Position numbers and translations under genes: made by a program. 50,991 nt of DNA. Source: Candidatus Fermentibacteraceae bacterium (GTDB lineage: Bacteria; Fermentibacterota; Fermentibacteria; Fermentibacterales; JCC-6). Positions 1 through 50,991 of the stretch are shown here, in pieces. Numbering within the stretch: position 1 is the first letter of the stretch; each line of letters begins with the position of its first letter. The DNA lies in contig JAFGPK010000053.1 of assembly GCA_016936235.1 (NCBI GenBank), positions 1-50,991 of the forward strand, read 5' to 3'. The notes under the pieces are model-generated. The model worked only from the letters and a program-made list of their open reading frames with translations, was not told the DNA's origin and did no database searches.

Positions 1-287
1 CCGTTGTAGAGCGCGGGCTTGGGGGAGCAGCATGCCACGCTCTGTCCCACCAGGTTCACGTACTGCTGCATGGCCGGAGCCTCCAGCGGAGTGTACATGT
101 TCAGCACGGTGGCTGCCACGGACCTGCCGAGGTAGTACTCCTCCACCTCGGTCATCTCGTGGCTGGCATGCTGGAAGGATTCGGCGATACTGAGGGCGCT
201 CTGAACATCGTCGTCCTCGAGGACGTCAACGATGTCTCCCAGCCCGAAGGCCAGAAGGGATGCGAGGGCAATGCCGAAAATGGTCAT
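1..287 (-). CDS. M48 family metalloprotease, N-terminal part (cut by window edge)
   Basis: Only the first 95 codons are present; the gene runs off the left end of the window. The reading starts MTIFGIALASLLAFGLGD, a signal peptide, followed by a region with EEYYLGRSVAATVL and QQYVNLVGQSVACC. These match the conserved N-terminal block of secreted M48 (Ste24/BepA-like) zinc proteases, which precedes the HEXXH site not visible here. The start is supported by GGAGG six bases upstream, and the ATG overlaps the stop of the upstream SH3-domain gene as ATGA, so the two are translationally coupled. Family members degrade or chaperone periplasmic and outer-membrane proteins; the substrate is unknown. 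Family call is fairly sure, function inferred. Confidence 0.75.
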   Translation of the reverse strand, partial: MTIFGIALASLLAFGLGDIVDVLEDDDVQSALSIAESFQHASHEMTEVEEYYLGRSVAATVLNMYTPLEAPAMQQYVNLVGQSVACCSPKPALYN

Positions 288-820
288 CGTCCGCCTCCCC
301 CCGTGGTCGTCGTGGTGGCGGAGGTGGATGACGAGGTGCCGGTGCCCTCTATGAGGTGTCCGGCAAGGAGAAACTGGTAGAGTTCCTCCGAGGTAACCCC
401 CCAGGATGTCTCCATGCGGTCCACCATGGAGAAGTCCAGCTCAGGGTTCTCCCCGGCGTAGGTCTGTTCGATGTCCTCGTTGAATCCCCGGCCGGCCAGC
501 ATTATCTCGTCGGAGGTGACCCCGCCCGATGCTGACGTGCCGCTGGATGAACTCTCGATCGCTCCCGTCACGGCGGTCATGTGGATCCAGCCGGTCCTGT
601 CCAGGGCTGTGGTGATCCTGTACCATTCCCCCTGGACCTCGTCTATCACTGCAAGGGTACCGAAGGTGACGGACTGGGTGGGGGAGGCGTAGAAGGCGGG
701 CATGGGATAGATGAACTGGTTCTGGACCGCGATGGCGACCTGGTCCCCGGGCTGGGGCGGATCGTCCTCGGCGGTTGCCAGCAGAGTGAACATCAGAAGG
801 GGTATCAGGACAAGTCTCAT
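284..820 (-). CDS. Secreted SH3-domain-like protein
   Basis: The 178-residue product begins MRLVLIPLLMFTLLATAEDD, a signal peptide. An upstream in-frame ATG at 838 exists, but GGAGG lies six bases before the ATG at 820, so the shorter start is preferred. Residues about 20-85 (QVAIAVQNQFIYPMP, WYRITTALDRTGWIH) look like a bacterial SH3 domain, typically a cell-wall or ligand-binding module. The middle is rich in Ser/Gly, and the C terminus ends in a low-complexity Ser/Thr/Gly tail (SSSTSATTTTTGGGG). It is coupled by a 4-base overlap to an M48 metalloprotease, suggesting a joint envelope role. No catalytic motif is seen. Confidence 0.7.
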   Translation of the reverse strand: MRLVLIPLLMFTLLATAEDDPPQPGDQVAIAVQNQFIYPMPAFYASPTQSVTFGTLAVIDEVQGEWYRITTALDRTGWIHMTAVTGAIESSSSGTSASGGVTSDEIMLAGRGFNEDIEQTYAGENPELDFSMVDRMETSWGVTSEELYQFLLAGHLIEGTGTSSSTSATTTTTGGGGR

Positions 821-887
821 GGATAACCTCCATTTCATTGCAGACCGTAATAGGTACCCGTCCGCACTTCCCCGACCCTGCGGCCGG

Positions 888-916
888 TTGCGGAATAATT
901 CAGGTCAGGGTAATAT
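888..916 (+). promoter_or_regulatory. Candidate sigma70-type promoter for the PQQ-propeller gene
   Basis: TTGCGG (888-893) and TAATAT (911-916) are separated by exactly 17 bases, in the 117-base divergent gap between the SH3-domain gene and the PQQ-propeller gene. The expected start site lies about 15 bases before the ATG at 938. The assignment rests on consensus resemblance only. Confidence 0.4.
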
Positions 917-937
917 TATAAAAGATGGGGGTCAGAC

Positions 938-2809
938 ATGTTATCCATGATGTTTTGCGCTCTAATGCTATCCCAGAGAGGTCTCGTACCGGTGGCGGTC
1001 CCGGTGGGGTCCGGCACCGGCCCGGAATTCCCCCAGCTTCCTGTGGAGGTGGAGCTTCTTTCACCGCCTCCGGGACAGTTGTACGTGGAGGACCTCTGGA
1101 GGGTCAGGCTTACCAACACTTCATCCGCGACCTTCTCCGTTTACCTCTTCGTTACCATCGAGGAAGCCTCGCAGGGTCTCCTGATGGACGCCACCACTTC
1201 GGTATTCCTGCTTCCCCCGGGCACCATGTACATGTCATCGGTGGAGCTTTCACCCATAAGCTCGGAGTTCTACGACAACGAGTTCGAGGAGAGCGTCGGC
1301 AGGATGGGGAATTTTCCCGACGGCACGTACATTGTCACCATCTATGTGTACGAGGACGGCGGAGGGATAATAGGCCAGGGCGGTGTCACGCAGACAGTCC
1401 GGAACCACACCGCTCCCGAGCTTCTCTATCCCATGGACGGCGAGATCGTTAACGAACCCCTCCCTCTCTTCACATGGCTTCCAGGCTTGCCCTCGGCTGA
1501 TATCGACTACGACCTTCGGATTGTGGAGCTGCTTCAGGACCAGTCGCCCCAGAGCGCCATAACGGCAAATCCAGCGTTTTTCCTGGAGGAGGGAGTACCG
1601 GATCCCCAGCTGGCCTACCCCGTGATCGCCGATCCTTTCCAGTGCGGCCGGACGTACGGATGGCAGGTCGAGGGATTCTACCAGGGGGTATCCGTGGGCG
1701 CCACTGACGTATGGACTTTCACAGTACAGAGTTCCGGCTCCCCCGATGAGGAGGGATCGGGTATCTGGAGCTTCGAGACCGGTGACAGGGTCTACTGCAG
1801 TCCGGCCATTGCGCCTGACGGCAGCATAGTCTGCGGTAGCGACGACGGTTTCGTCTACTCCCTGGACCAGGCCGGAGTCGAGCAGTGGAGGTACGCCGCG
1901 GGAGGGCCGGTGTTCGGAGTGATTACGGCTGAAGACGGCAGGGTGTTCGCCACAGGGAACTTCGGCATCTGCTGCCTTGACGCTTCGGGCTTCGCAGTCT
2001 GGCGCAATCCACTGAGCGGAAGGGTCACCGCCTGCCCCATCATGCTGCCCTCGGGCATGGTATTCGCAGGGGCTGAGGGGGGCATTTTCCATGCCATAGA
2101 CGGATTCACGGGAGAAACAGCTGATACGCTTCACGCAGAGGGGCAGATATACCTGTCAGCCGCGGCGGACAGGTCCGGGACCATACTCTTCTCCAGCGAC
2201 GACGGGAAGCTCCATGCCGTTGGGTACTCGGCCGGAAGCGGTTTTCAGGAGATCTGGTCCTTCGGGGTGGACGAGGATATTGCGGGCGGCCCCGTGATAT
2301 TCGGGGACAGGATATACGCCGCCGCAGGCAGGGAGGTGATGTGCCTGGACTCGGAGGGGAACGGTCTCTGGAGCAGCACCCTTCCGTCGGCCGTGTACAC
2401 CGGTCCCGTGGTCTCCTCCTCCGGCGTGGTCTACGCCGGAACAGGCAGCGGAAACGTCTACGCCCTCAAGGGGGATACAGGCGAGAGGACCGGCGTCGTC
2501 CCGGCAGGTGCCGTCATCACTTCAACTCCGGCGCTGATGGTCACGGGGGCCATGGTCTTCGGATGCGAGGACGGGCGCCTTCACTGCTATTCGCCCTCGG
2601 GATTCAGCCTGTGGAAGTTCCAGACCGGTGACCAGGTGAGGTCCAGCCCCACTGTGGGCCTTGACGGCACCGTGTACTTCGGCAGCGATGACCACAGGAT
2701 ATACGCGGTGACTGGTTCGGGCGCCGGACCCATGACCGACGGATGGCCGCAGTTCTGCCTGGATTCGTCCAACAACGGCTCACTCGCCGCGGAAGGAGAG
2801 GGGGAGTGA
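938..2809 (+). CDS. PQQ-like beta-propeller repeat protein, probably exported
   Basis: The 623-residue product has a hydrophobic N terminus (MLSMMFCALML) and two Ig/fibronectin-like segments up to about residue 270. From there to the C terminus it has BamB-like PQQ-propeller repeats. Each repeat has the pattern W-x-F-x-TGD, a Pro-Ala or Pro-Thr turn, and a G-S-D-D-G (V/I)Y-(S/A)-(L/V) strand, for example CGSDDGFVYSLD and YFGSDDHRIYAVTG. Such propellers are scaffolds or adhesins in the envelope; no enzyme residues are recognised. The start follows a G-rich SD in GGGGGTCAGAC. Its stop overlaps the GTG of the next gene as GTGA, so it probably forms a unit with the downstream beta-barrel. Confidence 0.8.
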   Translation: MLSMMFCALMLSQRGLVPVAVPVGSGTGPEFPQLPVEVELLSPPPGQLYVEDLWRVRLTNTSSATFSVYLFVTIEEASQGLLMDATTSVFLLPPGTMYMSSVELSPISSEFYDNEFEESVGRMGNFPDGTYIVTIYVYEDGGGIIGQGGVTQTVRNHTAPELLYPMDGEIVNEPLPLFTWLPGLPSADIDYDLRIVELLQDQSPQSAITANPAFFLEEGVPDPQLAYPVIADPFQCGRTYGWQVEGFYQGVSVGATDVWTFTVQSSGSPDEEGSGIWSFETGDRVYCSPAIAPDGSIVCGSDDGFVYSLDQAGVEQWRYAAGGPVFGVITAEDGRVFATGNFGICCLDASGFAVWRNPLSGRVTACPIMLPSGMVFAGAEGGIFHAIDGFTGETADTLHAEGQIYLSAAADRSGTILFSSDDGKLHAVGYSAGSGFQEIWSFGVDEDIAGGPVIFGDRIYAAAGREVMCLDSEGNGLWSSTLPSAVYTGPVVSSSGVVYAGTGSGNVYALKGDTGERTGVVPAGAVITSTPALMVTGAMVFGCEDGRLHCYSPSGFSLWKFQTGDQVRSSPTVGLDGTVYFGSDDHRIYAVTGSGAGPMTDGWPQFCLDSSNNGSLAAEGEGE

Positions 2810-4407
2810 GAATCTGGATCTTCCTGCCTCTCCTGGCGGCCTTCTGCGCCCTGGCAGGGGATAGCGGCATAAGGATCTCGGGCAGCTCGTCCTTCTATTC
2901 CCAGTACTCGTCGGACGAAACCGAATGGAGCCAGATGCCGGCGCAGTTCTGGAGGTGGAGGTTCAATCCCGTCCTGAACCTCTACGGTATCCCGGTGGTG
3001 GCCAGCGTGTTCGTCTCCTCCGAGGATAACATGGACAGGCAGAGCATGAACAGGATCTACATCTCGTCATCTCCCTCCGCTTCCACCAGGGAGGAGTCGG
3101 TGCTGTCGTTCATTTCCACCGTCGGGGTGGGCTCCTTCAATCCCTATTTCTCGGAACTGACCCTTAACGCGGCCAGCATAACGGGAGCGAACGTGGCCAT
3201 AATGCCAGGGAACTTCTACCTCGCCGCTGCGGGGGGCAGGAACAGAAGGGGGGTGGAGCCCTCGGAAGACGGTCCCGGAGCTTACCAGAGGAGCATATAC
3301 GCGGTGCAGACGGGACTCGGGTCGCCCTACGGCAGCCATCTCCACCTGTGCTTCCTCTACGGGAAGGACACCGAGGGATCCATCGCAGAGGACAGCACCT
3401 TCCGCATAACGCCTTCGAAGAACATGGTCGCATCGCTGGACTGGGGCGCAATGTTCGGCCGCGGTGTCTTCAGGCTGGAGGGGGAGGTGGCCGGGTCGAT
3501 ATTCACCAGGGACACCAGGAGCCCCGGGGTGGACACTGACAAGGTGCCCCAGTGGGTCCTGGACCTAACGGGAATAAACGTAAGCTCCGGCTTCGGCTGG
3601 GCCGTGGACCTCTCCTCATCGGTCAGGTTCTCCGAGAACATGCTCTCGCTGTCATTCAGCAGGGTTGACCCCGGGTTCGAGAGCATGGGGTGCCCCTACC
3701 TCAGGAACGACGAGATGTCGGTGGAAGCCGCGGGCGACAGGTACTTCATGGGGAGGAAGCTCTTCGCAGGGGTATTCTACAGGTGGTACAGGAACAACCT
3801 GCTTGACACCAGTGAGAACACCACCACCGGCAACTCCTGCGGCGTCAGGGCGGGCCTGGCCTTTCCCGGCCTTCCCAGGCTGAACGTAAGCTACTCGCCC
3901 TCCTCAGTTGAATCCGACGATACCACGGGGACGATGATCGAAACCTCCATGCTCTCCGTGTCCTCCAGCTATCGAAGGGATGTCTTCGGACTCGACCTGA
4001 ACTCCTCACTTGCGGTGACGGTACACGATAACTCCATGGGAAGCGGCAGCGGCGACTACAGCATGGTCAGCGGCGTCCTCAGGGAAACCCTTTCGCTCCG
4101 TTATCCCGTGGTACTGACAGGAAGCCTTGCCGCTCGAAGGACCAGGCATGATGAGACAAGGGAATGGAACTACACCGGAGATCTGCGTGGAACATGGTAT
4201 CCTTCTGAGGAACTTTCACTTACCCTTGGAGGGTATTATTCGAAGAGCGAGTCCGACAGGAGGATGGGCGTGGTGGCCGGGGGAGGGTTCCCCGTACTTG
4301 ACTGGCTCACGGCGGAGGTCTTCGGCCGTTACGCTGACTACGCGAGCTCCACTGAAGAGGATGGGAGCATCGTAACCGGTGGAGCTGGGATGACCGTGGT
4401 CTGGTAG
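2806..4407 (+). CDS. Putative outer-membrane beta-barrel protein
   Basis: The GTG start at 2806 overlaps the TGA of the preceding gene and follows GGAAGGAGAGGGGGA. A longer in-frame ATG at 2743 lies inside the previous gene and lacks a signal peptide. The resulting 533-residue protein starts RIWIFLPLLAAFCALAGDSG, a clean signal peptide. The rest consists of alternating polar/aromatic beta-strands with repeated Ser-Ser, Tyr and Gly turns, and ends in a hydrophobic strand (GGAGMTVVW) with a terminal aromatic residue, as in outer-membrane barrels. No named family is recognised. Coupling to the PQQ-propeller protein suggests a surface complex, which is inference. Confidence 0.65.
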   Translation: MRIWIFLPLLAAFCALAGDSGIRISGSSSFYSQYSSDETEWSQMPAQFWRWRFNPVLNLYGIPVVASVFVSSEDNMDRQSMNRIYISSSPSASTREESVLSFISTVGVGSFNPYFSELTLNAASITGANVAIMPGNFYLAAAGGRNRRGVEPSEDGPGAYQRSIYAVQTGLGSPYGSHLHLCFLYGKDTEGSIAEDSTFRITPSKNMVASLDWGAMFGRGVFRLEGEVAGSIFTRDTRSPGVDTDKVPQWVLDLTGINVSSGFGWAVDLSSSVRFSENMLSLSFSRVDPGFESMGCPYLRNDEMSVEAAGDRYFMGRKLFAGVFYRWYRNNLLDTSENTTTGNSCGVRAGLAFPGLPRLNVSYSPSSVESDDTTGTMIETSMLSVSSSYRRDVFGLDLNSSLAVTVHDNSMGSGSGDYSMVSGVLRETLSLRYPVVLTGSLAARRTRHDETREWNYTGDLRGTWYPSEELSLTLGGYYSKSESDRRMGVVAGGGFPVLDWLTAEVFGRYADYASSTEEDGSIVTGGAGMTVVW

Positions 4408-4429
4408 TCCTCTGTCCGCATGACAGCGG

Positions 4430-6541
4430 TCACTTTGACATCAGGTTGAAGACGCCGGACCATTGCGGGGACCCGTCTCCCGGATCCACGGCCATGGCCC
4501 TGCACCTCTCGGCCATTATCGCCGAGGGGATGTCGGAGGCGGACGAGAATATGTCCGCGGCTTCAGTGAAACGGCCTTTCCTGTACAGTTCCAGGGCTTC
4601 CGCGTAGAGTTTCATGGAAGCCTCCGCATCATCTGCGAGTTCACTCGACCTGCACACCAGCTGGTATATGTTCACCGGCTGCTGCTGCCCCACTACTCTG
4701 ACGGTGTCCAGTTCCCTGTAGACGAAGCCTCCTCCGGCGTCGCGCATCGTATCCTCCGGCACCATTATGGAAGTCCCGTAGACCTTGTTCACGCCCTCCA
4801 GCCGTGAGCCCAGGTTGACGGTGCTTCCCATTATGGTGTAGTCGAAGCGCTTCTCGGAGCCCATGTTGCCCACCACCATGTCCCCCGTGGCCAGGCCTAT
4901 CCTGGTGACCAGCTCCGGGTAGCCGTCCCTTACGAGATCTACATTCATGACCGAATGAGCCTCCTGGCACCGGAGGGCGGCGGAGCAGGCGCGGGCCGCA
5001 TGGTCCTCCATGTGTATCGGAGCTCCCCAGAACGCTACTATCGCGTCCCCCTCGAACTTGTCTACCGTGCCGCCGGTATCCAGGATTATGTCGGTCATGG
5101 TGGTGAGATACCTGTTCAAAATGGAGACCAGCTCCTCCGGGGACAGCTTCTCCGAGATTCCCGTGAAGCCCTTTATGTCGGAGAAGAAAGCCGTCATCCG
5201 CCTCCTGTCGCCTCCGAGGACCAGCATTTCGGGATTATCGGTAACCTGTGCCACGACGTCGGGGGAGAGGTACTGGGAGAAGGCGCTTCGTATCTCCTGC
5301 TTCCTCCGGCTTTCGGAGCTGAAGAGGAATATTCCTCCGGCAAGCATGGTCAGTATCCCGGAGGTGGCCGGCCAGAGGGTCTCGAGCCAGTAGCCCTGCC
5401 TGAAGAGCAGGAATGAGGCCAGGAGAAGGGCTATGGTTGGAAGGAAGGCCAGCATCGCGCCCAGCGATATCCTTTTCACGGAGGACAGGAACAGGGCGGT
5501 GAGAGCCGATACCAGAAGAGCTGCAGCAATAGATACCCGATCAGGGTATTTATGTATGAAGTCACCGTTCAGTATGTTGTCTACTGCAGTTGCGAGCACT
5601 TCGACGCCGGGGCACTGGGGCGAATACGGTGTGGGCTTGAGGTCGTAGAGGGCCGGAGCCGCGTAGCCCACAAGGACTATGGCGTTCATGAACACGGTGG
5701 AATCAACCGGGCAGGGCTGCCCCATGGCCCTGGCGTTCAGCGCGGCTGTGAGGTCTGCCAGGGGGAAGCTCCTGTAGGTTCCCGCGGGGCCGTGGAATCT
5801 GAGCTGGAGCCTGCAGGCGTCCCCGGTCACCAGTGATACGTCGCCGATCGTCACACGGTGCGGGTGGACCTGTATTTCCGGCCTGCCCATGGCCATCCAT
5901 GCCACCGCAAGTGGAAGGGATGGAGCGGTGCCGGATGGAGTGCCGCTGAGGAGCCTGATGCTCCTGAAGACTCCGTCGGGGTCCTGCCTGTCGCTGGTGC
6001 TGCTCAGCAAATCCGAACCCCTTGCTATCATCCCGTTGGGCGGTGTGCAGTACCATGCGGAATCCAGTCCGGCGTCCCCCGTGACCGTGGAAGGGATGAC
6101 GGCATTGGAGGGAATGGGCGAGCCCTCCCTCTGGAGCAGGGCCATCACGAAGGTGGTGCCGCCCCTTGAGGCCACTTCACCGAACATGCTGTCCTCCACG
6201 GCGGAGTAGACCGAGGGGAGGTCGAAAAGAATGTCGAAGGCCACGACCTGGGCACCCCAGTCCTGGAGAAGGGCCAGCACATCCGCGTAGAGCTGCCTTG
6301 GCACCGGCCAGGGGAGGCGGTCCATTGAGCCGCCGTCGAGGAGGATGAGCACAACGCTGCTGTCCGCCTGCCCGGGAGTAGGGGAGAGCCTGAACCGAAG
6401 GTCCAGAGTGCTCCTCTCAAGATTATCGTGGAATTCGAGCCTTGATATGCCCCATACGGCGGATGTTACGAGAAAACCGGTAAGCAGCACCATGAGGGTG
6501 CGCACGGTCCTGCTGCGGGGGGAGAACCCCTCGGAGAACAC
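4430..6541 (-). CDS. CHASE2-domain class III adenylate/guanylate cyclase
   Basis: The 703-residue membrane sensor has a transmembrane helix at about 15-33, an extracytoplasmic CHASE2 domain at about 40-330, three transmembrane helices at about 336-408 and a class III cyclase domain at about 440-620. Metal-binding aspartates lie in FFSDIKGF (D455) and FEGDAI (D499). The purine-selecting pair looks like Lys495 and Asp567, favouring ATP and hence cAMP. Asn576 and Arg580 in STVNLGSRLEG are transition-state residues, so the enzyme should be active. A helical TPR-like tail follows (about 640-690). The start is GTG with GAGG upstream. It lies 53 bases after a GAF-HD-GYP gene on the same strand, probably co-transcribed. 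Confidence 0.88.
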   Translation of the reverse strand: MFSEGFSPRSRTVRTLMVLLTGFLVTSAVWGISRLEFHDNLERSTLDLRFRLSPTPGQADSSVVLILLDGGSMDRLPWPVPRQLYADVLALLQDWGAQVVAFDILFDLPSVYSAVEDSMFGEVASRGGTTFVMALLQREGSPIPSNAVIPSTVTGDAGLDSAWYCTPPNGMIARGSDLLSSTSDRQDPDGVFRSIRLLSGTPSGTAPSLPLAVAWMAMGRPEIQVHPHRVTIGDVSLVTGDACRLQLRFHGPAGTYRSFPLADLTAALNARAMGQPCPVDSTVFMNAIVLVGYAAPALYDLKPTPYSPQCPGVEVLATAVDNILNGDFIHKYPDRVSIAAALLVSALTALFLSSVKRISLGAMLAFLPTIALLLASFLLFRQGYWLETLWPATSGILTMLAGGIFLFSSESRRKQEIRSAFSQYLSPDVVAQVTDNPEMLVLGGDRRRMTAFFSDIKGFTGISEKLSPEELVSILNRYLTTMTDIILDTGGTVDKFEGDAIVAFWGAPIHMEDHAARACSAALRCQEAHSVMNVDLVRDGYPELVTRIGLATGDMVVGNMGSEKRFDYTIMGSTVNLGSRLEGVNKVYGTSIMVPEDTMRDAGGGFVYRELDTVRVVGQQQPVNIYQLVCRSSELADDAEASMKLYAEALELYRKGRFTEAADIFSSASDIPSAIMAERCRAMAVDPGDGSPQWSGVFNLMSK

Positions 6542-6594
6542 TCAGGCTTCCCTCAACGGGTAGTCCGGTGGGAGAAAGGCCGCTGATCCGGCGT

Positions 6595-7713
6595 TCATTC
6601 CACCGGCACCTCACCGGGCGTAACCTTACCTATGTCAATGAGATATCTCCTGAGAGCCATAACCGCGTTCCTGTCGAACTGCGTGTCCATTCCTTCTATG
6701 AGGAGGTTCAGGGTTTTCGAGAGGGTGTAGGGATTCCTGTAGTGCCGTTTTGCCGTCAGCGCTTCGAATACGTCGGCCACGGCTATTATCCTTCCTCCTA
6801 TGGATATTTCGTCACCCCTTAGACCGTCGGGATAACCCTTGCCGTCCATTCTCTCATGGTGCTGGGAGGCGAATACGGGCACCATCTCCAGGAGCCCCTC
6901 GAACTCGATGGAGGAGAGCATTATCCTGGTGTGCTGCACGTGTTTCCTGAGTATTGTAGTTTCCTCTTCCGAGAGTATGCCCGGTTTCTTCAGTATGCTG
7001 TCCGGGACGGCCAGCTTGCCGTAGTCGTGGAGCAGGGCTGCGTAGTAGATGGCCTCGGCCGTCGGCTCGTCCACGCCCATGTACTCGGCTATCTTCCCGG
7101 AGAGGAACGTAACGTCGAAGCTGTGACCCGCTGTCAGGGGGTCCCTGGCCTCGATTGAGACGGTGAGAGCCTTGATGAGGCCCTCGAACATTCTTCTGCG
7201 GCTCTCCAGCAGCCTGACGTTCTCTATTGTGACGGCTGTGTCCGTGGCCACTATCTCAAGGAATTCAGCGTCCCCGGAAGTGAAGGCACCGCTCTTCTTG
7301 TTGATAACCTGGAACACGCCTATGCAGACTCCCGAGGGATTCACCACAGGGGTGGTGATCATGTTGCGCGTTATGAACCCAGTGTTGTCGTCAATGGTCC
7401 TGTTGAATCTCTCGTCGTGGGTCACATCGTCAAGGATGAGGGTCTTCCCGGTCCTGAAAACGGATCCCGCGACGCCCTGACTGGCGTTGAAGCGGATCTC
7501 CTCCGTTTCCCCCTCCGCCACATATGACCACAACTCGTCGGTCTTAGGGCTGTAGAGGAAGACGGTGGAACGCTCCACGTCCAGCGCGTTGCTGGTCTCA
7601 GCCGCCAGCAGCGTGACCAGCGTATGGAAATCCCTGACCCTGCTTATGGCCCTCGTGATCCTGAGCAGGGCCCTGAACTGCATTGCCTCCGCATTGTCGT
7701 TGCTGAAGGGCAT
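6595..7713 (-). CDS. GAF-HD-GYP protein, putative cyclic-di-GMP phosphodiesterase
   Basis: The product is 372 residues. Residues about 15-168 form a GAF domain (FRTGKTLILDDV, GVFQVINKKSGAF). Residues 175-372 form an HD-GYP domain with the metal-binding H229-D230 in LLHDYGKLAVPDSIL, HH at 285-286, and the signature DGKGYPDGL. All the core residues of an active c-di-GMP phosphodiesterase are present; the usual Ile after the HD is Tyr here. There is no transmembrane helix, so it is cytosolic. CGGGAGA lies five bases before the ATG. It is first in a probable two-gene unit with the CHASE2 cyclase, linking ligand sensing by GAF to second-messenger turnover. Confidence 0.88.
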   Translation of the reverse strand: MPFSNDNAEAMQFRALLRITRAISRVRDFHTLVTLLAAETSNALDVERSTVFLYSPKTDELWSYVAEGETEEIRFNASQGVAGSVFRTGKTLILDDVTHDERFNRTIDDNTGFITRNMITTPVVNPSGVCIGVFQVINKKSGAFTSGDAEFLEIVATDTAVTIENVRLLESRRRMFEGLIKALTVSIEARDPLTAGHSFDVTFLSGKIAEYMGVDEPTAEAIYYAALLHDYGKLAVPDSILKKPGILSEEETTILRKHVQHTRIMLSSIEFEGLLEMVPVFASQHHERMDGKGYPDGLRGDEISIGGRIIAVADVFEALTAKRHYRNPYTLSKTLNLLIEGMDTQFDRNAVMALRRYLIDIGKVTPGEVPVE

Positions 7714-7802
7714 ATTCTCCCGGATTCAGTTAATACGTTTCGAGGACGCGAATGCTTCGCCGGTTAATCTAACATGCCCGGACTGGCCGGGGGAGTGCGG
7801 TT

Positions 7803-8297
7803 TCAGGCGCTCCTGCCGGTCCTGACCGGAGCGGACTGCACCGGCAGCGCATCGAAGAAATCCCTTATCCTCCAGACACCGTCCTCCTTCACCAGCTGAA
7901 CGTAGAAAGTGTTTCTGTTACCGAAAACCCCCCATGTCACCGGTACGAATGTCTCTCCATAAAGAGAAACCGGTTCTTCCGGGGTTACGCTGAAGAGCAG
8001 AAGGTACGCCTTTACCTCTTCGCCCGCGAGAAGGGTCTGCAGGAGTTCCCTTCCATCCATCGCCGCAAGGCCCGGATAGTCCTCCTGCAACCCGAAGAAG
8101 GAAAGAATGTTCTCCATCTGCCGGGGATGGTTGGCCATGACGGAGTCGATCTCGCTCCAGGCCGTCCTGGAGATCATCTCCATGCATGCGTCCGGATCTC
8201 CCGACAGTATCGAGTCGCGGAACGCAGGCAGCACTTCCCCCGGGCTCTCCGGAGAGGCCAGGAGCAGCGCCGTCATCGTGAGGACAAGGTTGATCAC
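7803..8297 (-). CDS. Secreted protein of unknown function, NTF2-like
   Basis: The GTG at 8297 follows AGGAAGG with a 7-base spacer and gives a 164-residue protein starting (V)INLVLTMTALLLASPES, a signal peptide. A much longer in-frame reading would run through der on the other strand and is rejected; an ATG at 8330 is a weaker alternative. The mature part has helices followed by strands ending in TFYVQLVKEDGVWRIRDFF, the pattern of small NTF2-like or DUF4878-type domains in which a final strand pair carries W-R-I-x-D. No catalytic residues can be assigned. It is transcribed divergently from der. Confidence 0.6.
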   Translation of the reverse strand: MINLVLTMTALLLASPESPGEVLPAFRDSILSGDPDACMEMISRTAWSEIDSVMANHPRQMENILSFFGLQEDYPGLAAMDGRELLQTLLAGEEVKAYLLLFSVTPEEPVSLYGETFVPVTWGVFGNRNTFYVQLVKEDGVWRIRDFFDALPVQSAPVRTGRSA

Positions 8298-8388
8298 ACC
8301 AATCACCCTTCCTGTCTCAGGCTCCCACATCGGACCCGCAGCGCGTATAATTGTTGTTCGCGCATAATCTATGGAATGGAGCCTGAAC

Positions 8389-9690
8389 ATGTCCACACTG
8401 CCCGCCGTCGCCATCGTCGGAAGGATCAACGTGGGGAAGTCCACGCTGTTCAATCGCATCGCCGGTGGACGAATAGCCATCGTTGATGAGCAGCCCGGGG
8501 TAACCAGGGACAGGAAGATGGCTCCGGCCCACTGGACCGGGCATGATTTCCTTGTGATAGATACCGGCGGGCTGGAACCGGGAAGCGGGGATGTCTTCCA
8601 GGAGAGCATCGAAAGACAGGTCGGCATGGCGCTGGACGAGGCCGACGCAGTCATCATGGTGGTGGATGTGACGGAAGGCGTGCATCCTTACGACCGAGAG
8701 GCGGCGGAACTGGTCAGACGGTCGGGCCTGCCCTTTTTCCTGGCGGTTAACAAGGTCGACAGCGATCGAACCATGGGTCTCGTCTCCGAGTTCTACTGTC
8801 TGGGGCTGGGAGAGCCATGGCCGGTGAGCGCCATGCACGGTCACGGTTCCGGGGACCTTCTGGACGAGGTTGTAGCGGTGCTGCCCTATGCAGAGGAAGA
8901 GGTCTACACGGGTCTCTCTATGGCCGTGGTTGGCAGGCCAAACGTGGGAAAGAGCTCCATCGTGAACCGGCTCTGCAAATCGGAGCGGAACATAGTCAAT
9001 GACATGCCCGGCACTACAAGGGATTCCACCGACATCATCGTGACCACCGGCGAAAGCCAGGTCCGGATAGTCGATACGGCAGGCCTCCGCAGGAGGTCCA
9101 GGAAGATGGACGATATAGAGTTCTACAGCACCGTGAGGGCATGGAAGTCCATTGCCAGGGGTGATGTGGTGCTTGTGGTGATGGACGGTTCGGAGTATCC
9201 TGTCCAGCAGGACATCCGCATCGCCGCCAAGGCCTGGGAGATGGGCAAGGGAGTGGTGATAGGAGTGAACAAGGTGGACCTCGGACTGGACAGGGAACTA
9301 TGGACCGCGAGCATCGTCCAGCGATTCAACCAGGCCAGGTTCATGCCCATTCTCTTCTTCTCCGCCCTGACCGGCCAGGGAATCGGGAAGATACTGCCCG
9401 CCATATTCGATGTGGGTGCGGTCAGGGCTTCGGAGCTTCAGACCTCCGAAGTCAACAGGGTACTCCACAAGGCGGTTGAGGAGGTGCAGCCTCCCTCGCC
9501 CCGCGGCAGGCCCGTGAAGTTCTACTACGCCACCCAGGTAGGGCACCATCCCCCCAGGTTGCTGGTTTTCGTGAACCGCCCGGAGGACATCCCGGAGAAT
9601 TACAGGCGATACCTGGAGAACAGCATAAGGGAAGTGCTGGGTATGCAGGGGGTACCCCTCAGGATCATCTACAGGAAGAGAAAGCACTGA
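8389..9690 (+). CDS. der: Ribosome biogenesis GTPase Der (EngA)
   Basis: The 433-residue protein has two tandem Era-like GTPase domains and a C-terminal KH-like domain, the hallmark of Der, which acts in 50S subunit maturation. G1 of domain 1 is GRINVGKST and of domain 2 GRPNVGKSS; G3 motifs are DTGG and DTAG; G4 motifs are NKVD in both. The Pro to Ile change in the first G1 is unusual. ATG 8389 is chosen because GGAG lies eight bases upstream; the ATG at 8371 has no ribosome site. A perfect TATAAT sits at 8346-8351 in the gap upstream but without a clear -35. plsY follows one base after the stop. Confidence 0.95.
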   Translation: MSTLPAVAIVGRINVGKSTLFNRIAGGRIAIVDEQPGVTRDRKMAPAHWTGHDFLVIDTGGLEPGSGDVFQESIERQVGMALDEADAVIMVVDVTEGVHPYDREAAELVRRSGLPFFLAVNKVDSDRTMGLVSEFYCLGLGEPWPVSAMHGHGSGDLLDEVVAVLPYAEEEVYTGLSMAVVGRPNVGKSSIVNRLCKSERNIVNDMPGTTRDSTDIIVTTGESQVRIVDTAGLRRRSRKMDDIEFYSTVRAWKSIARGDVVLVVMDGSEYPVQQDIRIAAKAWEMGKGVVIGVNKVDLGLDRELWTASIVQRFNQARFMPILFFSALTGQGIGKILPAIFDVGAVRASELQTSEVNRVLHKAVEEVQPPSPRGRPVKFYYATQVGHHPPRLLVFVNRPEDIPENYRRYLENSIREVLGMQGVPLRIIYRKRKH

Positions 9691-9691
9691 C

Positions 9692-10318
9692 ATGACGGTG
9701 TACGATCTCGCCTATCCGGCTGTGGCGTTCCTTCTGGGGTCGGTGCCGTGGTCTTTCATCATAGGCAGGATAAGGGGATTCGATATCAGGGAGTCCGGTT
9801 CCGGCAATACCGGGGCTACCAACCTGTTCCGGGTTTGCGGAAAGAGGGCGGGTCTGGCCGGGCTCCTGCTGGACGCTCTGAAGGGCGCGGTCCCGGTTCT
9901 GGCCGCCACCCGCGGTATATCCGGGCTCACCCCGCCGGTGGGCGAATGGGCGGTGTCGGCCGCAGGCATATGCGCGGTCCTGGGGCATGTGTACAGCCCG
10001 TGGCTCCGGTTCAGGGGCGGGAAGGGCGTGGCCACGACCCTTGGCGTGATACTCGTCCTCTCACCGTTCAGCGTCCTGTCCGGCCTGGCTGTGTTCATCC
10101 TGGCGCTGCTGACAACAAGGTACGTCTCACTGGGTTCCATCGCCGCCGCGGTGGCGCTGATACCATCGGTCTTCGTATTCAGGCCGGACTCACCGCCCGT
10201 GCAGATTTTCGTCTGCGCGGTGGCGGTCCTGATTCTGGTCAGGCACAGATCGAACATGGTGAGGCTCCTCAGGGGCAAGGAGAACAGGTTCAGCCTTCGG
10301 GGAGGCAAAGATGGCTAA
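9692..10318 (+). CDS. plsY: Glycerol-3-phosphate acyltransferase PlsY
   Basis: The 208-residue integral membrane protein transfers an acyl group from acyl phosphate to glycerol 3-phosphate, the first step of phospholipid synthesis. The three PlsY loop motifs are visible: SGNTGATN near residue 38, LLDALKGAVPVL near 60, and RGGKGVATT near 109. Five or so hydrophobic helices agree with the family and the length is typical. It follows der by one base and overlaps the next gene by 8 bases, so it is the probable head gene of the glycan locus or a der-plsY unit that continues into it. Confidence 0.95.
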   Translation: MTVYDLAYPAVAFLLGSVPWSFIIGRIRGFDIRESGSGNTGATNLFRVCGKRAGLAGLLLDALKGAVPVLAATRGISGLTPPVGEWAVSAAGICAVLGHVYSPWLRFRGGKGVATTLGVILVLSPFSVLSGLAVFILALLTTRYVSLGSIAAAVALIPSVFVFRPDSPPVQIFVCAVAVLILVRHRSNMVRLLRGKENRFSLRGGKDG

Positions 10319-11105
10319 CTGGAGCCCCGGACGGCTTCTGCTCCTTATGGAGAGCCTTGTATCCAAGGATCTCAAGGTCAGGTACAAGAGGTCGGTCCTG
10401 GGATTCGCCTGGTTCCTGCTGAAGCCCCTGTTCAGCATGATTGTCTACTATTTCGCCTTCACGCGGATACTGAGGTTCGGCGGCGCCATTCCTCATTTCT
10501 CCCTTTTCCTTCTCACCGGCCTGTTGCCCTGGAACTTCTTCTCCTCCTCCCTCAGTGCCTCCACCGGCAGCCTCCTTGACAATCACAGGCTCATCAGGAG
10601 CATATATTTCCCAAGGATGGCTCTCCCGGTCGCAGAAGTCGTGGCGAACCTGATACACCTTCTGCTTGCCCTTCTCGTGCTGGAGTCGGTCCTGATGATC
10701 TTCGGCCATTACCCGGGCTTCTCCATTGTCCTTGCCATTCCCGCCCTGGTGCTGTTCACCCTCATGACCGCGGGCATCGGTATGCTGCTGTCCGTGGGCA
10801 ACGTGTTCTACAGGGACGTAAAGCAGTTCGTTGAAGTGCTCCTTCTGGCCTGGTTCTACTCCTCGCCGATCATATATCCGCTTGACTCCATAGGGGTGGA
10901 CATAATCGGATCCGGGGGATTGCTGACAGCGCTCAAGTTCAACCCTGTGGCCGGTTTCATGGAGATAATGCACTCGGTATTCTACGCGGGCACCTGGCCC
11001 CCCGCATGGTGCTGGATATCACTCTGTTCCTGGTCCCTTCTGTTTCTTCTCGCCGGTGTCGCAGCCTTCCGGAAGGCGGAGCCGGTGGTCGTGAAGGAGC
11101 TTTGA
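10311..11105 (+). CDS. wzm: ABC-2 type permease for polysaccharide export (Wzm/TagG family)
   Basis: The 264-residue inner-membrane protein has about six transmembrane helices. It starts with the family hallmark of a short amphipathic N terminus followed by SKDLKVRYKRSVLGFAW, then LLTGLLPWNFFSSSLS, and ends with YSSPIIYPL and a last helix. These are typical of the Wzm, TagG and RfbA permeases that export undecaprenyl-linked glycans. The gene overlaps plsY by 8 bases and is one base from the Wzt-like ATPase, which completes the transporter. The substrate is not predictable from the permease. Confidence 0.88.
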   Translation: MANWSPGRLLLLMESLVSKDLKVRYKRSVLGFAWFLLKPLFSMIVYYFAFTRILRFGGAIPHFSLFLLTGLLPWNFFSSSLSASTGSLLDNHRLIRSIYFPRMALPVAEVVANLIHLLLALLVLESVLMIFGHYPGFSIVLAIPALVLFTLMTAGIGMLLSVGNVFYRDVKQFVEVLLLAWFYSSPIIYPLDSIGVDIIGSGGLLTALKFNPVAGFMEIMHSVFYAGTWPPAWCWISLCSWSLLFLLAGVAAFRKAEPVVVKEL

Positions 11106-11106
11106 C

Positions 11107-12303
11107 ATGGGAAAGGGAAGTATCAGGATGGACGGGGTGACGCTGGATTACAGGCTCTACCATGACAGGGCCGTCACACTTCGAGAAACGATGCTGAACC
11201 TGTTCAACAGGAAGAGCAGCACCGAGCATTTCAGGGCCCTTGACAACATCACCGTCCATATTGACCGGGGGGAGACGGTGGGCCTTGTGGGAGCCAACGG
11301 GGCCGGCAAGTCCACCATGCTGAAGATACTGGCGGGGGTCTATCGCCCGACCTCCGGTACCGCATGCACCGAGGGCAGGATAGCGTCTCTCCTCGACCTG
11401 GGAGTGGGCTTCCATCCGGACCTGACCGGCGAGGAGAACCTGATGCTGAACGGTGCGCTGCTGGGGCTGGGCCGCAGCGACATGAAGGAACTGGTTCCCG
11501 GGATAGCCGGATTCGCCCAGCTCACTCGATTCATGGACACGCCTGTCAAATACTATTCCAACGGCATGTTCATGCGCCTGGGTTTCAGCCTCGCCACCGC
11601 CGTCGACCCTGACATACTGCTCATCGACGAGGTACTGGCCGTTGGTGACGCCCAGTTCCAGGACAAGTGCTACCGACGCATCTGGGAGTTCAGGGAGAGG
11701 GGCAAGACCATAATCTTCGTGTCCCATGACATGGAGGCTGTCTCCAGGCTCTGCAGAAGGGTTATCTGGCTCAGTGAGGGAAGAGTGGTGAAGGACGGCG
11801 GTCCGGAGGAGGTGCTGTCAGGTTACCTGGAGAGTTCGCAGATAAGGAATTCCGATACCACAGCATCACCGAGGGAATGGGGAAGCAGGGAGGTATGGTT
11901 CGATGCTGTCACCATCAGGAACGGCAGAGGAGCGCCATCCAGGACCTTCCGCAGGGGGGAGAGAATGGTGGTGGACACTCTGATCAGGAGCCGTCTGCCC
12001 CATCCCGTTGAAGGAGTGATATTCGGTTTTTCCATTCACAGGAGCGATGGGGAGAGCGTCATAGCGACCAACAACCTGGAGCTGAACCAGCCCCTGCTCA
12101 GGATCGACGGGTCCGGCAGGGCCAGCATCGGAATAGACCTGGAGATCGAGGAGCCGGGGGCCTACCTGCTCGGTATCGCCCTTACCGACCCGACGGTCTC
12201 AAAGGACTACCACTGGCGGGAGTGCTTCTACCCGGTGACCCTTCTGGAGGAGAGGAAGGAACCTCCCCTGAGACTCGCCGGAGCCGTCTGGAAACAGGAA
12301 TGA
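11107..12303 (+). CDS. wzt: Polysaccharide export ABC ATPase with Wzt-like C-terminal domain
   Basis: The 398-residue protein has the nucleotide-binding domain at about 5-240: Walker A GANGAGKST at 62-70, a variant signature KYYSNGMFMRLGF, and Walker B DILLIDEVLAVGD followed by the switch histidine in FVSHD. The extra 150 residues (about 245-395) are beta-rich and end in YHWRECFYPVTL, matching the carbohydrate-binding C-terminal domain of Wzt proteins that recognise a capped glycan end. It partners with the permease just upstream. Its TGA overlaps the ATG of the next gene. Confidence 0.9.
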   Translation: MGKGSIRMDGVTLDYRLYHDRAVTLRETMLNLFNRKSSTEHFRALDNITVHIDRGETVGLVGANGAGKSTMLKILAGVYRPTSGTACTEGRIASLLDLGVGFHPDLTGEENLMLNGALLGLGRSDMKELVPGIAGFAQLTRFMDTPVKYYSNGMFMRLGFSLATAVDPDILLIDEVLAVGDAQFQDKCYRRIWEFRERGKTIIFVSHDMEAVSRLCRRVIWLSEGRVVKDGGPEEVLSGYLESSQIRNSDTTASPREWGSREVWFDAVTIRNGRGAPSRTFRRGERMVVDTLIRSRLPHPVEGVIFGFSIHRSDGESVIATNNLELNQPLLRIDGSGRASIGIDLEIEEPGAYLLGIALTDPTVSKDYHWRECFYPVTLLEERKEPPLRLAGAVWKQE

Positions 12304-13634
12304 GCTTCATTCTCAGGCACAGGTATGCGGCCCTGATAGTCGCCGTGCTCATTCCCAGGCTGGCCTGGTTCGCGCTGCTGGGAGGAACCCTTCCCGAACC
12401 CGTCCGTGACCAGGTCGTCTACATTTCCGCCGCCGGGAGGATAATCACGGGCGAAGGGCTGTCCTTCAGCAGGGAAGACGGATGGCTCAGGCACAGGATG
12501 GTGACGCAGGAATCGTTCAGGGACACCTGGGCGATGGACCCGGATTACATTTTCGGTATCATTCCTGTGGAGACCCCCACGGCGGCCATCGAGCCGGGCT
12601 ACCCCCTCATGCTGGCCTGCGTATTCTTCGTTACAGGCCCCTTCACCGGAGGCGTGTTCCTTCTCAACTGCCTTTTCGCACTCGCAGGGGCATGGGCCGT
12701 CTGGACACTGGTGTGCGAGAACTGGGGCGAGAGACAGGGAATACTCGCGGCGCTGCTCTGGTCCGTCTACCCGTACTACGTATACTACAGCGCCTACGCC
12801 ATGACGGAGACCGTGCACTTCTCGCTGCTTCCCCTGATAGCGCTTCTCACGTTCAGGGCGTGCAGGGGGCGCTGGTCAGCCCTTCTAGCAGGGGTTTCCA
12901 CGGGATTCCTGTTCCTTGTACGGAGCACGGCGTTATTCCTCCTTCCCCTGCAGACCGTATGGCTGTTCGCGAAGAGGAAATGGAGGGAAGCGCTGCTCGC
13001 GGCCTGCGGCTTCATCCTTTGCTGTATCCCGTGGGTGGTGCGCAACCAGATCCAGCTTGGCAGCCCGGTTCTGATGCCGACCAAGGGTGCCCTGAATCTG
13101 TGGATGAGGAACAATCCCGACCTTCTGGAACTTGAGGGTATAGAGATACCGGGATTCGTCCGTGAGAGCATCAGCAGGAGGGACCTGCTGGAGTATCCTT
13201 CAATGGAGGGAGCGCTGACGGAGGTTGAGAGATCGGACCTCCTTATGGAACGGGCAAGGGATTTCATTATGGCAAATCCGGTCCTGATTGCCTACCTGAC
13301 CGTTCTGAGGGCAGGCAACTTCCTTTCTCCGGCGGGAGCCACACTGGACCATCCAGCTGTGGTGCTGTCGGGTGTCCTGATATACCTTCCCATGCTTGTC
13401 CTCGGCATCATCGAGGCAGTCAGGAGAAGGAGGGACGGAAGGATCCTGTTCCTGGCCCTGACCTTCCTCCTGTACCTGGCACTGCATTCGCTGGCTCACG
13501 GAGGCGTCCGCTACCGCCTGCCGGTGGACATGGTCCTGATCGTCCTGGCCTCTCTCTTCATAGGCAGGAGAGCCGGCTGGGAAGGACCGACGGGACCCGT
13601 TATGGTGGAAGACGGGGATCGAGTGAAGGAATGA
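12300..13634 (+). CDS. GT-C family membrane glycosyltransferase (PMT/ArnT-like)
   Basis: The 444-residue protein has about ten transmembrane helices. The first periplasmic loop holds a conserved acidic residue after helix 1 (PVRDQVVYISAAG), followed by EPGYPLMLA. Later comes PWVVRNQIQLGSPV with NLWMRNNPD, a combination seen in PMT_2/GT39-like enzymes that take sugars from polyprenyl phosphate. ATG 12300 overlaps the wzt stop as ATGA. A second, related GT-C gene lies two genes downstream (14335-15774) with the same PWGLRN and NLWEYN pattern, so they are paralogues. Acceptor and sugar are unknown. Confidence 0.78.
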   Translation: MSFILRHRYAALIVAVLIPRLAWFALLGGTLPEPVRDQVVYISAAGRIITGEGLSFSREDGWLRHRMVTQESFRDTWAMDPDYIFGIIPVETPTAAIEPGYPLMLACVFFVTGPFTGGVFLLNCLFALAGAWAVWTLVCENWGERQGILAALLWSVYPYYVYYSAYAMTETVHFSLLPLIALLTFRACRGRWSALLAGVSTGFLFLVRSTALFLLPLQTVWLFAKRKWREALLAACGFILCCIPWVVRNQIQLGSPVLMPTKGALNLWMRNNPDLLELEGIEIPGFVRESISRRDLLEYPSMEGALTEVERSDLLMERARDFIMANPVLIAYLTVLRAGNFLSPAGATLDHPAVVLSGVLIYLPMLVLGIIEAVRRRRDGRILFLALTFLLYLALHSLAHGGVRYRLPVDMVLIVLASLFIGRRAGWEGPTGPVMVEDGDRVKE

Positions 13635-14353
13635 AGGTACTGGTGACAATCGATGACCTGGGCATGTCCCCCGGGATCAACGCGGCCGCCGCCGTTCTCC
13701 TTCCCACAGGCGTGGTGGGGTGCGTCAGCATCATGGCCACCGGACCGGCACTCATGGAAGCGGTGGAGATATCCATGGGGAGCCGCGCCATGGTTTCGGT
13801 ACACCTGAACTGCCTCCAGCCGCCATTCCTGACCGGTGGGGAGTTCCCCTCTTCCCACGAGACATGGTTCCTGAAGGGCCGCAGACTGGCGGGCAGGGTC
13901 AGGGAGGAATGGAGCAGGCAGATCGAGAAGCTGCTTTCCTGCGGTCTCATGGTAACCCGGCTGGACAGCCACCATCACATCCACAACGCCCCCGGGCTGC
14001 GGGACGTGACCCTGGAGCTGGCGCGTGAGTACGGGATATCCGCGGTCAGGGCCGCGGTCCTTCCTGACAGGCGAAGAAGCCTGGAGGCCCTCCTTCTGGA
14101 CTGGATGGGCAGAAGGCTTGCCGGGGCCGCGAAGTCCCGGGGTATCTCCACACCTGACGCCATGCTTGGATTCTCGGCGGCCGGGAGCATGAGCAGGGAA
14201 TACCTGGAGGAGATGGAAGAAGGAATCCGTGGGGCAGGAACCGCGGAACTGGTCACGCATCCGGCCGTTTCTCCGGAATGGTCCCTCTACCAGCCCCTGG
14301 AACTGGAACTGATGCGCTCCGATTGGTTCAGGCGATGGCTGTCCGCGCGCTGA
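13631..14353 (+). CDS. ChbG/YdjC/HpnK-like carbohydrate deacetylase
   Basis: The 240-residue product shows the YdjC fold motifs in order: IDDLGMSPGIN at the N terminus with the metal-binding Asp pair, SVHLNC (family usually GVHLNL), DSHHHIHN near residue 117 and ELVTHPAV near the C terminus. These metal ligands are complete, so it should hydrolyse N-acetyl groups from amino sugars. Its setting between two GT-C transferases points to deacetylation of a lipid-linked or nascent surface glycan, not chitin catabolism. ATG overlaps the previous stop as ATGA. The reaction is inferred from family. Confidence 0.85.
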   Translation: MKVLVTIDDLGMSPGINAAAAVLLPTGVVGCVSIMATGPALMEAVEISMGSRAMVSVHLNCLQPPFLTGGEFPSSHETWFLKGRRLAGRVREEWSRQIEKLLSCGLMVTRLDSHHHIHNAPGLRDVTLELAREYGISAVRAAVLPDRRRSLEALLLDWMGRRLAGAAKSRGISTPDAMLGFSAAGSMSREYLEEMEEGIRGAGTAELVTHPAVSPEWSLYQPLELELMRSDWFRRWLSAR

Positions 14354-15774
14354 CTCTCAGGATACTCCTGCTGGCGCTGGCGGCAAGGCTGCTGGTCTTC
14401 GCCTCCGCCACCAGGGACGTGTTCCCCGTGGGCGAGGGGAGAACCCAGGCGGACCTGGCGGTCAACATCCTGGAGGGCAACGGTTTCATGCTCTCAGAGA
14501 GCATGCTCCACCCGGAGAACGAGGCCGGGGCGCCCCTTCTCTTCAGGCGCTCCTTCGAATTCTACAGGAAGGTGGACGGTTACTACGGAGCCCTCAGGCC
14601 CGGCCGGCCCACTGTGTTCCTCGTACCGGGATACGCCCTGTTCATGGCTGGAATCTTCGGTCTTTTCGGCCCCTTCGACTACCTGGCCGTTCGGGGCGTG
14701 CAGCTGCTGCTCGGACTGATCACGGTATACATAGGACTCAGGATCGCAGGGCGGTTCCTGAAAGGCAAATACCTCGTCCTTGCCGGGCTGTTCCTCGCCC
14801 TGGATCCCTTCGAGCTCTATTACGAGGCTGTACCTGCGACACAGGCGCTGTTCTCCCTCTTCTTCCTGCTCGCGATACTGCTTTCCATGCGTCTGATGGA
14901 CGCGGCCACCCGGCGCGGCGGATACCTGCTGCGGTCAGTCCTTGCCGGTTGCGCATGGGCGGCAGCCTTCTATGTCAGACCGGTATCGCTTCCAGTCATG
15001 TCTCTGGCCGCGGTCCTGCTGTTTTTCGCTCCACTTGTGGGAAGGATCCTCGCTCGGCGCGATGGGGGTTCCTGTGAAGTTACCGGAGGTATCCTCTCGC
15101 TCAGGGGAGCCGCTTCGGCGATGACCATGCTTGGAGTGTTCGCCGTGCTCATGCTTCCCTGGGGGCTCCGCAACCAGTCCGTGACCGGGACCTTCAGGAT
15201 AATGCCCGCGCAGGGCGGGGTGAATCTATGGGAGTACAACGGAAGGATATTCACCGAGCACTTCCAGGGGGAGGCGCAGGGTGCCCTCACCCTCTACGGA
15301 GGCATCCGGAGGGAGTACATGGGCAGGCTGAACTCACCTGAACTGGCTCAGTTCCCGGAATTCACCGACGAGCCGGAATGGACGAGGGACAGTGTTCTCT
15401 ATAGCAGGAACATCCGCTTCATGATCGCCAATCCCGTACTGACCATGAGGCTCATCACGCTCCGTTTCGTGGAGATGTTCAAGCCCTTCCCGCTGAACTC
15501 GTTCTCACCGCTGTACACCCTTGCGGGACTGCTTGCCATGTTCCCCGTGCTGTTCTTCCTCTGGGGCGGCGCCGCAAGGTGCGCGTTCCACGGAGGCATA
15601 GCAGGGTTCTTCCTGTCGACCCTGGTGGCCGGGTATACCCTCATGCACCTGCTGACGGCAACGGGCACTCCTCACAGGGTCGCCATCGATTTTCCCATGG
15701 CCATCCTGGCTGTTCTGGGCCTTTCCTACTCCGTCGGGAGGTTCACCGCCTGGAGGGAACTCCGAAGTGGCTGA
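14335..15774 (+). CDS. Second GT-C family membrane glycosyltransferase
   Basis: The 479-residue protein starts at ATG 14335, overlapping the deacetylase by 19 bases; a longer in-frame reading from 14278 lies wholly inside the deacetylase. About ten transmembrane helices are seen. After helix 1 comes an acidic loop (VGEGRTQADLAVNIL), then PTVFLVPGYALFMAG, and later PWGLRNQSVTGTFR with GGVNLWEYNGRIF, matching the paralogue at 12300-13634. It is a predicted polyprenyl-phosphate-sugar-dependent transferase with a catalytic centre facing the periplasm. The start has only a weak AGG ribosome site, so coupling from the upstream gene is likely. Confidence 0.75.
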   Translation: MAVRALTLRILLLALAARLLVFASATRDVFPVGEGRTQADLAVNILEGNGFMLSESMLHPENEAGAPLLFRRSFEFYRKVDGYYGALRPGRPTVFLVPGYALFMAGIFGLFGPFDYLAVRGVQLLLGLITVYIGLRIAGRFLKGKYLVLAGLFLALDPFELYYEAVPATQALFSLFFLLAILLSMRLMDAATRRGGYLLRSVLAGCAWAAAFYVRPVSLPVMSLAAVLLFFAPLVGRILARRDGGSCEVTGGILSLRGAASAMTMLGVFAVLMLPWGLRNQSVTGTFRIMPAQGGVNLWEYNGRIFTEHFQGEAQGALTLYGGIRREYMGRLNSPELAQFPEFTDEPEWTRDSVLYSRNIRFMIANPVLTMRLITLRFVEMFKPFPLNSFSPLYTLAGLLAMFPVLFFLWGGAARCAFHGGIAGFFLSTLVAGYTLMHLLTATGTPHRVAIDFPMAILAVLGLSYSVGRFTAWRELRSG

Positions 15775-16798
15775 TGCCGTCATGCTTCTGGTGAAGACCC
15801 ATGCCTTCGGCGATGCCCTGATGTGCACGCCGGCGGTTCGGGAGCTGGTCCGGGACGGGAGGACCATCTGGGCTCTCACAGGACCTTCCGCCTCACCTGT
15901 ATGGGAGAGGGTCCAGGGTATCAGCAGGGTATTCGTGGCTCCGGTCCCCCCATCCGGGGCCGCCGACGGCATGAGGCTCCTGAAATGGACCCTGGGCATG
16001 CGCGGGGAGCTTCGCGGGACGGACAGCGCCCTTGTTTTCCAGGGCTCACCCTTCATCAGGAGGTGGGTGAGGTTTCTGACCTCTTCCAGAGTGGTTTCCT
16101 GCGGAGGGAACTCCCTTGGCTCCTGGGAGACGGTCTATCCCCTGGAGCCCGGGGAACTCGCAGGGCAGGCCTTCGCCAGGGTGGCGGGAGTGGAGGTCTC
16201 CGACTGGAGACCGGAGTTCCCGGTGAAGGAAGCCGAGATGAGATGGGCAGAGAAACTGGGCCTTCCTTTCCCCCTTTTCGCCATAGCCCCGGGTGGAGGC
16301 AGGAATCCCAGGGACACTGTGATGGAGAAGAGATGGATGCCGGAAAGGTACGCCGAGCTGGCCGGCAGGCTGTCATCCGCCGGGATCGGAACGGTACTGC
16401 TGGGAGGCGGAGACGACAGGGCCGCGGCTGCGGAGATGGCCCGATTCAGCAGCTGCGGTCTTCTGGACATGACGGGAAGGACCACCTGGGGGCAGACGGC
16501 GGCCATACTCGACCGGTGCTGCGGCTTCCTGGGAGCGGACAGCGGAACCGCGCATCTCGCGGCAGCAAGGGGGATCCCGTCGGTTGTTCTCTTCGGACCC
16601 TCATCGCCTTCGGCCCTCTACCCGGAAGGTCTGATAATTCCGGTGACGGCCTGCGTCGACTGTTCTCCGTGCTATTCCAACAGCCTCTTTCCCGGATGCA
16701 GGAATGACCGGGCCCTGTGCATGGAGTCCATTGAGCTGGAAGATGTATGGCCGGCCCTGGTCCGGGTGCTTGACAATCCGCCGGAAAGGGCCGAATGA
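15767..16798 (+). CDS. Glycosyltransferase family 9 (ADP-heptose:LPS heptosyltransferase-like)
   Basis: The 343-residue product has two Rossmann-like halves. Motifs are VKTHAFGDALMCTPAV at the N terminus, IAPGGGRNPRDTV midway, and GADSGTAHLAAARGIPSV and VVLFGPSSPSALYPEG in the nucleotide-sugar half, followed by the Cys-rich CVDCSPCYSN typical of GT9 enzymes. Members add heptose or related sugars to lipid A core. GTG 15767 follows GGAGGGA and overlaps the previous stop; ATG 15782 is an alternative. The next gene starts with an ATGA overlap. Donor sugar is inferred from the family. Confidence 0.88.
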   Translation: MADAVMLLVKTHAFGDALMCTPAVRELVRDGRTIWALTGPSASPVWERVQGISRVFVAPVPPSGAADGMRLLKWTLGMRGELRGTDSALVFQGSPFIRRWVRFLTSSRVVSCGGNSLGSWETVYPLEPGELAGQAFARVAGVEVSDWRPEFPVKEAEMRWAEKLGLPFPLFAIAPGGGRNPRDTVMEKRWMPERYAELAGRLSSAGIGTVLLGGGDDRAAAAEMARFSSCGLLDMTGRTTWGQTAAILDRCCGFLGADSGTAHLAAARGIPSVVLFGPSSPSALYPEGLIIPVTACVDCSPCYSNSLFPGCRNDRALCMESIELEDVWPALVRVLDNPPERAE

Positions 16799-18246
16799 AG
16801 ATAGCGGCCGTGAACCCGCCGTTCCTTCCGGATTACAGCAGGGGGCAGAGAAGCCCGGCCGTGACCAGGAGCGGCACCCTGTACTATCCCATCTGGCTGG
16901 CCTACGCAGCCGGGGCGCTGGAGCAGGCCGGTCACGAAGTCGACCTTGTCGACGCACCCGCGGAAGGGCTGGACGAAGGGCAGGCAAGGGACAGGGTTCT
17001 TGCCGGCGGTCCGGGCCTGGTCGTTGTGGAGACTTCCACGCCTTCAATAGAGTCCGATGCCTCCTTCGCCGACGGACTGGCCGGCGAGGGTATCACGGTG
17101 GTGCTCGTGGGAACCCATCCGTCCGCGCTTCCTGAAGAGACACTTGAGCTTGGAGAGCTTTTCCAGGGGGTGGTGACCGGCGAGTACGAACTTCCGCTGC
17201 TGGGTCTGGCCTACGCCCTGGAGAAGGGTCTCGACCCTGCCGAGGTGAAGGGCCTCTGCCTAAGGACACCGGGCGGAGGGTCCTTGCGCACCGGTGAAGG
17301 GGAGAAAGTGGAGGACCTGGACTCCATCCCCTGGGTCAGCAGGGTGTACGCCAGGCACCTTGACATTCCCAGGTACAACAATCCCAACGCCCTTCACCCC
17401 CAGGTGATGATCATGGGAGGCAGGGGCTGCCCGCACGGCTGCACGTTCTGCGTATTTCCCCAGACCCTCCAGGGCAGGAGGTTCAGGAGGAGATCAGTGC
17501 GGGACATAACCGGGGAGGTTCTCTGGGTTCAGGAGCATCTGCCCGGGGTCAGGGCCGTCTTCTTCGAGGACGATACCATTTCCGCCGACACGGGGAGACT
17601 GCGGGAGCTGGCCGCCTCCTTCGTCCGCAGTGGAGTGTCCGTATCCTGGACCTGCAACATGCGGGCCGATGTGGATCTCGAGACCCTCAAGCTCTGCGCG
17701 GGGTCGGGTCTGCGTTCGGTTTGCGTCGGCTTCGAGAGCGGAAGCGACAGGATGCTGGAAGCCATGCGCAAGGGTATAACGGCGGACATGTCCAGGAAGT
17801 TCATGGAGAACGCTAGAGCGGCGGGGATACTTGTCCACGGCTGCTTCATGGTGGGAACTGCGGGGGAGACCAGGGAGACAATGGAGGAAACCCTACGGTT
17901 CTCCCTGGAACTGGACCCCGACACCGCGCAGTTCTACCCGATGATGGTCTACCCGGGTACTGAGGCCTACAGGCAGGCCGAGGGCTCGGGAAACCTGACT
18001 GCATGCCGTTGGAGGGACTGGCTCACCGACGAGGGTCTTCACAACTGCGTCGTGAGGACGGAGAGCCTGACATCGGAGGAACTGGTTGATTTCTGCGACA
18101 TGGCCAGAAGGAAGTTCTACCTCCGTCCCGGCTACGTACTGAGAAAACTTTGGAGAAGTCTGCGCGACCCGGACGAGGCCCACAGGACCCTGCGCGCATT
18201 CGCGACCTTCCGGAGGTACCTTTTCAGGAACTCGAGGCGGAGATGA
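16795..18246 (+). CDS. B12-binding-type radical SAM enzyme
   Basis: The 483-residue protein has an N-terminal Rossmann-like domain (1-150) of the cobalamin-binding class: KIAAVNPPFLP, LVVVETSTPS and VLVGTHPSALPEE. A canonical DxHxxG cobalamin ligand is not seen. The radical SAM core follows with the iron-sulfur CxxxCxxC in GRGCPHGCTFCVFP near residue 214 and GFESGSDRMLEAMRKG downstream. Related enzymes methylate or rearrange unactivated carbons in lipids, hopanoids, sugars or antibiotics. It overlaps genes on both sides by 4 bases, deep inside the glycan operon, so a sugar or lipid-carrier modification is the best guess. Confidence 0.85.
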   Translation: MKIAAVNPPFLPDYSRGQRSPAVTRSGTLYYPIWLAYAAGALEQAGHEVDLVDAPAEGLDEGQARDRVLAGGPGLVVVETSTPSIESDASFADGLAGEGITVVLVGTHPSALPEETLELGELFQGVVTGEYELPLLGLAYALEKGLDPAEVKGLCLRTPGGGSLRTGEGEKVEDLDSIPWVSRVYARHLDIPRYNNPNALHPQVMIMGGRGCPHGCTFCVFPQTLQGRRFRRRSVRDITGEVLWVQEHLPGVRAVFFEDDTISADTGRLRELAASFVRSGVSVSWTCNMRADVDLETLKLCAGSGLRSVCVGFESGSDRMLEAMRKGITADMSRKFMENARAAGILVHGCFMVGTAGETRETMEETLRFSLELDPDTAQFYPMMVYPGTEAYRQAEGSGNLTACRWRDWLTDEGLHNCVVRTESLTSEELVDFCDMARRKFYLRPGYVLRKLWRSLRDPDEAHRTLRAFATFRRYLFRNSRRR

Positions 18247-19208
18247 ACGCCCCGTTCCCCATCAGCGTGATCGTTCCGGCCTGGAACGATTTTCAGGACC
18301 TGGAGAAATGCCTCATGGCCCTTTCCCGACAGACTGCCAGGGACAGGATGGAGGTAGTTGTCTCCCTTGACGGAGGCGACCCCCTCCCGGCCCGACTGGA
18401 ACCCCTGACGGACAAGGTCGTGTCGGGAGATCATGCGGGACCCGCGGCGGCCAGGAACAGGGGCTTTCGGAATTCGGCAGGCGATTATGTGCTTTTCACC
18501 GATTCCGACTGCGTTCCCGCGGCTGACTGGGCCGAGGAGATGACGGCCGTACTGGAGTCCGGGGCGGATGCCGTCAAGGGCGTCTACACCGGAGGCGGGA
18601 GGAAGCTCATACAGAGGCTGGCGCAGATAGAGTTCCTGGAGAGGTACAGCCTTCTGAAGAGGAACCCTGACGTGGACATGGTGGACACGTATTCCGCCGG
18701 TTACAGGAGGGAAGCTCTGGAAGCTTCCGGAGGGTTCGACGAGTCGTTCCCTTTCCCTGACCATGAGGACGTGGACCTCTCGTACAGGATGGCATCCATG
18801 GGCTTCATCATGAGGTTCGCCCCCCGGGCCGGCGTGTCCCACAGCCACAGGGATTCATGGATCGCCTATTTCAGGATGAAGTACGGAAGGGGGAGATGGC
18901 GGACAAAGGTATTAAGGAGATATCCGCGCAAGACCGGATCCGACTCCTATACACCCGCCTGCATGATGCTTCAGATAGCTCTCTGCGCGCTTCTTCCCGC
19001 GATGATACTGCTGCTGGCGGTCTCACCGGTCCCCTTTGCCTCATGGTCGGCCCTATTCCTCCTTTCCACCATTCCTCTTGCCGCGAAGACCCTGAGGCAT
19101 GATCCCGTCCTGCTCCCTCTCGTTCCTCTTTTTTCATTCTGGAGGGGCTGCGCACTGTCATCGGGACTTCTGAGAGGTATATTCGGCCCCGACAAGGAGG
19201 CGGAATGA
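18243..19208 (+). CDS. Glycosyltransferase family 2, membrane-associated
   Basis: The 321-residue product begins MNAPFPISVIVPAWND, a GT-A nucleotide-binding strand. The metal site is FTDSDCVPAADW (DxD near residue 87) and the catalytic-side motif is DHEDVDLSYRM. A hydrophobic C-terminal region (about 240-315) carries two or three transmembrane helices. ATG 18243 overlaps the radical SAM stop as ATGA; a longer reading starting at 18150 lies inside that gene and is rejected. It should extend the glycan at the cytosolic face of the inner membrane from a nucleotide sugar. Exact linkage is unknown. Confidence 0.87.
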   Translation: MNAPFPISVIVPAWNDFQDLEKCLMALSRQTARDRMEVVVSLDGGDPLPARLEPLTDKVVSGDHAGPAAARNRGFRNSAGDYVLFTDSDCVPAADWAEEMTAVLESGADAVKGVYTGGGRKLIQRLAQIEFLERYSLLKRNPDVDMVDTYSAGYRREALEASGGFDESFPFPDHEDVDLSYRMASMGFIMRFAPRAGVSHSHRDSWIAYFRMKYGRGRWRTKVLRRYPRKTGSDSYTPACMMLQIALCALLPAMILLLAVSPVPFASWSALFLLSTIPLAAKTLRHDPVLLPLVPLFSFWRGCALSSGLLRGIFGPDKEAE

Positions 19209-20596
19209 AGCTGGCCCCTGCCCGAAGAGCCGACCGGGTTCTGATGATCCTGTTCATGATGGTGGACTTCATCTCCATACCACTGGTCTTCATGATGATC
19301 TGGGTCCTGAGGACCGTCATCCTGGTTGACATGCTGCCTGAGTTCCATCACGGAGTGGGGCTCTACCTGACGGCGCTTCCCGTGGTGGCAGTGCTCTGGG
19401 TGTTCTCCTTCGCGAGGGCGGGGCTGTACGTGCCCAGGAGGTACCCGGGGGGAATGGGTGAGATACAGCGGCTCCTGCGGGCCTGCGCCACTCTTCTCAT
19501 CTCGCTGATGGCGGCAAGCTATCTTGCAAGGATGGAATACTCCAGGCTGATGCTGTTCATGTTCATCGGGGCGGCTTTTCCGGTCTCCGCGCTGGGCAGA
19601 TTCGCTGCAAGGAAGGTTGCGAAGAGGGTGGCCCCGGTGAGGGAAGTACCCAGGATACTGGTGGTGGGTACGGGCGAGGTGGCTTCCAGGGTGGTGAGAT
19701 CACTGAGCAGGCTGCCCGGCAGGGCGCCGGAGATAGCCGGAGTGGTGTCGCTGGAAGAGGGCACCGGTGGTTCATTCCATGGCATACCCGTTGTCTCCGG
19801 TCTTTCCGGACTGGAGGAGATGATAGGGAAGCTTGACATAGACGAGGTTTTCTTCGCATCACCCGAACTCGACCACTCGAGTATTCTGGAGACGATATCG
19901 TCCATGGAGTGCACCAAGATACACTACAGGCTGGTCACCGACCTTTTCGAGATCGCCCTGGGCATCACGGACCTGGACGACCTGGCGAAGCTGCCGATAG
20001 TCGAGATCGGGTACGGTCAGCCGGGTACCCTGCACCGCTTCACCAAGAGGTTCATGGACGCCGCCATGTCCCTGTTGCTCCTCATCGTCCTTCTGCCGGT
20101 GATGGCCCTGATCTTCATCATCCACCTTCTGAGCGGGAAAGGGTCCCCCATCTTCAGGCAGAAGAGGGTCGGGCTCAGGGGCAGGGAGTTCACCCTGTAC
20201 AAGTTCAGGACCATGAAGCCTGATTCCGACGAGTACGAGGTCGCTCCGATCTCGATGGACGACAGGAGGGTGACCAGGCTCGGCCACTTCCTGAGGAGGA
20301 CAAGTCTCGACGAGCTTCCACAGCTTTTCAACGTGCTTCGCGGGGATATGAGCATGGTGGGCCCGAGGCCGGAGATGCCCTTCATAGCGAAGGAGTACAC
20401 CAGCTGGCAGAGGCACAGGCTGGACGTCAAGCCCGGACTCACCGGAATGTGGCAGATAATGGGCAGGAAGGAACTTCCTCTTCATGACAATCTGGAATAT
20501 GATTACTACTATATCAGGAATCAGTCTCTGATGCTGGATGTCACCATACTGCTCAGGACAATAGCCGTCATCTTCAGGGGAAGGGGTGCCTACTGA
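19205..20596 (+). CDS. Undecaprenyl-phosphate sugar phosphotransferase (WbaP/WcaJ-like)
   Basis: The 463-residue protein has four N-terminal transmembrane helices (1-135), a Rossmann-like region (about 150-250; ILVVGTGEVASRVVRSL) and the monotopic phosphoglycosyl transferase domain at about 275-463. The hallmark KFRTMKPDSDE, the RRTSLDELPQLFNVL catalytic stretch with adjacent Asp-Glu, and GDMSMVGPRPE are all present. It transfers a sugar phosphate to undecaprenyl phosphate, starting glycan assembly. ATG overlaps the GT2 stop. Its own TGA overlaps a CTG that probably starts the next gene. Confidence 0.93.
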   Translation: MKLAPARRADRVLMILFMMVDFISIPLVFMMIWVLRTVILVDMLPEFHHGVGLYLTALPVVAVLWVFSFARAGLYVPRRYPGGMGEIQRLLRACATLLISLMAASYLARMEYSRLMLFMFIGAAFPVSALGRFAARKVAKRVAPVREVPRILVVGTGEVASRVVRSLSRLPGRAPEIAGVVSLEEGTGGSFHGIPVVSGLSGLEEMIGKLDIDEVFFASPELDHSSILETISSMECTKIHYRLVTDLFEIALGITDLDDLAKLPIVEIGYGQPGTLHRFTKRFMDAAMSLLLLIVLLPVMALIFIIHLLSGKGSPIFRQKRVGLRGREFTLYKFRTMKPDSDEYEVAPISMDDRRVTRLGHFLRRTSLDELPQLFNVLRGDMSMVGPRPEMPFIAKEYTSWQRHRLDVKPGLTGMWQIMGRKELPLHDNLEYDYYYIRNQSLMLDVTILLRTIAVIFRGRGAY

Positions 20597-21384
20597 CCAG
20601 TTTACTGCTTCTCTTCCTTTCATTCGTGCAGGTATTCCCGCAGGGTCCCGGAGCCGCGGGCTGCGCCTCGGGCGCCTATGCATGGTCCGACGACGCCGTC
20701 AGCTGCCTTTCCGCACCCGCGGGACTCGTTAGGATGACCGGAAAGCAGCTGTCGGTTTACACGTCCGCCAGCGATCCCGACAACGGGACTCTCGTGGTGG
20801 CCGCAGCGGGCATGTCAGGGTCGAGGCATTACGGCGTCTCAGCGGGGTGGACAGGGAGCGAGGACGCTCCGGATACCCTGAGAGCCGCCATCAGCACCGC
20901 AAGGACCATAAGGGGAGACCCTGTGGGTTTCATGGATGGGGTTTTCGGTCCCAGCATCTCCATCGGAACCTCCCTGGGCTACATCTCCGCCGATGATGGC
21001 TCGGGAGGTACTTCCAGCATGCTGTCGGCGGAGCTGGGCTTCCAGTTCTCCGTTTTTCCCACCGTGGCCATCGGAGCCGACATGTCGGGCATTCGGCTCC
21101 TGGGGGACAGGCTCGGGAACAGGAGGGTGGACTACGGGTTCACCACCGTTTTCGACAAGAGGTTCAGAGGGCATTTTTCCGTTACCGACGGGAACGCCTC
21201 GGTGGGATTCGAGCTGGGAGTGAAGGACTGGCTTACTGTCAGGTCCGGTTCCGACGGTTCCTCGTGGAATTCCGGAGCCACCCTCCAACTGGGATGGTTC
21301 GAGCTGGAATGGGCGGTAGCACTGGATGACGCTGACTGCAGGCAGGTGTTCGGGATGACGTTCACGCGGGAAGGCGGTCCGTGA
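20593..21384 (+). CDS. Putative outer-membrane beta-barrel protein, probable CTG start
   Basis: No ATG, GTG or TTG gives a signal peptide. The frame upstream of GTG 20626 is open and reads CTG-ACC-AGT-TTA from 20593, giving LTSLLLLFLSFVQVFPQGPG, a convincing signal peptide. CTG 20593 overlaps the previous TGA as CTGA and has GGGG (20583-20586) six bases upstream, matching the coupled overlaps used throughout this operon. The 263-residue product continues with AYAWSDDAVSCLSAPAGL, resembling the N terminus of PorV/UPF0164-like barrels, then Gly-rich amphipathic strands. It is coupled to a second barrel gene by GTGA. Function unknown; an alternative start is GTG 20626. Confidence 0.6.
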   Translation: MTSLLLLFLSFVQVFPQGPGAAGCASGAYAWSDDAVSCLSAPAGLVRMTGKQLSVYTSASDPDNGTLVVAAAGMSGSRHYGVSAGWTGSEDAPDTLRAAISTARTIRGDPVGFMDGVFGPSISIGTSLGYISADDGSGGTSSMLSAELGFQFSVFPTVAIGADMSGIRLLGDRLGNRRVDYGFTTVFDKRFRGHFSVTDGNASVGFELGVKDWLTVRSGSDGSSWNSGATLQLGWFELEWAVALDDADCRQVFGMTFTREGGP

Positions 21385-22655
21385 TGATCCTTCTTCTGAC
21401 CGCGGCCCTTTTGGCAGGCGGCGGCGGTTCCACAGGTCCCGATTCCTCCGGGACCGGCCTGATCCCCGAGGACTGGGACTTCGGGTACTGCGCATTGTTC
21501 CAGGCGAACGCCGCCGGAAGCTGGACGGACAAGCAGCCTTTGATGGACAGTACTTGCTTCGACGCAGAGTTCTCCGTTTACACCCTCTCCAGGGAGGTGG
21601 ACCTGCTGGCCACCGCGGTCGCCCGCAGTGAAGGGTCCCCTGAGGTCGGTCTCAGAAGGGCAAGGGCCTCGGTGAGGTGGCCGGGAACGCCGTGGCTGGG
21701 AGGCAGTGTGCATTACGCTGACCGGCAGCCCTTCATCCCCGGACTGCGACAGCCGGTGGCCGAATGGGGATGGATCAACGCGGACTCCATCATGGGCTTC
21801 GGCGTATCCGGCGGGGGGATACTGGGTTTTCAGGCCTTCTACCTGCTGCAGGAAGTCCAGGGCGATACTCTGGAGCAGCTCAACGTATTCTCCCCGTGGC
21901 TGGGTTTCGCCGGGCTGGATTACTACAGGGCCAGACTGGCGTCCGGTGATTCTATTCCCGGCGGCGAGGTTATCGTGAACGCTCTTGCCATAAGGACCGA
22001 TTTCCGCTACGCCAGTCCATGGCTGGTGATAACCGGAAGCGACGGCCAGGCGGGAAGATGGGCCCTCAGCGGTGATATCAGGGATATCAGACCCTTCGAG
22101 ACCGGATGGGGCAGGCTGGAGGTGGTTCCGGGTATCCGTTTCGCCGGGGATTCCGTGGACCTCGTCACAGATGCCTACACTCCGGGCCAGCGGATACTGA
22201 CCCTCGGGACCTATCTCGAATCACGCAGGTATATGGTCTCGGCGGGCCTTGAGGGGATGGTGGACCTGGAGAGCGACAGCCTGAGCGGGGTCTCCGCCAC
22301 GGCAGGCATGGTCTCCACTGGGGGAGTGACCTGGGACATGATGCTGTCCGTCTTCGCGGATGGCGATTACAGCGGCACTCTGGCTACCGGTATCTCTGAC
22401 GGCTTCGCCTCGGCGGGTATGATGCTGGAGGTCATCGACGACAGCACCAGGCTTAACGGAACCGCGTCCTATTCCCCCAGAAGGGACGTCTGCGCCGAGA
22501 TCTCCGTGGCCGGCGACCTCGACGACAGCCTTCAACCTTCCTGCGCGGTTGCCGTGTCCTCGGCCCTAGGACCGGTAAAGGGGCTTCTGGCGGTCGACTG
22601 GACCTATGGCTCCTCACCGGTCTTCAGGCTGAACCTGAGAGGATTTCTCCGATGA
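21381..22655 (+). CDS. Putative outer-membrane beta-barrel protein
   Basis: The 424-residue protein begins with a short signal peptide, (M)MILLLTAALLAGGGG. GTG 21381 overlaps the preceding stop as GTGA, and ATG 21384 directly follows. The body is a series of amphipathic strands separated by Gly/Asp turns (for example GFGVSGGGILGFQAFYLL, GWGRLEVVPGIRF) and ends in VFRLNLRGFLR. No family is recognised. Its position between another barrel and a CBM48-like lipoprotein in a glycan operon suggests an outer-membrane role in glycan placement or secretion, which is inference. Confidence 0.6.
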   Translation: MMILLLTAALLAGGGGSTGPDSSGTGLIPEDWDFGYCALFQANAAGSWTDKQPLMDSTCFDAEFSVYTLSREVDLLATAVARSEGSPEVGLRRARASVRWPGTPWLGGSVHYADRQPFIPGLRQPVAEWGWINADSIMGFGVSGGGILGFQAFYLLQEVQGDTLEQLNVFSPWLGFAGLDYYRARLASGDSIPGGEVIVNALAIRTDFRYASPWLVITGSDGQAGRWALSGDIRDIRPFETGWGRLEVVPGIRFAGDSVDLVTDAYTPGQRILTLGTYLESRRYMVSAGLEGMVDLESDSLSGVSATAGMVSTGGVTWDMMLSVFADGDYSGTLATGISDGFASAGMMLEVIDDSTRLNGTASYSPRRDVCAEISVAGDLDDSLQPSCAVAVSSALGPVKGLLAVDWTYGSSPVFRLNLRGFLR

Positions 22656-23032
22656 GGATTAAAGCTCTTTCCGTCATGGTCTCCCTGCTGACACTGCTCT
22701 GCGGCTGCGGGATCCTGACCCCAGTGGAAAAACCCGCGCCGGACGGGAGGAACCTGATCCTGTGGATGCCGGGAGCTTCATCGGTCCAGGTGCTGGCCGA
22801 CTGGAACGAATGGGGAGGGTCAGTGGCGGCAGGCGGCATCTCAAACCCCTCCTCCGGGAACATGACCAGGGGCGAGAACGGTTTCTGGACCCTGGACATC
22901 TCGCACCTCGAAGGCGGCTCATACCGGTACACCTTCCTGGTCAACGGCCACAGGTGGCTGCGGGACCGTGATAATCCCCTGACGGCGGAATTCCAGGGGC
23001 GCACGGTATCCCTCATAATGGTTCCCGACTGA
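22652..23032 (+). CDS. Lipoprotein with CBM48/glycogen-binding-like domain
   Basis: The 126-residue product has a lipoprotein signal with lipobox LLCGC near residue 18. The remainder (about 30-125) matches the isoamylase N-terminal/AMPK-type carbohydrate-binding fold: FW-like strand VQVLADWNEWGG, then NGFWTLDISHLEGGSYRY and FLVNGHRWLRDRDNP, ending in a strand. In such domains the conserved tryptophans and the NGHRW strand support binding to alpha-glucan. The gene overlaps the previous one as ATGA and is followed by a MalK-like ATPase. It may bind glycan at the membrane surface; it has no catalytic domain. Confidence 0.75.
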   Translation: MRIKALSVMVSLLTLLCGCGILTPVEKPAPDGRNLILWMPGASSVQVLADWNEWGGSVAAGGISNPSSGNMTRGENGFWTLDISHLEGGSYRYTFLVNGHRWLRDRDNPLTAEFQGRTVSLIMVPD

Positions 23033-23054
23033 TACTCTCGAAAGGACGTGCCCA

Positions 23055-24116
23055 TTGGCTTCGGTTAGATTCAGCGGCGTCAGCAAGATTTATGACAACA
23101 GCGTTCTTGCTCTTGCCAGGTTCGACCTTGAGGTCAGTGACGGTGAGTTCCTGGTCCTCGTAGGACCCAGCGGCTGCGGCAAGTCCACCACTCTCAGGGT
23201 GCTGGCGGGGCTCGAGGTTCCCACCACCGGGGAACTGTTCATCGGCGACAGGAACGTTACCCGCATGAAACCTCAGGAACGCGACATCGCGATGGTCTTT
23301 CAGAACTACGCCCTCTATCCGCACATGAGCGTCTTCGACAACATGGCCTTCTCCCTGAGGATGAGAAGGATGGAGTCCTCCATGATAAACAGGAACGTAA
23401 TGGAGGCTGCGGAGATACTCGGTATCTCCCCGTACATGGACAGGAAGCCCAGGGAGCTCTCGGGGGGGCAGCGGCAGCGTGTGGCTCTCGGAAGGGCCAT
23501 CGTAAGGCATCCGTCGGTCTTCCTTTTCGACGAGCCGCTGTCCAACCTCGATGCCAAACTGAGGGTCCAGATGCGGAACGAGCTGAGCCAGCTGCATACC
23601 AAGCTGGGATCAACGATGATCTATGTGACCCATGACCAGGCCGAGGCTATGACCCTTGGGGACCGTATCGTCGTGCTCAAGGACGGTGACATACAGCAGA
23701 CGGATACTCCGCTGGAACTCTACGATCACCCTGACAACAGCTTCGTGGCAGGGTTCATAGGCAGTCCGTCGATGAACTTCCTGGAAGCGGAGCTGAAGCG
23801 CGGCACACTTGAGGCAGGCGGTTTCTCCATCGATGCTTCTCCATTCGGCCGTATTCCGGACGGTGAGTACCTGTTCGGGATAAGGCCGGAGGACATACAG
23901 CCTGAAGCGGGGAGCCCTCTCTACGGAGCTGTGGAGGTAGTGGAGACTCTGGGCAACGAGAACATAATCTACATGCGCTTCGCCGGCAGGCAGTTCGCGG
24001 TAAGGTGCGGCCCCAAGGTTCAGTCTTCGCCGGGAGAGAGGTTCCATTTCCGTATGGACCTCCACAGGAGCCACCTGTTCAACGAGGACGGGATAAGGAT
24101 CGAGAAGGATGACTGA
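23055..24116 (+). CDS. MalK/UgpC-like ABC transporter ATPase, orphan
   Basis: The 353-residue protein has Walker A GPSGCGKST near residue 37-45, Q-loop FQNYALYPHMSVFDN, signature LSGGQRQRVALGRA, Walker B FLFDEPLSNLD and the H-loop THDQAEAM, all intact. From about 240 on there is a TOBE regulatory domain (FGIRPEDIQP) typical of carbohydrate-uptake ATPases. The start is TTG 23055 with AAAGGA upstream. No permease or solute-binding gene lies nearby, so it may serve several sugar importers encoded elsewhere, as MsmX does. Its presence after the CBM48-like lipoprotein is odd in a glycan export locus. Confidence 0.92.
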   Translation: MASVRFSGVSKIYDNSVLALARFDLEVSDGEFLVLVGPSGCGKSTTLRVLAGLEVPTTGELFIGDRNVTRMKPQERDIAMVFQNYALYPHMSVFDNMAFSLRMRRMESSMINRNVMEAAEILGISPYMDRKPRELSGGQRQRVALGRAIVRHPSVFLFDEPLSNLDAKLRVQMRNELSQLHTKLGSTMIYVTHDQAEAMTLGDRIVVLKDGDIQQTDTPLELYDHPDNSFVAGFIGSPSMNFLEAELKRGTLEAGGFSIDASPFGRIPDGEYLFGIRPEDIQPEAGSPLYGAVEVVETLGNENIIYMRFAGRQFAVRCGPKVQSSPGERFHFRMDLHRSHLFNEDGIRIEKDD

Positions 24117-24157
24117 AATCAAATCTGAACGGATTCCCGGGGGCGGTGGTCCCAGCG

Positions 24158-25231
24158 ATGAGCATTAGGGAGATCATACTGGCCTTTCTGGCTTCTCTGA
24201 GCCTGAGTGTCCTGATAACTCCGCTGGCAAGGATAACGGCCCTCAAGTGCAGTCTTATGGACAGGCCGGAGGGCAGGAAGAAGCACCTCATGTCCACTCC
24301 TCTCCTTGGAGGGATGGCGATCTACGTCGCTTTCACGGCCACCGTGCTTGGGGGCATGCTGATGATACGCGGGGGACAGGGAATGATAACCCTGTCCTGG
24401 GGAACCCTCTGCGTCATGGTCATGGTGGCGGGAGGCCTGATGGCCCTTGTGGGTCTGATCGACGACATTCTCGGTCTCAGACCGGTGGTGAAACTGTTGC
24501 TGCACACAATAGCGGCCGTTCTGGCGGGCCTCTTCTTCATAACCAAGGGAGCACTGCTGAGCATCTTCCTCACCGGCAGCAGTCTGGCGTGGCTCTCGAT
24601 CCCGATCACGGTCATCTGGCTCGTGGGGATCACGAACTCCGTGAACCTGCTGGACCATGCGGACGGACTTTCAGCGGGGACCTGCGCCATAGCAGCGATA
24701 TTCTTCTCCATAGTGAACATCATCTCGGGGAACTACCCGGTATCCTTCATAAGCGCTGCACTGGCAGGTTCCGCCATCGGTTTCTTCGTATACAACTACA
24801 ACCCGGCTTCGATCTTCATGGGGGATTGCGGCAGCAATATGCTGGGTTTCATGCTGGGCATAATTGCGGTTCTGGGAGTGTACACGCCCGAGGGTTCCAT
24901 GCGGGAGATAGCTGTTTTCACTCCTGTTCTGATCCTGGCCCTGCCCATGATCGACACGGCTTTTGTGCTGAGGTTCAGATGGAAGGCGGGAAAGCCGCTT
25001 TTCGGCGCCGACCGCAATCACCTCGCCCACAGGCTGATGAGGATCGGACTCACCCATGACCAGGCGGTAAGGGTCCTCCTGGCCGTGGCGCTGCTCATGG
25101 GCATCCCGGCCCTGCTTCTGCCGACCCTGCAGCCCTACCAGGCCGTGCTCATCTTCGCCCATGCAGTGGGCCTGGTAGTCCTGTTCGCGTTCTTCATGCA
25201 CCACGCCGAGACCAGGGGGCACGATCAATGA
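24158..25231 (+). CDS. WecA/TagO-like polyprenyl-phosphate HexNAc-1-phosphate transferase
   Basis: The 357-residue polytopic protein belongs to the MraY/WecA/TagO superfamily: LMDRPEGRKKH and TPLLGGMAIY at the N terminus, LVGLIDDILGLRPVVKL, the active-site motif ITNSVNLLDHADGLSAG and FMGDCGSNMLGF, then the histidine motif NHLAHRL. The usual Asn in LLDNxDGL is His here and GDSGS is GDCGS. It links a hexosamine-1-phosphate to undecaprenyl phosphate. ATG 24158 has GGTGG eight bases upstream; GTG 24146 is possible. It overlaps the next gene as ATGA. It is the second initiating enzyme in this locus. Confidence 0.88.
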   Translation: MSIREIILAFLASLSLSVLITPLARITALKCSLMDRPEGRKKHLMSTPLLGGMAIYVAFTATVLGGMLMIRGGQGMITLSWGTLCVMVMVAGGLMALVGLIDDILGLRPVVKLLLHTIAAVLAGLFFITKGALLSIFLTGSSLAWLSIPITVIWLVGITNSVNLLDHADGLSAGTCAIAAIFFSIVNIISGNYPVSFISAALAGSAIGFFVYNYNPASIFMGDCGSNMLGFMLGIIAVLGVYTPEGSMREIAVFTPVLILALPMIDTAFVLRFRWKAGKPLFGADRNHLAHRLMRIGLTHDQAVRVLLAVALLMGIPALLLPTLQPYQAVLIFAHAVGLVVLFAFFMHHAETRGHDQ

Positions 25232-28200
25232 GGAGATACCTTGACGCGGTGCTGCCGGCCATCATCCTCCTGACGGTCCTTGGATCACTGCTCCTTGTAC
25301 AGACCAACAGCAGGAGCAGCATCCTCATAAAGGAAGCGGTATACGTAGCGGGTGCTGCACTGGCGCTGGTGGTCTGTTCCCTGTCTGTTCTCATCAAGGG
25401 AAAACTGGCCCGGAACAGGATAAGCTTACCGCTCATCCTGTCCTTTACCCTTCTCATGGCCTGGCTGGTGTTCAGACATTATTACGGGGTCCAGTCCGTG
25501 AACGGACCCAAGTATATCTACAGCACACTGTCCCTTGGGGCCATAACCTTCATCCTGGCAGGGAACCTCACGGCAAGGGCCAGGGACATGATCCTCTGGG
25601 TGCTGGTGGTATCCACCGCCCTGCTGTCAGTCTACGCCCTGCTCCAGTCAATGGGTGTCATCATCTTCTCATGGGACGCCGGTCTGACAATGAGCGCCAG
25701 GAGTTCCGGCACAATGGGGAATGCGAATCTCCTGGGCAGCTTTTCCATGGCCATGATACCCGTGGGGGCGGGTTTCCTGATCAGCAGACTCGGTCTGTCC
25801 AGGCTGCGCTACATCTCCGCCGGCATCTTCACTCTTCTATGTACGGGTGCCCTCCTGGCAAGCAAGACCAGGGGAAGCCTGCTGGGGATCGCAGTCCTGC
25901 TGGTGGCAATACCTATGGTTCCTTCCATACGCAGGAACAGAAAAAGGCTGTTCGTTCTGCTGATCGCCCTGCTGGTACTCATGGGCATCTCGGCCATCGC
26001 CCTGAGCAGCAGGATGGAGGAGCTCGGCAGCACCAGTGAAGGCACACTGCAGGTGAGGAAGCTCATATGGTCCGGCTCTCTCAGCATGTGGCTTTCCAAT
26101 CCCGTTCTCGGCTACGGTCCGGGCTCTTTCCAGATCGTATTCCCCGAGTTCAGGAATCCCGACTATTTTCTCCTCGGGGTCAGCCACAACACGCTGCATG
26201 CCCACTGCGAGTACATTGAGATACTTGTGGACAGCGGGATAACAGGACTGCTTCTTTGGTTATCCCTTGCAGCCTCCCTTATCCTCATCGTCAGACGTAA
26301 CCGCCGTTCGGTCTTCCCCGAGAACGACGGGACCGACGGCGATGGCAGGCGCTGGACAGCCCTGGGGCTTGCGGGCGGCATACTGGCGCTGCTGGCGGAA
26401 GCACTGGTCTCGGTGGCTCTGAGATGGCCTCCCTCGGCTCTTCTCCTCGCTCTTTTCACAGGATTGCTCCTTGCCTGCGTTCCGGTGGAGAGCATCACCC
26501 TGCGAGGGCTCAGGAAGTACGGTCTGATGCTCCTGATGACAGGTGCGGCGGTATTCCTGTTACTTGTCGCCCTTCCCGGATATTACGCCTCGATGAAGGC
26601 GGGCGGGGAGCTTTTCATCGGCAAGGACATCTACCTCACGAACATCCAGGTCGGATTGGACAACGCTGTCAACGCGGCAATGGAGTGGAGCGGAACCGGA
26701 AACCAGCAGGCGGCTGATCGGGCGATCTACTTCTTCAATTCCTCAAGGGAGGTCGCCGACAGTTCCAGGAAGTACTGCGAGAGGTGCGTGATCACAGACC
26801 CCGACGAACTGGGCGGATGGTACGCCCTCGGAAGCGTATACGTTTCCTCTGCAAGGCTTTACCAGCAGATATCACCGCCCCTCACCGCGGTTCTGATGAA
26901 CAACGGATACTGTTATGAAGACCAGGATATGGCCCGGGAGTACATGGTCAGAAGCCTGGCCGCATACGATTCGCTGAGGAGCAGGGCGCCGGATTACGCG
27001 GAAGTCCAGAACAACCTGACACTGGTCTGGATCAACCTTGGAAACGCGGACAGCGCTCTGGCGCACATGAGGCGCGCATGGGACCTGCATGCCCATAACA
27101 GGATGGCCTACATCGGTAAGTTCAGGATACTCAATCCCCTCACAAGATCCGTGGACGGCGTCTACATAAAATGGCTCGCGGACCTGCGCTCGCTCCAGGG
27201 GAAGCTGATCGAAGGCCGTGCCTCGACTTTCCGGGCCACTGTGTATGAATACATCATCTTCGATTTCGGGACCACTTTCTACCTTTTCCCGGAGCAGGTC
27301 GACAGCTTGAAGAATGCTCTGCAGGAGATACTGATCACACAGGATAATCCCGAAATAAGAGGTATGTCGGAGCTGGTGGAACTCCAGGTGCAGCATCTTG
27401 ACCAGGGTCTTGAAATGGTTGACGAGCTTGGGGCCGGTGACACAGCCGGAGTGATGGCTCGGCTGAGCGAGATCGACCCGGAGGTCCTGCGGATACTGCC
27501 GGTCCAGTACGTTCTCCTCGGGATGATACAGAGCGGGAACGGTGAACTCCAGGGCGTGGTCATCCTCTGCAACGCAGTCAAGGGAATACTGTGGAACGGA
27601 ATAGACGAACTGGTCGACTTCCCCGTGAGTGTGACCTCCATCCTCGAGCGTATCAATCTCGCCCTCTTCCGCACAGGTCTTGATGCACAGGATGAGAGGA
27701 ACTTGCTGTACAGGCACCTGAAGAACATGCTTGACCTGGACAGGAGCATTTTCGAAGTGGTGACGTTCATTGAGTCCTCCAGCGCTCTCCTTGAGTCCTC
27801 CGGGGCCGTTCATGGGGAGTTGACGGGAATCTGGGAGAGGATCGGCGGCCCGCTGTACTCCTACATGGAATTCAGCGGAGAATCTCAGGACATTCCCATC
27901 TTCGCACCCGGTTCCCTCATCGAAGAGAACTTCAATCTCATGAATGCACTGGTAGAGCAGGACTCCGTTGACGCTGACATGCTGCTCATGGAGATTGAGT
28001 GGCTCTACCTGTTCTTCAGCTCCTCCTATTCGGGGATTCCGCACTTCAGCACGCTGCAGGCCGGTCGAGTGGTGTCCATGCTGGCCGATTCCAGGGACGG
28101 ACTGGTGGAGCTGCTGGGCGAGGACGAGACCCAGTACCGGCTGGGGTGGATGTTCACGCGTTTCTTCGAGAGCTATCTCCTTGACGTCCCGGGTGAGTTC

Positions 28201-28269
28201 AGCGGATATCTCGAAGCCCTGAGAAGCGACCTCACGATGGGCAGAATAAACCGGCCCGACTTGCCATAA
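25228..28269 (+). CDS. O-antigen ligase/polymerase-like protein with long C-terminal extension
   Basis: The 1013-residue protein starts by an ATGA overlap. Residues 1-450 hold about 12 transmembrane helices and the Wzy_C/O-antigen-ligase features: ARSSGTMGNANLLGSF, ASKTRGSLLGI, GYGPGSFQIVFPEFR, and the periplasmic loop SHNTLHAHCEYIEILVD with conserved His residues. After a final hydrophobic helix (about 430-450) comes an unusual 560-residue soluble region with TPR-like helical pairs (DYAEVQNNLTLVWINLGN, ADSALAHMRRAWDLHAH) and a less defined C terminus. Ligase versus polymerase cannot be told apart here. It is the last gene of the glycan operon. Confidence 0.85.
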   Translation: MRRYLDAVLPAIILLTVLGSLLLVQTNSRSSILIKEAVYVAGAALALVVCSLSVLIKGKLARNRISLPLILSFTLLMAWLVFRHYYGVQSVNGPKYIYSTLSLGAITFILAGNLTARARDMILWVLVVSTALLSVYALLQSMGVIIFSWDAGLTMSARSSGTMGNANLLGSFSMAMIPVGAGFLISRLGLSRLRYISAGIFTLLCTGALLASKTRGSLLGIAVLLVAIPMVPSIRRNRKRLFVLLIALLVLMGISAIALSSRMEELGSTSEGTLQVRKLIWSGSLSMWLSNPVLGYGPGSFQIVFPEFRNPDYFLLGVSHNTLHAHCEYIEILVDSGITGLLLWLSLAASLILIVRRNRRSVFPENDGTDGDGRRWTALGLAGGILALLAEALVSVALRWPPSALLLALFTGLLLACVPVESITLRGLRKYGLMLLMTGAAVFLLLVALPGYYASMKAGGELFIGKDIYLTNIQVGLDNAVNAAMEWSGTGNQQAADRAIYFFNSSREVADSSRKYCERCVITDPDELGGWYALGSVYVSSARLYQQISPPLTAVLMNNGYCYEDQDMAREYMVRSLAAYDSLRSRAPDYAEVQNNLTLVWINLGNADSALAHMRRAWDLHAHNRMAYIGKFRILNPLTRSVDGVYIKWLADLRSLQGKLIEGRASTFRATVYEYIIFDFGTTFYLFPEQVDSLKNALQEILITQDNPEIRGMSELVELQVQHLDQGLEMVDELGAGDTAGVMARLSEIDPEVLRILPVQYVLLGMIQSGNGELQGVVILCNAVKGILWNGIDELVDFPVSVTSILERINLALFRTGLDAQDERNLLYRHLKNMLDLDRSIFEVVTFIESSSALLESSGAVHGELTGIWERIGGPLYSYMEFSGESQDIPIFAPGSLIEENFNLMNALVEQDSVDADMLLMEIEWLYLFFSSSYSGIPHFSTLQAGRVVSMLADSRDGLVELLGEDETQYRLGWMFTRFFESYLLDVPGEFSGYLEALRSDLTMGRINRPDLP

Positions 28270-28289
28270 AGTCCGGAACAGACTAGATT
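28261..28289 (+). promoter_or_regulatory. Candidate promoter for the rimP-nusA-infB operon
   Basis: TTGCCA (28261-28266) and TAGATT (28284-28289) are separated by exactly 17 bases. The -35 uses the last codons and stop of the ligase-like gene. The predicted start is near 28296, giving a leader of about 80 bases that contains the hairpin at 28327-28355. Based on consensus match only. Confidence 0.4.
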
Positions 28290-28326
28290 TCAGTTTAACG
28301 ATTGCGCTAAGGAATCCAGTTGATTC

Positions 28327-28355
28327 TCAAGGCGGTATCTATCCGCCTTGATTTT
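28327..28355 (+). terminator. Terminator-like hairpin ahead of rimP, possible attenuator
   Basis: A perfect 9-base stem (TCAAGGCGG / CCGCCTTGA, 28327-28335 and 28343-28351) encloses a 7-base loop TATCTAT and is followed by TTTTAT. It can end transcripts of the glycan operon. Since a candidate promoter lies upstream, it could also act as a leader attenuator for the operon that starts 22 bases downstream. Confidence 0.65.
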
Positions 28356-28376
28356 ATATTGGCGACTGAAGGGAAC

Positions 28377-28802
28377 ATGGAGAACACGGATCTGTTCGAT
28401 CTCGCGGAGCGTCTCGTGGGAGAATCGGGTCTTCTCATGGTTGACCTGTCGGTGAAGAACACCGGAAGGACCTACTTGATAAGGCTCCTGGTCGACAGAC
28501 CGGAGCGCGTGGGCATAAACGAATGCGCCGCCCTCTCGCGGAAGCTTCAGGACGCCATGGACGAGAACCTCCTTCTTTCCGGCGAGAACTACAGACTGGA
28601 GGTCAGCTCCCCGGGAATAGGGAGACCTCTGTCCACCGAGGTGGACTGGGTGAGATCGGTGGGTCGAAGGATTTCCATCAGGCTCGAGGACGGTTCCTTC
28701 GTCGACTGGCTTGACGGATACGGCTCCGGTATCCTGAAGTTCAGGGAGGGCCGGGAGGTTCCCACGCAAGACATAGTGAGCGCTGTTGAAGTACTGGAGT
28801 AA
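28377..28802 (+). CDS. rimP: Ribosome maturation factor RimP
   Basis: The 141-residue protein starts MENTDLFDLAERLVG at ATG 28377, with GAAGGGA just upstream. A longer reading from TTG 28320 would pass through the terminator hairpin and is rejected. The N-terminal domain shows LMVDLSVKNTGRTYLIRLLVD, and the signature EVSSPGIGRPL precedes the C-terminal SH3-like domain. RimP assists early 30S assembly. The length is typical and the gene order rimP-nusA-infB-rbfA-truB is the widely conserved arrangement. Confidence 0.95.
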   Translation: MENTDLFDLAERLVGESGLLMVDLSVKNTGRTYLIRLLVDRPERVGINECAALSRKLQDAMDENLLLSGENYRLEVSSPGIGRPLSTEVDWVRSVGRRISIRLEDGSFVDWLDGYGSGILKFREGREVPTQDIVSAVEVLE

Positions 28803-28837
28803 GAGCCGGTCCTCTGTATTGATGCGAGGAGTATAAA

Positions 28838-30286
28838 TTGTCGGAGAATTATCAGAGAATCGAAGCCCTGGCCGCTGTGATCAGGGAGAGCAAGGGAGCT
28901 AATCAGGAGCTGCTTCTGGAGTGGCTCAGAAAAGGCCTGCTGGAAGCCACCGAGAGGGAGTTCGGAACCCCCCAGAACATCAGGGTCACCTGGAACCAGA
29001 AGACCGATGACGTCACCATTGTCGCCGTCATGGAAGTGGTCAAGGAAGTCGATCCGGAAAAGGCTCATCTCCAGATAACCAGACGCAGGGCCAGGAAGTA
29101 CGAGCCGGACGCCGAGATCGGGGATGAAGTGGGTGTCCCGCTGGACTTCGACGAGTTCGGCCGGTCTGCGATCAACGTGTTCCGAAGGGAGTTCCACACG
29201 CTGGAGAAATCAGCGGAGCGTGAGAAGGTCTACGAGGAGTATTCCGGCAGGATGGGACAGCTGATACCGAGGTGCGTGGTCCAGCAGGTGTACAAGAACC
29301 GCGTTAACGTGAGGGTCGCGGGTCAGATAGACGCGGTGATCCCTCCCAAGGAGAGGGCGAGGGGCGAGAGGTTCGAGCACGGCGATACGGTGCTGCCCGT
29401 GCTTGTGGAAGTCCTGAGTCCGGAGAGCACCGAACCGCAGCTTGTCCTCTCGAGGGCGACGCCCATTCTGGTCAAGAGGCTCTTCGAGAGGGAGGCGCCG
29501 GAGATAGACGAAGGTGTGGTCCAGATAAAGGCGATCGCCAGGGAGGCCGGTGTAAGGACCAAGATCGCGGTAGCCAGCAACGATATAAGGATAGACGCGG
29601 TCGGTACTTTCGTGGGCATGAAGGGTATGCGGGTCCAGTCGGTCATGCGTGAGCTGAACGGCGAGCGCATCGATATAATACCCTGGACCATCGACAGGAA
29701 GCTCCTTGTTACCAACGCTCTCCTTCCGGCCACGGTGCTGAGGGTGAAGATGGAGAAATCCATGAACACCGAGACCGGAGAAGAGGAGACGGTGATGATA
29801 GCCACCGTTCCGGATGACGAGATAGGCAGGGCGAAGGGCAAGGGGGGCCATAACGTGCGGCTGGCGGGGAAGCTGGTCGGCTGCCGGATAGAGGTGGAGG
29901 AGAAGTCGGTCTGGGACAAAAGGAAGCAGTGGGAGGACATGCTTCGGATCGATATCTCCGAGTTCGACTGTGTAAGCGACAAGCTTGCCGAGAGGCTCAC
30001 CAGGGCAGGTTTCGATTCCGCCGACACCCTGATCGGATGTTCGGTCCAGAGGCTGATGGAGGTCCAGGGAGTGGGTCCGGTCACGGCGGAGAGCCTTCTT
30101 AAGGAGGCCAAAAAGCTCATCAGGGCAAGGAAGAAGCTGGTTGAGGAGAAGAAAGAGGAAGCAAGGCTCAACGCCCTGGAAATGGAGAAGGTAGCCCTGG
30201 AGATCGAGTCAATGGAGAATGAGCTCGATGACGGGGCCGATACGGAGGTTACCGGCGAAGACGAAGCGGAGAATTCCGGGGATTAG
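28838..30286 (+). CDS. nusA: Transcription termination/antitermination factor NusA
   Basis: The 482-residue protein starts at TTG 28838 with GAGGAG eight bases upstream. It has an N-terminal RNA-polymerase-binding domain (1-135; TRRRARKYEPDAEIGD), an S1 domain (about 140-205; NRVNVRVAGQIDAVIPPKE), KH1 (VGTFVGMKGMRVQSVM) and KH2 (GRAKGKGGHNVRLAGKL). A helix-hairpin-helix AR-like C terminus follows (LMEVQGVGPVTAESLL), then an acidic tail. It controls pausing, termination and antitermination. It follows rimP by 35 bases in the standard operon. Confidence 0.97.
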   Translation: MSENYQRIEALAAVIRESKGANQELLLEWLRKGLLEATEREFGTPQNIRVTWNQKTDDVTIVAVMEVVKEVDPEKAHLQITRRRARKYEPDAEIGDEVGVPLDFDEFGRSAINVFRREFHTLEKSAEREKVYEEYSGRMGQLIPRCVVQQVYKNRVNVRVAGQIDAVIPPKERARGERFEHGDTVLPVLVEVLSPESTEPQLVLSRATPILVKRLFEREAPEIDEGVVQIKAIAREAGVRTKIAVASNDIRIDAVGTFVGMKGMRVQSVMRELNGERIDIIPWTIDRKLLVTNALLPATVLRVKMEKSMNTETGEEETVMIATVPDDEIGRAKGKGGHNVRLAGKLVGCRIEVEEKSVWDKRKQWEDMLRIDISEFDCVSDKLAERLTRAGFDSADTLIGCSVQRLMEVQGVGPVTAESLLKEAKKLIRARKKLVEEKKEEARLNALEMEKVALEIESMENELDDGADTEVTGEDEAENSGD

Positions 30287-30396
30287 GGCGGATTGTCCAT
30301 GTGAGCTGCGGCCTGCCCCGTACCGCTTATTCAGACGAAACAAGGATATTGAAGAGGAATTATTATTAAGATCGATGAAGGAAGAGGGTGATTCCC

Positions 30397-32532
30397 TTGG
30401 CTGAAACCAGTGAAGGAAAGAAGAAGAGAGTCTACGAATTGGCCAAGGAGCTCAATCTGTCAAGCGAGGCGCTTCTCAAGGTGCTCGAGGAGATTGATAT
30501 AACCGTGAAGAGCCACATGAGCTCCCTTGCCCCGGAACAGGTTGCGGAGGTGAGGAACAGGTTCGATCAGGAGAAGCAGGAGGCAAGGTCCCGGACCGTA
30601 AAGAAGAAGAAGAAGAAGAGACGGCGCCACAAGCCGCGCGTAACTGCGGAAGCCGTCAAGACGGTGAGGGATACCCTGGCCAGGATAGATTCGAGCACGG
30701 GGAAATCAAGGCAGAAGAAGCGAAGGAAGCATCGTGAGGAGAAGACGGAGAAACAGCTGGAGATGGTCACCGAGAAGGATACAAAGACCATCAGGATAAC
30801 GGAATATACAAGCCCTTCGGAACTCTCCGAGCTCATGGGCGTGCCGCTTAGCAAGGTCATCGGTAAATTCATGGAGCTGGGGGTCATGGCCACCGCCAAC
30901 CAGAGACTGGACGTCGAGACCATCTCTCTCGTAGCCGACGAGTTCAGCTTCTGTGTCGAGACCGTAGACAGCTTCGGAGCCAAGGAAATAGAGAAGAAGC
31001 GTGTCAGCACTGGCGGAACCGAAACGTCGAGGTCACCCATCGTCACGGTCATGGGTCATGTGGACCATGGAAAAACGGCCCTCCTTGACAGGATAAGGCA
31101 GACGAACGTAATAGCCACGGAGTCCGGCGGCATCACCCAGCACATAGGCGCCTACGTCGCCCAGGTTGGGGACGGGAAGCGGATAACCTTCATTGACACC
31201 CCCGGCCATGAGGCCTTCACTGCCATGAGGACCAGGGGCGCGAGGGTGACGGACATAGTCATCCTGGTGGTGGCAGCGGACAGCAGAGTGATGCCGCAGA
31301 CGGAGGAAGCCATCGACCACGCCAGGGCGGCAGGTGTTCCCATCGTAGTGGCCATTACGAAGATAGACCTTTCCACCGCGAACACCGACCTTGTCAAGAA
31401 CGATCTGGCCTCCCACAGCGTTCTCATAGAGGAATGGGGAGGCAACGTACTCTGTTCGGAGGTATCCTCCATCACTGGAGAGAACATAGACGATCTCCTC
31501 GAGAAAGTACTCATGCAGGCCGAGATGCTTGAACTGACGGCCTATCCGGACAGACCCGCCAAGGGTACCGTAATAGAGGGGGAGGTCGACCCGAGGCGGG
31601 GCATCGTGGTCAATGTGATAATAGAGGACGGCACCCTGAGGGTTGAGGACGACTTCGTGGCAGGCAGATGCGCCGGCAGGGTCCGGGCCATGTATGACGA
31701 GAACGAGAATGAGCTTACAGAAGCCGGGCCAGGCACACCCGTGCAGGTACTCGGATGCTCGGAAGTCCCCGACGCGGGCGATTCGATAGTGGCGGTCAGC
31801 GATGAACACGAGGCGAAGCGCATAACGAGAAGGCGTCAGCTGGTGCAGAGGGAACGCGATCTCCATTCCAGCAAGATGATATCCCTCGAGGATTTCTGGA
31901 AGAAATCAGGTGAGACGGAGGGTATTCTCAACCTGGTGGTCAAGGCCGATGTCCAGGGAACCGCCGAGGCCATAGTCGACGCTCTGACAAAGCTCGGGAA
32001 CGAAGAGGTCTCGGTCAACATCATAAGAAGCGGCGCCGGAGGTATATCGGGCAACGACGTCAACCTGGCCGCGGCATCCAACGCTGTAATAATAGGCTTC
32101 CGCGTCAGGCCGGATGTGCGGGCGAGGGAAGAGGCTTCCGCGAAGGACGTCGAGATAGTGACCTTCAGCGTGATCCATCAGGTGGAGGAGACCATCACCA
32201 AGGCTCTATCCGGGTTGCTGAAACCGGAGAAGAAGGAGGAATTCCTGGGTTCAGCCGAGGTGAGAGACCTGTTCAAGGTCCCCAAGGCCGGAGTGATAGC
32301 AGGGTCCTACGTAATAAGCGGAGTCATCAGGAGGAACGCCCAGCTGCGCCTGGTGCGAAACGGTGTTGACGTGTGGACCGGGACCGTCAGCTCCCTCAAA
32401 CGGTTCAAGGAAGACCGCAAGGAGGTCAAGTCCGGCTTCGAGTGCGGAATAGGCCTGTCGGGATTCAACGATATCAAGGTCGGCGATGTGATCGAGAGTT
32501 TCGAGATCGTATCCATCGCCAGGGAACTCTGA
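30397..32532 (+). CDS. infB: Translation initiation factor IF-2
   Basis: The 711-residue GTPase delivers initiator tRNA to the ribosome. TTG 30397 gives LAETSEGKKKRVYELAKEL and has GAGGG eight bases upstream; GTG 30388 is a close alternative. An IF2_N domain lies at residues 10-60, followed by a basic linker with several Lys/Arg runs. The GTPase domain starts near residue 212 (GHVDHGKTALLD, IDTPGHEAF, AITKIDL), followed by beta-barrel domains and the C-terminal IF2 domains. The 110-base gap after nusA lacks the ylxR and L7Ae-type genes found there in Firmicutes. Confidence 0.97.
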   Translation: MAETSEGKKKRVYELAKELNLSSEALLKVLEEIDITVKSHMSSLAPEQVAEVRNRFDQEKQEARSRTVKKKKKKRRRHKPRVTAEAVKTVRDTLARIDSSTGKSRQKKRRKHREEKTEKQLEMVTEKDTKTIRITEYTSPSELSELMGVPLSKVIGKFMELGVMATANQRLDVETISLVADEFSFCVETVDSFGAKEIEKKRVSTGGTETSRSPIVTVMGHVDHGKTALLDRIRQTNVIATESGGITQHIGAYVAQVGDGKRITFIDTPGHEAFTAMRTRGARVTDIVILVVAADSRVMPQTEEAIDHARAAGVPIVVAITKIDLSTANTDLVKNDLASHSVLIEEWGGNVLCSEVSSITGENIDDLLEKVLMQAEMLELTAYPDRPAKGTVIEGEVDPRRGIVVNVIIEDGTLRVEDDFVAGRCAGRVRAMYDENENELTEAGPGTPVQVLGCSEVPDAGDSIVAVSDEHEAKRITRRRQLVQRERDLHSSKMISLEDFWKKSGETEGILNLVVKADVQGTAEAIVDALTKLGNEEVSVNIIRSGAGGISGNDVNLAAASNAVIIGFRVRPDVRAREEASAKDVEIVTFSVIHQVEETITKALSGLLKPEKKEEFLGSAEVRDLFKVPKAGVIAGSYVISGVIRRNAQLRLVRNGVDVWTGTVSSLKRFKEDRKEVKSGFECGIGLSGFNDIKVGDVIESFEIVSIAREL

Positions 32533-32550
32533 CCCGCCGGGAGCCGCCGC

Positions 32551-32895
32551 ATGAACGATAGAAGAAGACAGAGACTGGCCGGGGACATGCTTCAGTCACT
32601 GGAGGACATTCTCTCCAGGGAGGTCTCTGACGAGAGGCTCCAGAGGGTTCACGTCACCAGGGTCAAGCTCTCCCGCGACGGTTCCCACGCAACGCTTTTC
32701 TACGAGGCGACAGGAACTGAAGAGCAGCAGCTGGAAACGGTGGAGGCCATGGAGTCAGCAAGGGGATTCCTCCGTTCTCAGCTGGCTCTCCGGGTAAGGA
32801 TGAAAGGTACTCCCGCCCTTTCCCTCGTGTTCGACAGCTCCGGAGAGCAGGGAGACAGGACCCTGGGCATCATCAGGGAGCTGAACAGCGATTGA
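32551..32895 (+). CDS. rbfA: Ribosome-binding factor A
   Basis: The 114-residue product has the RbfA KH-like fold: RRQRLAGDMLQSLEDILSRE at the N terminus, VHVTRVKLSRDGSHATLFY in the middle and LRSQLALRVRMKGTPALSL near the end, with the family sequence kink V-R-M/L-x-x-x-P-x-L. It helps mature the 16S rRNA 5' end. It sits 18 bases after infB, and its TGA overlaps the TTG start of truB as TTGA. Confidence 0.93.
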   Translation: MNDRRRQRLAGDMLQSLEDILSREVSDERLQRVHVTRVKLSRDGSHATLFYEATGTEEQQLETVEAMESARGFLRSQLALRVRMKGTPALSLVFDSSGEQGDRTLGIIRELNSD

Positions 32896-33755
32896 CATCT
32901 CCCCGGAGCAATGAAGGAGCGGCATACCTGCTTGACAAGCCGCCGGGCCTGACCTCCAGGAAGGCTGCCGCCAGGGTGGCCGGACACTGGGGATGGAGGA
33001 AGTACGGCCATGCGGGCACGCTTGATCCCGACGCCACAGGTCTGCTGATAGTCCTCCTTGGAAAGGCGACGAGGCTCTCCAGGTTCCTGTCCTCATCAGG
33101 GAAGACCTACAGTTTCGGTATGGAACTGGGGATAAGGACGGACACCGACGACACCAGCGGGTCAGTGCTGGAGCGGAGTGCCGTGGAGGGGGTATCCAGG
33201 GAGGATATACTGAAAGTGCTGAAGAGACTGACCGGCACCATTCATCAGAGAGTGCCGGATTACTCCGCCGTGAGAGTTGACGGAACGCGGGCCTACGCAA
33301 TTGCACGTGCGGGGGCGAGACCGGATACTCCAGTCCGCAGGGTAACCGTGGAGGGCTGGGAACTGAAGGAGTGGGACGGAACCAGGGCCAGGCTCTCGGT
33401 GACGGTCAGCTCGGGAACCTATGTCAGGGCTCTGGCCAGGGATATCGGGAACGAGCTGGGCACCGGCGCGGCCGCCTTCGGGATAGTGAGGACGGCTGTG
33501 GATGATTTCTCCCTGGAGGAAGCTTCAAGGGACCACGAGGACGCCCGTTCCCTGCTGACCATGGCAGGTGTGATGAGAAACTATCCATCCATGACACTGG
33601 CTGATTCCGATGTGGAGAAGGTTTCCCACGGGACCTTCCTGGAGAGCGACAGGGAAGGCGTTACCGCTCTCCTGACCCCGGATGGGTGTCTGATGGCCGT
33701 GGCGGAGGGCGACGGTACAATCATGCGCCCGGTCTGTGTACTGGTGGAGGGCTGA
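32892..33755 (+). CDS. truB: tRNA pseudouridine(55) synthase TruB
   Basis: The 287-residue enzyme makes pseudouridine 55 in the T-loop of tRNAs. The N terminus reads LLDKPPGLTSRKAA, the catalytic aspartate lies in GHAGTLDPDATGLL, and the RNA-binding motifs KTYSFGMELG and GTYVRALARDIG are present. The start is TTG 32892, coupled to the rbfA stop. A C-terminal PUA-like segment covers the last 60 or so residues. Gene order and length are standard. Confidence 0.94.
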   Translation: MTSPRSNEGAAYLLDKPPGLTSRKAAARVAGHWGWRKYGHAGTLDPDATGLLIVLLGKATRLSRFLSSSGKTYSFGMELGIRTDTDDTSGSVLERSAVEGVSREDILKVLKRLTGTIHQRVPDYSAVRVDGTRAYAIARAGARPDTPVRRVTVEGWELKEWDGTRARLSVTVSSGTYVRALARDIGNELGTGAAAFGIVRTAVDDFSLEEASRDHEDARSLLTMAGVMRNYPSMTLADSDVEKVSHGTFLESDREGVTALLTPDGCLMAVAEGDGTIMRPVCVLVEG

Positions 33756-33756
33756 A

Positions 33757-34647
33757 ATGTCGATGACAGTGACCATAGGGAATTTCGACGGTGTCCATCT
33801 GGGACACCTTGAAGTCGCGGCCAGGGCCCTGAAACCGGGGGGGAGGACGGCTGCGGTCTGCTTCGAGCCCGTGACAAGGCAGTACTTCTCCCGCGACGCC
33901 TGGCGAAGACGCCTTACCACGGTATGGGAGAGGTACATGCTTCTCATGGGAACGGGCCTGGACAGCGTGGAACTGGTCCCCTTCCACGACGGCATCGTGC
34001 AGAGAGGGGCTGATGAATTCCTGGAGGAGCTTCACGGCCGGTTATCCTTCAGAAGGATAGTGGTGGGATATGATTTCCACTTCGGCCGGAACAGGTCCGG
34101 TTCGGCTGAATACCTCAGCAGGTGGTGTACTTCCAGGGGAATTGATACTATTATTGTACCTCCGCTGGAGATCCGGGGCGAACCGGTCAAGAGCGAGAGG
34201 CTCAGGCTCCTTCTGGAGAAGGGTGACCTGGAACATGCCGTTGAGTTGCTGGGAAGGCCCTACTCCCTCACGGGGGTCGTAGCCCGGGGCAAAGGCCTGG
34301 GACGCGAGCTGGGGTTCCCTACGCTGAATATCAGGGTCCCGGCCTGCAAACTGCTTCCCATGTCCGGAAGCTACTGCGGTCATGTATATTCCGGTAATGG
34401 TGCGGAACGGATGACCGCCGCGGTCTTCGTTCCGGACAGGGCCGCAGGTCCCGTGGAGGCGCACGTGCCGGATATCCGCCTGAATGGATCCTACGGCAGC
34501 CTTGTCAGAGTTGAACTGGTGGAGAGGATAAGGGAAGTCGTTCATGCGCGGAGTGCGCATGAATTGAAGGAACTGATCGCCGGCGACATAGAGGTCGTCA
34601 GGCGTTTCGAGAAAGAGAAGGGACGAATGGAGGACCCCAGAGCATGA
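33757..34647 (+). CDS. ribF: Bifunctional riboflavin kinase/FAD synthetase RibF
   Basis: The 296-residue enzyme converts riboflavin to FMN and then FAD. The N-terminal nucleotidyltransferase domain shows [16 protein letters not shown] and [14 protein letters not shown]; the C-terminal kinase domain shows [19 protein letters not shown] with [11 protein letters not shown] 33757 is preferred since GGAGGGCTGAA precedes it. It starts right after the truB stop and overlaps rpsO by ATGA, as in many bacteria. Confidence 0.94.
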
Positions 34648-34913
34648 GCATAACGGCCGATAAAAAGGTGGAACTGATAAAGCAGTTCGGAGAGAGCGAG
34701 AGCGACACCGGAAGGGCCGAAGTCCAGATCGCTATACTTACGGAGAGGATAAAGAACCTCACCGATCACAGCAAGCTTCACAAGAAGGACCACAACAGCA
34801 GGAGGGGACTCCTCCAGCTGGTGGGCCAGAGGAGGAAGCTGCTGAACTACCTCAGCAACCGCGATATCGAGCGATACAGGTCGATCGTCCAGGAGCTGGG
34901 GCTCAGGAGATAG
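34644..34913 (+). CDS. rpsO: 30S ribosomal protein S15
   Basis: The 89-residue protein has the full S15 sequence: [40 protein letters not shown], then [20 protein letters not shown] and a C terminus ending ELGLRR. It binds 16S rRNA in the central domain. It overlaps ribF by 4 bases and precedes pnp, the conserved rpsO-pnp pair. No strong terminator is seen between them. Confidence 0.97.
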
Positions 34914-35017
34914 CATCATAACCCGAGACCTGATACCCGTGCCCGTCCCTGTACCTATAAGAATAAAGCACACTGAGGTAATTGGTAAGCAATGTGAGTG
35001 ATGCTTGTAAGAAGTGG

Positions 35018-35036
35018 CCCCGGCATGGTGCCGGGG
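35018..35036 (+). promoter_or_regulatory. GC-rich hairpin in the pnp leader
   Basis: CCCCGGCA (35018-35025), loop TGG and TGCCGGGG (35029-35036) form an 8-base perfect stem in the 159-base gap between rpsO and pnp, with no U tract. It is 36 bases before the pnp start. It could be a processing or autoregulatory structure, as RNase III/PNPase sites are in other bacteria, but this is inference. Confidence 0.45.
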
Positions 35037-35072
35037 TGAATCGGGAAAAGAAAAGGAACTAGAGAAAACAAA

Positions 35073-37169
35073 ATGAGAAAAGTAGTAGAGAGAGAAATTG
35101 CAGGCAGAACACTTACGATTGAAACAGGAAGAATGGCCAAGCAGGCCGACGGCGCCGTCTATGTAACTTACGGAGGTTCCGCCGTGCTCGTGGCGGCCAC
35201 TTCCGCCGGCGTCAGGGACCTTCCCTTCTTCCCCCTTACCATAGAGTACCGCGAGAGGACCTACGCCGCCGGCAAGATACCCGGCGGGTTCTTCAAGAGG
35301 GAAGGGAAGCCCCAGGAGAAGGAAGTCCTCACCGCCAGACTGATAGACAGGCCGCTAAGGCCCCTATTCCCCTCCGAATACCTGGAGGAGACCCAGATCT
35401 ACATCCTGGTCCTGAGTTCGGACAACGAGAACGATCCCAGCCTGCTGGGAATGCTGGGAGCTTCGGCGTCGCTCATGATCTCGGACATCCCCTGGTCGGG
35501 TCCCGTATCCTCCGTGAAGATAGGAAGGATAGAAGGGCAGTTCGTGGTCAATCCCACCATGGAGCAGCAGGAGCAGAGCGAGCTTGATCTGGTCGTTGCC
35601 GTGAAGGGGACCGACGTGGTCATGCTGGAGGGATCCAGCGACCAGCTTTCCGAGGACGAGGTGATGCAGGCCATCAAGCTTGCCTCGATGGAGGCAGCAA
35701 AGATAAACGAGCTTCAGCTGGAGCTTCAGAAGCTGGCCGGCAGGGAGAAACGTAGCTTCGAGCCCATTCTGGAAAAACCGGCGACCCTTCAGGACGATGT
35801 GAACGACATCGCCATGCCGGAGTTCGAGAAGGTCTATGGAAACGGCGTGAAGAACGCCCTCTCCGAAGCCGGGGACAGGGCAAGGGAAACCGCCCTGGAA
35901 AAGCTGGCTGGCAGGTATCCCGGGTTCGAGGAGGCCGACAAGCTCGACAGGATCATCGGCATCGCGATCAGCGAGGCTGAGATGCAGTTCGCCAGGCGCA
36001 AGCTCCTGGTGGAGAAGAAAAGGCATGACGGTCGGGCACAGGAAGATGTGCGTCAGATAACGTGCGAGGTGGGTGTCCTTCCCAGACCCCATGGTTCGGC
36101 ACTGTTCACGAGGGGCGAGACCCAGGCACTGGTGGCGGTCACGCTGGGAGGCGCCAGGGACGAGCAGAGGATAGATGCTCTCATGGGTGAGTACACCAAG
36201 GATTTCATGCTGCACTACAACTTCCCGTCATTCAGCGTGGGTGAAGTGAAACCCGCAAGGGGACCCGGACGAAGAGAGATAGGCCACGGCCATCTGGCGG
36301 AAATGGCCCTGTCCCATGTGATGCCCAAGAACAAGGAGGATTTCGCGTACACCGTTCGGATCGTGTCGGATGTACTCGAATCAAACGGCTCCTCCAGCCA
36401 GGCAACAATCTGCGGAGGTTCCCTGAGCCTCATGGATGCCGGAGTACCGGTGACCGACGCTGTTGCGGGGGTCGCCCTCGGCCTTGTGACCGACGGCAAG
36501 GACTACCGGATCCTGTCCGACATAGCCGGAGTCGAGGATCACCTCGGCGACATGGACCTGAAGATAGCCGGGACCTCCAGGGGCATAACTGCGATCCAGA
36601 TGGACCTCAAGGTCGAGGGGATCTCCCTGGATATTCTCAGGGAAGCCATGGAGAGGGCGCGCGAGAACAGGCTCCACATACTGGGCGAAATGAACAAGGT
36701 GATAAGCGAGCCCAGACCCGAACTCAGCCAGTACGCCCCCAGGGTCTATACGGTTCACATAGACAAGGATATGATAGGCAAGCTGATAGGTCCCGGCGGC
36801 AAGAACATCAGAGCCATCACCGAGGAGACCGGAGCCGACATCAACATAGAGGACGACGGTACCGTGGTGGTTCTGTCAGACGACGCCGCAGCGGCGGACA
36901 GGGCCATCGAGATGATAGAGCTGTCCGCGGGAAAACCGAAGGTAGGGCAGATCTACGAAGGAGTGGTGGCCAAGATAATGAACTTCGGCGCCTTCGTGGA
37001 GATAATGCCGGGAACCGACGGCCTGGTGCATATCAGCCAGATAAGCAAGACGAGGGTGGACAAGGTCGAGGACGTCCTCAAGCGGGGACAGCGCGTCCGG
37101 GTCAAGGTCATAGACGTCAAGGACGACGGCAAGGTTGATCTCACAATGAAGGACGTCGACCAGAAATAG
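35073..37169 (+). CDS. pnp: Polyribonucleotide nucleotidyltransferase (PNPase)
   Basis: The 698-residue 3'-5' phosphorolytic exoribonuclease has two RNase PH domains (about 10-145 and 315-540), separated by a helical domain. The active-site stretch RPLRPLFPSEYLEETQI and FMLHYNFPSFSVGEVKPARG are visible. A KH domain (IGKLIGPGGKNIRAITEETG, near residue 570) and an S1 domain (VGQIYEGVVAKIMNFGAFVE, near 625) follow. All domains are complete. It is preceded by a hairpin-containing leader and an A/G-rich ribosome-binding stretch, and follows rpsO. Confidence 0.97.
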   Translation: MRKVVEREIAGRTLTIETGRMAKQADGAVYVTYGGSAVLVAATSAGVRDLPFFPLTIEYRERTYAAGKIPGGFFKREGKPQEKEVLTARLIDRPLRPLFPSEYLEETQIYILVLSSDNENDPSLLGMLGASASLMISDIPWSGPVSSVKIGRIEGQFVVNPTMEQQEQSELDLVVAVKGTDVVMLEGSSDQLSEDEVMQAIKLASMEAAKINELQLELQKLAGREKRSFEPILEKPATLQDDVNDIAMPEFEKVYGNGVKNALSEAGDRARETALEKLAGRYPGFEEADKLDRIIGIAISEAEMQFARRKLLVEKKRHDGRAQEDVRQITCEVGVLPRPHGSALFTRGETQALVAVTLGGARDEQRIDALMGEYTKDFMLHYNFPSFSVGEVKPARGPGRREIGHGHLAEMALSHVMPKNKEDFAYTVRIVSDVLESNGSSSQATICGGSLSLMDAGVPVTDAVAGVALGLVTDGKDYRILSDIAGVEDHLGDMDLKIAGTSRGITAIQMDLKVEGISLDILREAMERARENRLHILGEMNKVISEPRPELSQYAPRVYTVHIDKDMIGKLIGPGGKNIRAITEETGADINIEDDGTVVVLSDDAAAADRAIEMIELSAGKPKVGQIYEGVVAKIMNFGAFVEIMPGTDGLVHISQISKTRVDKVEDVLKRGQRVRVKVIDVKDDGKVDLTMKDVDQK

Positions 37170-37219
37170 GGTCAGCAGAGGGATAACAGGGAGATCGTTC
37201 CCGGAAGGACACGGGGAGA

Positions 37220-37666
37220 ATGGAAGTGGAAGTACTCCTGGAAGTGCTGGAGCACGCACAGGGACTTCCCCTTCCCTTCATGGCGACACCGGGTTCAAGC
37301 GGGGCTGACCTGCATGCCGCCGTGGGTTCCGATATCGTGCTGGATCCTGGAGAAACCGTCCTCGTCCCCACGGGACTGAGGATCTCCGTTCCCCCCGGAT
37401 ACGAGTGGCAGATACGTCCCAGGAGCGGAAACGCCCTGAAACATGGCGTAACCGTCCTGAATTCTCCCGGCACAGTGGATTCTGATTACCGCGGCGAGGT
37501 AAAGGTCATCCTCGCCAACCTTGGCCGCAATCCCTTCGTGATAAGAAGAGGCGACAGGATAGCACAGGCGGTGCTTGCTCCCGTGGTCAGGCCGAAGTTC
37601 GTGAAGGTGGACGGTCTTCCCCGGACAGGCAGGGGTGAGGGGGGGTTCGGTCATTCAGGCATATGA
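37220..37666 (+). CDS. dut: dUTP diphosphatase
   Basis: The 148-residue trimeric dUTPase hydrolyses dUTP to dUMP. Motif 1 is [12 protein letters not shown], motif 2 [11 protein letters not shown], motif 3 [14 protein letters not shown], motif 4 [13 protein letters not shown] and motif 5 [11 protein letters not shown]. The catalytic Asp in motif 3 and the Arg and Phe of motif 5 are present. Motif 2 has Asn where most have Leu, and motif 5 has His-Ser for Ser-Thr. The ATG follows GGGGAGA. It overlaps the next gene by 32 bases. Confidence 0.93.
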
Positions 37667-38153
37667 AGTCCCGAGATCCATCCTGCGGGCAGCCCTGGCG
37701 GCCCTGATGTTTTTTCTCTCCTGCTCCTACGGCTTCAGGGGAAGTCTTCCCGAGCATCTCCAGTCGGTTCGTGTCGAGCCTTTCCGGAGCAGGGTGACCC
37801 AGTACGGCCTTGAGCAGGAGCTGACGTCCAGAGTGACGGAGAAGATAGTAATGGACGGACGACTGGCTGTGGCCGTTGAGGGTCAGGATTCCCAGATCGA
37901 GGGAATTGTCGCGGTATACGCAAAGACTCCCTATTCATATACCTCGGCGGAGGTGGTGGAGGAATACAAGCTTGAGATAAGGGTGGAGATATCCTTTACC
38001 GATCTTCTTCAGGAGAACGATATTATCAATGGCGAGAGTATAACTACCTGGCTGGTGTACGATCCAGATGCGGAGTCCGAGGCTCAGGCCCTGGAGAGGC
38101 TCCTGGAGGAATCGGCGGAGGATATAGTCAGGAGATGTCTTTCAGGATGGTAG
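37635..38153 (+). CDS. lptE: LptE-like outer-membrane lipoprotein
   Basis: Up to 172 residues. A hydrophobic stretch ends with lipobox FLSCS near residue 30, followed by [37 protein letters not shown] and [17 protein letters not shown]. This is the pattern of LptE/RlpB-like plugs of the LptD translocon, with the YGF segment after the Cys and the Y-x-L-E-x-x-L helix. The GTG at 37635 lies inside dut and has a poor ribosome site; an ATT at 37653 behind a G-rich run is an alternative, so the start is uncertain. Family call is moderate. Confidence 0.65.
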
Positions 38154-38159
38154 GTGAAT

Positions 38160-38540
38160 ATGTCTGAAGTGTTTTCCGGCAGGAACGGTCTCTACGCGCT
38201 GCTTCTTGTAATACTGCTGATGGTCGTGAGCGTAGCGGTGAAGTATGTGAGGATGAACTCCCTGACTCCCGGCAGGGTAAGCAGCGAACTGGAAGATGTC
38301 TACGAAAGGGTGGACGATGTGAGGCCCCTTTCGCTCCTGAAAGCCCAGTTCCTCATCGAGTGGGGCAACTACCGCAATTCCGGAGAGTGTTCTCGGGCGG
38401 TGGCCTCCTCCAGGAACTATTCCGGCAACGGTTTCGAAGGTGATATGTACGTGGTTACCTACGTCGATTCGATTGAATTTCCGGGATTCCTGCCCACGAT
38501 AAGCAGGCAGTTCAGAGTGACCAGGCGGATAGGGAACTGA
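38160..38540 (+). CDS. Single-pass membrane protein of unknown function
   Basis: The 126-residue product has an N-terminal transmembrane helix (about residues 10-27, LYALLLVILLMVVSVAV) and a small alpha/beta domain with YVVTYVDSIEFPGF. No family is recognised. ATG 38160 follows TAGGTGAAT with AGG six bases ahead; GTG 38154 directly after the lptE stop is an alternative. Its TGA overlaps the next ATG as TGATG, so it is coupled to the small membrane protein that follows and probably to the LptE-like gene before it. Confidence 0.6.
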   Translation: MSEVFSGRNGLYALLLVILLMVVSVAVKYVRMNSLTPGRVSSELEDVYERVDDVRPLSLLKAQFLIEWGNYRNSGECSRAVASSRNYSGNGFEGDMYVVTYVDSIEFPGFLPTISRQFRVTRRIGN

Positions 38541-38719
38541 TGCCCCTTATCGATGACTGGCGGGATAAACATCCCAGAAGTCAATCAAGGGGACGAGTCG
38601 TGCTGTACATCTTCCTGCTGATAATGGTGCTTGTTTTCATTTTGAAGGCCGATTCACTGGTGCGGGGATTCACGGGTATCTTCTTTTCCCCGGACACCGC
38701 GTCAGCGACGGAGGAGTGA
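38540..38719 (+). CDS. Small single-pass membrane protein, 59 residues
   Basis: ATG 38540 overlaps the previous TGA and the frame runs to TGA 38717-38719. The product reads MPLIDDWRDKHPRSQSRGR, then a transmembrane helix VLYIFLLIMVLVFILKA, then a short tail. Coupling by TGATG and placement without gaps between neighbours support a real gene. No homologue is recognised. It could anchor or regulate neighbouring envelope proteins. Confidence 0.55.
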   Translation: MPLIDDWRDKHPRSQSRGRVVLYIFLLIMVLVFILKADSLVRGFTGIFFSPDTASATEE

Positions 38720-39559
38720 ATGCAGCAGGTATTCGATGCACATGTCGACACTCTGATGCGAATCGGTGACCCGGAGCAGTTCTTGAAAGGGACCCGCCGG
38801 ACCCATCTGGACATGCCCAGGGCCATCGAGGCAGGTGTGAGCCATCTTGTGACCGCCGTTTGCTCGGAAGCGGAAAAGGACCCGCTGAAGGCCTTTCACA
38901 ATGGGTATTCAAACTATCTCCAGCTCCGTCATCGCTCCTCCATAACGCTCCATCTCATGCTGGAGGGATGTCAGCAGCTCTGCGAACTGCCTGAAAGGGA
39001 GGAGATCATTCGCGACGCCGCGGTCGCGTCTCTGACCTGGAACGGCAGGAACAGCCTCGGAGGGGGGATCGGGACCGATACCGGACTGACCGACCCGGGA
39101 AGGTCCCTGGCCCTGGAGCTTCATGACGAAGGTGTTCTGCTGGATGTTTCGCATCTGTGCGACAGGTCCAGGGGGGAACTGCTGTCCCTTGGGATCTGTA
39201 CGGTGGCCACTCACTGCAACTGCAGGGCGCTTCACGACTTTCCCAGGAACCTGCCCGACGACGACCTGAGGAGGATCGCGGCATCCGGCGGGGTGGTGGG
39301 CATAACGTTCGTGCCGGCATTCCTCGGGGGAGGGGAGGCGCTCGAGGATATAGTGCGTCACCTGGAACACCTTGTTGATGCGGCGGGTATCGACGCCGCC
39401 GGTTTCGGCAGCGATTTCGACGGAGTAGGTCGCCTGCCAGGTGGTGTGCCGGACTGCACGGTCTGGCCATCCCTGTTCGAACTGCTGGACAGGAGGGGCT
39501 GGTCCGCGGAGGACATCGATCTTGTGGCCTTCGGCAACTGGAGAAGAGTAATCAAATAA
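38720..39559 (+). CDS. M19 family membrane dipeptidase
   Basis: The 279-residue protein has the renal dipeptidase features: N-terminal FDAHVDTLMR (HxD metal ligands), LMLEGCQQL (bridging Glu), a C-terminal-half segment LDVSHLCDRSRGELL, ATHCNCRALHDFPRNLPDDDL (family usually SHSxxRAL), VVGITFVPAF and GFGSDFDGVGRLPGG. The essential metal ligands are intact, so it should cleave dipeptides, possibly cell-wall D-amino-acid peptides. At 279 residues it is shorter than typical members (about 320-370), lacking some insertions. No signal peptide is seen. Confidence 0.88.
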   Translation: MQQVFDAHVDTLMRIGDPEQFLKGTRRTHLDMPRAIEAGVSHLVTAVCSEAEKDPLKAFHNGYSNYLQLRHRSSITLHLMLEGCQQLCELPEREEIIRDAAVASLTWNGRNSLGGGIGTDTGLTDPGRSLALELHDEGVLLDVSHLCDRSRGELLSLGICTVATHCNCRALHDFPRNLPDDDLRRIAASGGVVGITFVPAFLGGGEALEDIVRHLEHLVDAAGIDAAGFGSDFDGVGRLPGGVPDCTVWPSLFELLDRRGWSAEDIDLVAFGNWRRVIK

Positions 39560-39581
39560 AGCGGAAATGGGGAAAACATCT

Positions 39582-40358
39582 ATGCGTTTCATTGTCGCAG
39601 CGCTTCTGATCTCGTTCCTTTCCTTCGGGCAGACTCCCTTTGAGTTTGCAGTGGTGGAGGAACTCATCGGCGGATCACCCTTCGTCAGCGTAATCAGGAT
39701 AAAGATCAACTCCGGAGTCCCGGAAGCCGGAAGGAAACAGCTAGCCCTTACCACCAGGGCGGGGATGATACTGGAGGGGGAACAGGCGGTTTTTCCGGAT
39801 TCATCCACCGCGGGAAACGTGGTCTTCTCCGGACTGGTTCAGTACAGGGCGTCCATACCGGTCCATACGATCGACAGGGTGTTCTCGGTCCTGTCGGAGT
39901 GCATGGATCGTTTTCCAGGCATGGGGCTGACGGACCTTGCGCTTGATGTGGTGGACGTTAACGACCTTAGCTGGATCAGCGTGGAATGCCCCATATCCGT
40001 GATCGACAGCGTTCTGGCGGGAACGATGACCCACGAGCAGTTCTGGAGGAGGGCCAGTCTCAAGGAGTTCGAGATCGGGACTGTTCTCTTCCCGACCGAA
40101 ATGCGCCAGCCCCTGGTCCCTGACTGGAGCACGAGGGTGGACACGCTTCCCGCAGTAAGTGCGGCAGCTCAATCGGCCCAGCCCTGGAAATCCCTGCTGT
40201 TGCCCGGGTGGGGACAGCTTTCCGCCGGCAGGGGAATCGGATGGCTCAATATTGCCGTTGAAGCAGGGGGCATAGTCCTTCTTGCCACCGGTGAGGATGA
40301 GACCGGGTTCGCGGTGCTGGGCGTGAACCATCTGGTAAGTTTCATAGACCTGTTCTGA
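39582..40358 (+). CDS. Secreted protein with C-terminal DUF5683-like domain
   Basis: ATG 39582 gives the signal peptide MRFIVAALLISFLSFGQ; GGGGA lies eight bases upstream. ATG 39567 is an alternative. The 258-residue product has an N-terminal beta-rich part of unknown type and a C-terminal stretch QPWKSLLLPGWGQLSAGR with GIGWLNIAVEAGGIVLLA, the pattern of DUF5683-like membrane domains of FCB bacteria. No function is known. It lies 22 bases after the dipeptidase. Confidence 0.6.
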   Translation: MRFIVAALLISFLSFGQTPFEFAVVEELIGGSPFVSVIRIKINSGVPEAGRKQLALTTRAGMILEGEQAVFPDSSTAGNVVFSGLVQYRASIPVHTIDRVFSVLSECMDRFPGMGLTDLALDVVDVNDLSWISVECPISVIDSVLAGTMTHEQFWRRASLKEFEIGTVLFPTEMRQPLVPDWSTRVDTLPAVSAAAQSAQPWKSLLLPGWGQLSAGRGIGWLNIAVEAGGIVLLATGEDETGFAVLGVNHLVSFIDLF

Positions 40359-40374
40359 TGAGAGGAAGAGTCAA

Positions 40375-40689
40375 TTGAGGAACCTTAGGAACATTCTCAG
40401 GATATGCCTGACCGTCAGCATCCTGATCTGGACCGCTGGATTCATAATGGGTAGCGGCATGTCGCTTCTATGGTCCATTGCCGGAATGGCATCCTATGTC
40501 GCTCCGGTGTCCGCTGTGCTTCTCGTCGTAATGGTCCTGACGGGAACCGGAGAGAGCGTCCAGGCCGCCAGACGCAAGGCCGGTGAGACACTTAAGTGCG
40601 TGGAGTGCGGAAGGCCTTCAGTTCCCGGGTCCAAGTACTGCAGATATCACCTGGACATAATGAAGGACGAGGAGAAGAGGTCGGTTTGA
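40375..40689 (+). CDS. Two-helix membrane protein with C-terminal zinc ribbon
   Basis: The 104-residue protein starts at TTG 40375 behind GAGGAAGAG. Two transmembrane helices (about 7-30 and 38-57) are followed by a zinc-ribbon-like motif CVECGRPSVPGSKYCRYH near residue 75-92, with four metal-binding Cys/His positions. Its stop TGA overlaps the TTG start of apbE, so it is coupled to that gene. Role unknown; the ribbon might sense redox or metal. Confidence 0.6.
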   Translation: MRNLRNILRICLTVSILIWTAGFIMGSGMSLLWSIAGMASYVAPVSAVLLVVMVLTGTGESVQAARRKAGETLKCVECGRPSVPGSKYCRYHLDIMKDEEKRSV

Positions 40690-41696
40690 CGTCCTCAAGC
40701 AGGGGCATCCGTCCGCGGACGGTGGTCCTGCTCCTCATGCTGAGCCTTCTGGCGGCCGTCGCGGTCAGGCCCATGATCAGGCCGGGTTCTCCCGTGCTCG
40801 TCGAGGTCAGGAGGAGGACCCCGGTACTGGGGACCTACGCTACTTACATTGTCGTCGCCGATAGCGGTTCAGCAGGGCGCATACTGGCCTCGATGGATTC
40901 ACTGGCAAGGATACTGGACGATGAGCTCGGCATATACGGCACCGGAGAGCTTTCCCGCATCAATTCCGCGGGTCGGGCCCATATATCGGACCTCTCCGCC
41001 GACATGGAGTATCTGCTTGAGACCTCCCTTCTCCTCTCAGAGGTCACTGATTCACTGTTCGATCCGGCAATCGGGGCCCTGGTTTCCGTCTGGGGTTTTC
41101 CCCGGCAGCCCGTGCTGCCTGACAGCGCGGAGATCGACAGCGCCCTTGCCGTATCGGGGCTTGCCCACCTCAGGATAGAAGGGGATACCCTCTTCCTTGA
41201 CGAGGGGACACTGCTTGATCTCGGCGCCGTGGCGAAAGGGTACGTGTCGGACAGGATATACTCCCATGCCCGCAGGTCGGGGGCGGCAGCGGCCCTCGTG
41301 GAGATAGGCGGAGAGATCAGGTGCGGAGGGGACCCTTCGGCAGGCAGGACCTGGAGGCTTGCCGTGAGAGATCCCAGGGGCGAGGGCACCCTGGAGATAA
41401 TGGAAATGGACAGCGGAGCCATGGCCACGTCCGGAGACTACGAAAGCTTCTTCATAAAGGACGGGCGGCGCTACTGCCATATTCTGGACCCGAGGACAGG
41501 CTATCCCGAAACAGGCACCGCCTCGGTCACCGTGGTCTCGCACAGCGCTTCCATCGCCGACGCACTCGCCACGGCCATTTCAGTCGGAGGCGTGACCCTT
41601 GCAGGTACCGTGCCTGATTCGCTTTTCACCCTCATGATCGTTATAACAGAAGACGAAACCGGCGCTATTGAGCAGTGGAGAAGAGAAGCCCGATGA
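40686..41696 (+). CDS. apbE: FAD:protein FMN transferase ApbE
   Basis: The 336-residue enzyme covalently attaches FMN to Ser/Thr in flavoproteins such as Rnf and Nqr subunits. TTG 40686 overlaps the previous stop and has GAGG upstream. An N-terminal transmembrane helix (about 10-30) is present. Motifs include LGTYATYIV (usual MGT), GELSRIN, FDPAIGALVSVWGF, DLGAVAKGYVSD and ATSGDYESFF, then YCHILDPRTGYP. These cover the FAD and metal sites. It is coupled to an AmrS-type radical SAM gene and a NusG-domain-II protein. Confidence 0.93.
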   Translation: MTSSSRGIRPRTVVLLLMLSLLAAVAVRPMIRPGSPVLVEVRRRTPVLGTYATYIVVADSGSAGRILASMDSLARILDDELGIYGTGELSRINSAGRAHISDLSADMEYLLETSLLLSEVTDSLFDPAIGALVSVWGFPRQPVLPDSAEIDSALAVSGLAHLRIEGDTLFLDEGTLLDLGAVAKGYVSDRIYSHARRSGAAAALVEIGGEIRCGGDPSAGRTWRLAVRDPRGEGTLEIMEMDSGAMATSGDYESFFIKDGRRYCHILDPRTGYPETGTASVTVVSHSASIADALATAISVGGVTLAGTVPDSLFTLMIVITEDETGAIEQWRREAR

Positions 41697-42691
41697 GAGA
41701 AGCGGAATGGTTCGTGAAGTCCGACGGTGGATGGAAGTGCATGCTCTGTCCCAGGGGCTGCACGTTCAGGGAGGGTGCCGGCGGCCGCGGCCTGTGCAGG
41801 GTCAGGGGGGTCAAGGACGGCATCCCTTACCTGCCCGGGTACGCCGAATGCGTTTCACTCTCGATAGACCCCATCGAGAAGAAACCCCTCTACCATTTCC
41901 TCCCCGGAACAGTGATACTCTCCACCGGCCCCCCGGGCTGCAACCTGACCTGTGATTTCTGCCAGAACTGGACCATATCCCAGAGCGACGATGTTCCCAC
42001 CCGGCACGTCCCGCCGCAGGACCTTGCGGAGATGGCCATGTCGCGGGGCAGCAGAGGGATAGCCTTCACATACACTGAACCCGCCATCTGGTTCGAGTAC
42101 ATAGCCGATGTGGCCCCCCTGGTGAGGGACCTGGGCGGGGCTGTGGTGATGGTGTCCAACGGCGAGGTTACACATGAGCCCCTGGAGAGCTATATCCGGT
42201 TCACCGACGCCTGGAACGTCGATCTGAAATCCTGGTCGCCGGAATTCTACGGAAAGCACTGCAGCGGCAGTCTGGACGCCGTCCTCGACACTCTGAAGAC
42301 ACTGGCCGCATCCCGGTGCCATCTGGAGGTCACGTTCCTGATAATACCGGGAGAGAACGACGACCCGGAGGAGTGGAGGGAGATGGCGGCATGGCTTTCC
42401 GGGAACTGCGGCAGGGATACTGTGCTGCACATCTCAAGGTACTTCCCCAGGTACAGGCTCAGGCGGGAGCCCACACCGGTGGAGACCCTCGTATCAGCCA
42501 TGAAGATATTCTCGGAAAACCTTGACCATGTATACCTCGGCAATGTCTCAGCCGGGTACTCCGATACAGTATGCCCGTCCTGCGGAGCCGTATGCGTGGA
42601 CAGGAACGGTTGGGCCGTGGACACATCCGGTCTCAGGGGAGGCGCGTGTGCATCATGCGGACAGGAACTCGACATAGTACATGAGCTCTGA
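41693..42691 (+). CDS. amrS: AmmeMemoRadiSam-type radical SAM enzyme (AmrS/PFL-activase family)
   Basis: The 332-residue protein has N-terminal Cys clusters (CMLCPRGCTFREGA, GLCRVR), the iron-sulfur CxxxCxxC in PGCNLTCDFCQNWTISQ near residue 88 and AFTYTEPAIWFEY, the hallmark of the AmrS group. A C-terminal zinc ribbon follows (CPSCGAVC, CASCGQEL). It is a radical SAM enzyme of the glycyl-radical-activase group with an unknown substrate. ATG 41693 overlaps the apbE TGA as ATGA. It overlaps the next gene by 11 bases. Confidence 0.88.
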   Translation: MREAEWFVKSDGGWKCMLCPRGCTFREGAGGRGLCRVRGVKDGIPYLPGYAECVSLSIDPIEKKPLYHFLPGTVILSTGPPGCNLTCDFCQNWTISQSDDVPTRHVPPQDLAEMAMSRGSRGIAFTYTEPAIWFEYIADVAPLVRDLGGAVVMVSNGEVTHEPLESYIRFTDAWNVDLKSWSPEFYGKHCSGSLDAVLDTLKTLAASRCHLEVTFLIIPGENDDPEEWREMAAWLSGNCGRDTVLHISRYFPRYRLRREPTPVETLVSAMKIFSENLDHVYLGNVSAGYSDTVCPSCGAVCVDRNGWAVDTSGLRGGACASCGQELDIVHEL

Positions 42692-43067
42692 CAGGGAATA
42701 CCCGCTGTTCAGACCCGCGGACCTGGCCATACCCCTGTTCCTCGTCCTGGTATTCCTGGTCCTCGGCATCGGCAGCTCGTCAGCTCCCCGGGGAGACCTC
42801 TTCCTTGAGATTCACGCGGGGGAGACAACCATGACCGTGCCAATGGTTTCCGATTCGGTCCTCCTCGTTGAGGGCAACCTTGGTCAGATGGAGATCCGGC
42901 TGCAGGGCGGAAGAGCGAGGATCGCATCCTCCCCCTGCCCTGGGCAGGACTGCGTCAGACAGGGATGGCTGACCCGCCCAGGGGACATGTCCGTGTGCGT
43001 TCCATCAGGGGTCTTCATCGTCATAAGCTGTGACGGCAGGAGTGCTCCCGATGCGGTATCCTACTGA
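42681..43067 (+). CDS. NusG-domain-II membrane protein
   Basis: The 128-residue protein has one transmembrane helix (about 14-32, LAIPLFLVLVFLVLGIG) and an outer domain that starts LFLEIHAGETTMTVPM. Then comes SSPCPGQDCVRQGWLTRPG, where two conserved Cys flank the turn, followed by VCVPSGVFIVISC. This is the NusG domain II family found with ApbE and FMN-linked electron-transfer proteins. The ATG overlaps the radical SAM gene. The partner may be a flavinylated extracytoplasmic protein; that link is inference. Confidence 0.78.
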   Translation: MSSDREYPLFRPADLAIPLFLVLVFLVLGIGSSSAPRGDLFLEIHAGETTMTVPMVSDSVLLVEGNLGQMEIRLQGGRARIASSPCPGQDCVRQGWLTRPGDMSVCVPSGVFIVISCDGRSAPDAVSY

Positions 43068-43070
43068 TCC

Positions 43071-44276
43071 TCAGCGGGTCGAGACGTACTTCGCCAGGCC
43101 TGCCTTGAGTATGCCCAGAGCGGAACGCATCTTGTCTTCCTCCAGAACGTAGGCTATCCTGATCTCGTCTGTGCCTTTCCCCGGAGTCGCGTAGAAACCA
43201 GCGGCAGGCGCCACCATGGTCGTCCATCCGTCCACCGAGAAATCCCTGAGCATCCAGGCCGCGAAATCATCGGTATCCTGCACCGGAAGCCTTATGGTGG
43301 CGTAGAAAGCGCCCTCCGGCTTGAGGAAGAATATCCCCTCCCGGCCGTGAAGCTCCTCCATGAGTATATCCCGCCTGTCCTGGTACATGGAGACAACCGA
43401 ACTGTAGTAATCCTCGTCCAGAAGGTTGTACATCTGCGTCGCGCCGTACTGAGAGAGGGTGGGGGGGCAGAGACGGGCCTGTCCGAACTTCAGGAATCCG
43501 GCCATCAGCTCTTCGTTGCGCGTGATCAGGTTCCCCAGGCGTGCGCCGCATGAGCTGAACCGCTTTGATATGGAGTCCATCACTACGGCCCGTTGTGAGA
43601 TGTCGGGGAACTCAAGCACAGAGGAATGGCGCCTTCCGTCGAATGCGAAATCCCGATAGACCTCATCGGCAAGCAGGAACAGGTTGTTCGCGGTTGCTAT
43701 GTCCGCCAGTTCAGCTATTTCGTCATCTGTGAGTATCGTTCCCGTGGGATTGTTCGGATTGCAGATAAGTATCGCCCGGGTCTTTTCCGTGATCTTCGAG
43801 GTGATCTCCTCAGGAGGGGGGAGGTGGAATCCGTTCTCGACGCTGGAGGTCACCGGGATCAGCCTTACATCGGCCAGTGTGGCGAAACCGTTGTAATTGG
43901 TGTAGAAGGGTTCGAAGCATATTATCTCGTCCCCCGGGTCGCAGGTGCCCATCATGGCGAAAATAACGGCCTCGGAGCCTCCGGTGGTTATCATGACCTG
44001 TGAAGGGTCAACGGCGATGTCCGATCGGCCGTAGTAGGCCGAAATAGCCTCTCTGAGCTCGGGGAGACCGTTACTCGGGCCGTAGGCCAGGACGGTGCTG
44101 ATATTGGACCTTACAGCGTCCCAGAATTCGATCGGTGTCGGGATATCCGGCTGGCCTATGTTGAGATGATGTATGCCTATCCCCCTTTTAGCAGCCTCGG
44201 CTGCCAGGGGTGCCAGCTTTCTGATGGGTGATTCCTGGATTCCAACAGCTCTTCTGCTGATGCCGGGAGTACTCAT
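43071..44276 (-). CDS. Class I/II aminotransferase (PLP-dependent)
   Basis: The 401-residue enzyme is fold-type I with the Schiff-base lysine in DSISKRFSSCGARLG and the conserved NPNNPTGT, ADEVYRDF and IRIAYVLEE, which binds the substrate carboxylate. ATG 44276 is preferred with GGAAGGG nine bases upstream; a TTG at 44315 has no ribosome site. AspC/AATase-Igamma subgroup is likely, but substrate is not fixed. It ends three bases from the NusG-domain-II gene (convergent) and is divergent from a nitrilase gene. Confidence 0.9.
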   Translation of the reverse strand: MSTPGISRRAVGIQESPIRKLAPLAAEAAKRGIGIHHLNIGQPDIPTPIEFWDAVRSNISTVLAYGPSNGLPELREAISAYYGRSDIAVDPSQVMITTGGSEAVIFAMMGTCDPGDEIICFEPFYTNYNGFATLADVRLIPVTSSVENGFHLPPPEEITSKITEKTRAILICNPNNPTGTILTDDEIAELADIATANNLFLLADEVYRDFAFDGRRHSSVLEFPDISQRAVVMDSISKRFSSCGARLGNLITRNEELMAGFLKFGQARLCPPTLSQYGATQMYNLLDEDYYSSVVSMYQDRRDILMEELHGREGIFFLKPEGAFYATIRLPVQDTDDFAAWMLRDFSVDGWTTMVAPAAGFYATPGKGTDEIRIAYVLEEDKMRSALGILKAGLAKYVSTR

Positions 44277-44396
44277 GTCCGATTTCCCTTCCGATATGCC
44301 ATGTGTTTCGGCCAACGCGTAAGTCTGTATATTACGAGGTGAATTACGTTCGTATTATATTACAAAATTCCCCCGGATACCCGATATGGAGACCCG
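44277..44396. promoter_or_regulatory. Divergent promoter region between aminotransferase and nitrilase genes
   Basis: This 120-base gap is AT-rich and holds several -10-like sequences: TATTAT at 44353-44358 on the plus strand (overlapping TATATT at 44356-44361) and TAATAT facing the aminotransferase. No strong -35 with ideal spacing is seen. It must hold the promoters of both divergent genes. Confidence 0.4.
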
Positions 44397-45200
44397 ATGA
44401 TCCTCAGACTGGTTGAACTGGACATACAGGGCTCGCCCGGTGAGAGCATGGATAGGTTCCTGGAAGCGGCCGTCACTCTTCCTCTTCCACATACGGTGGT
44501 CCTTCCGGAACTCTTTACCACCGGGTATGTACTTGAAAGAATACCCCGTCTGGCTCACTCCCCGAAGGAGCTGTCCGGCCTGCCACCGGCCCGGACAGCC
44601 CGTGAGAACGGCATCTGGATAGTCGCTGGAACATTGCCAGTGGCGGTTGCCGGCGGAGTGGTGAACATGATGGTCGTATACGATCCGGAGGGGCGCCTGG
44701 TCTACACCACCGAGAAGGTGCACCTCTTCAGCCAGATGGACGAGGACACGGCTTTTGTGCCGGGTTCCTGCGGGGGGATATTCGACTACACCTCCACCGG
44801 CGCCGGAGGCATCGTCTGCTACGACCTTAGATTCCCGGAGCTTTCAAGAAGGCTGACCCTCTCCGGTGCCGAGATACTCTTCGTACCGGCCCAGTGGCCC
44901 AGCGGACGAAGGGAGCTGTTCAGGTCACTGCTGCGGGCAAGAGCGGCGGAGGCCCAGGTGTTCACGGTCGGCTGCAACCTGGGTGGGGAGCACCTCGGAG
45001 TCCTGTTCAACGGCGGCGGAGGAGTGGCCCATCCGGGGGGAACGATGGTTAAGGGCATGGATGTATCGCAGGGCGTCAGCGACTACGACATAGACCTCGA
45101 AGATGTCTCTGCTATGCGCGAGAAGATAAACTGCCTTGAGGACAGGAGACCGGAGGAGTACGGTCTCCTGCTGGAATGGAGAGGTAGACTTGGCCGATAA
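44397..45200 (+). CDS. Carbon-nitrogen hydrolase (nitrilase/omega-amidase family)
   Basis: The 267-residue enzyme has the full catalytic triad: Glu in VVLPELFTTGY, Lys in TTEKVHLFSQMDE and Cys in IVCYDLRFPELSRRL. This signature is typical of the Nit2/YafV group that hydrolyses 2-oxoglutaramate or 2-oxosuccinamate. It is divergent from a class I/II aminotransferase. In several genomes such pairs form a transamination plus omega-amidase route; that role is inferred. The next gene starts inside its 3' end at TTG 45190. Confidence 0.87.
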   Translation: MILRLVELDIQGSPGESMDRFLEAAVTLPLPHTVVLPELFTTGYVLERIPRLAHSPKELSGLPPARTARENGIWIVAGTLPVAVAGGVVNMMVVYDPEGRLVYTTEKVHLFSQMDEDTAFVPGSCGGIFDYTSTGAGGIVCYDLRFPELSRRLTLSGAEILFVPAQWPSGRRELFRSLLRARAAEAQVFTVGCNLGGEHLGVLFNGGGGVAHPGGTMVKGMDVSQGVSDYDIDLEDVSAMREKINCLEDRRPEEYGLLLEWRGRLGR

Positions 45201-46287
45201 CTACGGTGGCAGGCTCTTCCGGATGGCGATAGTGCTCCTGGGGATAGTGGCAGCAGGGATGATACTCAAGAACGCATCCGGAGTATTCGTACCCCTCACG
45301 GTCGCGTTCTTTCTGATGCTGCTCCTCAAACCTGTATCCGACCGTACCGCATACCTGGTGGACAGGACGCTCTGCAGGGTCAAGGGCAAGTTCGGGAGGG
45401 AGCATGTCAGCGAGGAGTCCAGGCTGGCCGTAATCTTCTCGGTTATGATAGTGCTGCTGCTCTTCATCTTCCTGTCATTGGGGGTCTACCTTCTGATAAG
45501 GGGTCAGATCGAGCTCATACTCAGCAAGGGCAACGAGATAATGGACAACATAGTCGAGCCGATAAAGAGCTGGATGGTTTCAAGCCGTCTGTTCGGCGAT
45601 GCAGCCGCGGTTTCCGAGTACATCAACAACCTGGCGGAATCGGCCATGAGCATAGCCCCCAATGCCGCCAGACCCATCATATCCGGCGTATTCACCTTTG
45701 TGATGATACTGGTCCTCACCACCTTCCTCATGGTCGGGAGGAGACGGCTGGAAGACAACCTTAGGAATGAGCTCAAGTCATCCAACTTCAAGCGGATAAT
45801 GCACATTTCAGAGAAGATGGAGTCCAATACGCGGAAGTTCATCTTCACCAAACTCAAGACAAGCTCATTGACCGGTCTTGCCATAGGTCTGGGGCTGCTT
45901 CTTTTCCTCAGTCCGCAGGATGCCCTGACCTGGGGATCGATATGCTTCGTGATGAACTTCATTCCCATTTATGGATCATTGATAGCCGGTGCTGGGGCGA
46001 TCCTCTACACCATGGCGGTGTATGAGCACGGGAGCTTTCTCGACGCCTGGCCCGTGATACTGATAGTGATGATCGTCAACAACGCCGTATCCAACTTCAT
46101 CGAACCTAAGCTGATGCAGTTCTCTCTGCCCCTGGGTCCGGTTACCGTACTCCTGGCCGTGATCATCTGGGCCTGGCTCTGGGGAGCATGGGGTATGATA
46201 CTGGCTGTGCCCATCACCATACTCATGAAGGTGATGCTGGAGGAGATAAACGGAAGGGGCTGGGAAACGGCAATAATGGAAACTTGA
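45190..46287 (+). CDS. AI-2E family transporter (PF01594)
   Basis: The 365-residue polytopic protein has helices at about 10-50, a long amphipathic loop, and later helices with LTGLAIGLGLLLFLSPQDAL, FVMNFIPIYGSLIAGAG and NFIEPKLMQFSLPLGPVT. The E-P-K/x-G motif and the central G-x-x-x-F-x-P pattern are typical of this family, which includes exporters of the quorum signal AI-2 and, in others, Na+/H+ antiporters. TTG 45190 with GAGAGGT upstream is used; it overlaps the nitrilase stop. Confidence 0.88.
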   Translation: MADNYGGRLFRMAIVLLGIVAAGMILKNASGVFVPLTVAFFLMLLLKPVSDRTAYLVDRTLCRVKGKFGREHVSEESRLAVIFSVMIVLLLFIFLSLGVYLLIRGQIELILSKGNEIMDNIVEPIKSWMVSSRLFGDAAAVSEYINNLAESAMSIAPNAARPIISGVFTFVMILVLTTFLMVGRRRLEDNLRNELKSSNFKRIMHISEKMESNTRKFIFTKLKTSSLTGLAIGLGLLLFLSPQDALTWGSICFVMNFIPIYGSLIAGAGAILYTMAVYEHGSFLDAWPVILIVMIVNNAVSNFIEPKLMQFSLPLGPVTVLLAVIIWAWLWGAWGMILAVPITILMKVMLEEINGRGWETAIMET

Positions 46288-46394
46288 TATGGACAATGCC
46301 CGTTATTGCCAATGCAGAGACTCAACAACATTGAACATATAGCTTCTCACGGTGACCGGCTCAGGCCGTGATGGAAACAGGATTGGACAGAACA

Positions 46395-48773
46395 ATGAAA
46401 AAATTGACCTTTATATTGCTTGTCATGACGGCCGCCCTGGTTTCCGCGGACGATCTCCTCATCACATGGGAGGCGCCGACCGATGATCCGGAAGTAATGC
46501 AGGGCCCCCTGGGGGAGTATTTCTCCATTCCCGGAGCAGTGAACACCGGAGTCCCGGGTGAGCCGACCCTGCCCGTCTTCCCCGTTATGGTCCTGTTGCC
46601 TCCGGGAGCCGTGGTCGACGGGGTCGAACCTCTTTCGCAGCTGAGCCGCGAGCTTCCCGGCACCGTGGACCTGAAGCCTGCGCAGCACGGAGTGCCCATA
46701 TCCATGCCCCAGCTGTTCACGCCAACCCCAAGGGATCCGGAGGCGTATTCCCGCGAAGCCCGGCGACCCCTGGTGGAGGCCGTATCACAGGGACATCTCA
46801 TGGGTTGCAACCTCCTGGACCTGAGGGTTTCGCCCGTCTCCTGGGATCCCGCCACGGGAAAGGCTACTCTGACCACGCTGTTCGCAATGAGGATCGAGTA
46901 CCATGTCGAATCCATGAACGCTGTTCCCTGGGGCAGGGGAGAGGAGGGGGCCAGGCTGCTCTACAGCATCATCCGCAGCCAGGTCATCAATCCCGAGGAC
47001 TACCGCGAACCCGTGACCGTCGCCTCCAGAGACCTTCCCTGGGGCGAGTACCTGATAATCACAAGGGACTCTCTGGTTGAGGTCTTCGAACCCCTTGCCC
47101 AGTTCAAGACCATGAAGGGCATTCCGGCGAAGATCGTCACGATGGAGTACATAGAGTCGAACTACGGAGGCGTCGACGCAGCCCAGAAGCTGAGATTCTT
47201 CCTGAGGGACATATACGAGACGACTCCTCCCACCTGGATCCTCCTCGGAGGCGATACTCCCCTGGTGCCTCACCGTAACTGCTGGGCCACCGCAGAAGGC
47301 TATGTAGACGATCCTGCAGCGGACATCTACTTCCAGGACATGAACGACCCGCAGGTGGGCACTGATTACTGGGACTTCAACAACAACGGGGTCTGGGGCG
47401 AGACCAGCGGCGACATCATGGACTACCATCCTGATTATTTCATCGGAAGGGCGGCTGTGGAGAACGGTCCTGAGGCCAATATCTTCGTCAACAAGGTCCT
47501 GGCCTACGAGCTTCCCCAGCTGGCAGACGGCAGGGATACCGATCCGTGGTACACTTCAATGGGCTTCACCACCGGGATACTCTGGAGCAGTCCGTACTGC
47601 CCGGGAAGCGCCGGCAAGGAGAAGGTGGACACCCTTTACACACCGCCGCAGTGGCAGCCGGTCATCAAGCATTACGAGAGCGCCGGCACCCAGAGCTACT
47701 CACTGACCATGGCGATGCTCAACGCAGGAATGAACCTGGTCAACCATGCCTGTCACGGCAGCAACAACAGCGTATCCATAGGATCCGGTTCTCTGGGGTC
47801 AGGTGACTTCATGAGTCTAACGAACATCTCCGAACACGGCAGGGTGTCCATCTGGAACACTCTGGCCTGCCTCTCGGGCTCCTTCGATACCGGTGGCTGC
47901 CTTGCGGAGGCGTGGATCACCTCTCCCGGAGGGGGAGGTTTCTGCATGATGAACACAAGGTACGGCTGGGGAGAACCCTCCCAGCCGGGAGGCCAGTGGA
48001 GCGATCTTGTGGACCAGGAGTTCTTCGCCAATTTCTTCACCGAGGATCTCTTCAACCTGGGAGTCGCACACAGCATGGCATGGGACGAGTTCATACCCCT
48101 GATCCCGTCGGACCCACATTACGACTGGATAGCTAAATCAATAACCCTCTTCGGGGATCCGGAACTTCCCATGTGGCTCAATGCGCCCGACGGACCCCTG
48201 CAGGTGAACGGTCCTGACTCACTATACGTGGGTGTGAACAATATCATCGTATCGGTGACGGACAACTCTGGTCCCGTGGATGATGCCAGAGTCTGTCTGA
48301 TGCAGGGGGAATGGGACGATCCCTGCATGTACGAGGTCGATTATACAAGCGGCTCTGGACAGGTCAGCATGACGGTCACGGCAACCGACGATCACGATAC
48401 CGCAGCTCTGACCGTATGGGGCAGGGACCATGCAGCGGTGACCATTGACATACCCGTGACCCTGAACGGAATATCGGGCCCGGAGACCCCGGTGCTGAAT
48501 CCATCCGTATCGAGACCCTGGCCCAATCCGGCCGTGGGCTCAGTGGCATTCCAGTGGGCTTCACCCAAGGGTAAAGCATCGATAATGATAATCGACGCGG
48601 CAGGCAGGATGATAAGAAGGATGGAACTCGAGCCCGGAAGGAGCGGGACACTGGTATGGGAGTGCGATGATGAAAATGGATCCCCTGTGCCTTCCGGACT
48701 GTATTTCGCACTATTCCAGGCGGAAGGTTCGGCTCCGGTCACCCGGAGCCTGGTAGTGGTGAACAATGACTAG
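46395..48773 (+). CDS. Gingipain-like C25 cysteine peptidase with C-terminal sorting-type domain
   Basis: The 792-residue protein starts MKKLTFILLVMTAALVSA, a signal peptide, followed by a propeptide-like beta region to about residue 220. The C25 catalytic domain spans about 220-600. Its catalytic pair is His454 in VNHACHGSNN and Cys492 in TLACLSGSFDTGG, with TWILLGGDTPLVPH and SITLFGDPELPMW flanking. An Ig-like domain follows, and the C-terminal 85 residues (SRPWPNPAVGSVAF, DAAGRMIRRMELEPG, VPSGLYFALFQAEG) form a FlgD-like/type-A sorting tail. It is a secreted protease, probably anchored or exported by a T9SS-like route. Confidence 0.88.
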   Translation: MKKLTFILLVMTAALVSADDLLITWEAPTDDPEVMQGPLGEYFSIPGAVNTGVPGEPTLPVFPVMVLLPPGAVVDGVEPLSQLSRELPGTVDLKPAQHGVPISMPQLFTPTPRDPEAYSREARRPLVEAVSQGHLMGCNLLDLRVSPVSWDPATGKATLTTLFAMRIEYHVESMNAVPWGRGEEGARLLYSIIRSQVINPEDYREPVTVASRDLPWGEYLIITRDSLVEVFEPLAQFKTMKGIPAKIVTMEYIESNYGGVDAAQKLRFFLRDIYETTPPTWILLGGDTPLVPHRNCWATAEGYVDDPAADIYFQDMNDPQVGTDYWDFNNNGVWGETSGDIMDYHPDYFIGRAAVENGPEANIFVNKVLAYELPQLADGRDTDPWYTSMGFTTGILWSSPYCPGSAGKEKVDTLYTPPQWQPVIKHYESAGTQSYSLTMAMLNAGMNLVNHACHGSNNSVSIGSGSLGSGDFMSLTNISEHGRVSIWNTLACLSGSFDTGGCLAEAWITSPGGGGFCMMNTRYGWGEPSQPGGQWSDLVDQEFFANFFTEDLFNLGVAHSMAWDEFIPLIPSDPHYDWIAKSITLFGDPELPMWLNAPDGPLQVNGPDSLYVGVNNIIVSVTDNSGPVDDARVCLMQGEWDDPCMYEVDYTSGSGQVSMTVTATDDHDTAALTVWGRDHAAVTIDIPVTLNGISGPETPVLNPSVSRPWPNPAVGSVAFQWASPKGKASIMIIDAAGRMIRRMELEPGRSGTLVWECDDENGSPVPSGLYFALFQAEGSAPVTRSLVVVNND

Positions 48774-49122
48774 GACAGTCCTGAAGACTGTCGCGGCTTT
48801 TATGTGCATGATCTCGCTTTCAGGCTGCAGCGATGATTCCAGGAGCCTGATGGAGATCTCCAGGGAGAGACAGTGCAGGGCCAACATGAACATTCTGTGC
48901 ACGGACCAGGCCAACTACCGTGACGCGATCGGGCACTGGGCCTGCACCAATGAAGAGCTGGACCAGTACGCCCGAAGACCTCACTCGCTCACCTGCCCGG
49001 TTACGGAGGAGCAGTACCTCATCGAACTGATGGATGACGGGTACGTGATACGGTGCCCGGGGGGTCATGGCTCAATAGTCACCGGACGAAGAAGCTGGAC
49101 CGGAAATGGAGAGGACACATGA
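48766..49122 (+). CDS. Small lipoprotein with pilin-like cysteine pattern
   Basis: The 118-residue product has a lipoprotein signal ending in the lipobox LSGC. After it comes RQCRANMNILCTDQANYRDA, later HSLTCPVTEEQYLIELMDDG and YVIRCPGGHGSIV, a pattern of CxANL, CP and RCP-GGHG close to the soluble part of type II secretion or pilin-like proteins. No such neighbours are seen. The ATG overlaps the protease stop, suggesting an operon. The next gene overlaps as ATGA. Function unknown. Confidence 0.65.
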   Translation: MTRTVLKTVAAFMCMISLSGCSDDSRSLMEISRERQCRANMNILCTDQANYRDAIGHWACTNEELDQYARRPHSLTCPVTEEQYLIELMDDGYVIRCPGGHGSIVTGRRSWTGNGEDT

Positions 49123-49541
49123 AGGTCCTCCACAGGCAAAGCGGAAGAACGGTGATAAGGTTCGACATTGCAGAGGAATTCCCGAAAACACTGGCCGACT
49201 GGTGCAGGAAGGAGCGGATAGGGGCTGCCGCCATTGTGGCAGGCATCGGCATGCTGAGGGATGTGGAGATAGGCCGCTACGACGGCATGGAGTACGAGAT
49301 AAAGACCGTGGAGCCATCCTCCGAGGTACTCTCACTGCAGGGTAATGTCTCAATGAAGGAGGGTGAGCCCTTCGTCCATCTCCACGTCAGTCTTGCCGAC
49401 GAGGATATGGATGTCATGGGAGGGCACCTGTTCAAAGGGACGGTGTCCATGACCATAGAGCTGATTCTTCTTGAATTAGATGCGGATTTCGTTCGCGTGC
49501 CCGTGGAGGGAACCTTCTGGAAGCTCGATACGCTGGACTGA
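49119..49541 (+). CDS. PPC-domain (DUF296) protein
   Basis: The 140-residue protein has the PPC/DUF296 fold: VIRFDIAEEFPKTLADWCR at the N terminus, AAAIVAGIGMLRDVEIG, LSLQGNVSMKEGEPFVHLH and LADEDMDVMGGHL, where HxH and GGH are metal-binding or trimer residues. Bacterial members are cytosolic trimers; plant relatives join to AT-hook DNA-binding motifs, absent here. ATG 49119 follows GGAGAGGACAC and overlaps the lipoprotein stop. Substrate or DNA target is unknown. Confidence 0.82.
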   Translation: MKVLHRQSGRTVIRFDIAEEFPKTLADWCRKERIGAAAIVAGIGMLRDVEIGRYDGMEYEIKTVEPSSEVLSLQGNVSMKEGEPFVHLHVSLADEDMDVMGGHLFKGTVSMTIELILLELDADFVRVPVEGTFWKLDTLD

Positions 49542-49578
49542 AAGAATACCTGTTCCGCTGCCTGGAACCATCCACCGT

Positions 49579-49606
49579 CCTTGACTTCCAGCGTCGTTTT
49601 TGTAAT
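49579..49606 (+). promoter_or_regulatory. Candidate promoter for tRNA-Ala
   Basis: TTGACT (49579-49584) and TAATGT (49601-49606) are separated by 16 bases, with the -10 17 bases ahead of the mature tRNA 5' end. The -35 is close to consensus, the -10 is weak. A TTTTTG run lies in the spacer. Confidence 0.45.
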
Positions 49607-49622
49607 GTACCCCTACTTCGGC

Positions 49623-49699
49623 GGGGCTGTAGCTCAGTTGGTATGAGCACCTGACTGGCAGTCAGGGGGTCACGGGTTCGACTCCCGTCAGCTCCACCA
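49623..49699 (+). tRNA. tRNA-Ala (anticodon GGC)
   Basis: The 77-base gene folds into a full cloverleaf: acceptor GGGGCTG/CAGCTCC with the G3:U70 wobble that identifies alanine tRNAs, D-stem GCTC/GAGC, anticodon stem CCTGA/TCAGG with loop CTGGCAG (anticodon GGC), and T-stem ACGGG/CCCGT with loop TTCGACT. The CCA end is encoded. Confidence 0.97.
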
Positions 49700-49702
49700 T
49701 TT

Positions 49703-49734
49703 GAAGCGGAGGGCATATGCTCTCCGCTTCTTTA
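49703..49734 (+). terminator. Rho-independent terminator after tRNA-Ala
   Basis: GAAGCGGAG (49703-49711) pairs perfectly with CTCCGCTTC (49722-49730), and the loop contains the self-complementary GCATATGC, extending the stem. TTTAT follows. Confidence 0.8.
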
Positions 49735-50022
49735 TGGCAACGATCCACAATGATCTGAGAGCGATGGTGAATATGAACCGACCTGACACCAACGGTATAG
49801 GGCCCGGGCTGGCCTTCTCTATAAGTTATAAACTATTATAATCCTATTATTATGAATATAAATAACTATATCGTTATTTTTGACCACGGCAATACAACCC
49901 TTGCCGAACTGGTTGATATTGTCTATCTTAACCCTTCTGCGGAAAAGTGGAATTCGTTAGTAATTTCATATGCCGGAATGCTGTTTTTCGGTAAACACTA
50001 ATCAGTTAGACGGAGGAAAAAA
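49735..50022 (+). promoter_or_regulatory. AT-rich intergenic region with candidate promoter for HU
   Basis: No gene is seen. A striking AT-rich island at about 49,820-49,880 includes a perfect TATAAT (49837-49842). A better spaced candidate promoter is TTGCCG (49901-49906), 17 bases, TATCTT (49924-49929). The stretch just before HU ends with the strong ribosome site GGAGGAAAAAA. The AT-rich block may act as an upstream element for high HU expression. Confidence 0.45.
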
Positions 50023-50304
50023 ATGACAAAGGCTGATATCGTCTCCAAGATCGCTTCGCGCGATAATATCGACCTCAACAAGAAAGATGTTGCCACTGTG
50101 GTCGACAGTTTCCTTGAGGAAATAAGAGAAGCCCTTTACAGGCATGAGCACATAGAGATCAGGCGTTTTGGTACGTTCAAGGTTGTGGACCGCAAGAAGC
50201 GTATAGCCAGGAACCCTCACACAGGTGACGCAGTTGAAGTCCCCAAGAGGAGGGTCCCGGTTTTCAAACCTTCAAGACTTATCAAGAATAAGGTCGCAAA
50301 GTAA
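50023..50304 (+). CDS. HU/IHF family DNA-binding protein
   Basis: The 93-residue nucleoid protein has the N-terminal helical body (MTKADIVSKIASRDNIDL) and the beta-arm motif RRFGTFKVVDRKKRIARNPH with the DNA-intercalating Pro region (RNPHTGDAVEVPKRRVP), ending in FKPSRLIKNKV. The ATG follows GGAGGAAAAAA, a near-ideal ribosome site. It lies in a cluster with a tiny basic ribosomal protein and a phosphoesterase, probably co-transcribed. Confidence 0.95.
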   Translation: MTKADIVSKIASRDNIDLNKKDVATVVDSFLEEIREALYRHEHIEIRRFGTFKVVDRKKRIARNPHTGDAVEVPKRRVPVFKPSRLIKNKVAK

Positions 50305-50400
50305 ATGCCGAGCGGTAAGAAGAAAAAAAGAAAGAAGATCGCTAAGCATAAGATGAAGAAAAGGCGTCGCGCCAACAGGCATAAGAAGAAGAAAGCCTAA
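50305..50400 (+). CDS. AURKAIP1/COX24-domain tiny basic ribosomal protein (bS22-like)
   Basis: The 31-residue frame from ATG 50305 directly follows the HU stop and reads MPSGKKKKRKKIAKHKMKKR, then RRANRHKKKKA. It is almost entirely Lys/Arg and matches the short AURKAIP1/COX24-domain proteins that bind the small subunit in many bacteria, which typically start MPSGKKRKR. It is easily missed by gene finders. It ends at 50400 just before the TTG of the phosphoesterase. Confidence 0.85.
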   Translation: MPSGKKKKRKKIAKHKMKKRRRANRHKKKKA

Positions 50401-50886
50401 TTGAGAATAGCCGTTCTATCAGACACTCATATACCCACAAGGCTGGGGGCAATCCCCGGCCGGGTATATGAGGTCTGTGCAGAATGCGACCTGATCCTGC
50501 ACGCAGGTGATGTGGTGGAACTAAGCGTGCTCCGTGACCTGGAACGCTTCGCCCCCCTGAAGGCGGTCCACGGCAACATGGATCCTTTCGACATCACCGA
50601 ACGTTTTCCCGAGAGCCTCGAGCTGAACCTGGAAGGTTTCAGGATTTGCATGACCCACGGCTCAGGACCGGGATTCGGACTCAGGGACAGGCTGCTCAGG
50701 CGCTTCAGTCCGAGAAACCCGGATATCATTATCTACGGGCATTCCCACGAGTTCAACGAAGACGTGAAGGATGGCGTACTTAGACTGAATCCGGGAGCGG
50801 TATCTTCATCAAAGGGAAAGAGATCGATAGCTCTGCTGGCTCTCGGGAAGAACGAGAATCCGAAAGTGGAGAAGATTACATTCTAG
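50401..50886 (+). CDS. YfcE/MJ0936-type metallophosphoesterase
   Basis: The 161-residue protein has the calcineurin-like motifs in order: LSDTHIP, LILHAGDVVEL, VHGNMDPFD, MTHGSG, IIIYGHSHEFN and LNPGAVSS. The dinuclear metal site is complete, so it should hydrolyse phosphodiesters or phosphomonoesters. The start is TTG 50401 immediately after the preceding stop. The physiological substrate is unknown. Confidence 0.9.
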   Translation: MRIAVLSDTHIPTRLGAIPGRVYEVCAECDLILHAGDVVELSVLRDLERFAPLKAVHGNMDPFDITERFPESLELNLEGFRICMTHGSGPGFGLRDRLLRRFSPRNPDIIIYGHSHEFNEDVKDGVLRLNPGAVSSSKGKRSIALLALGKNENPKVEKITF

Positions 50887-50915
50887 CCGTTCAGTTGCAT
50901 ATTAGTCTCGAAGGT

Positions 50916-50991
50916 GCCCCCGTAGCTCAGTAGGATAGAGCGTCGGCCTCCGGAGCCGGAAGCATGGGTTCGAATCCCGTCGGGGGTACCA
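50916..50991 (+). tRNA. tRNA-Arg (anticodon CCG)
   Basis: The 76-base gene ends at the last base of the window with an encoded CCA. D-stem is GCTC/GAGC, the anticodon stem TCGGC/GCCGG closes the loop CTCCGGA (anticodon CCG, reading CGG), and the T-arm is ATGGG-TTCGAAT-CCCGT. Acceptor GCCCCCG/CGGGGGT pairs with a G1:U72 wobble and the variable loop is four bases, AAGC. Confidence 0.93.

Follow-up and report, generated by a model that had tools for sequence, protein, structure and literature searches.

The window, that is, the whole analysed stretch of 50,991 nucleotides from a Candidatus Fermentibacteraceae bacterium, carries four genes within positions 40375-43067, all on the + strand as read from the open reading frames (ORFs) and the sequence. 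Successive genes of the series ZnR/ApbE/AmrS2/NusG_II overlap by 4, 4, and 11 bases (Table 1). The sequence-only reading had described four overlapping genes here; its coordinates were right, and families were found for ApbE, AmrS, and NusG_II. The starts in Table 1 are those chosen by us, and for AmrS2 the mechanical ORF list gives GTG at 41675. Protein topology was read from hydropathy throughout. The neighboring gene u263 is retained in the same gene run across the order. Farther upstream, pnp and dut were named by reading, and the LptE and M19 genes by Pfam; the genes from pnp to M19 are context and lie outside the proposed function.

Table 1. Genes of the locus and its upstream flank
Feature	Positions	Strand	Start	Description
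pnp, dut, LptE-like, 128-aa ORF, peptidase M19	35073..39559	+		upstream syntenic genes; context only
u263	39567..40358	+		no family; 16 bases upstream of ZnR
ZnR	40375..40689	+	TTG 40375	104 aa; two hydrophobic stretches, then C-terminal zinc-ribbon motif
ApbE, FAD:protein FMN transferase (predicted)	40686..41696	+	TTG 40686	PF02424; hydrophobic N-terminus, read from sequence
AmrS2, radical-SAM enzyme	41693..42691	+	ATG 41693	TIGR04337; CxxxCxxC and N-terminal CxxCPxxC
NusG_II (EetA-like)	42681..43067	+	ATG 42681	PF07009; one N-terminal helix, beta domain

Properties of the four encoded proteins

ApbE scored 221.5 bits against PF02424 (E 1.9e-65, cut-off 25.6) and matched solved ApbE structures, down to E 3.3e-41. 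It is a predicted FAD:protein FMN transferase and the only ApbE found by a profile search of the genome's own contigs. The ZnR motif C-x2-C-x10-C-x2-H (C75, C78, C89, and H92) was invariant in the window protein and in 26/26 homologues found, all of which share the two hydrophobic stretches and come from Fermentibacterota only. No Pfam family exceeded its cut-off for ZnR, RseC (PF04246) gave no match in the same Pfam scan, and no NCBIfam model matched. Judged from charge, the zinc-ribbon side is predicted to be cytosolic. ZnR resembles RseC, which accompanies Rsx/Rnf and ApbE in E. coli (PMC11729352), in its pair of membrane helices and its clustered cysteines, but its motif lies at the C-terminus and it has no Pfam match to RseC. 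By analogy, ZnR may have a role like that of RseC for Rsx/Rnf.

AmrS2 scored 296.8 bits against TIGR04337 (cut-off 220) and 67 bits against the Pfam family Radical_SAM (cut-off 29.5). The cysteines of its CxxxCxxC motif (C83, C87, and C90) were invariant in all 12 rows of the AmrS alignment, and no signal peptide was seen in AmrS2. The AmmeMemoRadiSam system is a three-gene composition of TIGR04337 with MEMO and AMMECR1, both of which have human homologues. We know of no biochemistry for AmrS, and our literature search found no paper assigning it a function. AmrS2 resembles this system in exceeding the TIGR04337 cut-off but differs in its surroundings, as no MEMO or AMMECR1 adjoined it among the ten proteins scanned with Pfam between 37.6 and 46.3 kb. 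The AMMECR1 and MEMO partners to which the sequence-only reading had pointed are nevertheless present in the genome, all away from AmrS2 (MEMO was sought in 27 genomes). A lipoprotein-like MEMO-AMMECR1 fusion lies on contig C27 beside a second, different AmrS, and a second, signal-less MEMO lies on contig C63.

NusG_II scored 60 bits against PF07009 (cut-off 29.6). Alignments revealed three invariant cysteines in the window protein, C86-x4-C91 and C106; three cysteines and one proline were invariant across 20 divergent NusG_II proteins. The AlphaFold model (mean pLDDT 80.8) gave Foldseek matches to NusG, 3ld7, 4esn, 2kpp, and 4obi. A new fold was rejected, as 14/14 matches at E < 0.001 were NusG or NusG_II/DUF1312 proteins. 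NusG_II is putatively of the EetA family, judging from its place beside EetB: a PF07456-type gene adjoins NusG_II in 13/18 NusG_II loci examined. The single EetB (PF07456) match of this genome is on contig C42, not beside the four-gene set.

Linkage within the order and in other phyla

ApbE, AmrS2, and NusG_II are consecutive in the window and in 24 of the 25 other NusG_II-bearing genomes of the order (25/26), the exception being G013 (locus L047). The conserved run could have persisted by chance, through slow rearrangement within a single phylum, as the flanking pnp-dut-LptE order is also conserved. Such an accident is highly improbable, however, being contradicted by linkage in six other named phyla, with different surroundings and order and a non-monophyletic AmrS. 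A single clade of NusG_II-linked AmrS was rejected in the AU test (p-AU 0.000275), the AmrS tree being a quick tree with 40 of 95 forks open.

The survey of AmrS flanks covered the 80 loci most similar to AmrS2 out of at least 591. Among these 80, NusG_II lay within 3 kb of AmrS at 11 loci, always on the same strand; seven of the 11 are outside Fermentibacterota, spread over six other named phyla, with ApbE at four of the seven and the FAD exporter EetB (PF07456) at five. As an internal control at the same 80 top-ranked loci, flanks within 3 kb of AmrS (494 kb) were compared with those farther out (478 kb), giving 11 vs 0 for NusG_II, 9 vs 0 for ApbE, and 5 vs 0 for EetB. The corresponding FMN_bind count (6 within 3 kb, 1 beyond) is inflated by profile drift. 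Such drift also accounts for FMN_bind matches beside AmrS in Omnitrophota (L100, L109, and L138); none of the three was counted as a flavin protein, because L100 and L138, which were checked with Pfam, yielded DsbD_2 alone.

Gene order was ApbE-AmrS-NusG_II-EetB in L133, AmrS-ApbE-NusG_II-EetB in L105, AMMECR1-AmrS-ApbE-NusG_II-EetB in L143, and NusG_II-EetB-AmrS in L127. The ApbE-AmrS-NusG_II linkage that the sequence-only reading had singled out is thus kept in the order, and the objection that these families do not co-occur fails because the link also recurs in part in other phyla. An AmrS-profile match near NusG_II in L203 was discarded as another radical-SAM protein, judged by eye; the one TIGR04337 match of G042 is on another contig. 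In L128, an RseC_MucC protein was seen downstream of EetB.

Co-location might instead reflect shared regulation of anaerobic redox housekeeping, with AmrS serving a separate pathway together with MEMO and AMMECR1. At 25 of the 80 top-ranked loci (from at least 591), MEMO and/or AMMECR1 (so labelled because both profiles match the same ORFs) occurred near AmrS without NusG_II, and at 41 of the 80, many of them cut by contig ends, none of the tested neighbors was found. The control archaea Methanocaldococcus jannaschii and Sulfolobus acidocaldarius matched AmrS and MEMO but not ApbE; AmrS therefore has work apart from flavinylation. The pnp, dut, and LptE genes also belong to the same Fermentibacterota run. 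We still consider shared regulation unlikely, as same-strand linkage recurs in several phyla, with varying order and no matches in the outer flanks of the 80 top-ranked loci. Moreover, the AmrS family has a further association of this kind: a membrane protein that binds flavin, DsbD_2-FMN_bind-Fer4_5, is encoded immediately upstream of AmrS in L094, L120, and L142.

Gene content was compared among 50 AmrS genomes, drawn from bacterial, non-Fermentibacterota loci in rank order, with L143 (known to be linked) put in for L142; NusG_II was sought genome-wide down to L143 in the ranking. AmrS and NusG_II were linked in 6/16 NusG_II genomes of this set (5/15 without L143), and the linked AmrS was the sole AmrS in four of the six. 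ApbE was present in 16/16 NusG_II genomes vs 22/34 without NusG_II (Fisher p 0.005), and an RnfD-family gene in 16/16 vs 21/34 (Fisher p 0.004), with kinship ignored in both tests. The Thermotoga maritima control genome matched ApbE, NusG_II, AmrS, FMN_bind, the RnfD family, EetB, and MEMO, which concerns presence only and not gene order; its NusG_II match may come from NusG itself.

Flavinylation targets and known relatives

The target motif of ApbE is Dxx[ST]G[AC]T. FMN-attachment motifs were found in RnfD (DAYSGAT) and RnfG (DAITGCT), both encoded on contig C3, and in a small FMN_bind protein of 131 aa (DAVSGAT) encoded on C34. The genome holds a single Rnf complex with flavinylation motifs and a single RnfD gene. 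Of the nearby flavinylated protein envisaged by the sequence-only reading, the targets are thus present in the genome, but none is near the set.

A flavinylation partnership of EetB, EetA, and ApbE is already described in PMC9973259, as EetA-EetB-FmnA/FmnB (ApbE) in Listeria and in Clostridia with Rnf. Our locus resembles it in that ApbE is close to a NusG_II protein, one gene apart in the same operon, that the EetB family PF07456 adjoins in related clusters and occurs once in this genome, and that Rnf is the likely target. It differs in that AmrS separates ApbE from NusG_II, EetB is encoded on a different contig, a zinc-ribbon protein specific to the lineage is present, and the host belongs to an FCB-group candidate phylum. 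The set had been proposed to define a redox or maturation system; it does not do so by itself, given this earlier description and the exporter gene on C42. Our literature search found no paper joining the ApbE/EetA/EetB link to AmrS, and the addition of AmrS appears to be the new part. The ApbE-NqrM pair of the nqr operon (PMC12174285) is similar in having a small membrane-bound maturation factor beside ApbE and an Rnf/Nqr-type pump. In contrast, the NusG_II fold matched NusG_II structures only in the Foldseek comparison, and iron insertion by NusG_II would be no more than an analogy.

Proposed function and a possible exported AmrS class

We regard it as reasonably probable that this gene set is a translationally coupled operon for the maturation of extracytoplasmic, flavin-dependent electron transfer, chiefly that of the Rnf complex. 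Going by the known families, EetB would export FAD, ApbE would move FMN from this exported FAD onto RnfD, RnfG, and the FMN_bind protein, and the EetA-like NusG_II would assist on the outward-facing side of the membrane via its three cysteines. With less confidence, cytosolic AmrS2 might perform a radical modification of a client or cofactor in the same pathway. The likeliest targets would be a subunit of Rnf or the not yet exported EetA-like protein, and the signal-less MEMO on C63 may take part.

A direct substrate role of NusG_II, modified by AmrS2 before export, for instance at a CPxxxC...C motif, would agree with the invariant cysteines and proline. It would also agree with the position of NusG_II directly beside AmrS in the window, L128, L133, L139, L151, and L044, with neither ApbE nor EetB found close by in L139 and L151 (Cloacimonadota). 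However, the same cysteines are equally invariant where AmrS is unlinked (L172, L174, and L176), and ApbE (L105 and L143) or EetB (L127) can sit between AmrS and NusG_II. In addition, Lactococcus lactis, from the control panel, matched NusG_II, EetB, and ApbE but not AmrS at E 1e-30. This role is quite unlikely.

The L. lactis result also counts against the maturation operon, as do the location of the Rnf operon away from the set and G019, where RnfD and FMN_bind are present but ApbE, AmrS, NusG_II, and EetB gave no match. The two control archaea having AmrS and MEMO but no ApbE, and the 41 AmrS loci lacking every tested neighbor, weigh against it as well. Likewise, AmrS and NusG_II were unlinked in 7/7 Bacillota genomes having both, although "unlinked" may reflect contig breaks because the genomes are drafts. 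Deletion of eetA in Listeria reportedly gave no electron-transfer phenotype (PMC9973259), although eetA/B were reportedly required in L. plantarum (PMC9888254). Our best reading is an operon of the EetA/EetB/ApbE type that matures FMN sites for Rnf and to which AmrS2 is dedicated as a cytosolic partner. The ApbE-AmrS partnership, which recurs in similar form in distant phyla, is a testable lead on the job of the AmrS family. If AmrS is tied to flavin attachment and Rnf, this would offer a concrete pathway for testing AmrS, possibly in culturable Thermotogota, and would add a maturation step for Rnf, an ion pump central to anaerobic life.

Unexpectedly, one AmrS clade had Tat-like or membrane-anchor N-termini (Tat-like, for instance, in AmrS from KSB1 or WOR-3 genomes), which suggests that some radical-SAM enzymes sit at the membrane or beyond it. 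Outside this clade, signal-bearing MEMO/AMMECR1 was found in 0/19 cases. AmmeMemoRadiSam could, unlikely though this is, mature or repair the flavin/thiol electron carriers of the envelope in two compartments, with a cytosolic form tied, as in the window, to the export of FAD and to flavinylation through ApbE, EetA, and EetB. If so, radical-SAM chemistry would take place outside the cytoplasm, and an exported AmrS class, if real, would overturn the view that such enzymes act in the cytosol alone.

A programmed frameshift was considered for the canonical AmrS1 of Fermentibacterota and judged the less likely reading. Its upstream signal-bearing ORF of ~80 aa is in frame -1 at 18/19 loci and in frame -2 at L209; in this count, L140 and L208 have the same letters, and the upstream ORF of L221 has a stop near its end. 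Because the frames differ, a gene split into two coupled parts is more probable than frameshifting that has been conserved.

The four-gene set and its conservation

The window corresponds to contig C38 in a 2.68-Mb genome (94% complete). The genes under study encode ZnR (zinc-ribbon membrane protein), ApbE (FMN transferase), AmrS2 (radical-SAM enzyme, TIGR04337) and NusG_II (EetA-like, PF07009). They overlap, as the sequence-only reading had described, successively by 4, 4, and 11 bases, which resembles translationally coupled genes. This ApbE was the only one detected in the genome. AmrS2 retains the radical-SAM motif CxxxCxxC and the N-terminal CxxCPxxC, both invariant in 12/12 aligned sequences. 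In its predicted model (mean pLDDT 80.8), NusG_II comprises a single helix at residues 12-30 plus a beta domain, and C86, C91, C106, and P108 were invariant in an alignment of 20 divergent members. Neither ZnR nor the upstream protein u263 matched any family, and ZnR was detected in Fermentibacterota only.

Of the 30 genomes of the order that were searched (own genome counted), 26 contained NusG_II; G004, G016, G019, and G024 gave no match. ApbE, AmrS2, and NusG_II were consecutive in 24 of the 25 other fetched genomes; the exception was G013 (L047, 61% complete), with NusG_II but neither ApbE nor AmrS2 beside it. A ZnR match was obtained in 23 of the 25. Loci with the same gene run came from Candidatus Fermentibacteraceae and Sabulitectum; by this similarity, and by the position of AmrS1 next to an Aegiribacteria sequence, the window is assigned to Candidatus Fermentibacterota. 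G024 matched EetB (FAD exporter, PF07456) and AmrS, without ApbE, RnfD, FMN_bind, or NusG_II. G019 matched RnfD and FMN_bind, without ApbE, AmrS, NusG_II, or EetB, and is either a counter-case to a strict link or an artefact of its 550 contigs. Across the order, many genomes encode homologues of a peptidase-like protein of the window close to the set.

Features of the window and of the comparison loci
Feature	Location	Positions	Remark
ZnR	window	40375-40689	
ApbE	window	40686-41696	
AmrS2	window	41693-42691	
NusG_II	window	42681-43067	
Peptidase-like protein	window	46368-48773	801 aa, secreted-looking; gingipain-type (C25) by reading of sequence
Polysaccharide export and glycosyltransferase cluster	window	10311-20596	
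B12-binding radical-SAM protein	window	16795-18246	in the cluster
SelA- and SelB-like genes	L072 (own contig C3)	6293-9654	directly after Rnf operon, by reading
NusG_II-linked AmrS	L105, Deferribacterota		ApbE, EetB near
NusG_II-linked AmrS	L127, Spirochaetota		EetB near
NusG_II-linked AmrS	L128, Eiseniibacteriota		ApbE, EetB near
NusG_II-linked AmrS	L133, WOR-3/Caldifarciminota		ApbE, EetB near
NusG_II-linked AmrS	L139, Cloacimonadota		
NusG_II-linked AmrS	L151, Cloacimonadota		
NusG_II-linked AmrS	L143, Thermotogota		ApbE, EetB near
DsbD_2-FMN_bind-Fer4_5 protein	L094	6003-7748	directly upstream of AmrS (Pfam)
DsbD_2-FMN_bind-Fer4_5 protein	L120	1744-3435	directly upstream of AmrS (Pfam)
DsbD_2-FMN_bind-Fer4_5 protein	L142	5585-7252	directly upstream of AmrS (Pfam)
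Spermidine-synthase-like membrane protein	L071	5338-7368 (-)	
Spermidine-synthase-like membrane protein	L033	6149-8812	directly upstream of NusG_II in G034
MEMO-AMMECR1 fusion	L071	7361-8875 (-)	Pfam-checked
MEMO-AMMECR1 fusion	L079	9629-11119	
AmrS1	L071	9051-10040 (-)	
~80-aa ORF	L071	10030-10269 (-)	

Recurrence of the AmrS-NusG_II pair

The gene partnership is real and recurrent. The linkage survey proposed by the sequence-only reading found ApbE-AmrS-NusG_II linkage in the order and, in part, in other phyla. Among the best 80 of at least 591 loci from a scan with the AmrS2 alignment, 11 carried NusG_II on the same strand <3 kb from AmrS (four in Fermentibacterota, seven in other phyla); the outer flanks, nearly equal in total length to the inner ones, contained no NusG_II, ApbE, or EetB. 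ApbE was near in 4/7 and EetB in 5/7 of the non-Fermentibacterota loci. Gene order differed among linked loci; L133 matches the window in the order ApbE-AmrS-NusG_II but lacks ZnR, and its run continues with EetB and a DUF4321 protein. A further linked case was AmrS-NusG_II-EetB in G032 (L044). In L088 (Thermotogaceae), AMMECR1-AmrS-ApbE reach the contig end, and NusG_II-EetB lie on a separate contig.

We also sampled 50 AmrS-bearing bacterial genomes, including that of L143, which was added with its linkage already known. NusG_II was present in 16/50. All 16 had ApbE, compared with 22/34 lacking NusG_II (Fisher p 0.005, relatedness uncorrected), and all 16 had an RnfD-family gene, compared with 21/34 (Fisher p 0.004, relatedness uncorrected); this gene does not prove Rnf, the ion-pumping electron-transfer complex, in each genome, because the family includes NqrB. 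AmrS and NusG_II were linked in 6/16 genomes having both (5/15 without L143): 0/7 in Bacillota and 6/9 in the others. In Clostridium tetanomorphum (G056), NusG_II, EetB, and ApbE adjoin Rnf instead. The linked AmrS was the sole copy in G058, G078, G088, and G089, and MEMO was found in 6/6 linked genomes; therefore, the link extends to the principal AmrS and is not confined to a redundant copy.

On a 98-row AmrS tree, the linked state required 8 changes, with well-supported branches demanding at least 4 (average for shuffled labels, 18.5), and a single clade of linked AmrS was rejected (p-AU 0.000275). The pattern is consistent with a pair that was assembled more than once, or with an ancient one that has been split on many occasions.

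Partners and proposed role

Passages of PMC9973259 describe EetB as the FAD-binding subunit of an exporter and the ApbE protein FmnB as flavinylating outside the cytosol; they report co-location of EetB with EetA for 3,328 genomes, with ApbE for 2,169, and, within Clostridia, with Rnf for 572. The set would serve the same FAD-export/flavinylation maturation pathway as EetA-EetB-ApbE, and we consider it somewhat probable that it belongs there functionally. In the own genome, EetB lies on C42; the small protein next to it is DUF4321-like by eye, unconfirmed by Pfam. Rnf-type genes occupy C3 (D and G by Pfam; C, E, A, and B by reading). FMN-attachment motifs occur in RnfD, RnfG, and a 131-aa FMN_bind protein; these candidates for the flavinylated protein sought near the set lie away from it, RnfD and RnfG on C3 and the FMN_bind protein on C34. 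The SelA- and SelB-like genes beside this operon hint at possible selenocysteine use. The AMMECR1 and MEMO partners were also located: canonical AmrS1, the second AmrS, adjoins on C27 a MEMO-AMMECR1 fusion whose N-terminus is lipoprotein-like, and a signal-less MEMO follows a dapB-like gene (named by reading) on C63.

No export signal was seen in the AmrS2 sequence; therefore, the enzyme must have access to its substrate from the cytosolic side. Candidate clients would be an Rnf subunit, NusG_II, or a cofactor, and NusG_II itself seems an unlikely substrate. The best AmrS2 matches among solved structures were pyruvate formate-lyase activases, a likeness that may serve as a lead to the chemistry only.

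The flavinylation part is already known, and the AmrS part appears unreported within the literature searched. No paper in the open-access library searched joined AMMECR1 with ApbE (most subscription papers and bioRxiv lay outside this scope), and absence of reports there is not proof. Titles and abstract openings gave no AmmeMemoRadiSam function; records listed for MEMO1/AMMECR1/radical SAM held nothing relevant; and the paper checked for AmrS with radical SAM was unrelated. The open-access papers checked gave no NusG_II function. 'Radical SAM' and 'AMMECR1' are absent from the main texts of PMC8238504 and PMC11334425, as are NusG, EetB, and radical SAM from the Rnf review PMC12174285, and 'NusG domain' from the Rnf/ApbE literature among the matches listed. 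The open-access paper checked for radical SAM with twin-arginine has a radical-SAM protein as neighbour gene only. Through its part in the partnership, AmrS, an orphan enzyme, gains a pathway in which to be tested.

A second, possibly exported AmrS class

AmrS1, whose tree neighbour is the AmrS of an Aegiribacteria genome, belongs to a 29-row starred clade. Judged by eye and hydropathy, 13/29 N-termini carried a Tat-like (L146, L083, L158, L078; L157 with KR in place of RR) or hydrophobic, anchor-type (L138, L100, L109, L098, L142, L075, L094, L120) export segment. Three rows (L071, L079, whose genome was seen as L223, and L140) had it as a separate overlapping ORF, and 13/29 had none. The 65 rows inspected outside the clade showed no convincing segment; in L149 and L156, codons for hydrophobic residues precede the usual start. 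Outside the tree, L200 (WOR-3) and L226 (Zixiibacteriota) were Tat-like and L199 (Eiseniibacteriota) anchor-type. Signal-like starts occurred in 9/14 MEMO/AMMECR1 ORFs beside the clade versus 0/19 beside other AmrS (relatedness ignored in the Fisher values). From these N-termini, we infer that this class may be exported.

The DsbD_2-FMN_bind-Fer4_5 proteins upstream of AmrS represent three groups (UBP3, Auribacterota, and Chlamydiota). RseC-like genes were near in L094, L120, and L128 (Pfam-checked in L128 only). Spermidine-synthase-like membrane proteins lay near AmrS1-type loci (L071, L079, L078, L083, L157, L199, L226); the own-genome copy scores below the Pfam cut-off. Besides L071 and L079, MEMO-AMMECR1 fusions with lipoprotein-like signal peptides also occurred in L195, L197, and L199 (Pfam was applied to L071 only). 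Fermentibacterota AmrS1 begins right at the first cysteine motif (L071, L140, L207-L223). The ~80-aa ORF overlapping it just upstream has a signal-peptide-like start and a C-terminal segment that looks like the missing AmrS1 N-terminus; its frame relative to AmrS1 was -1 in 18/19 loci and -2 in L209.
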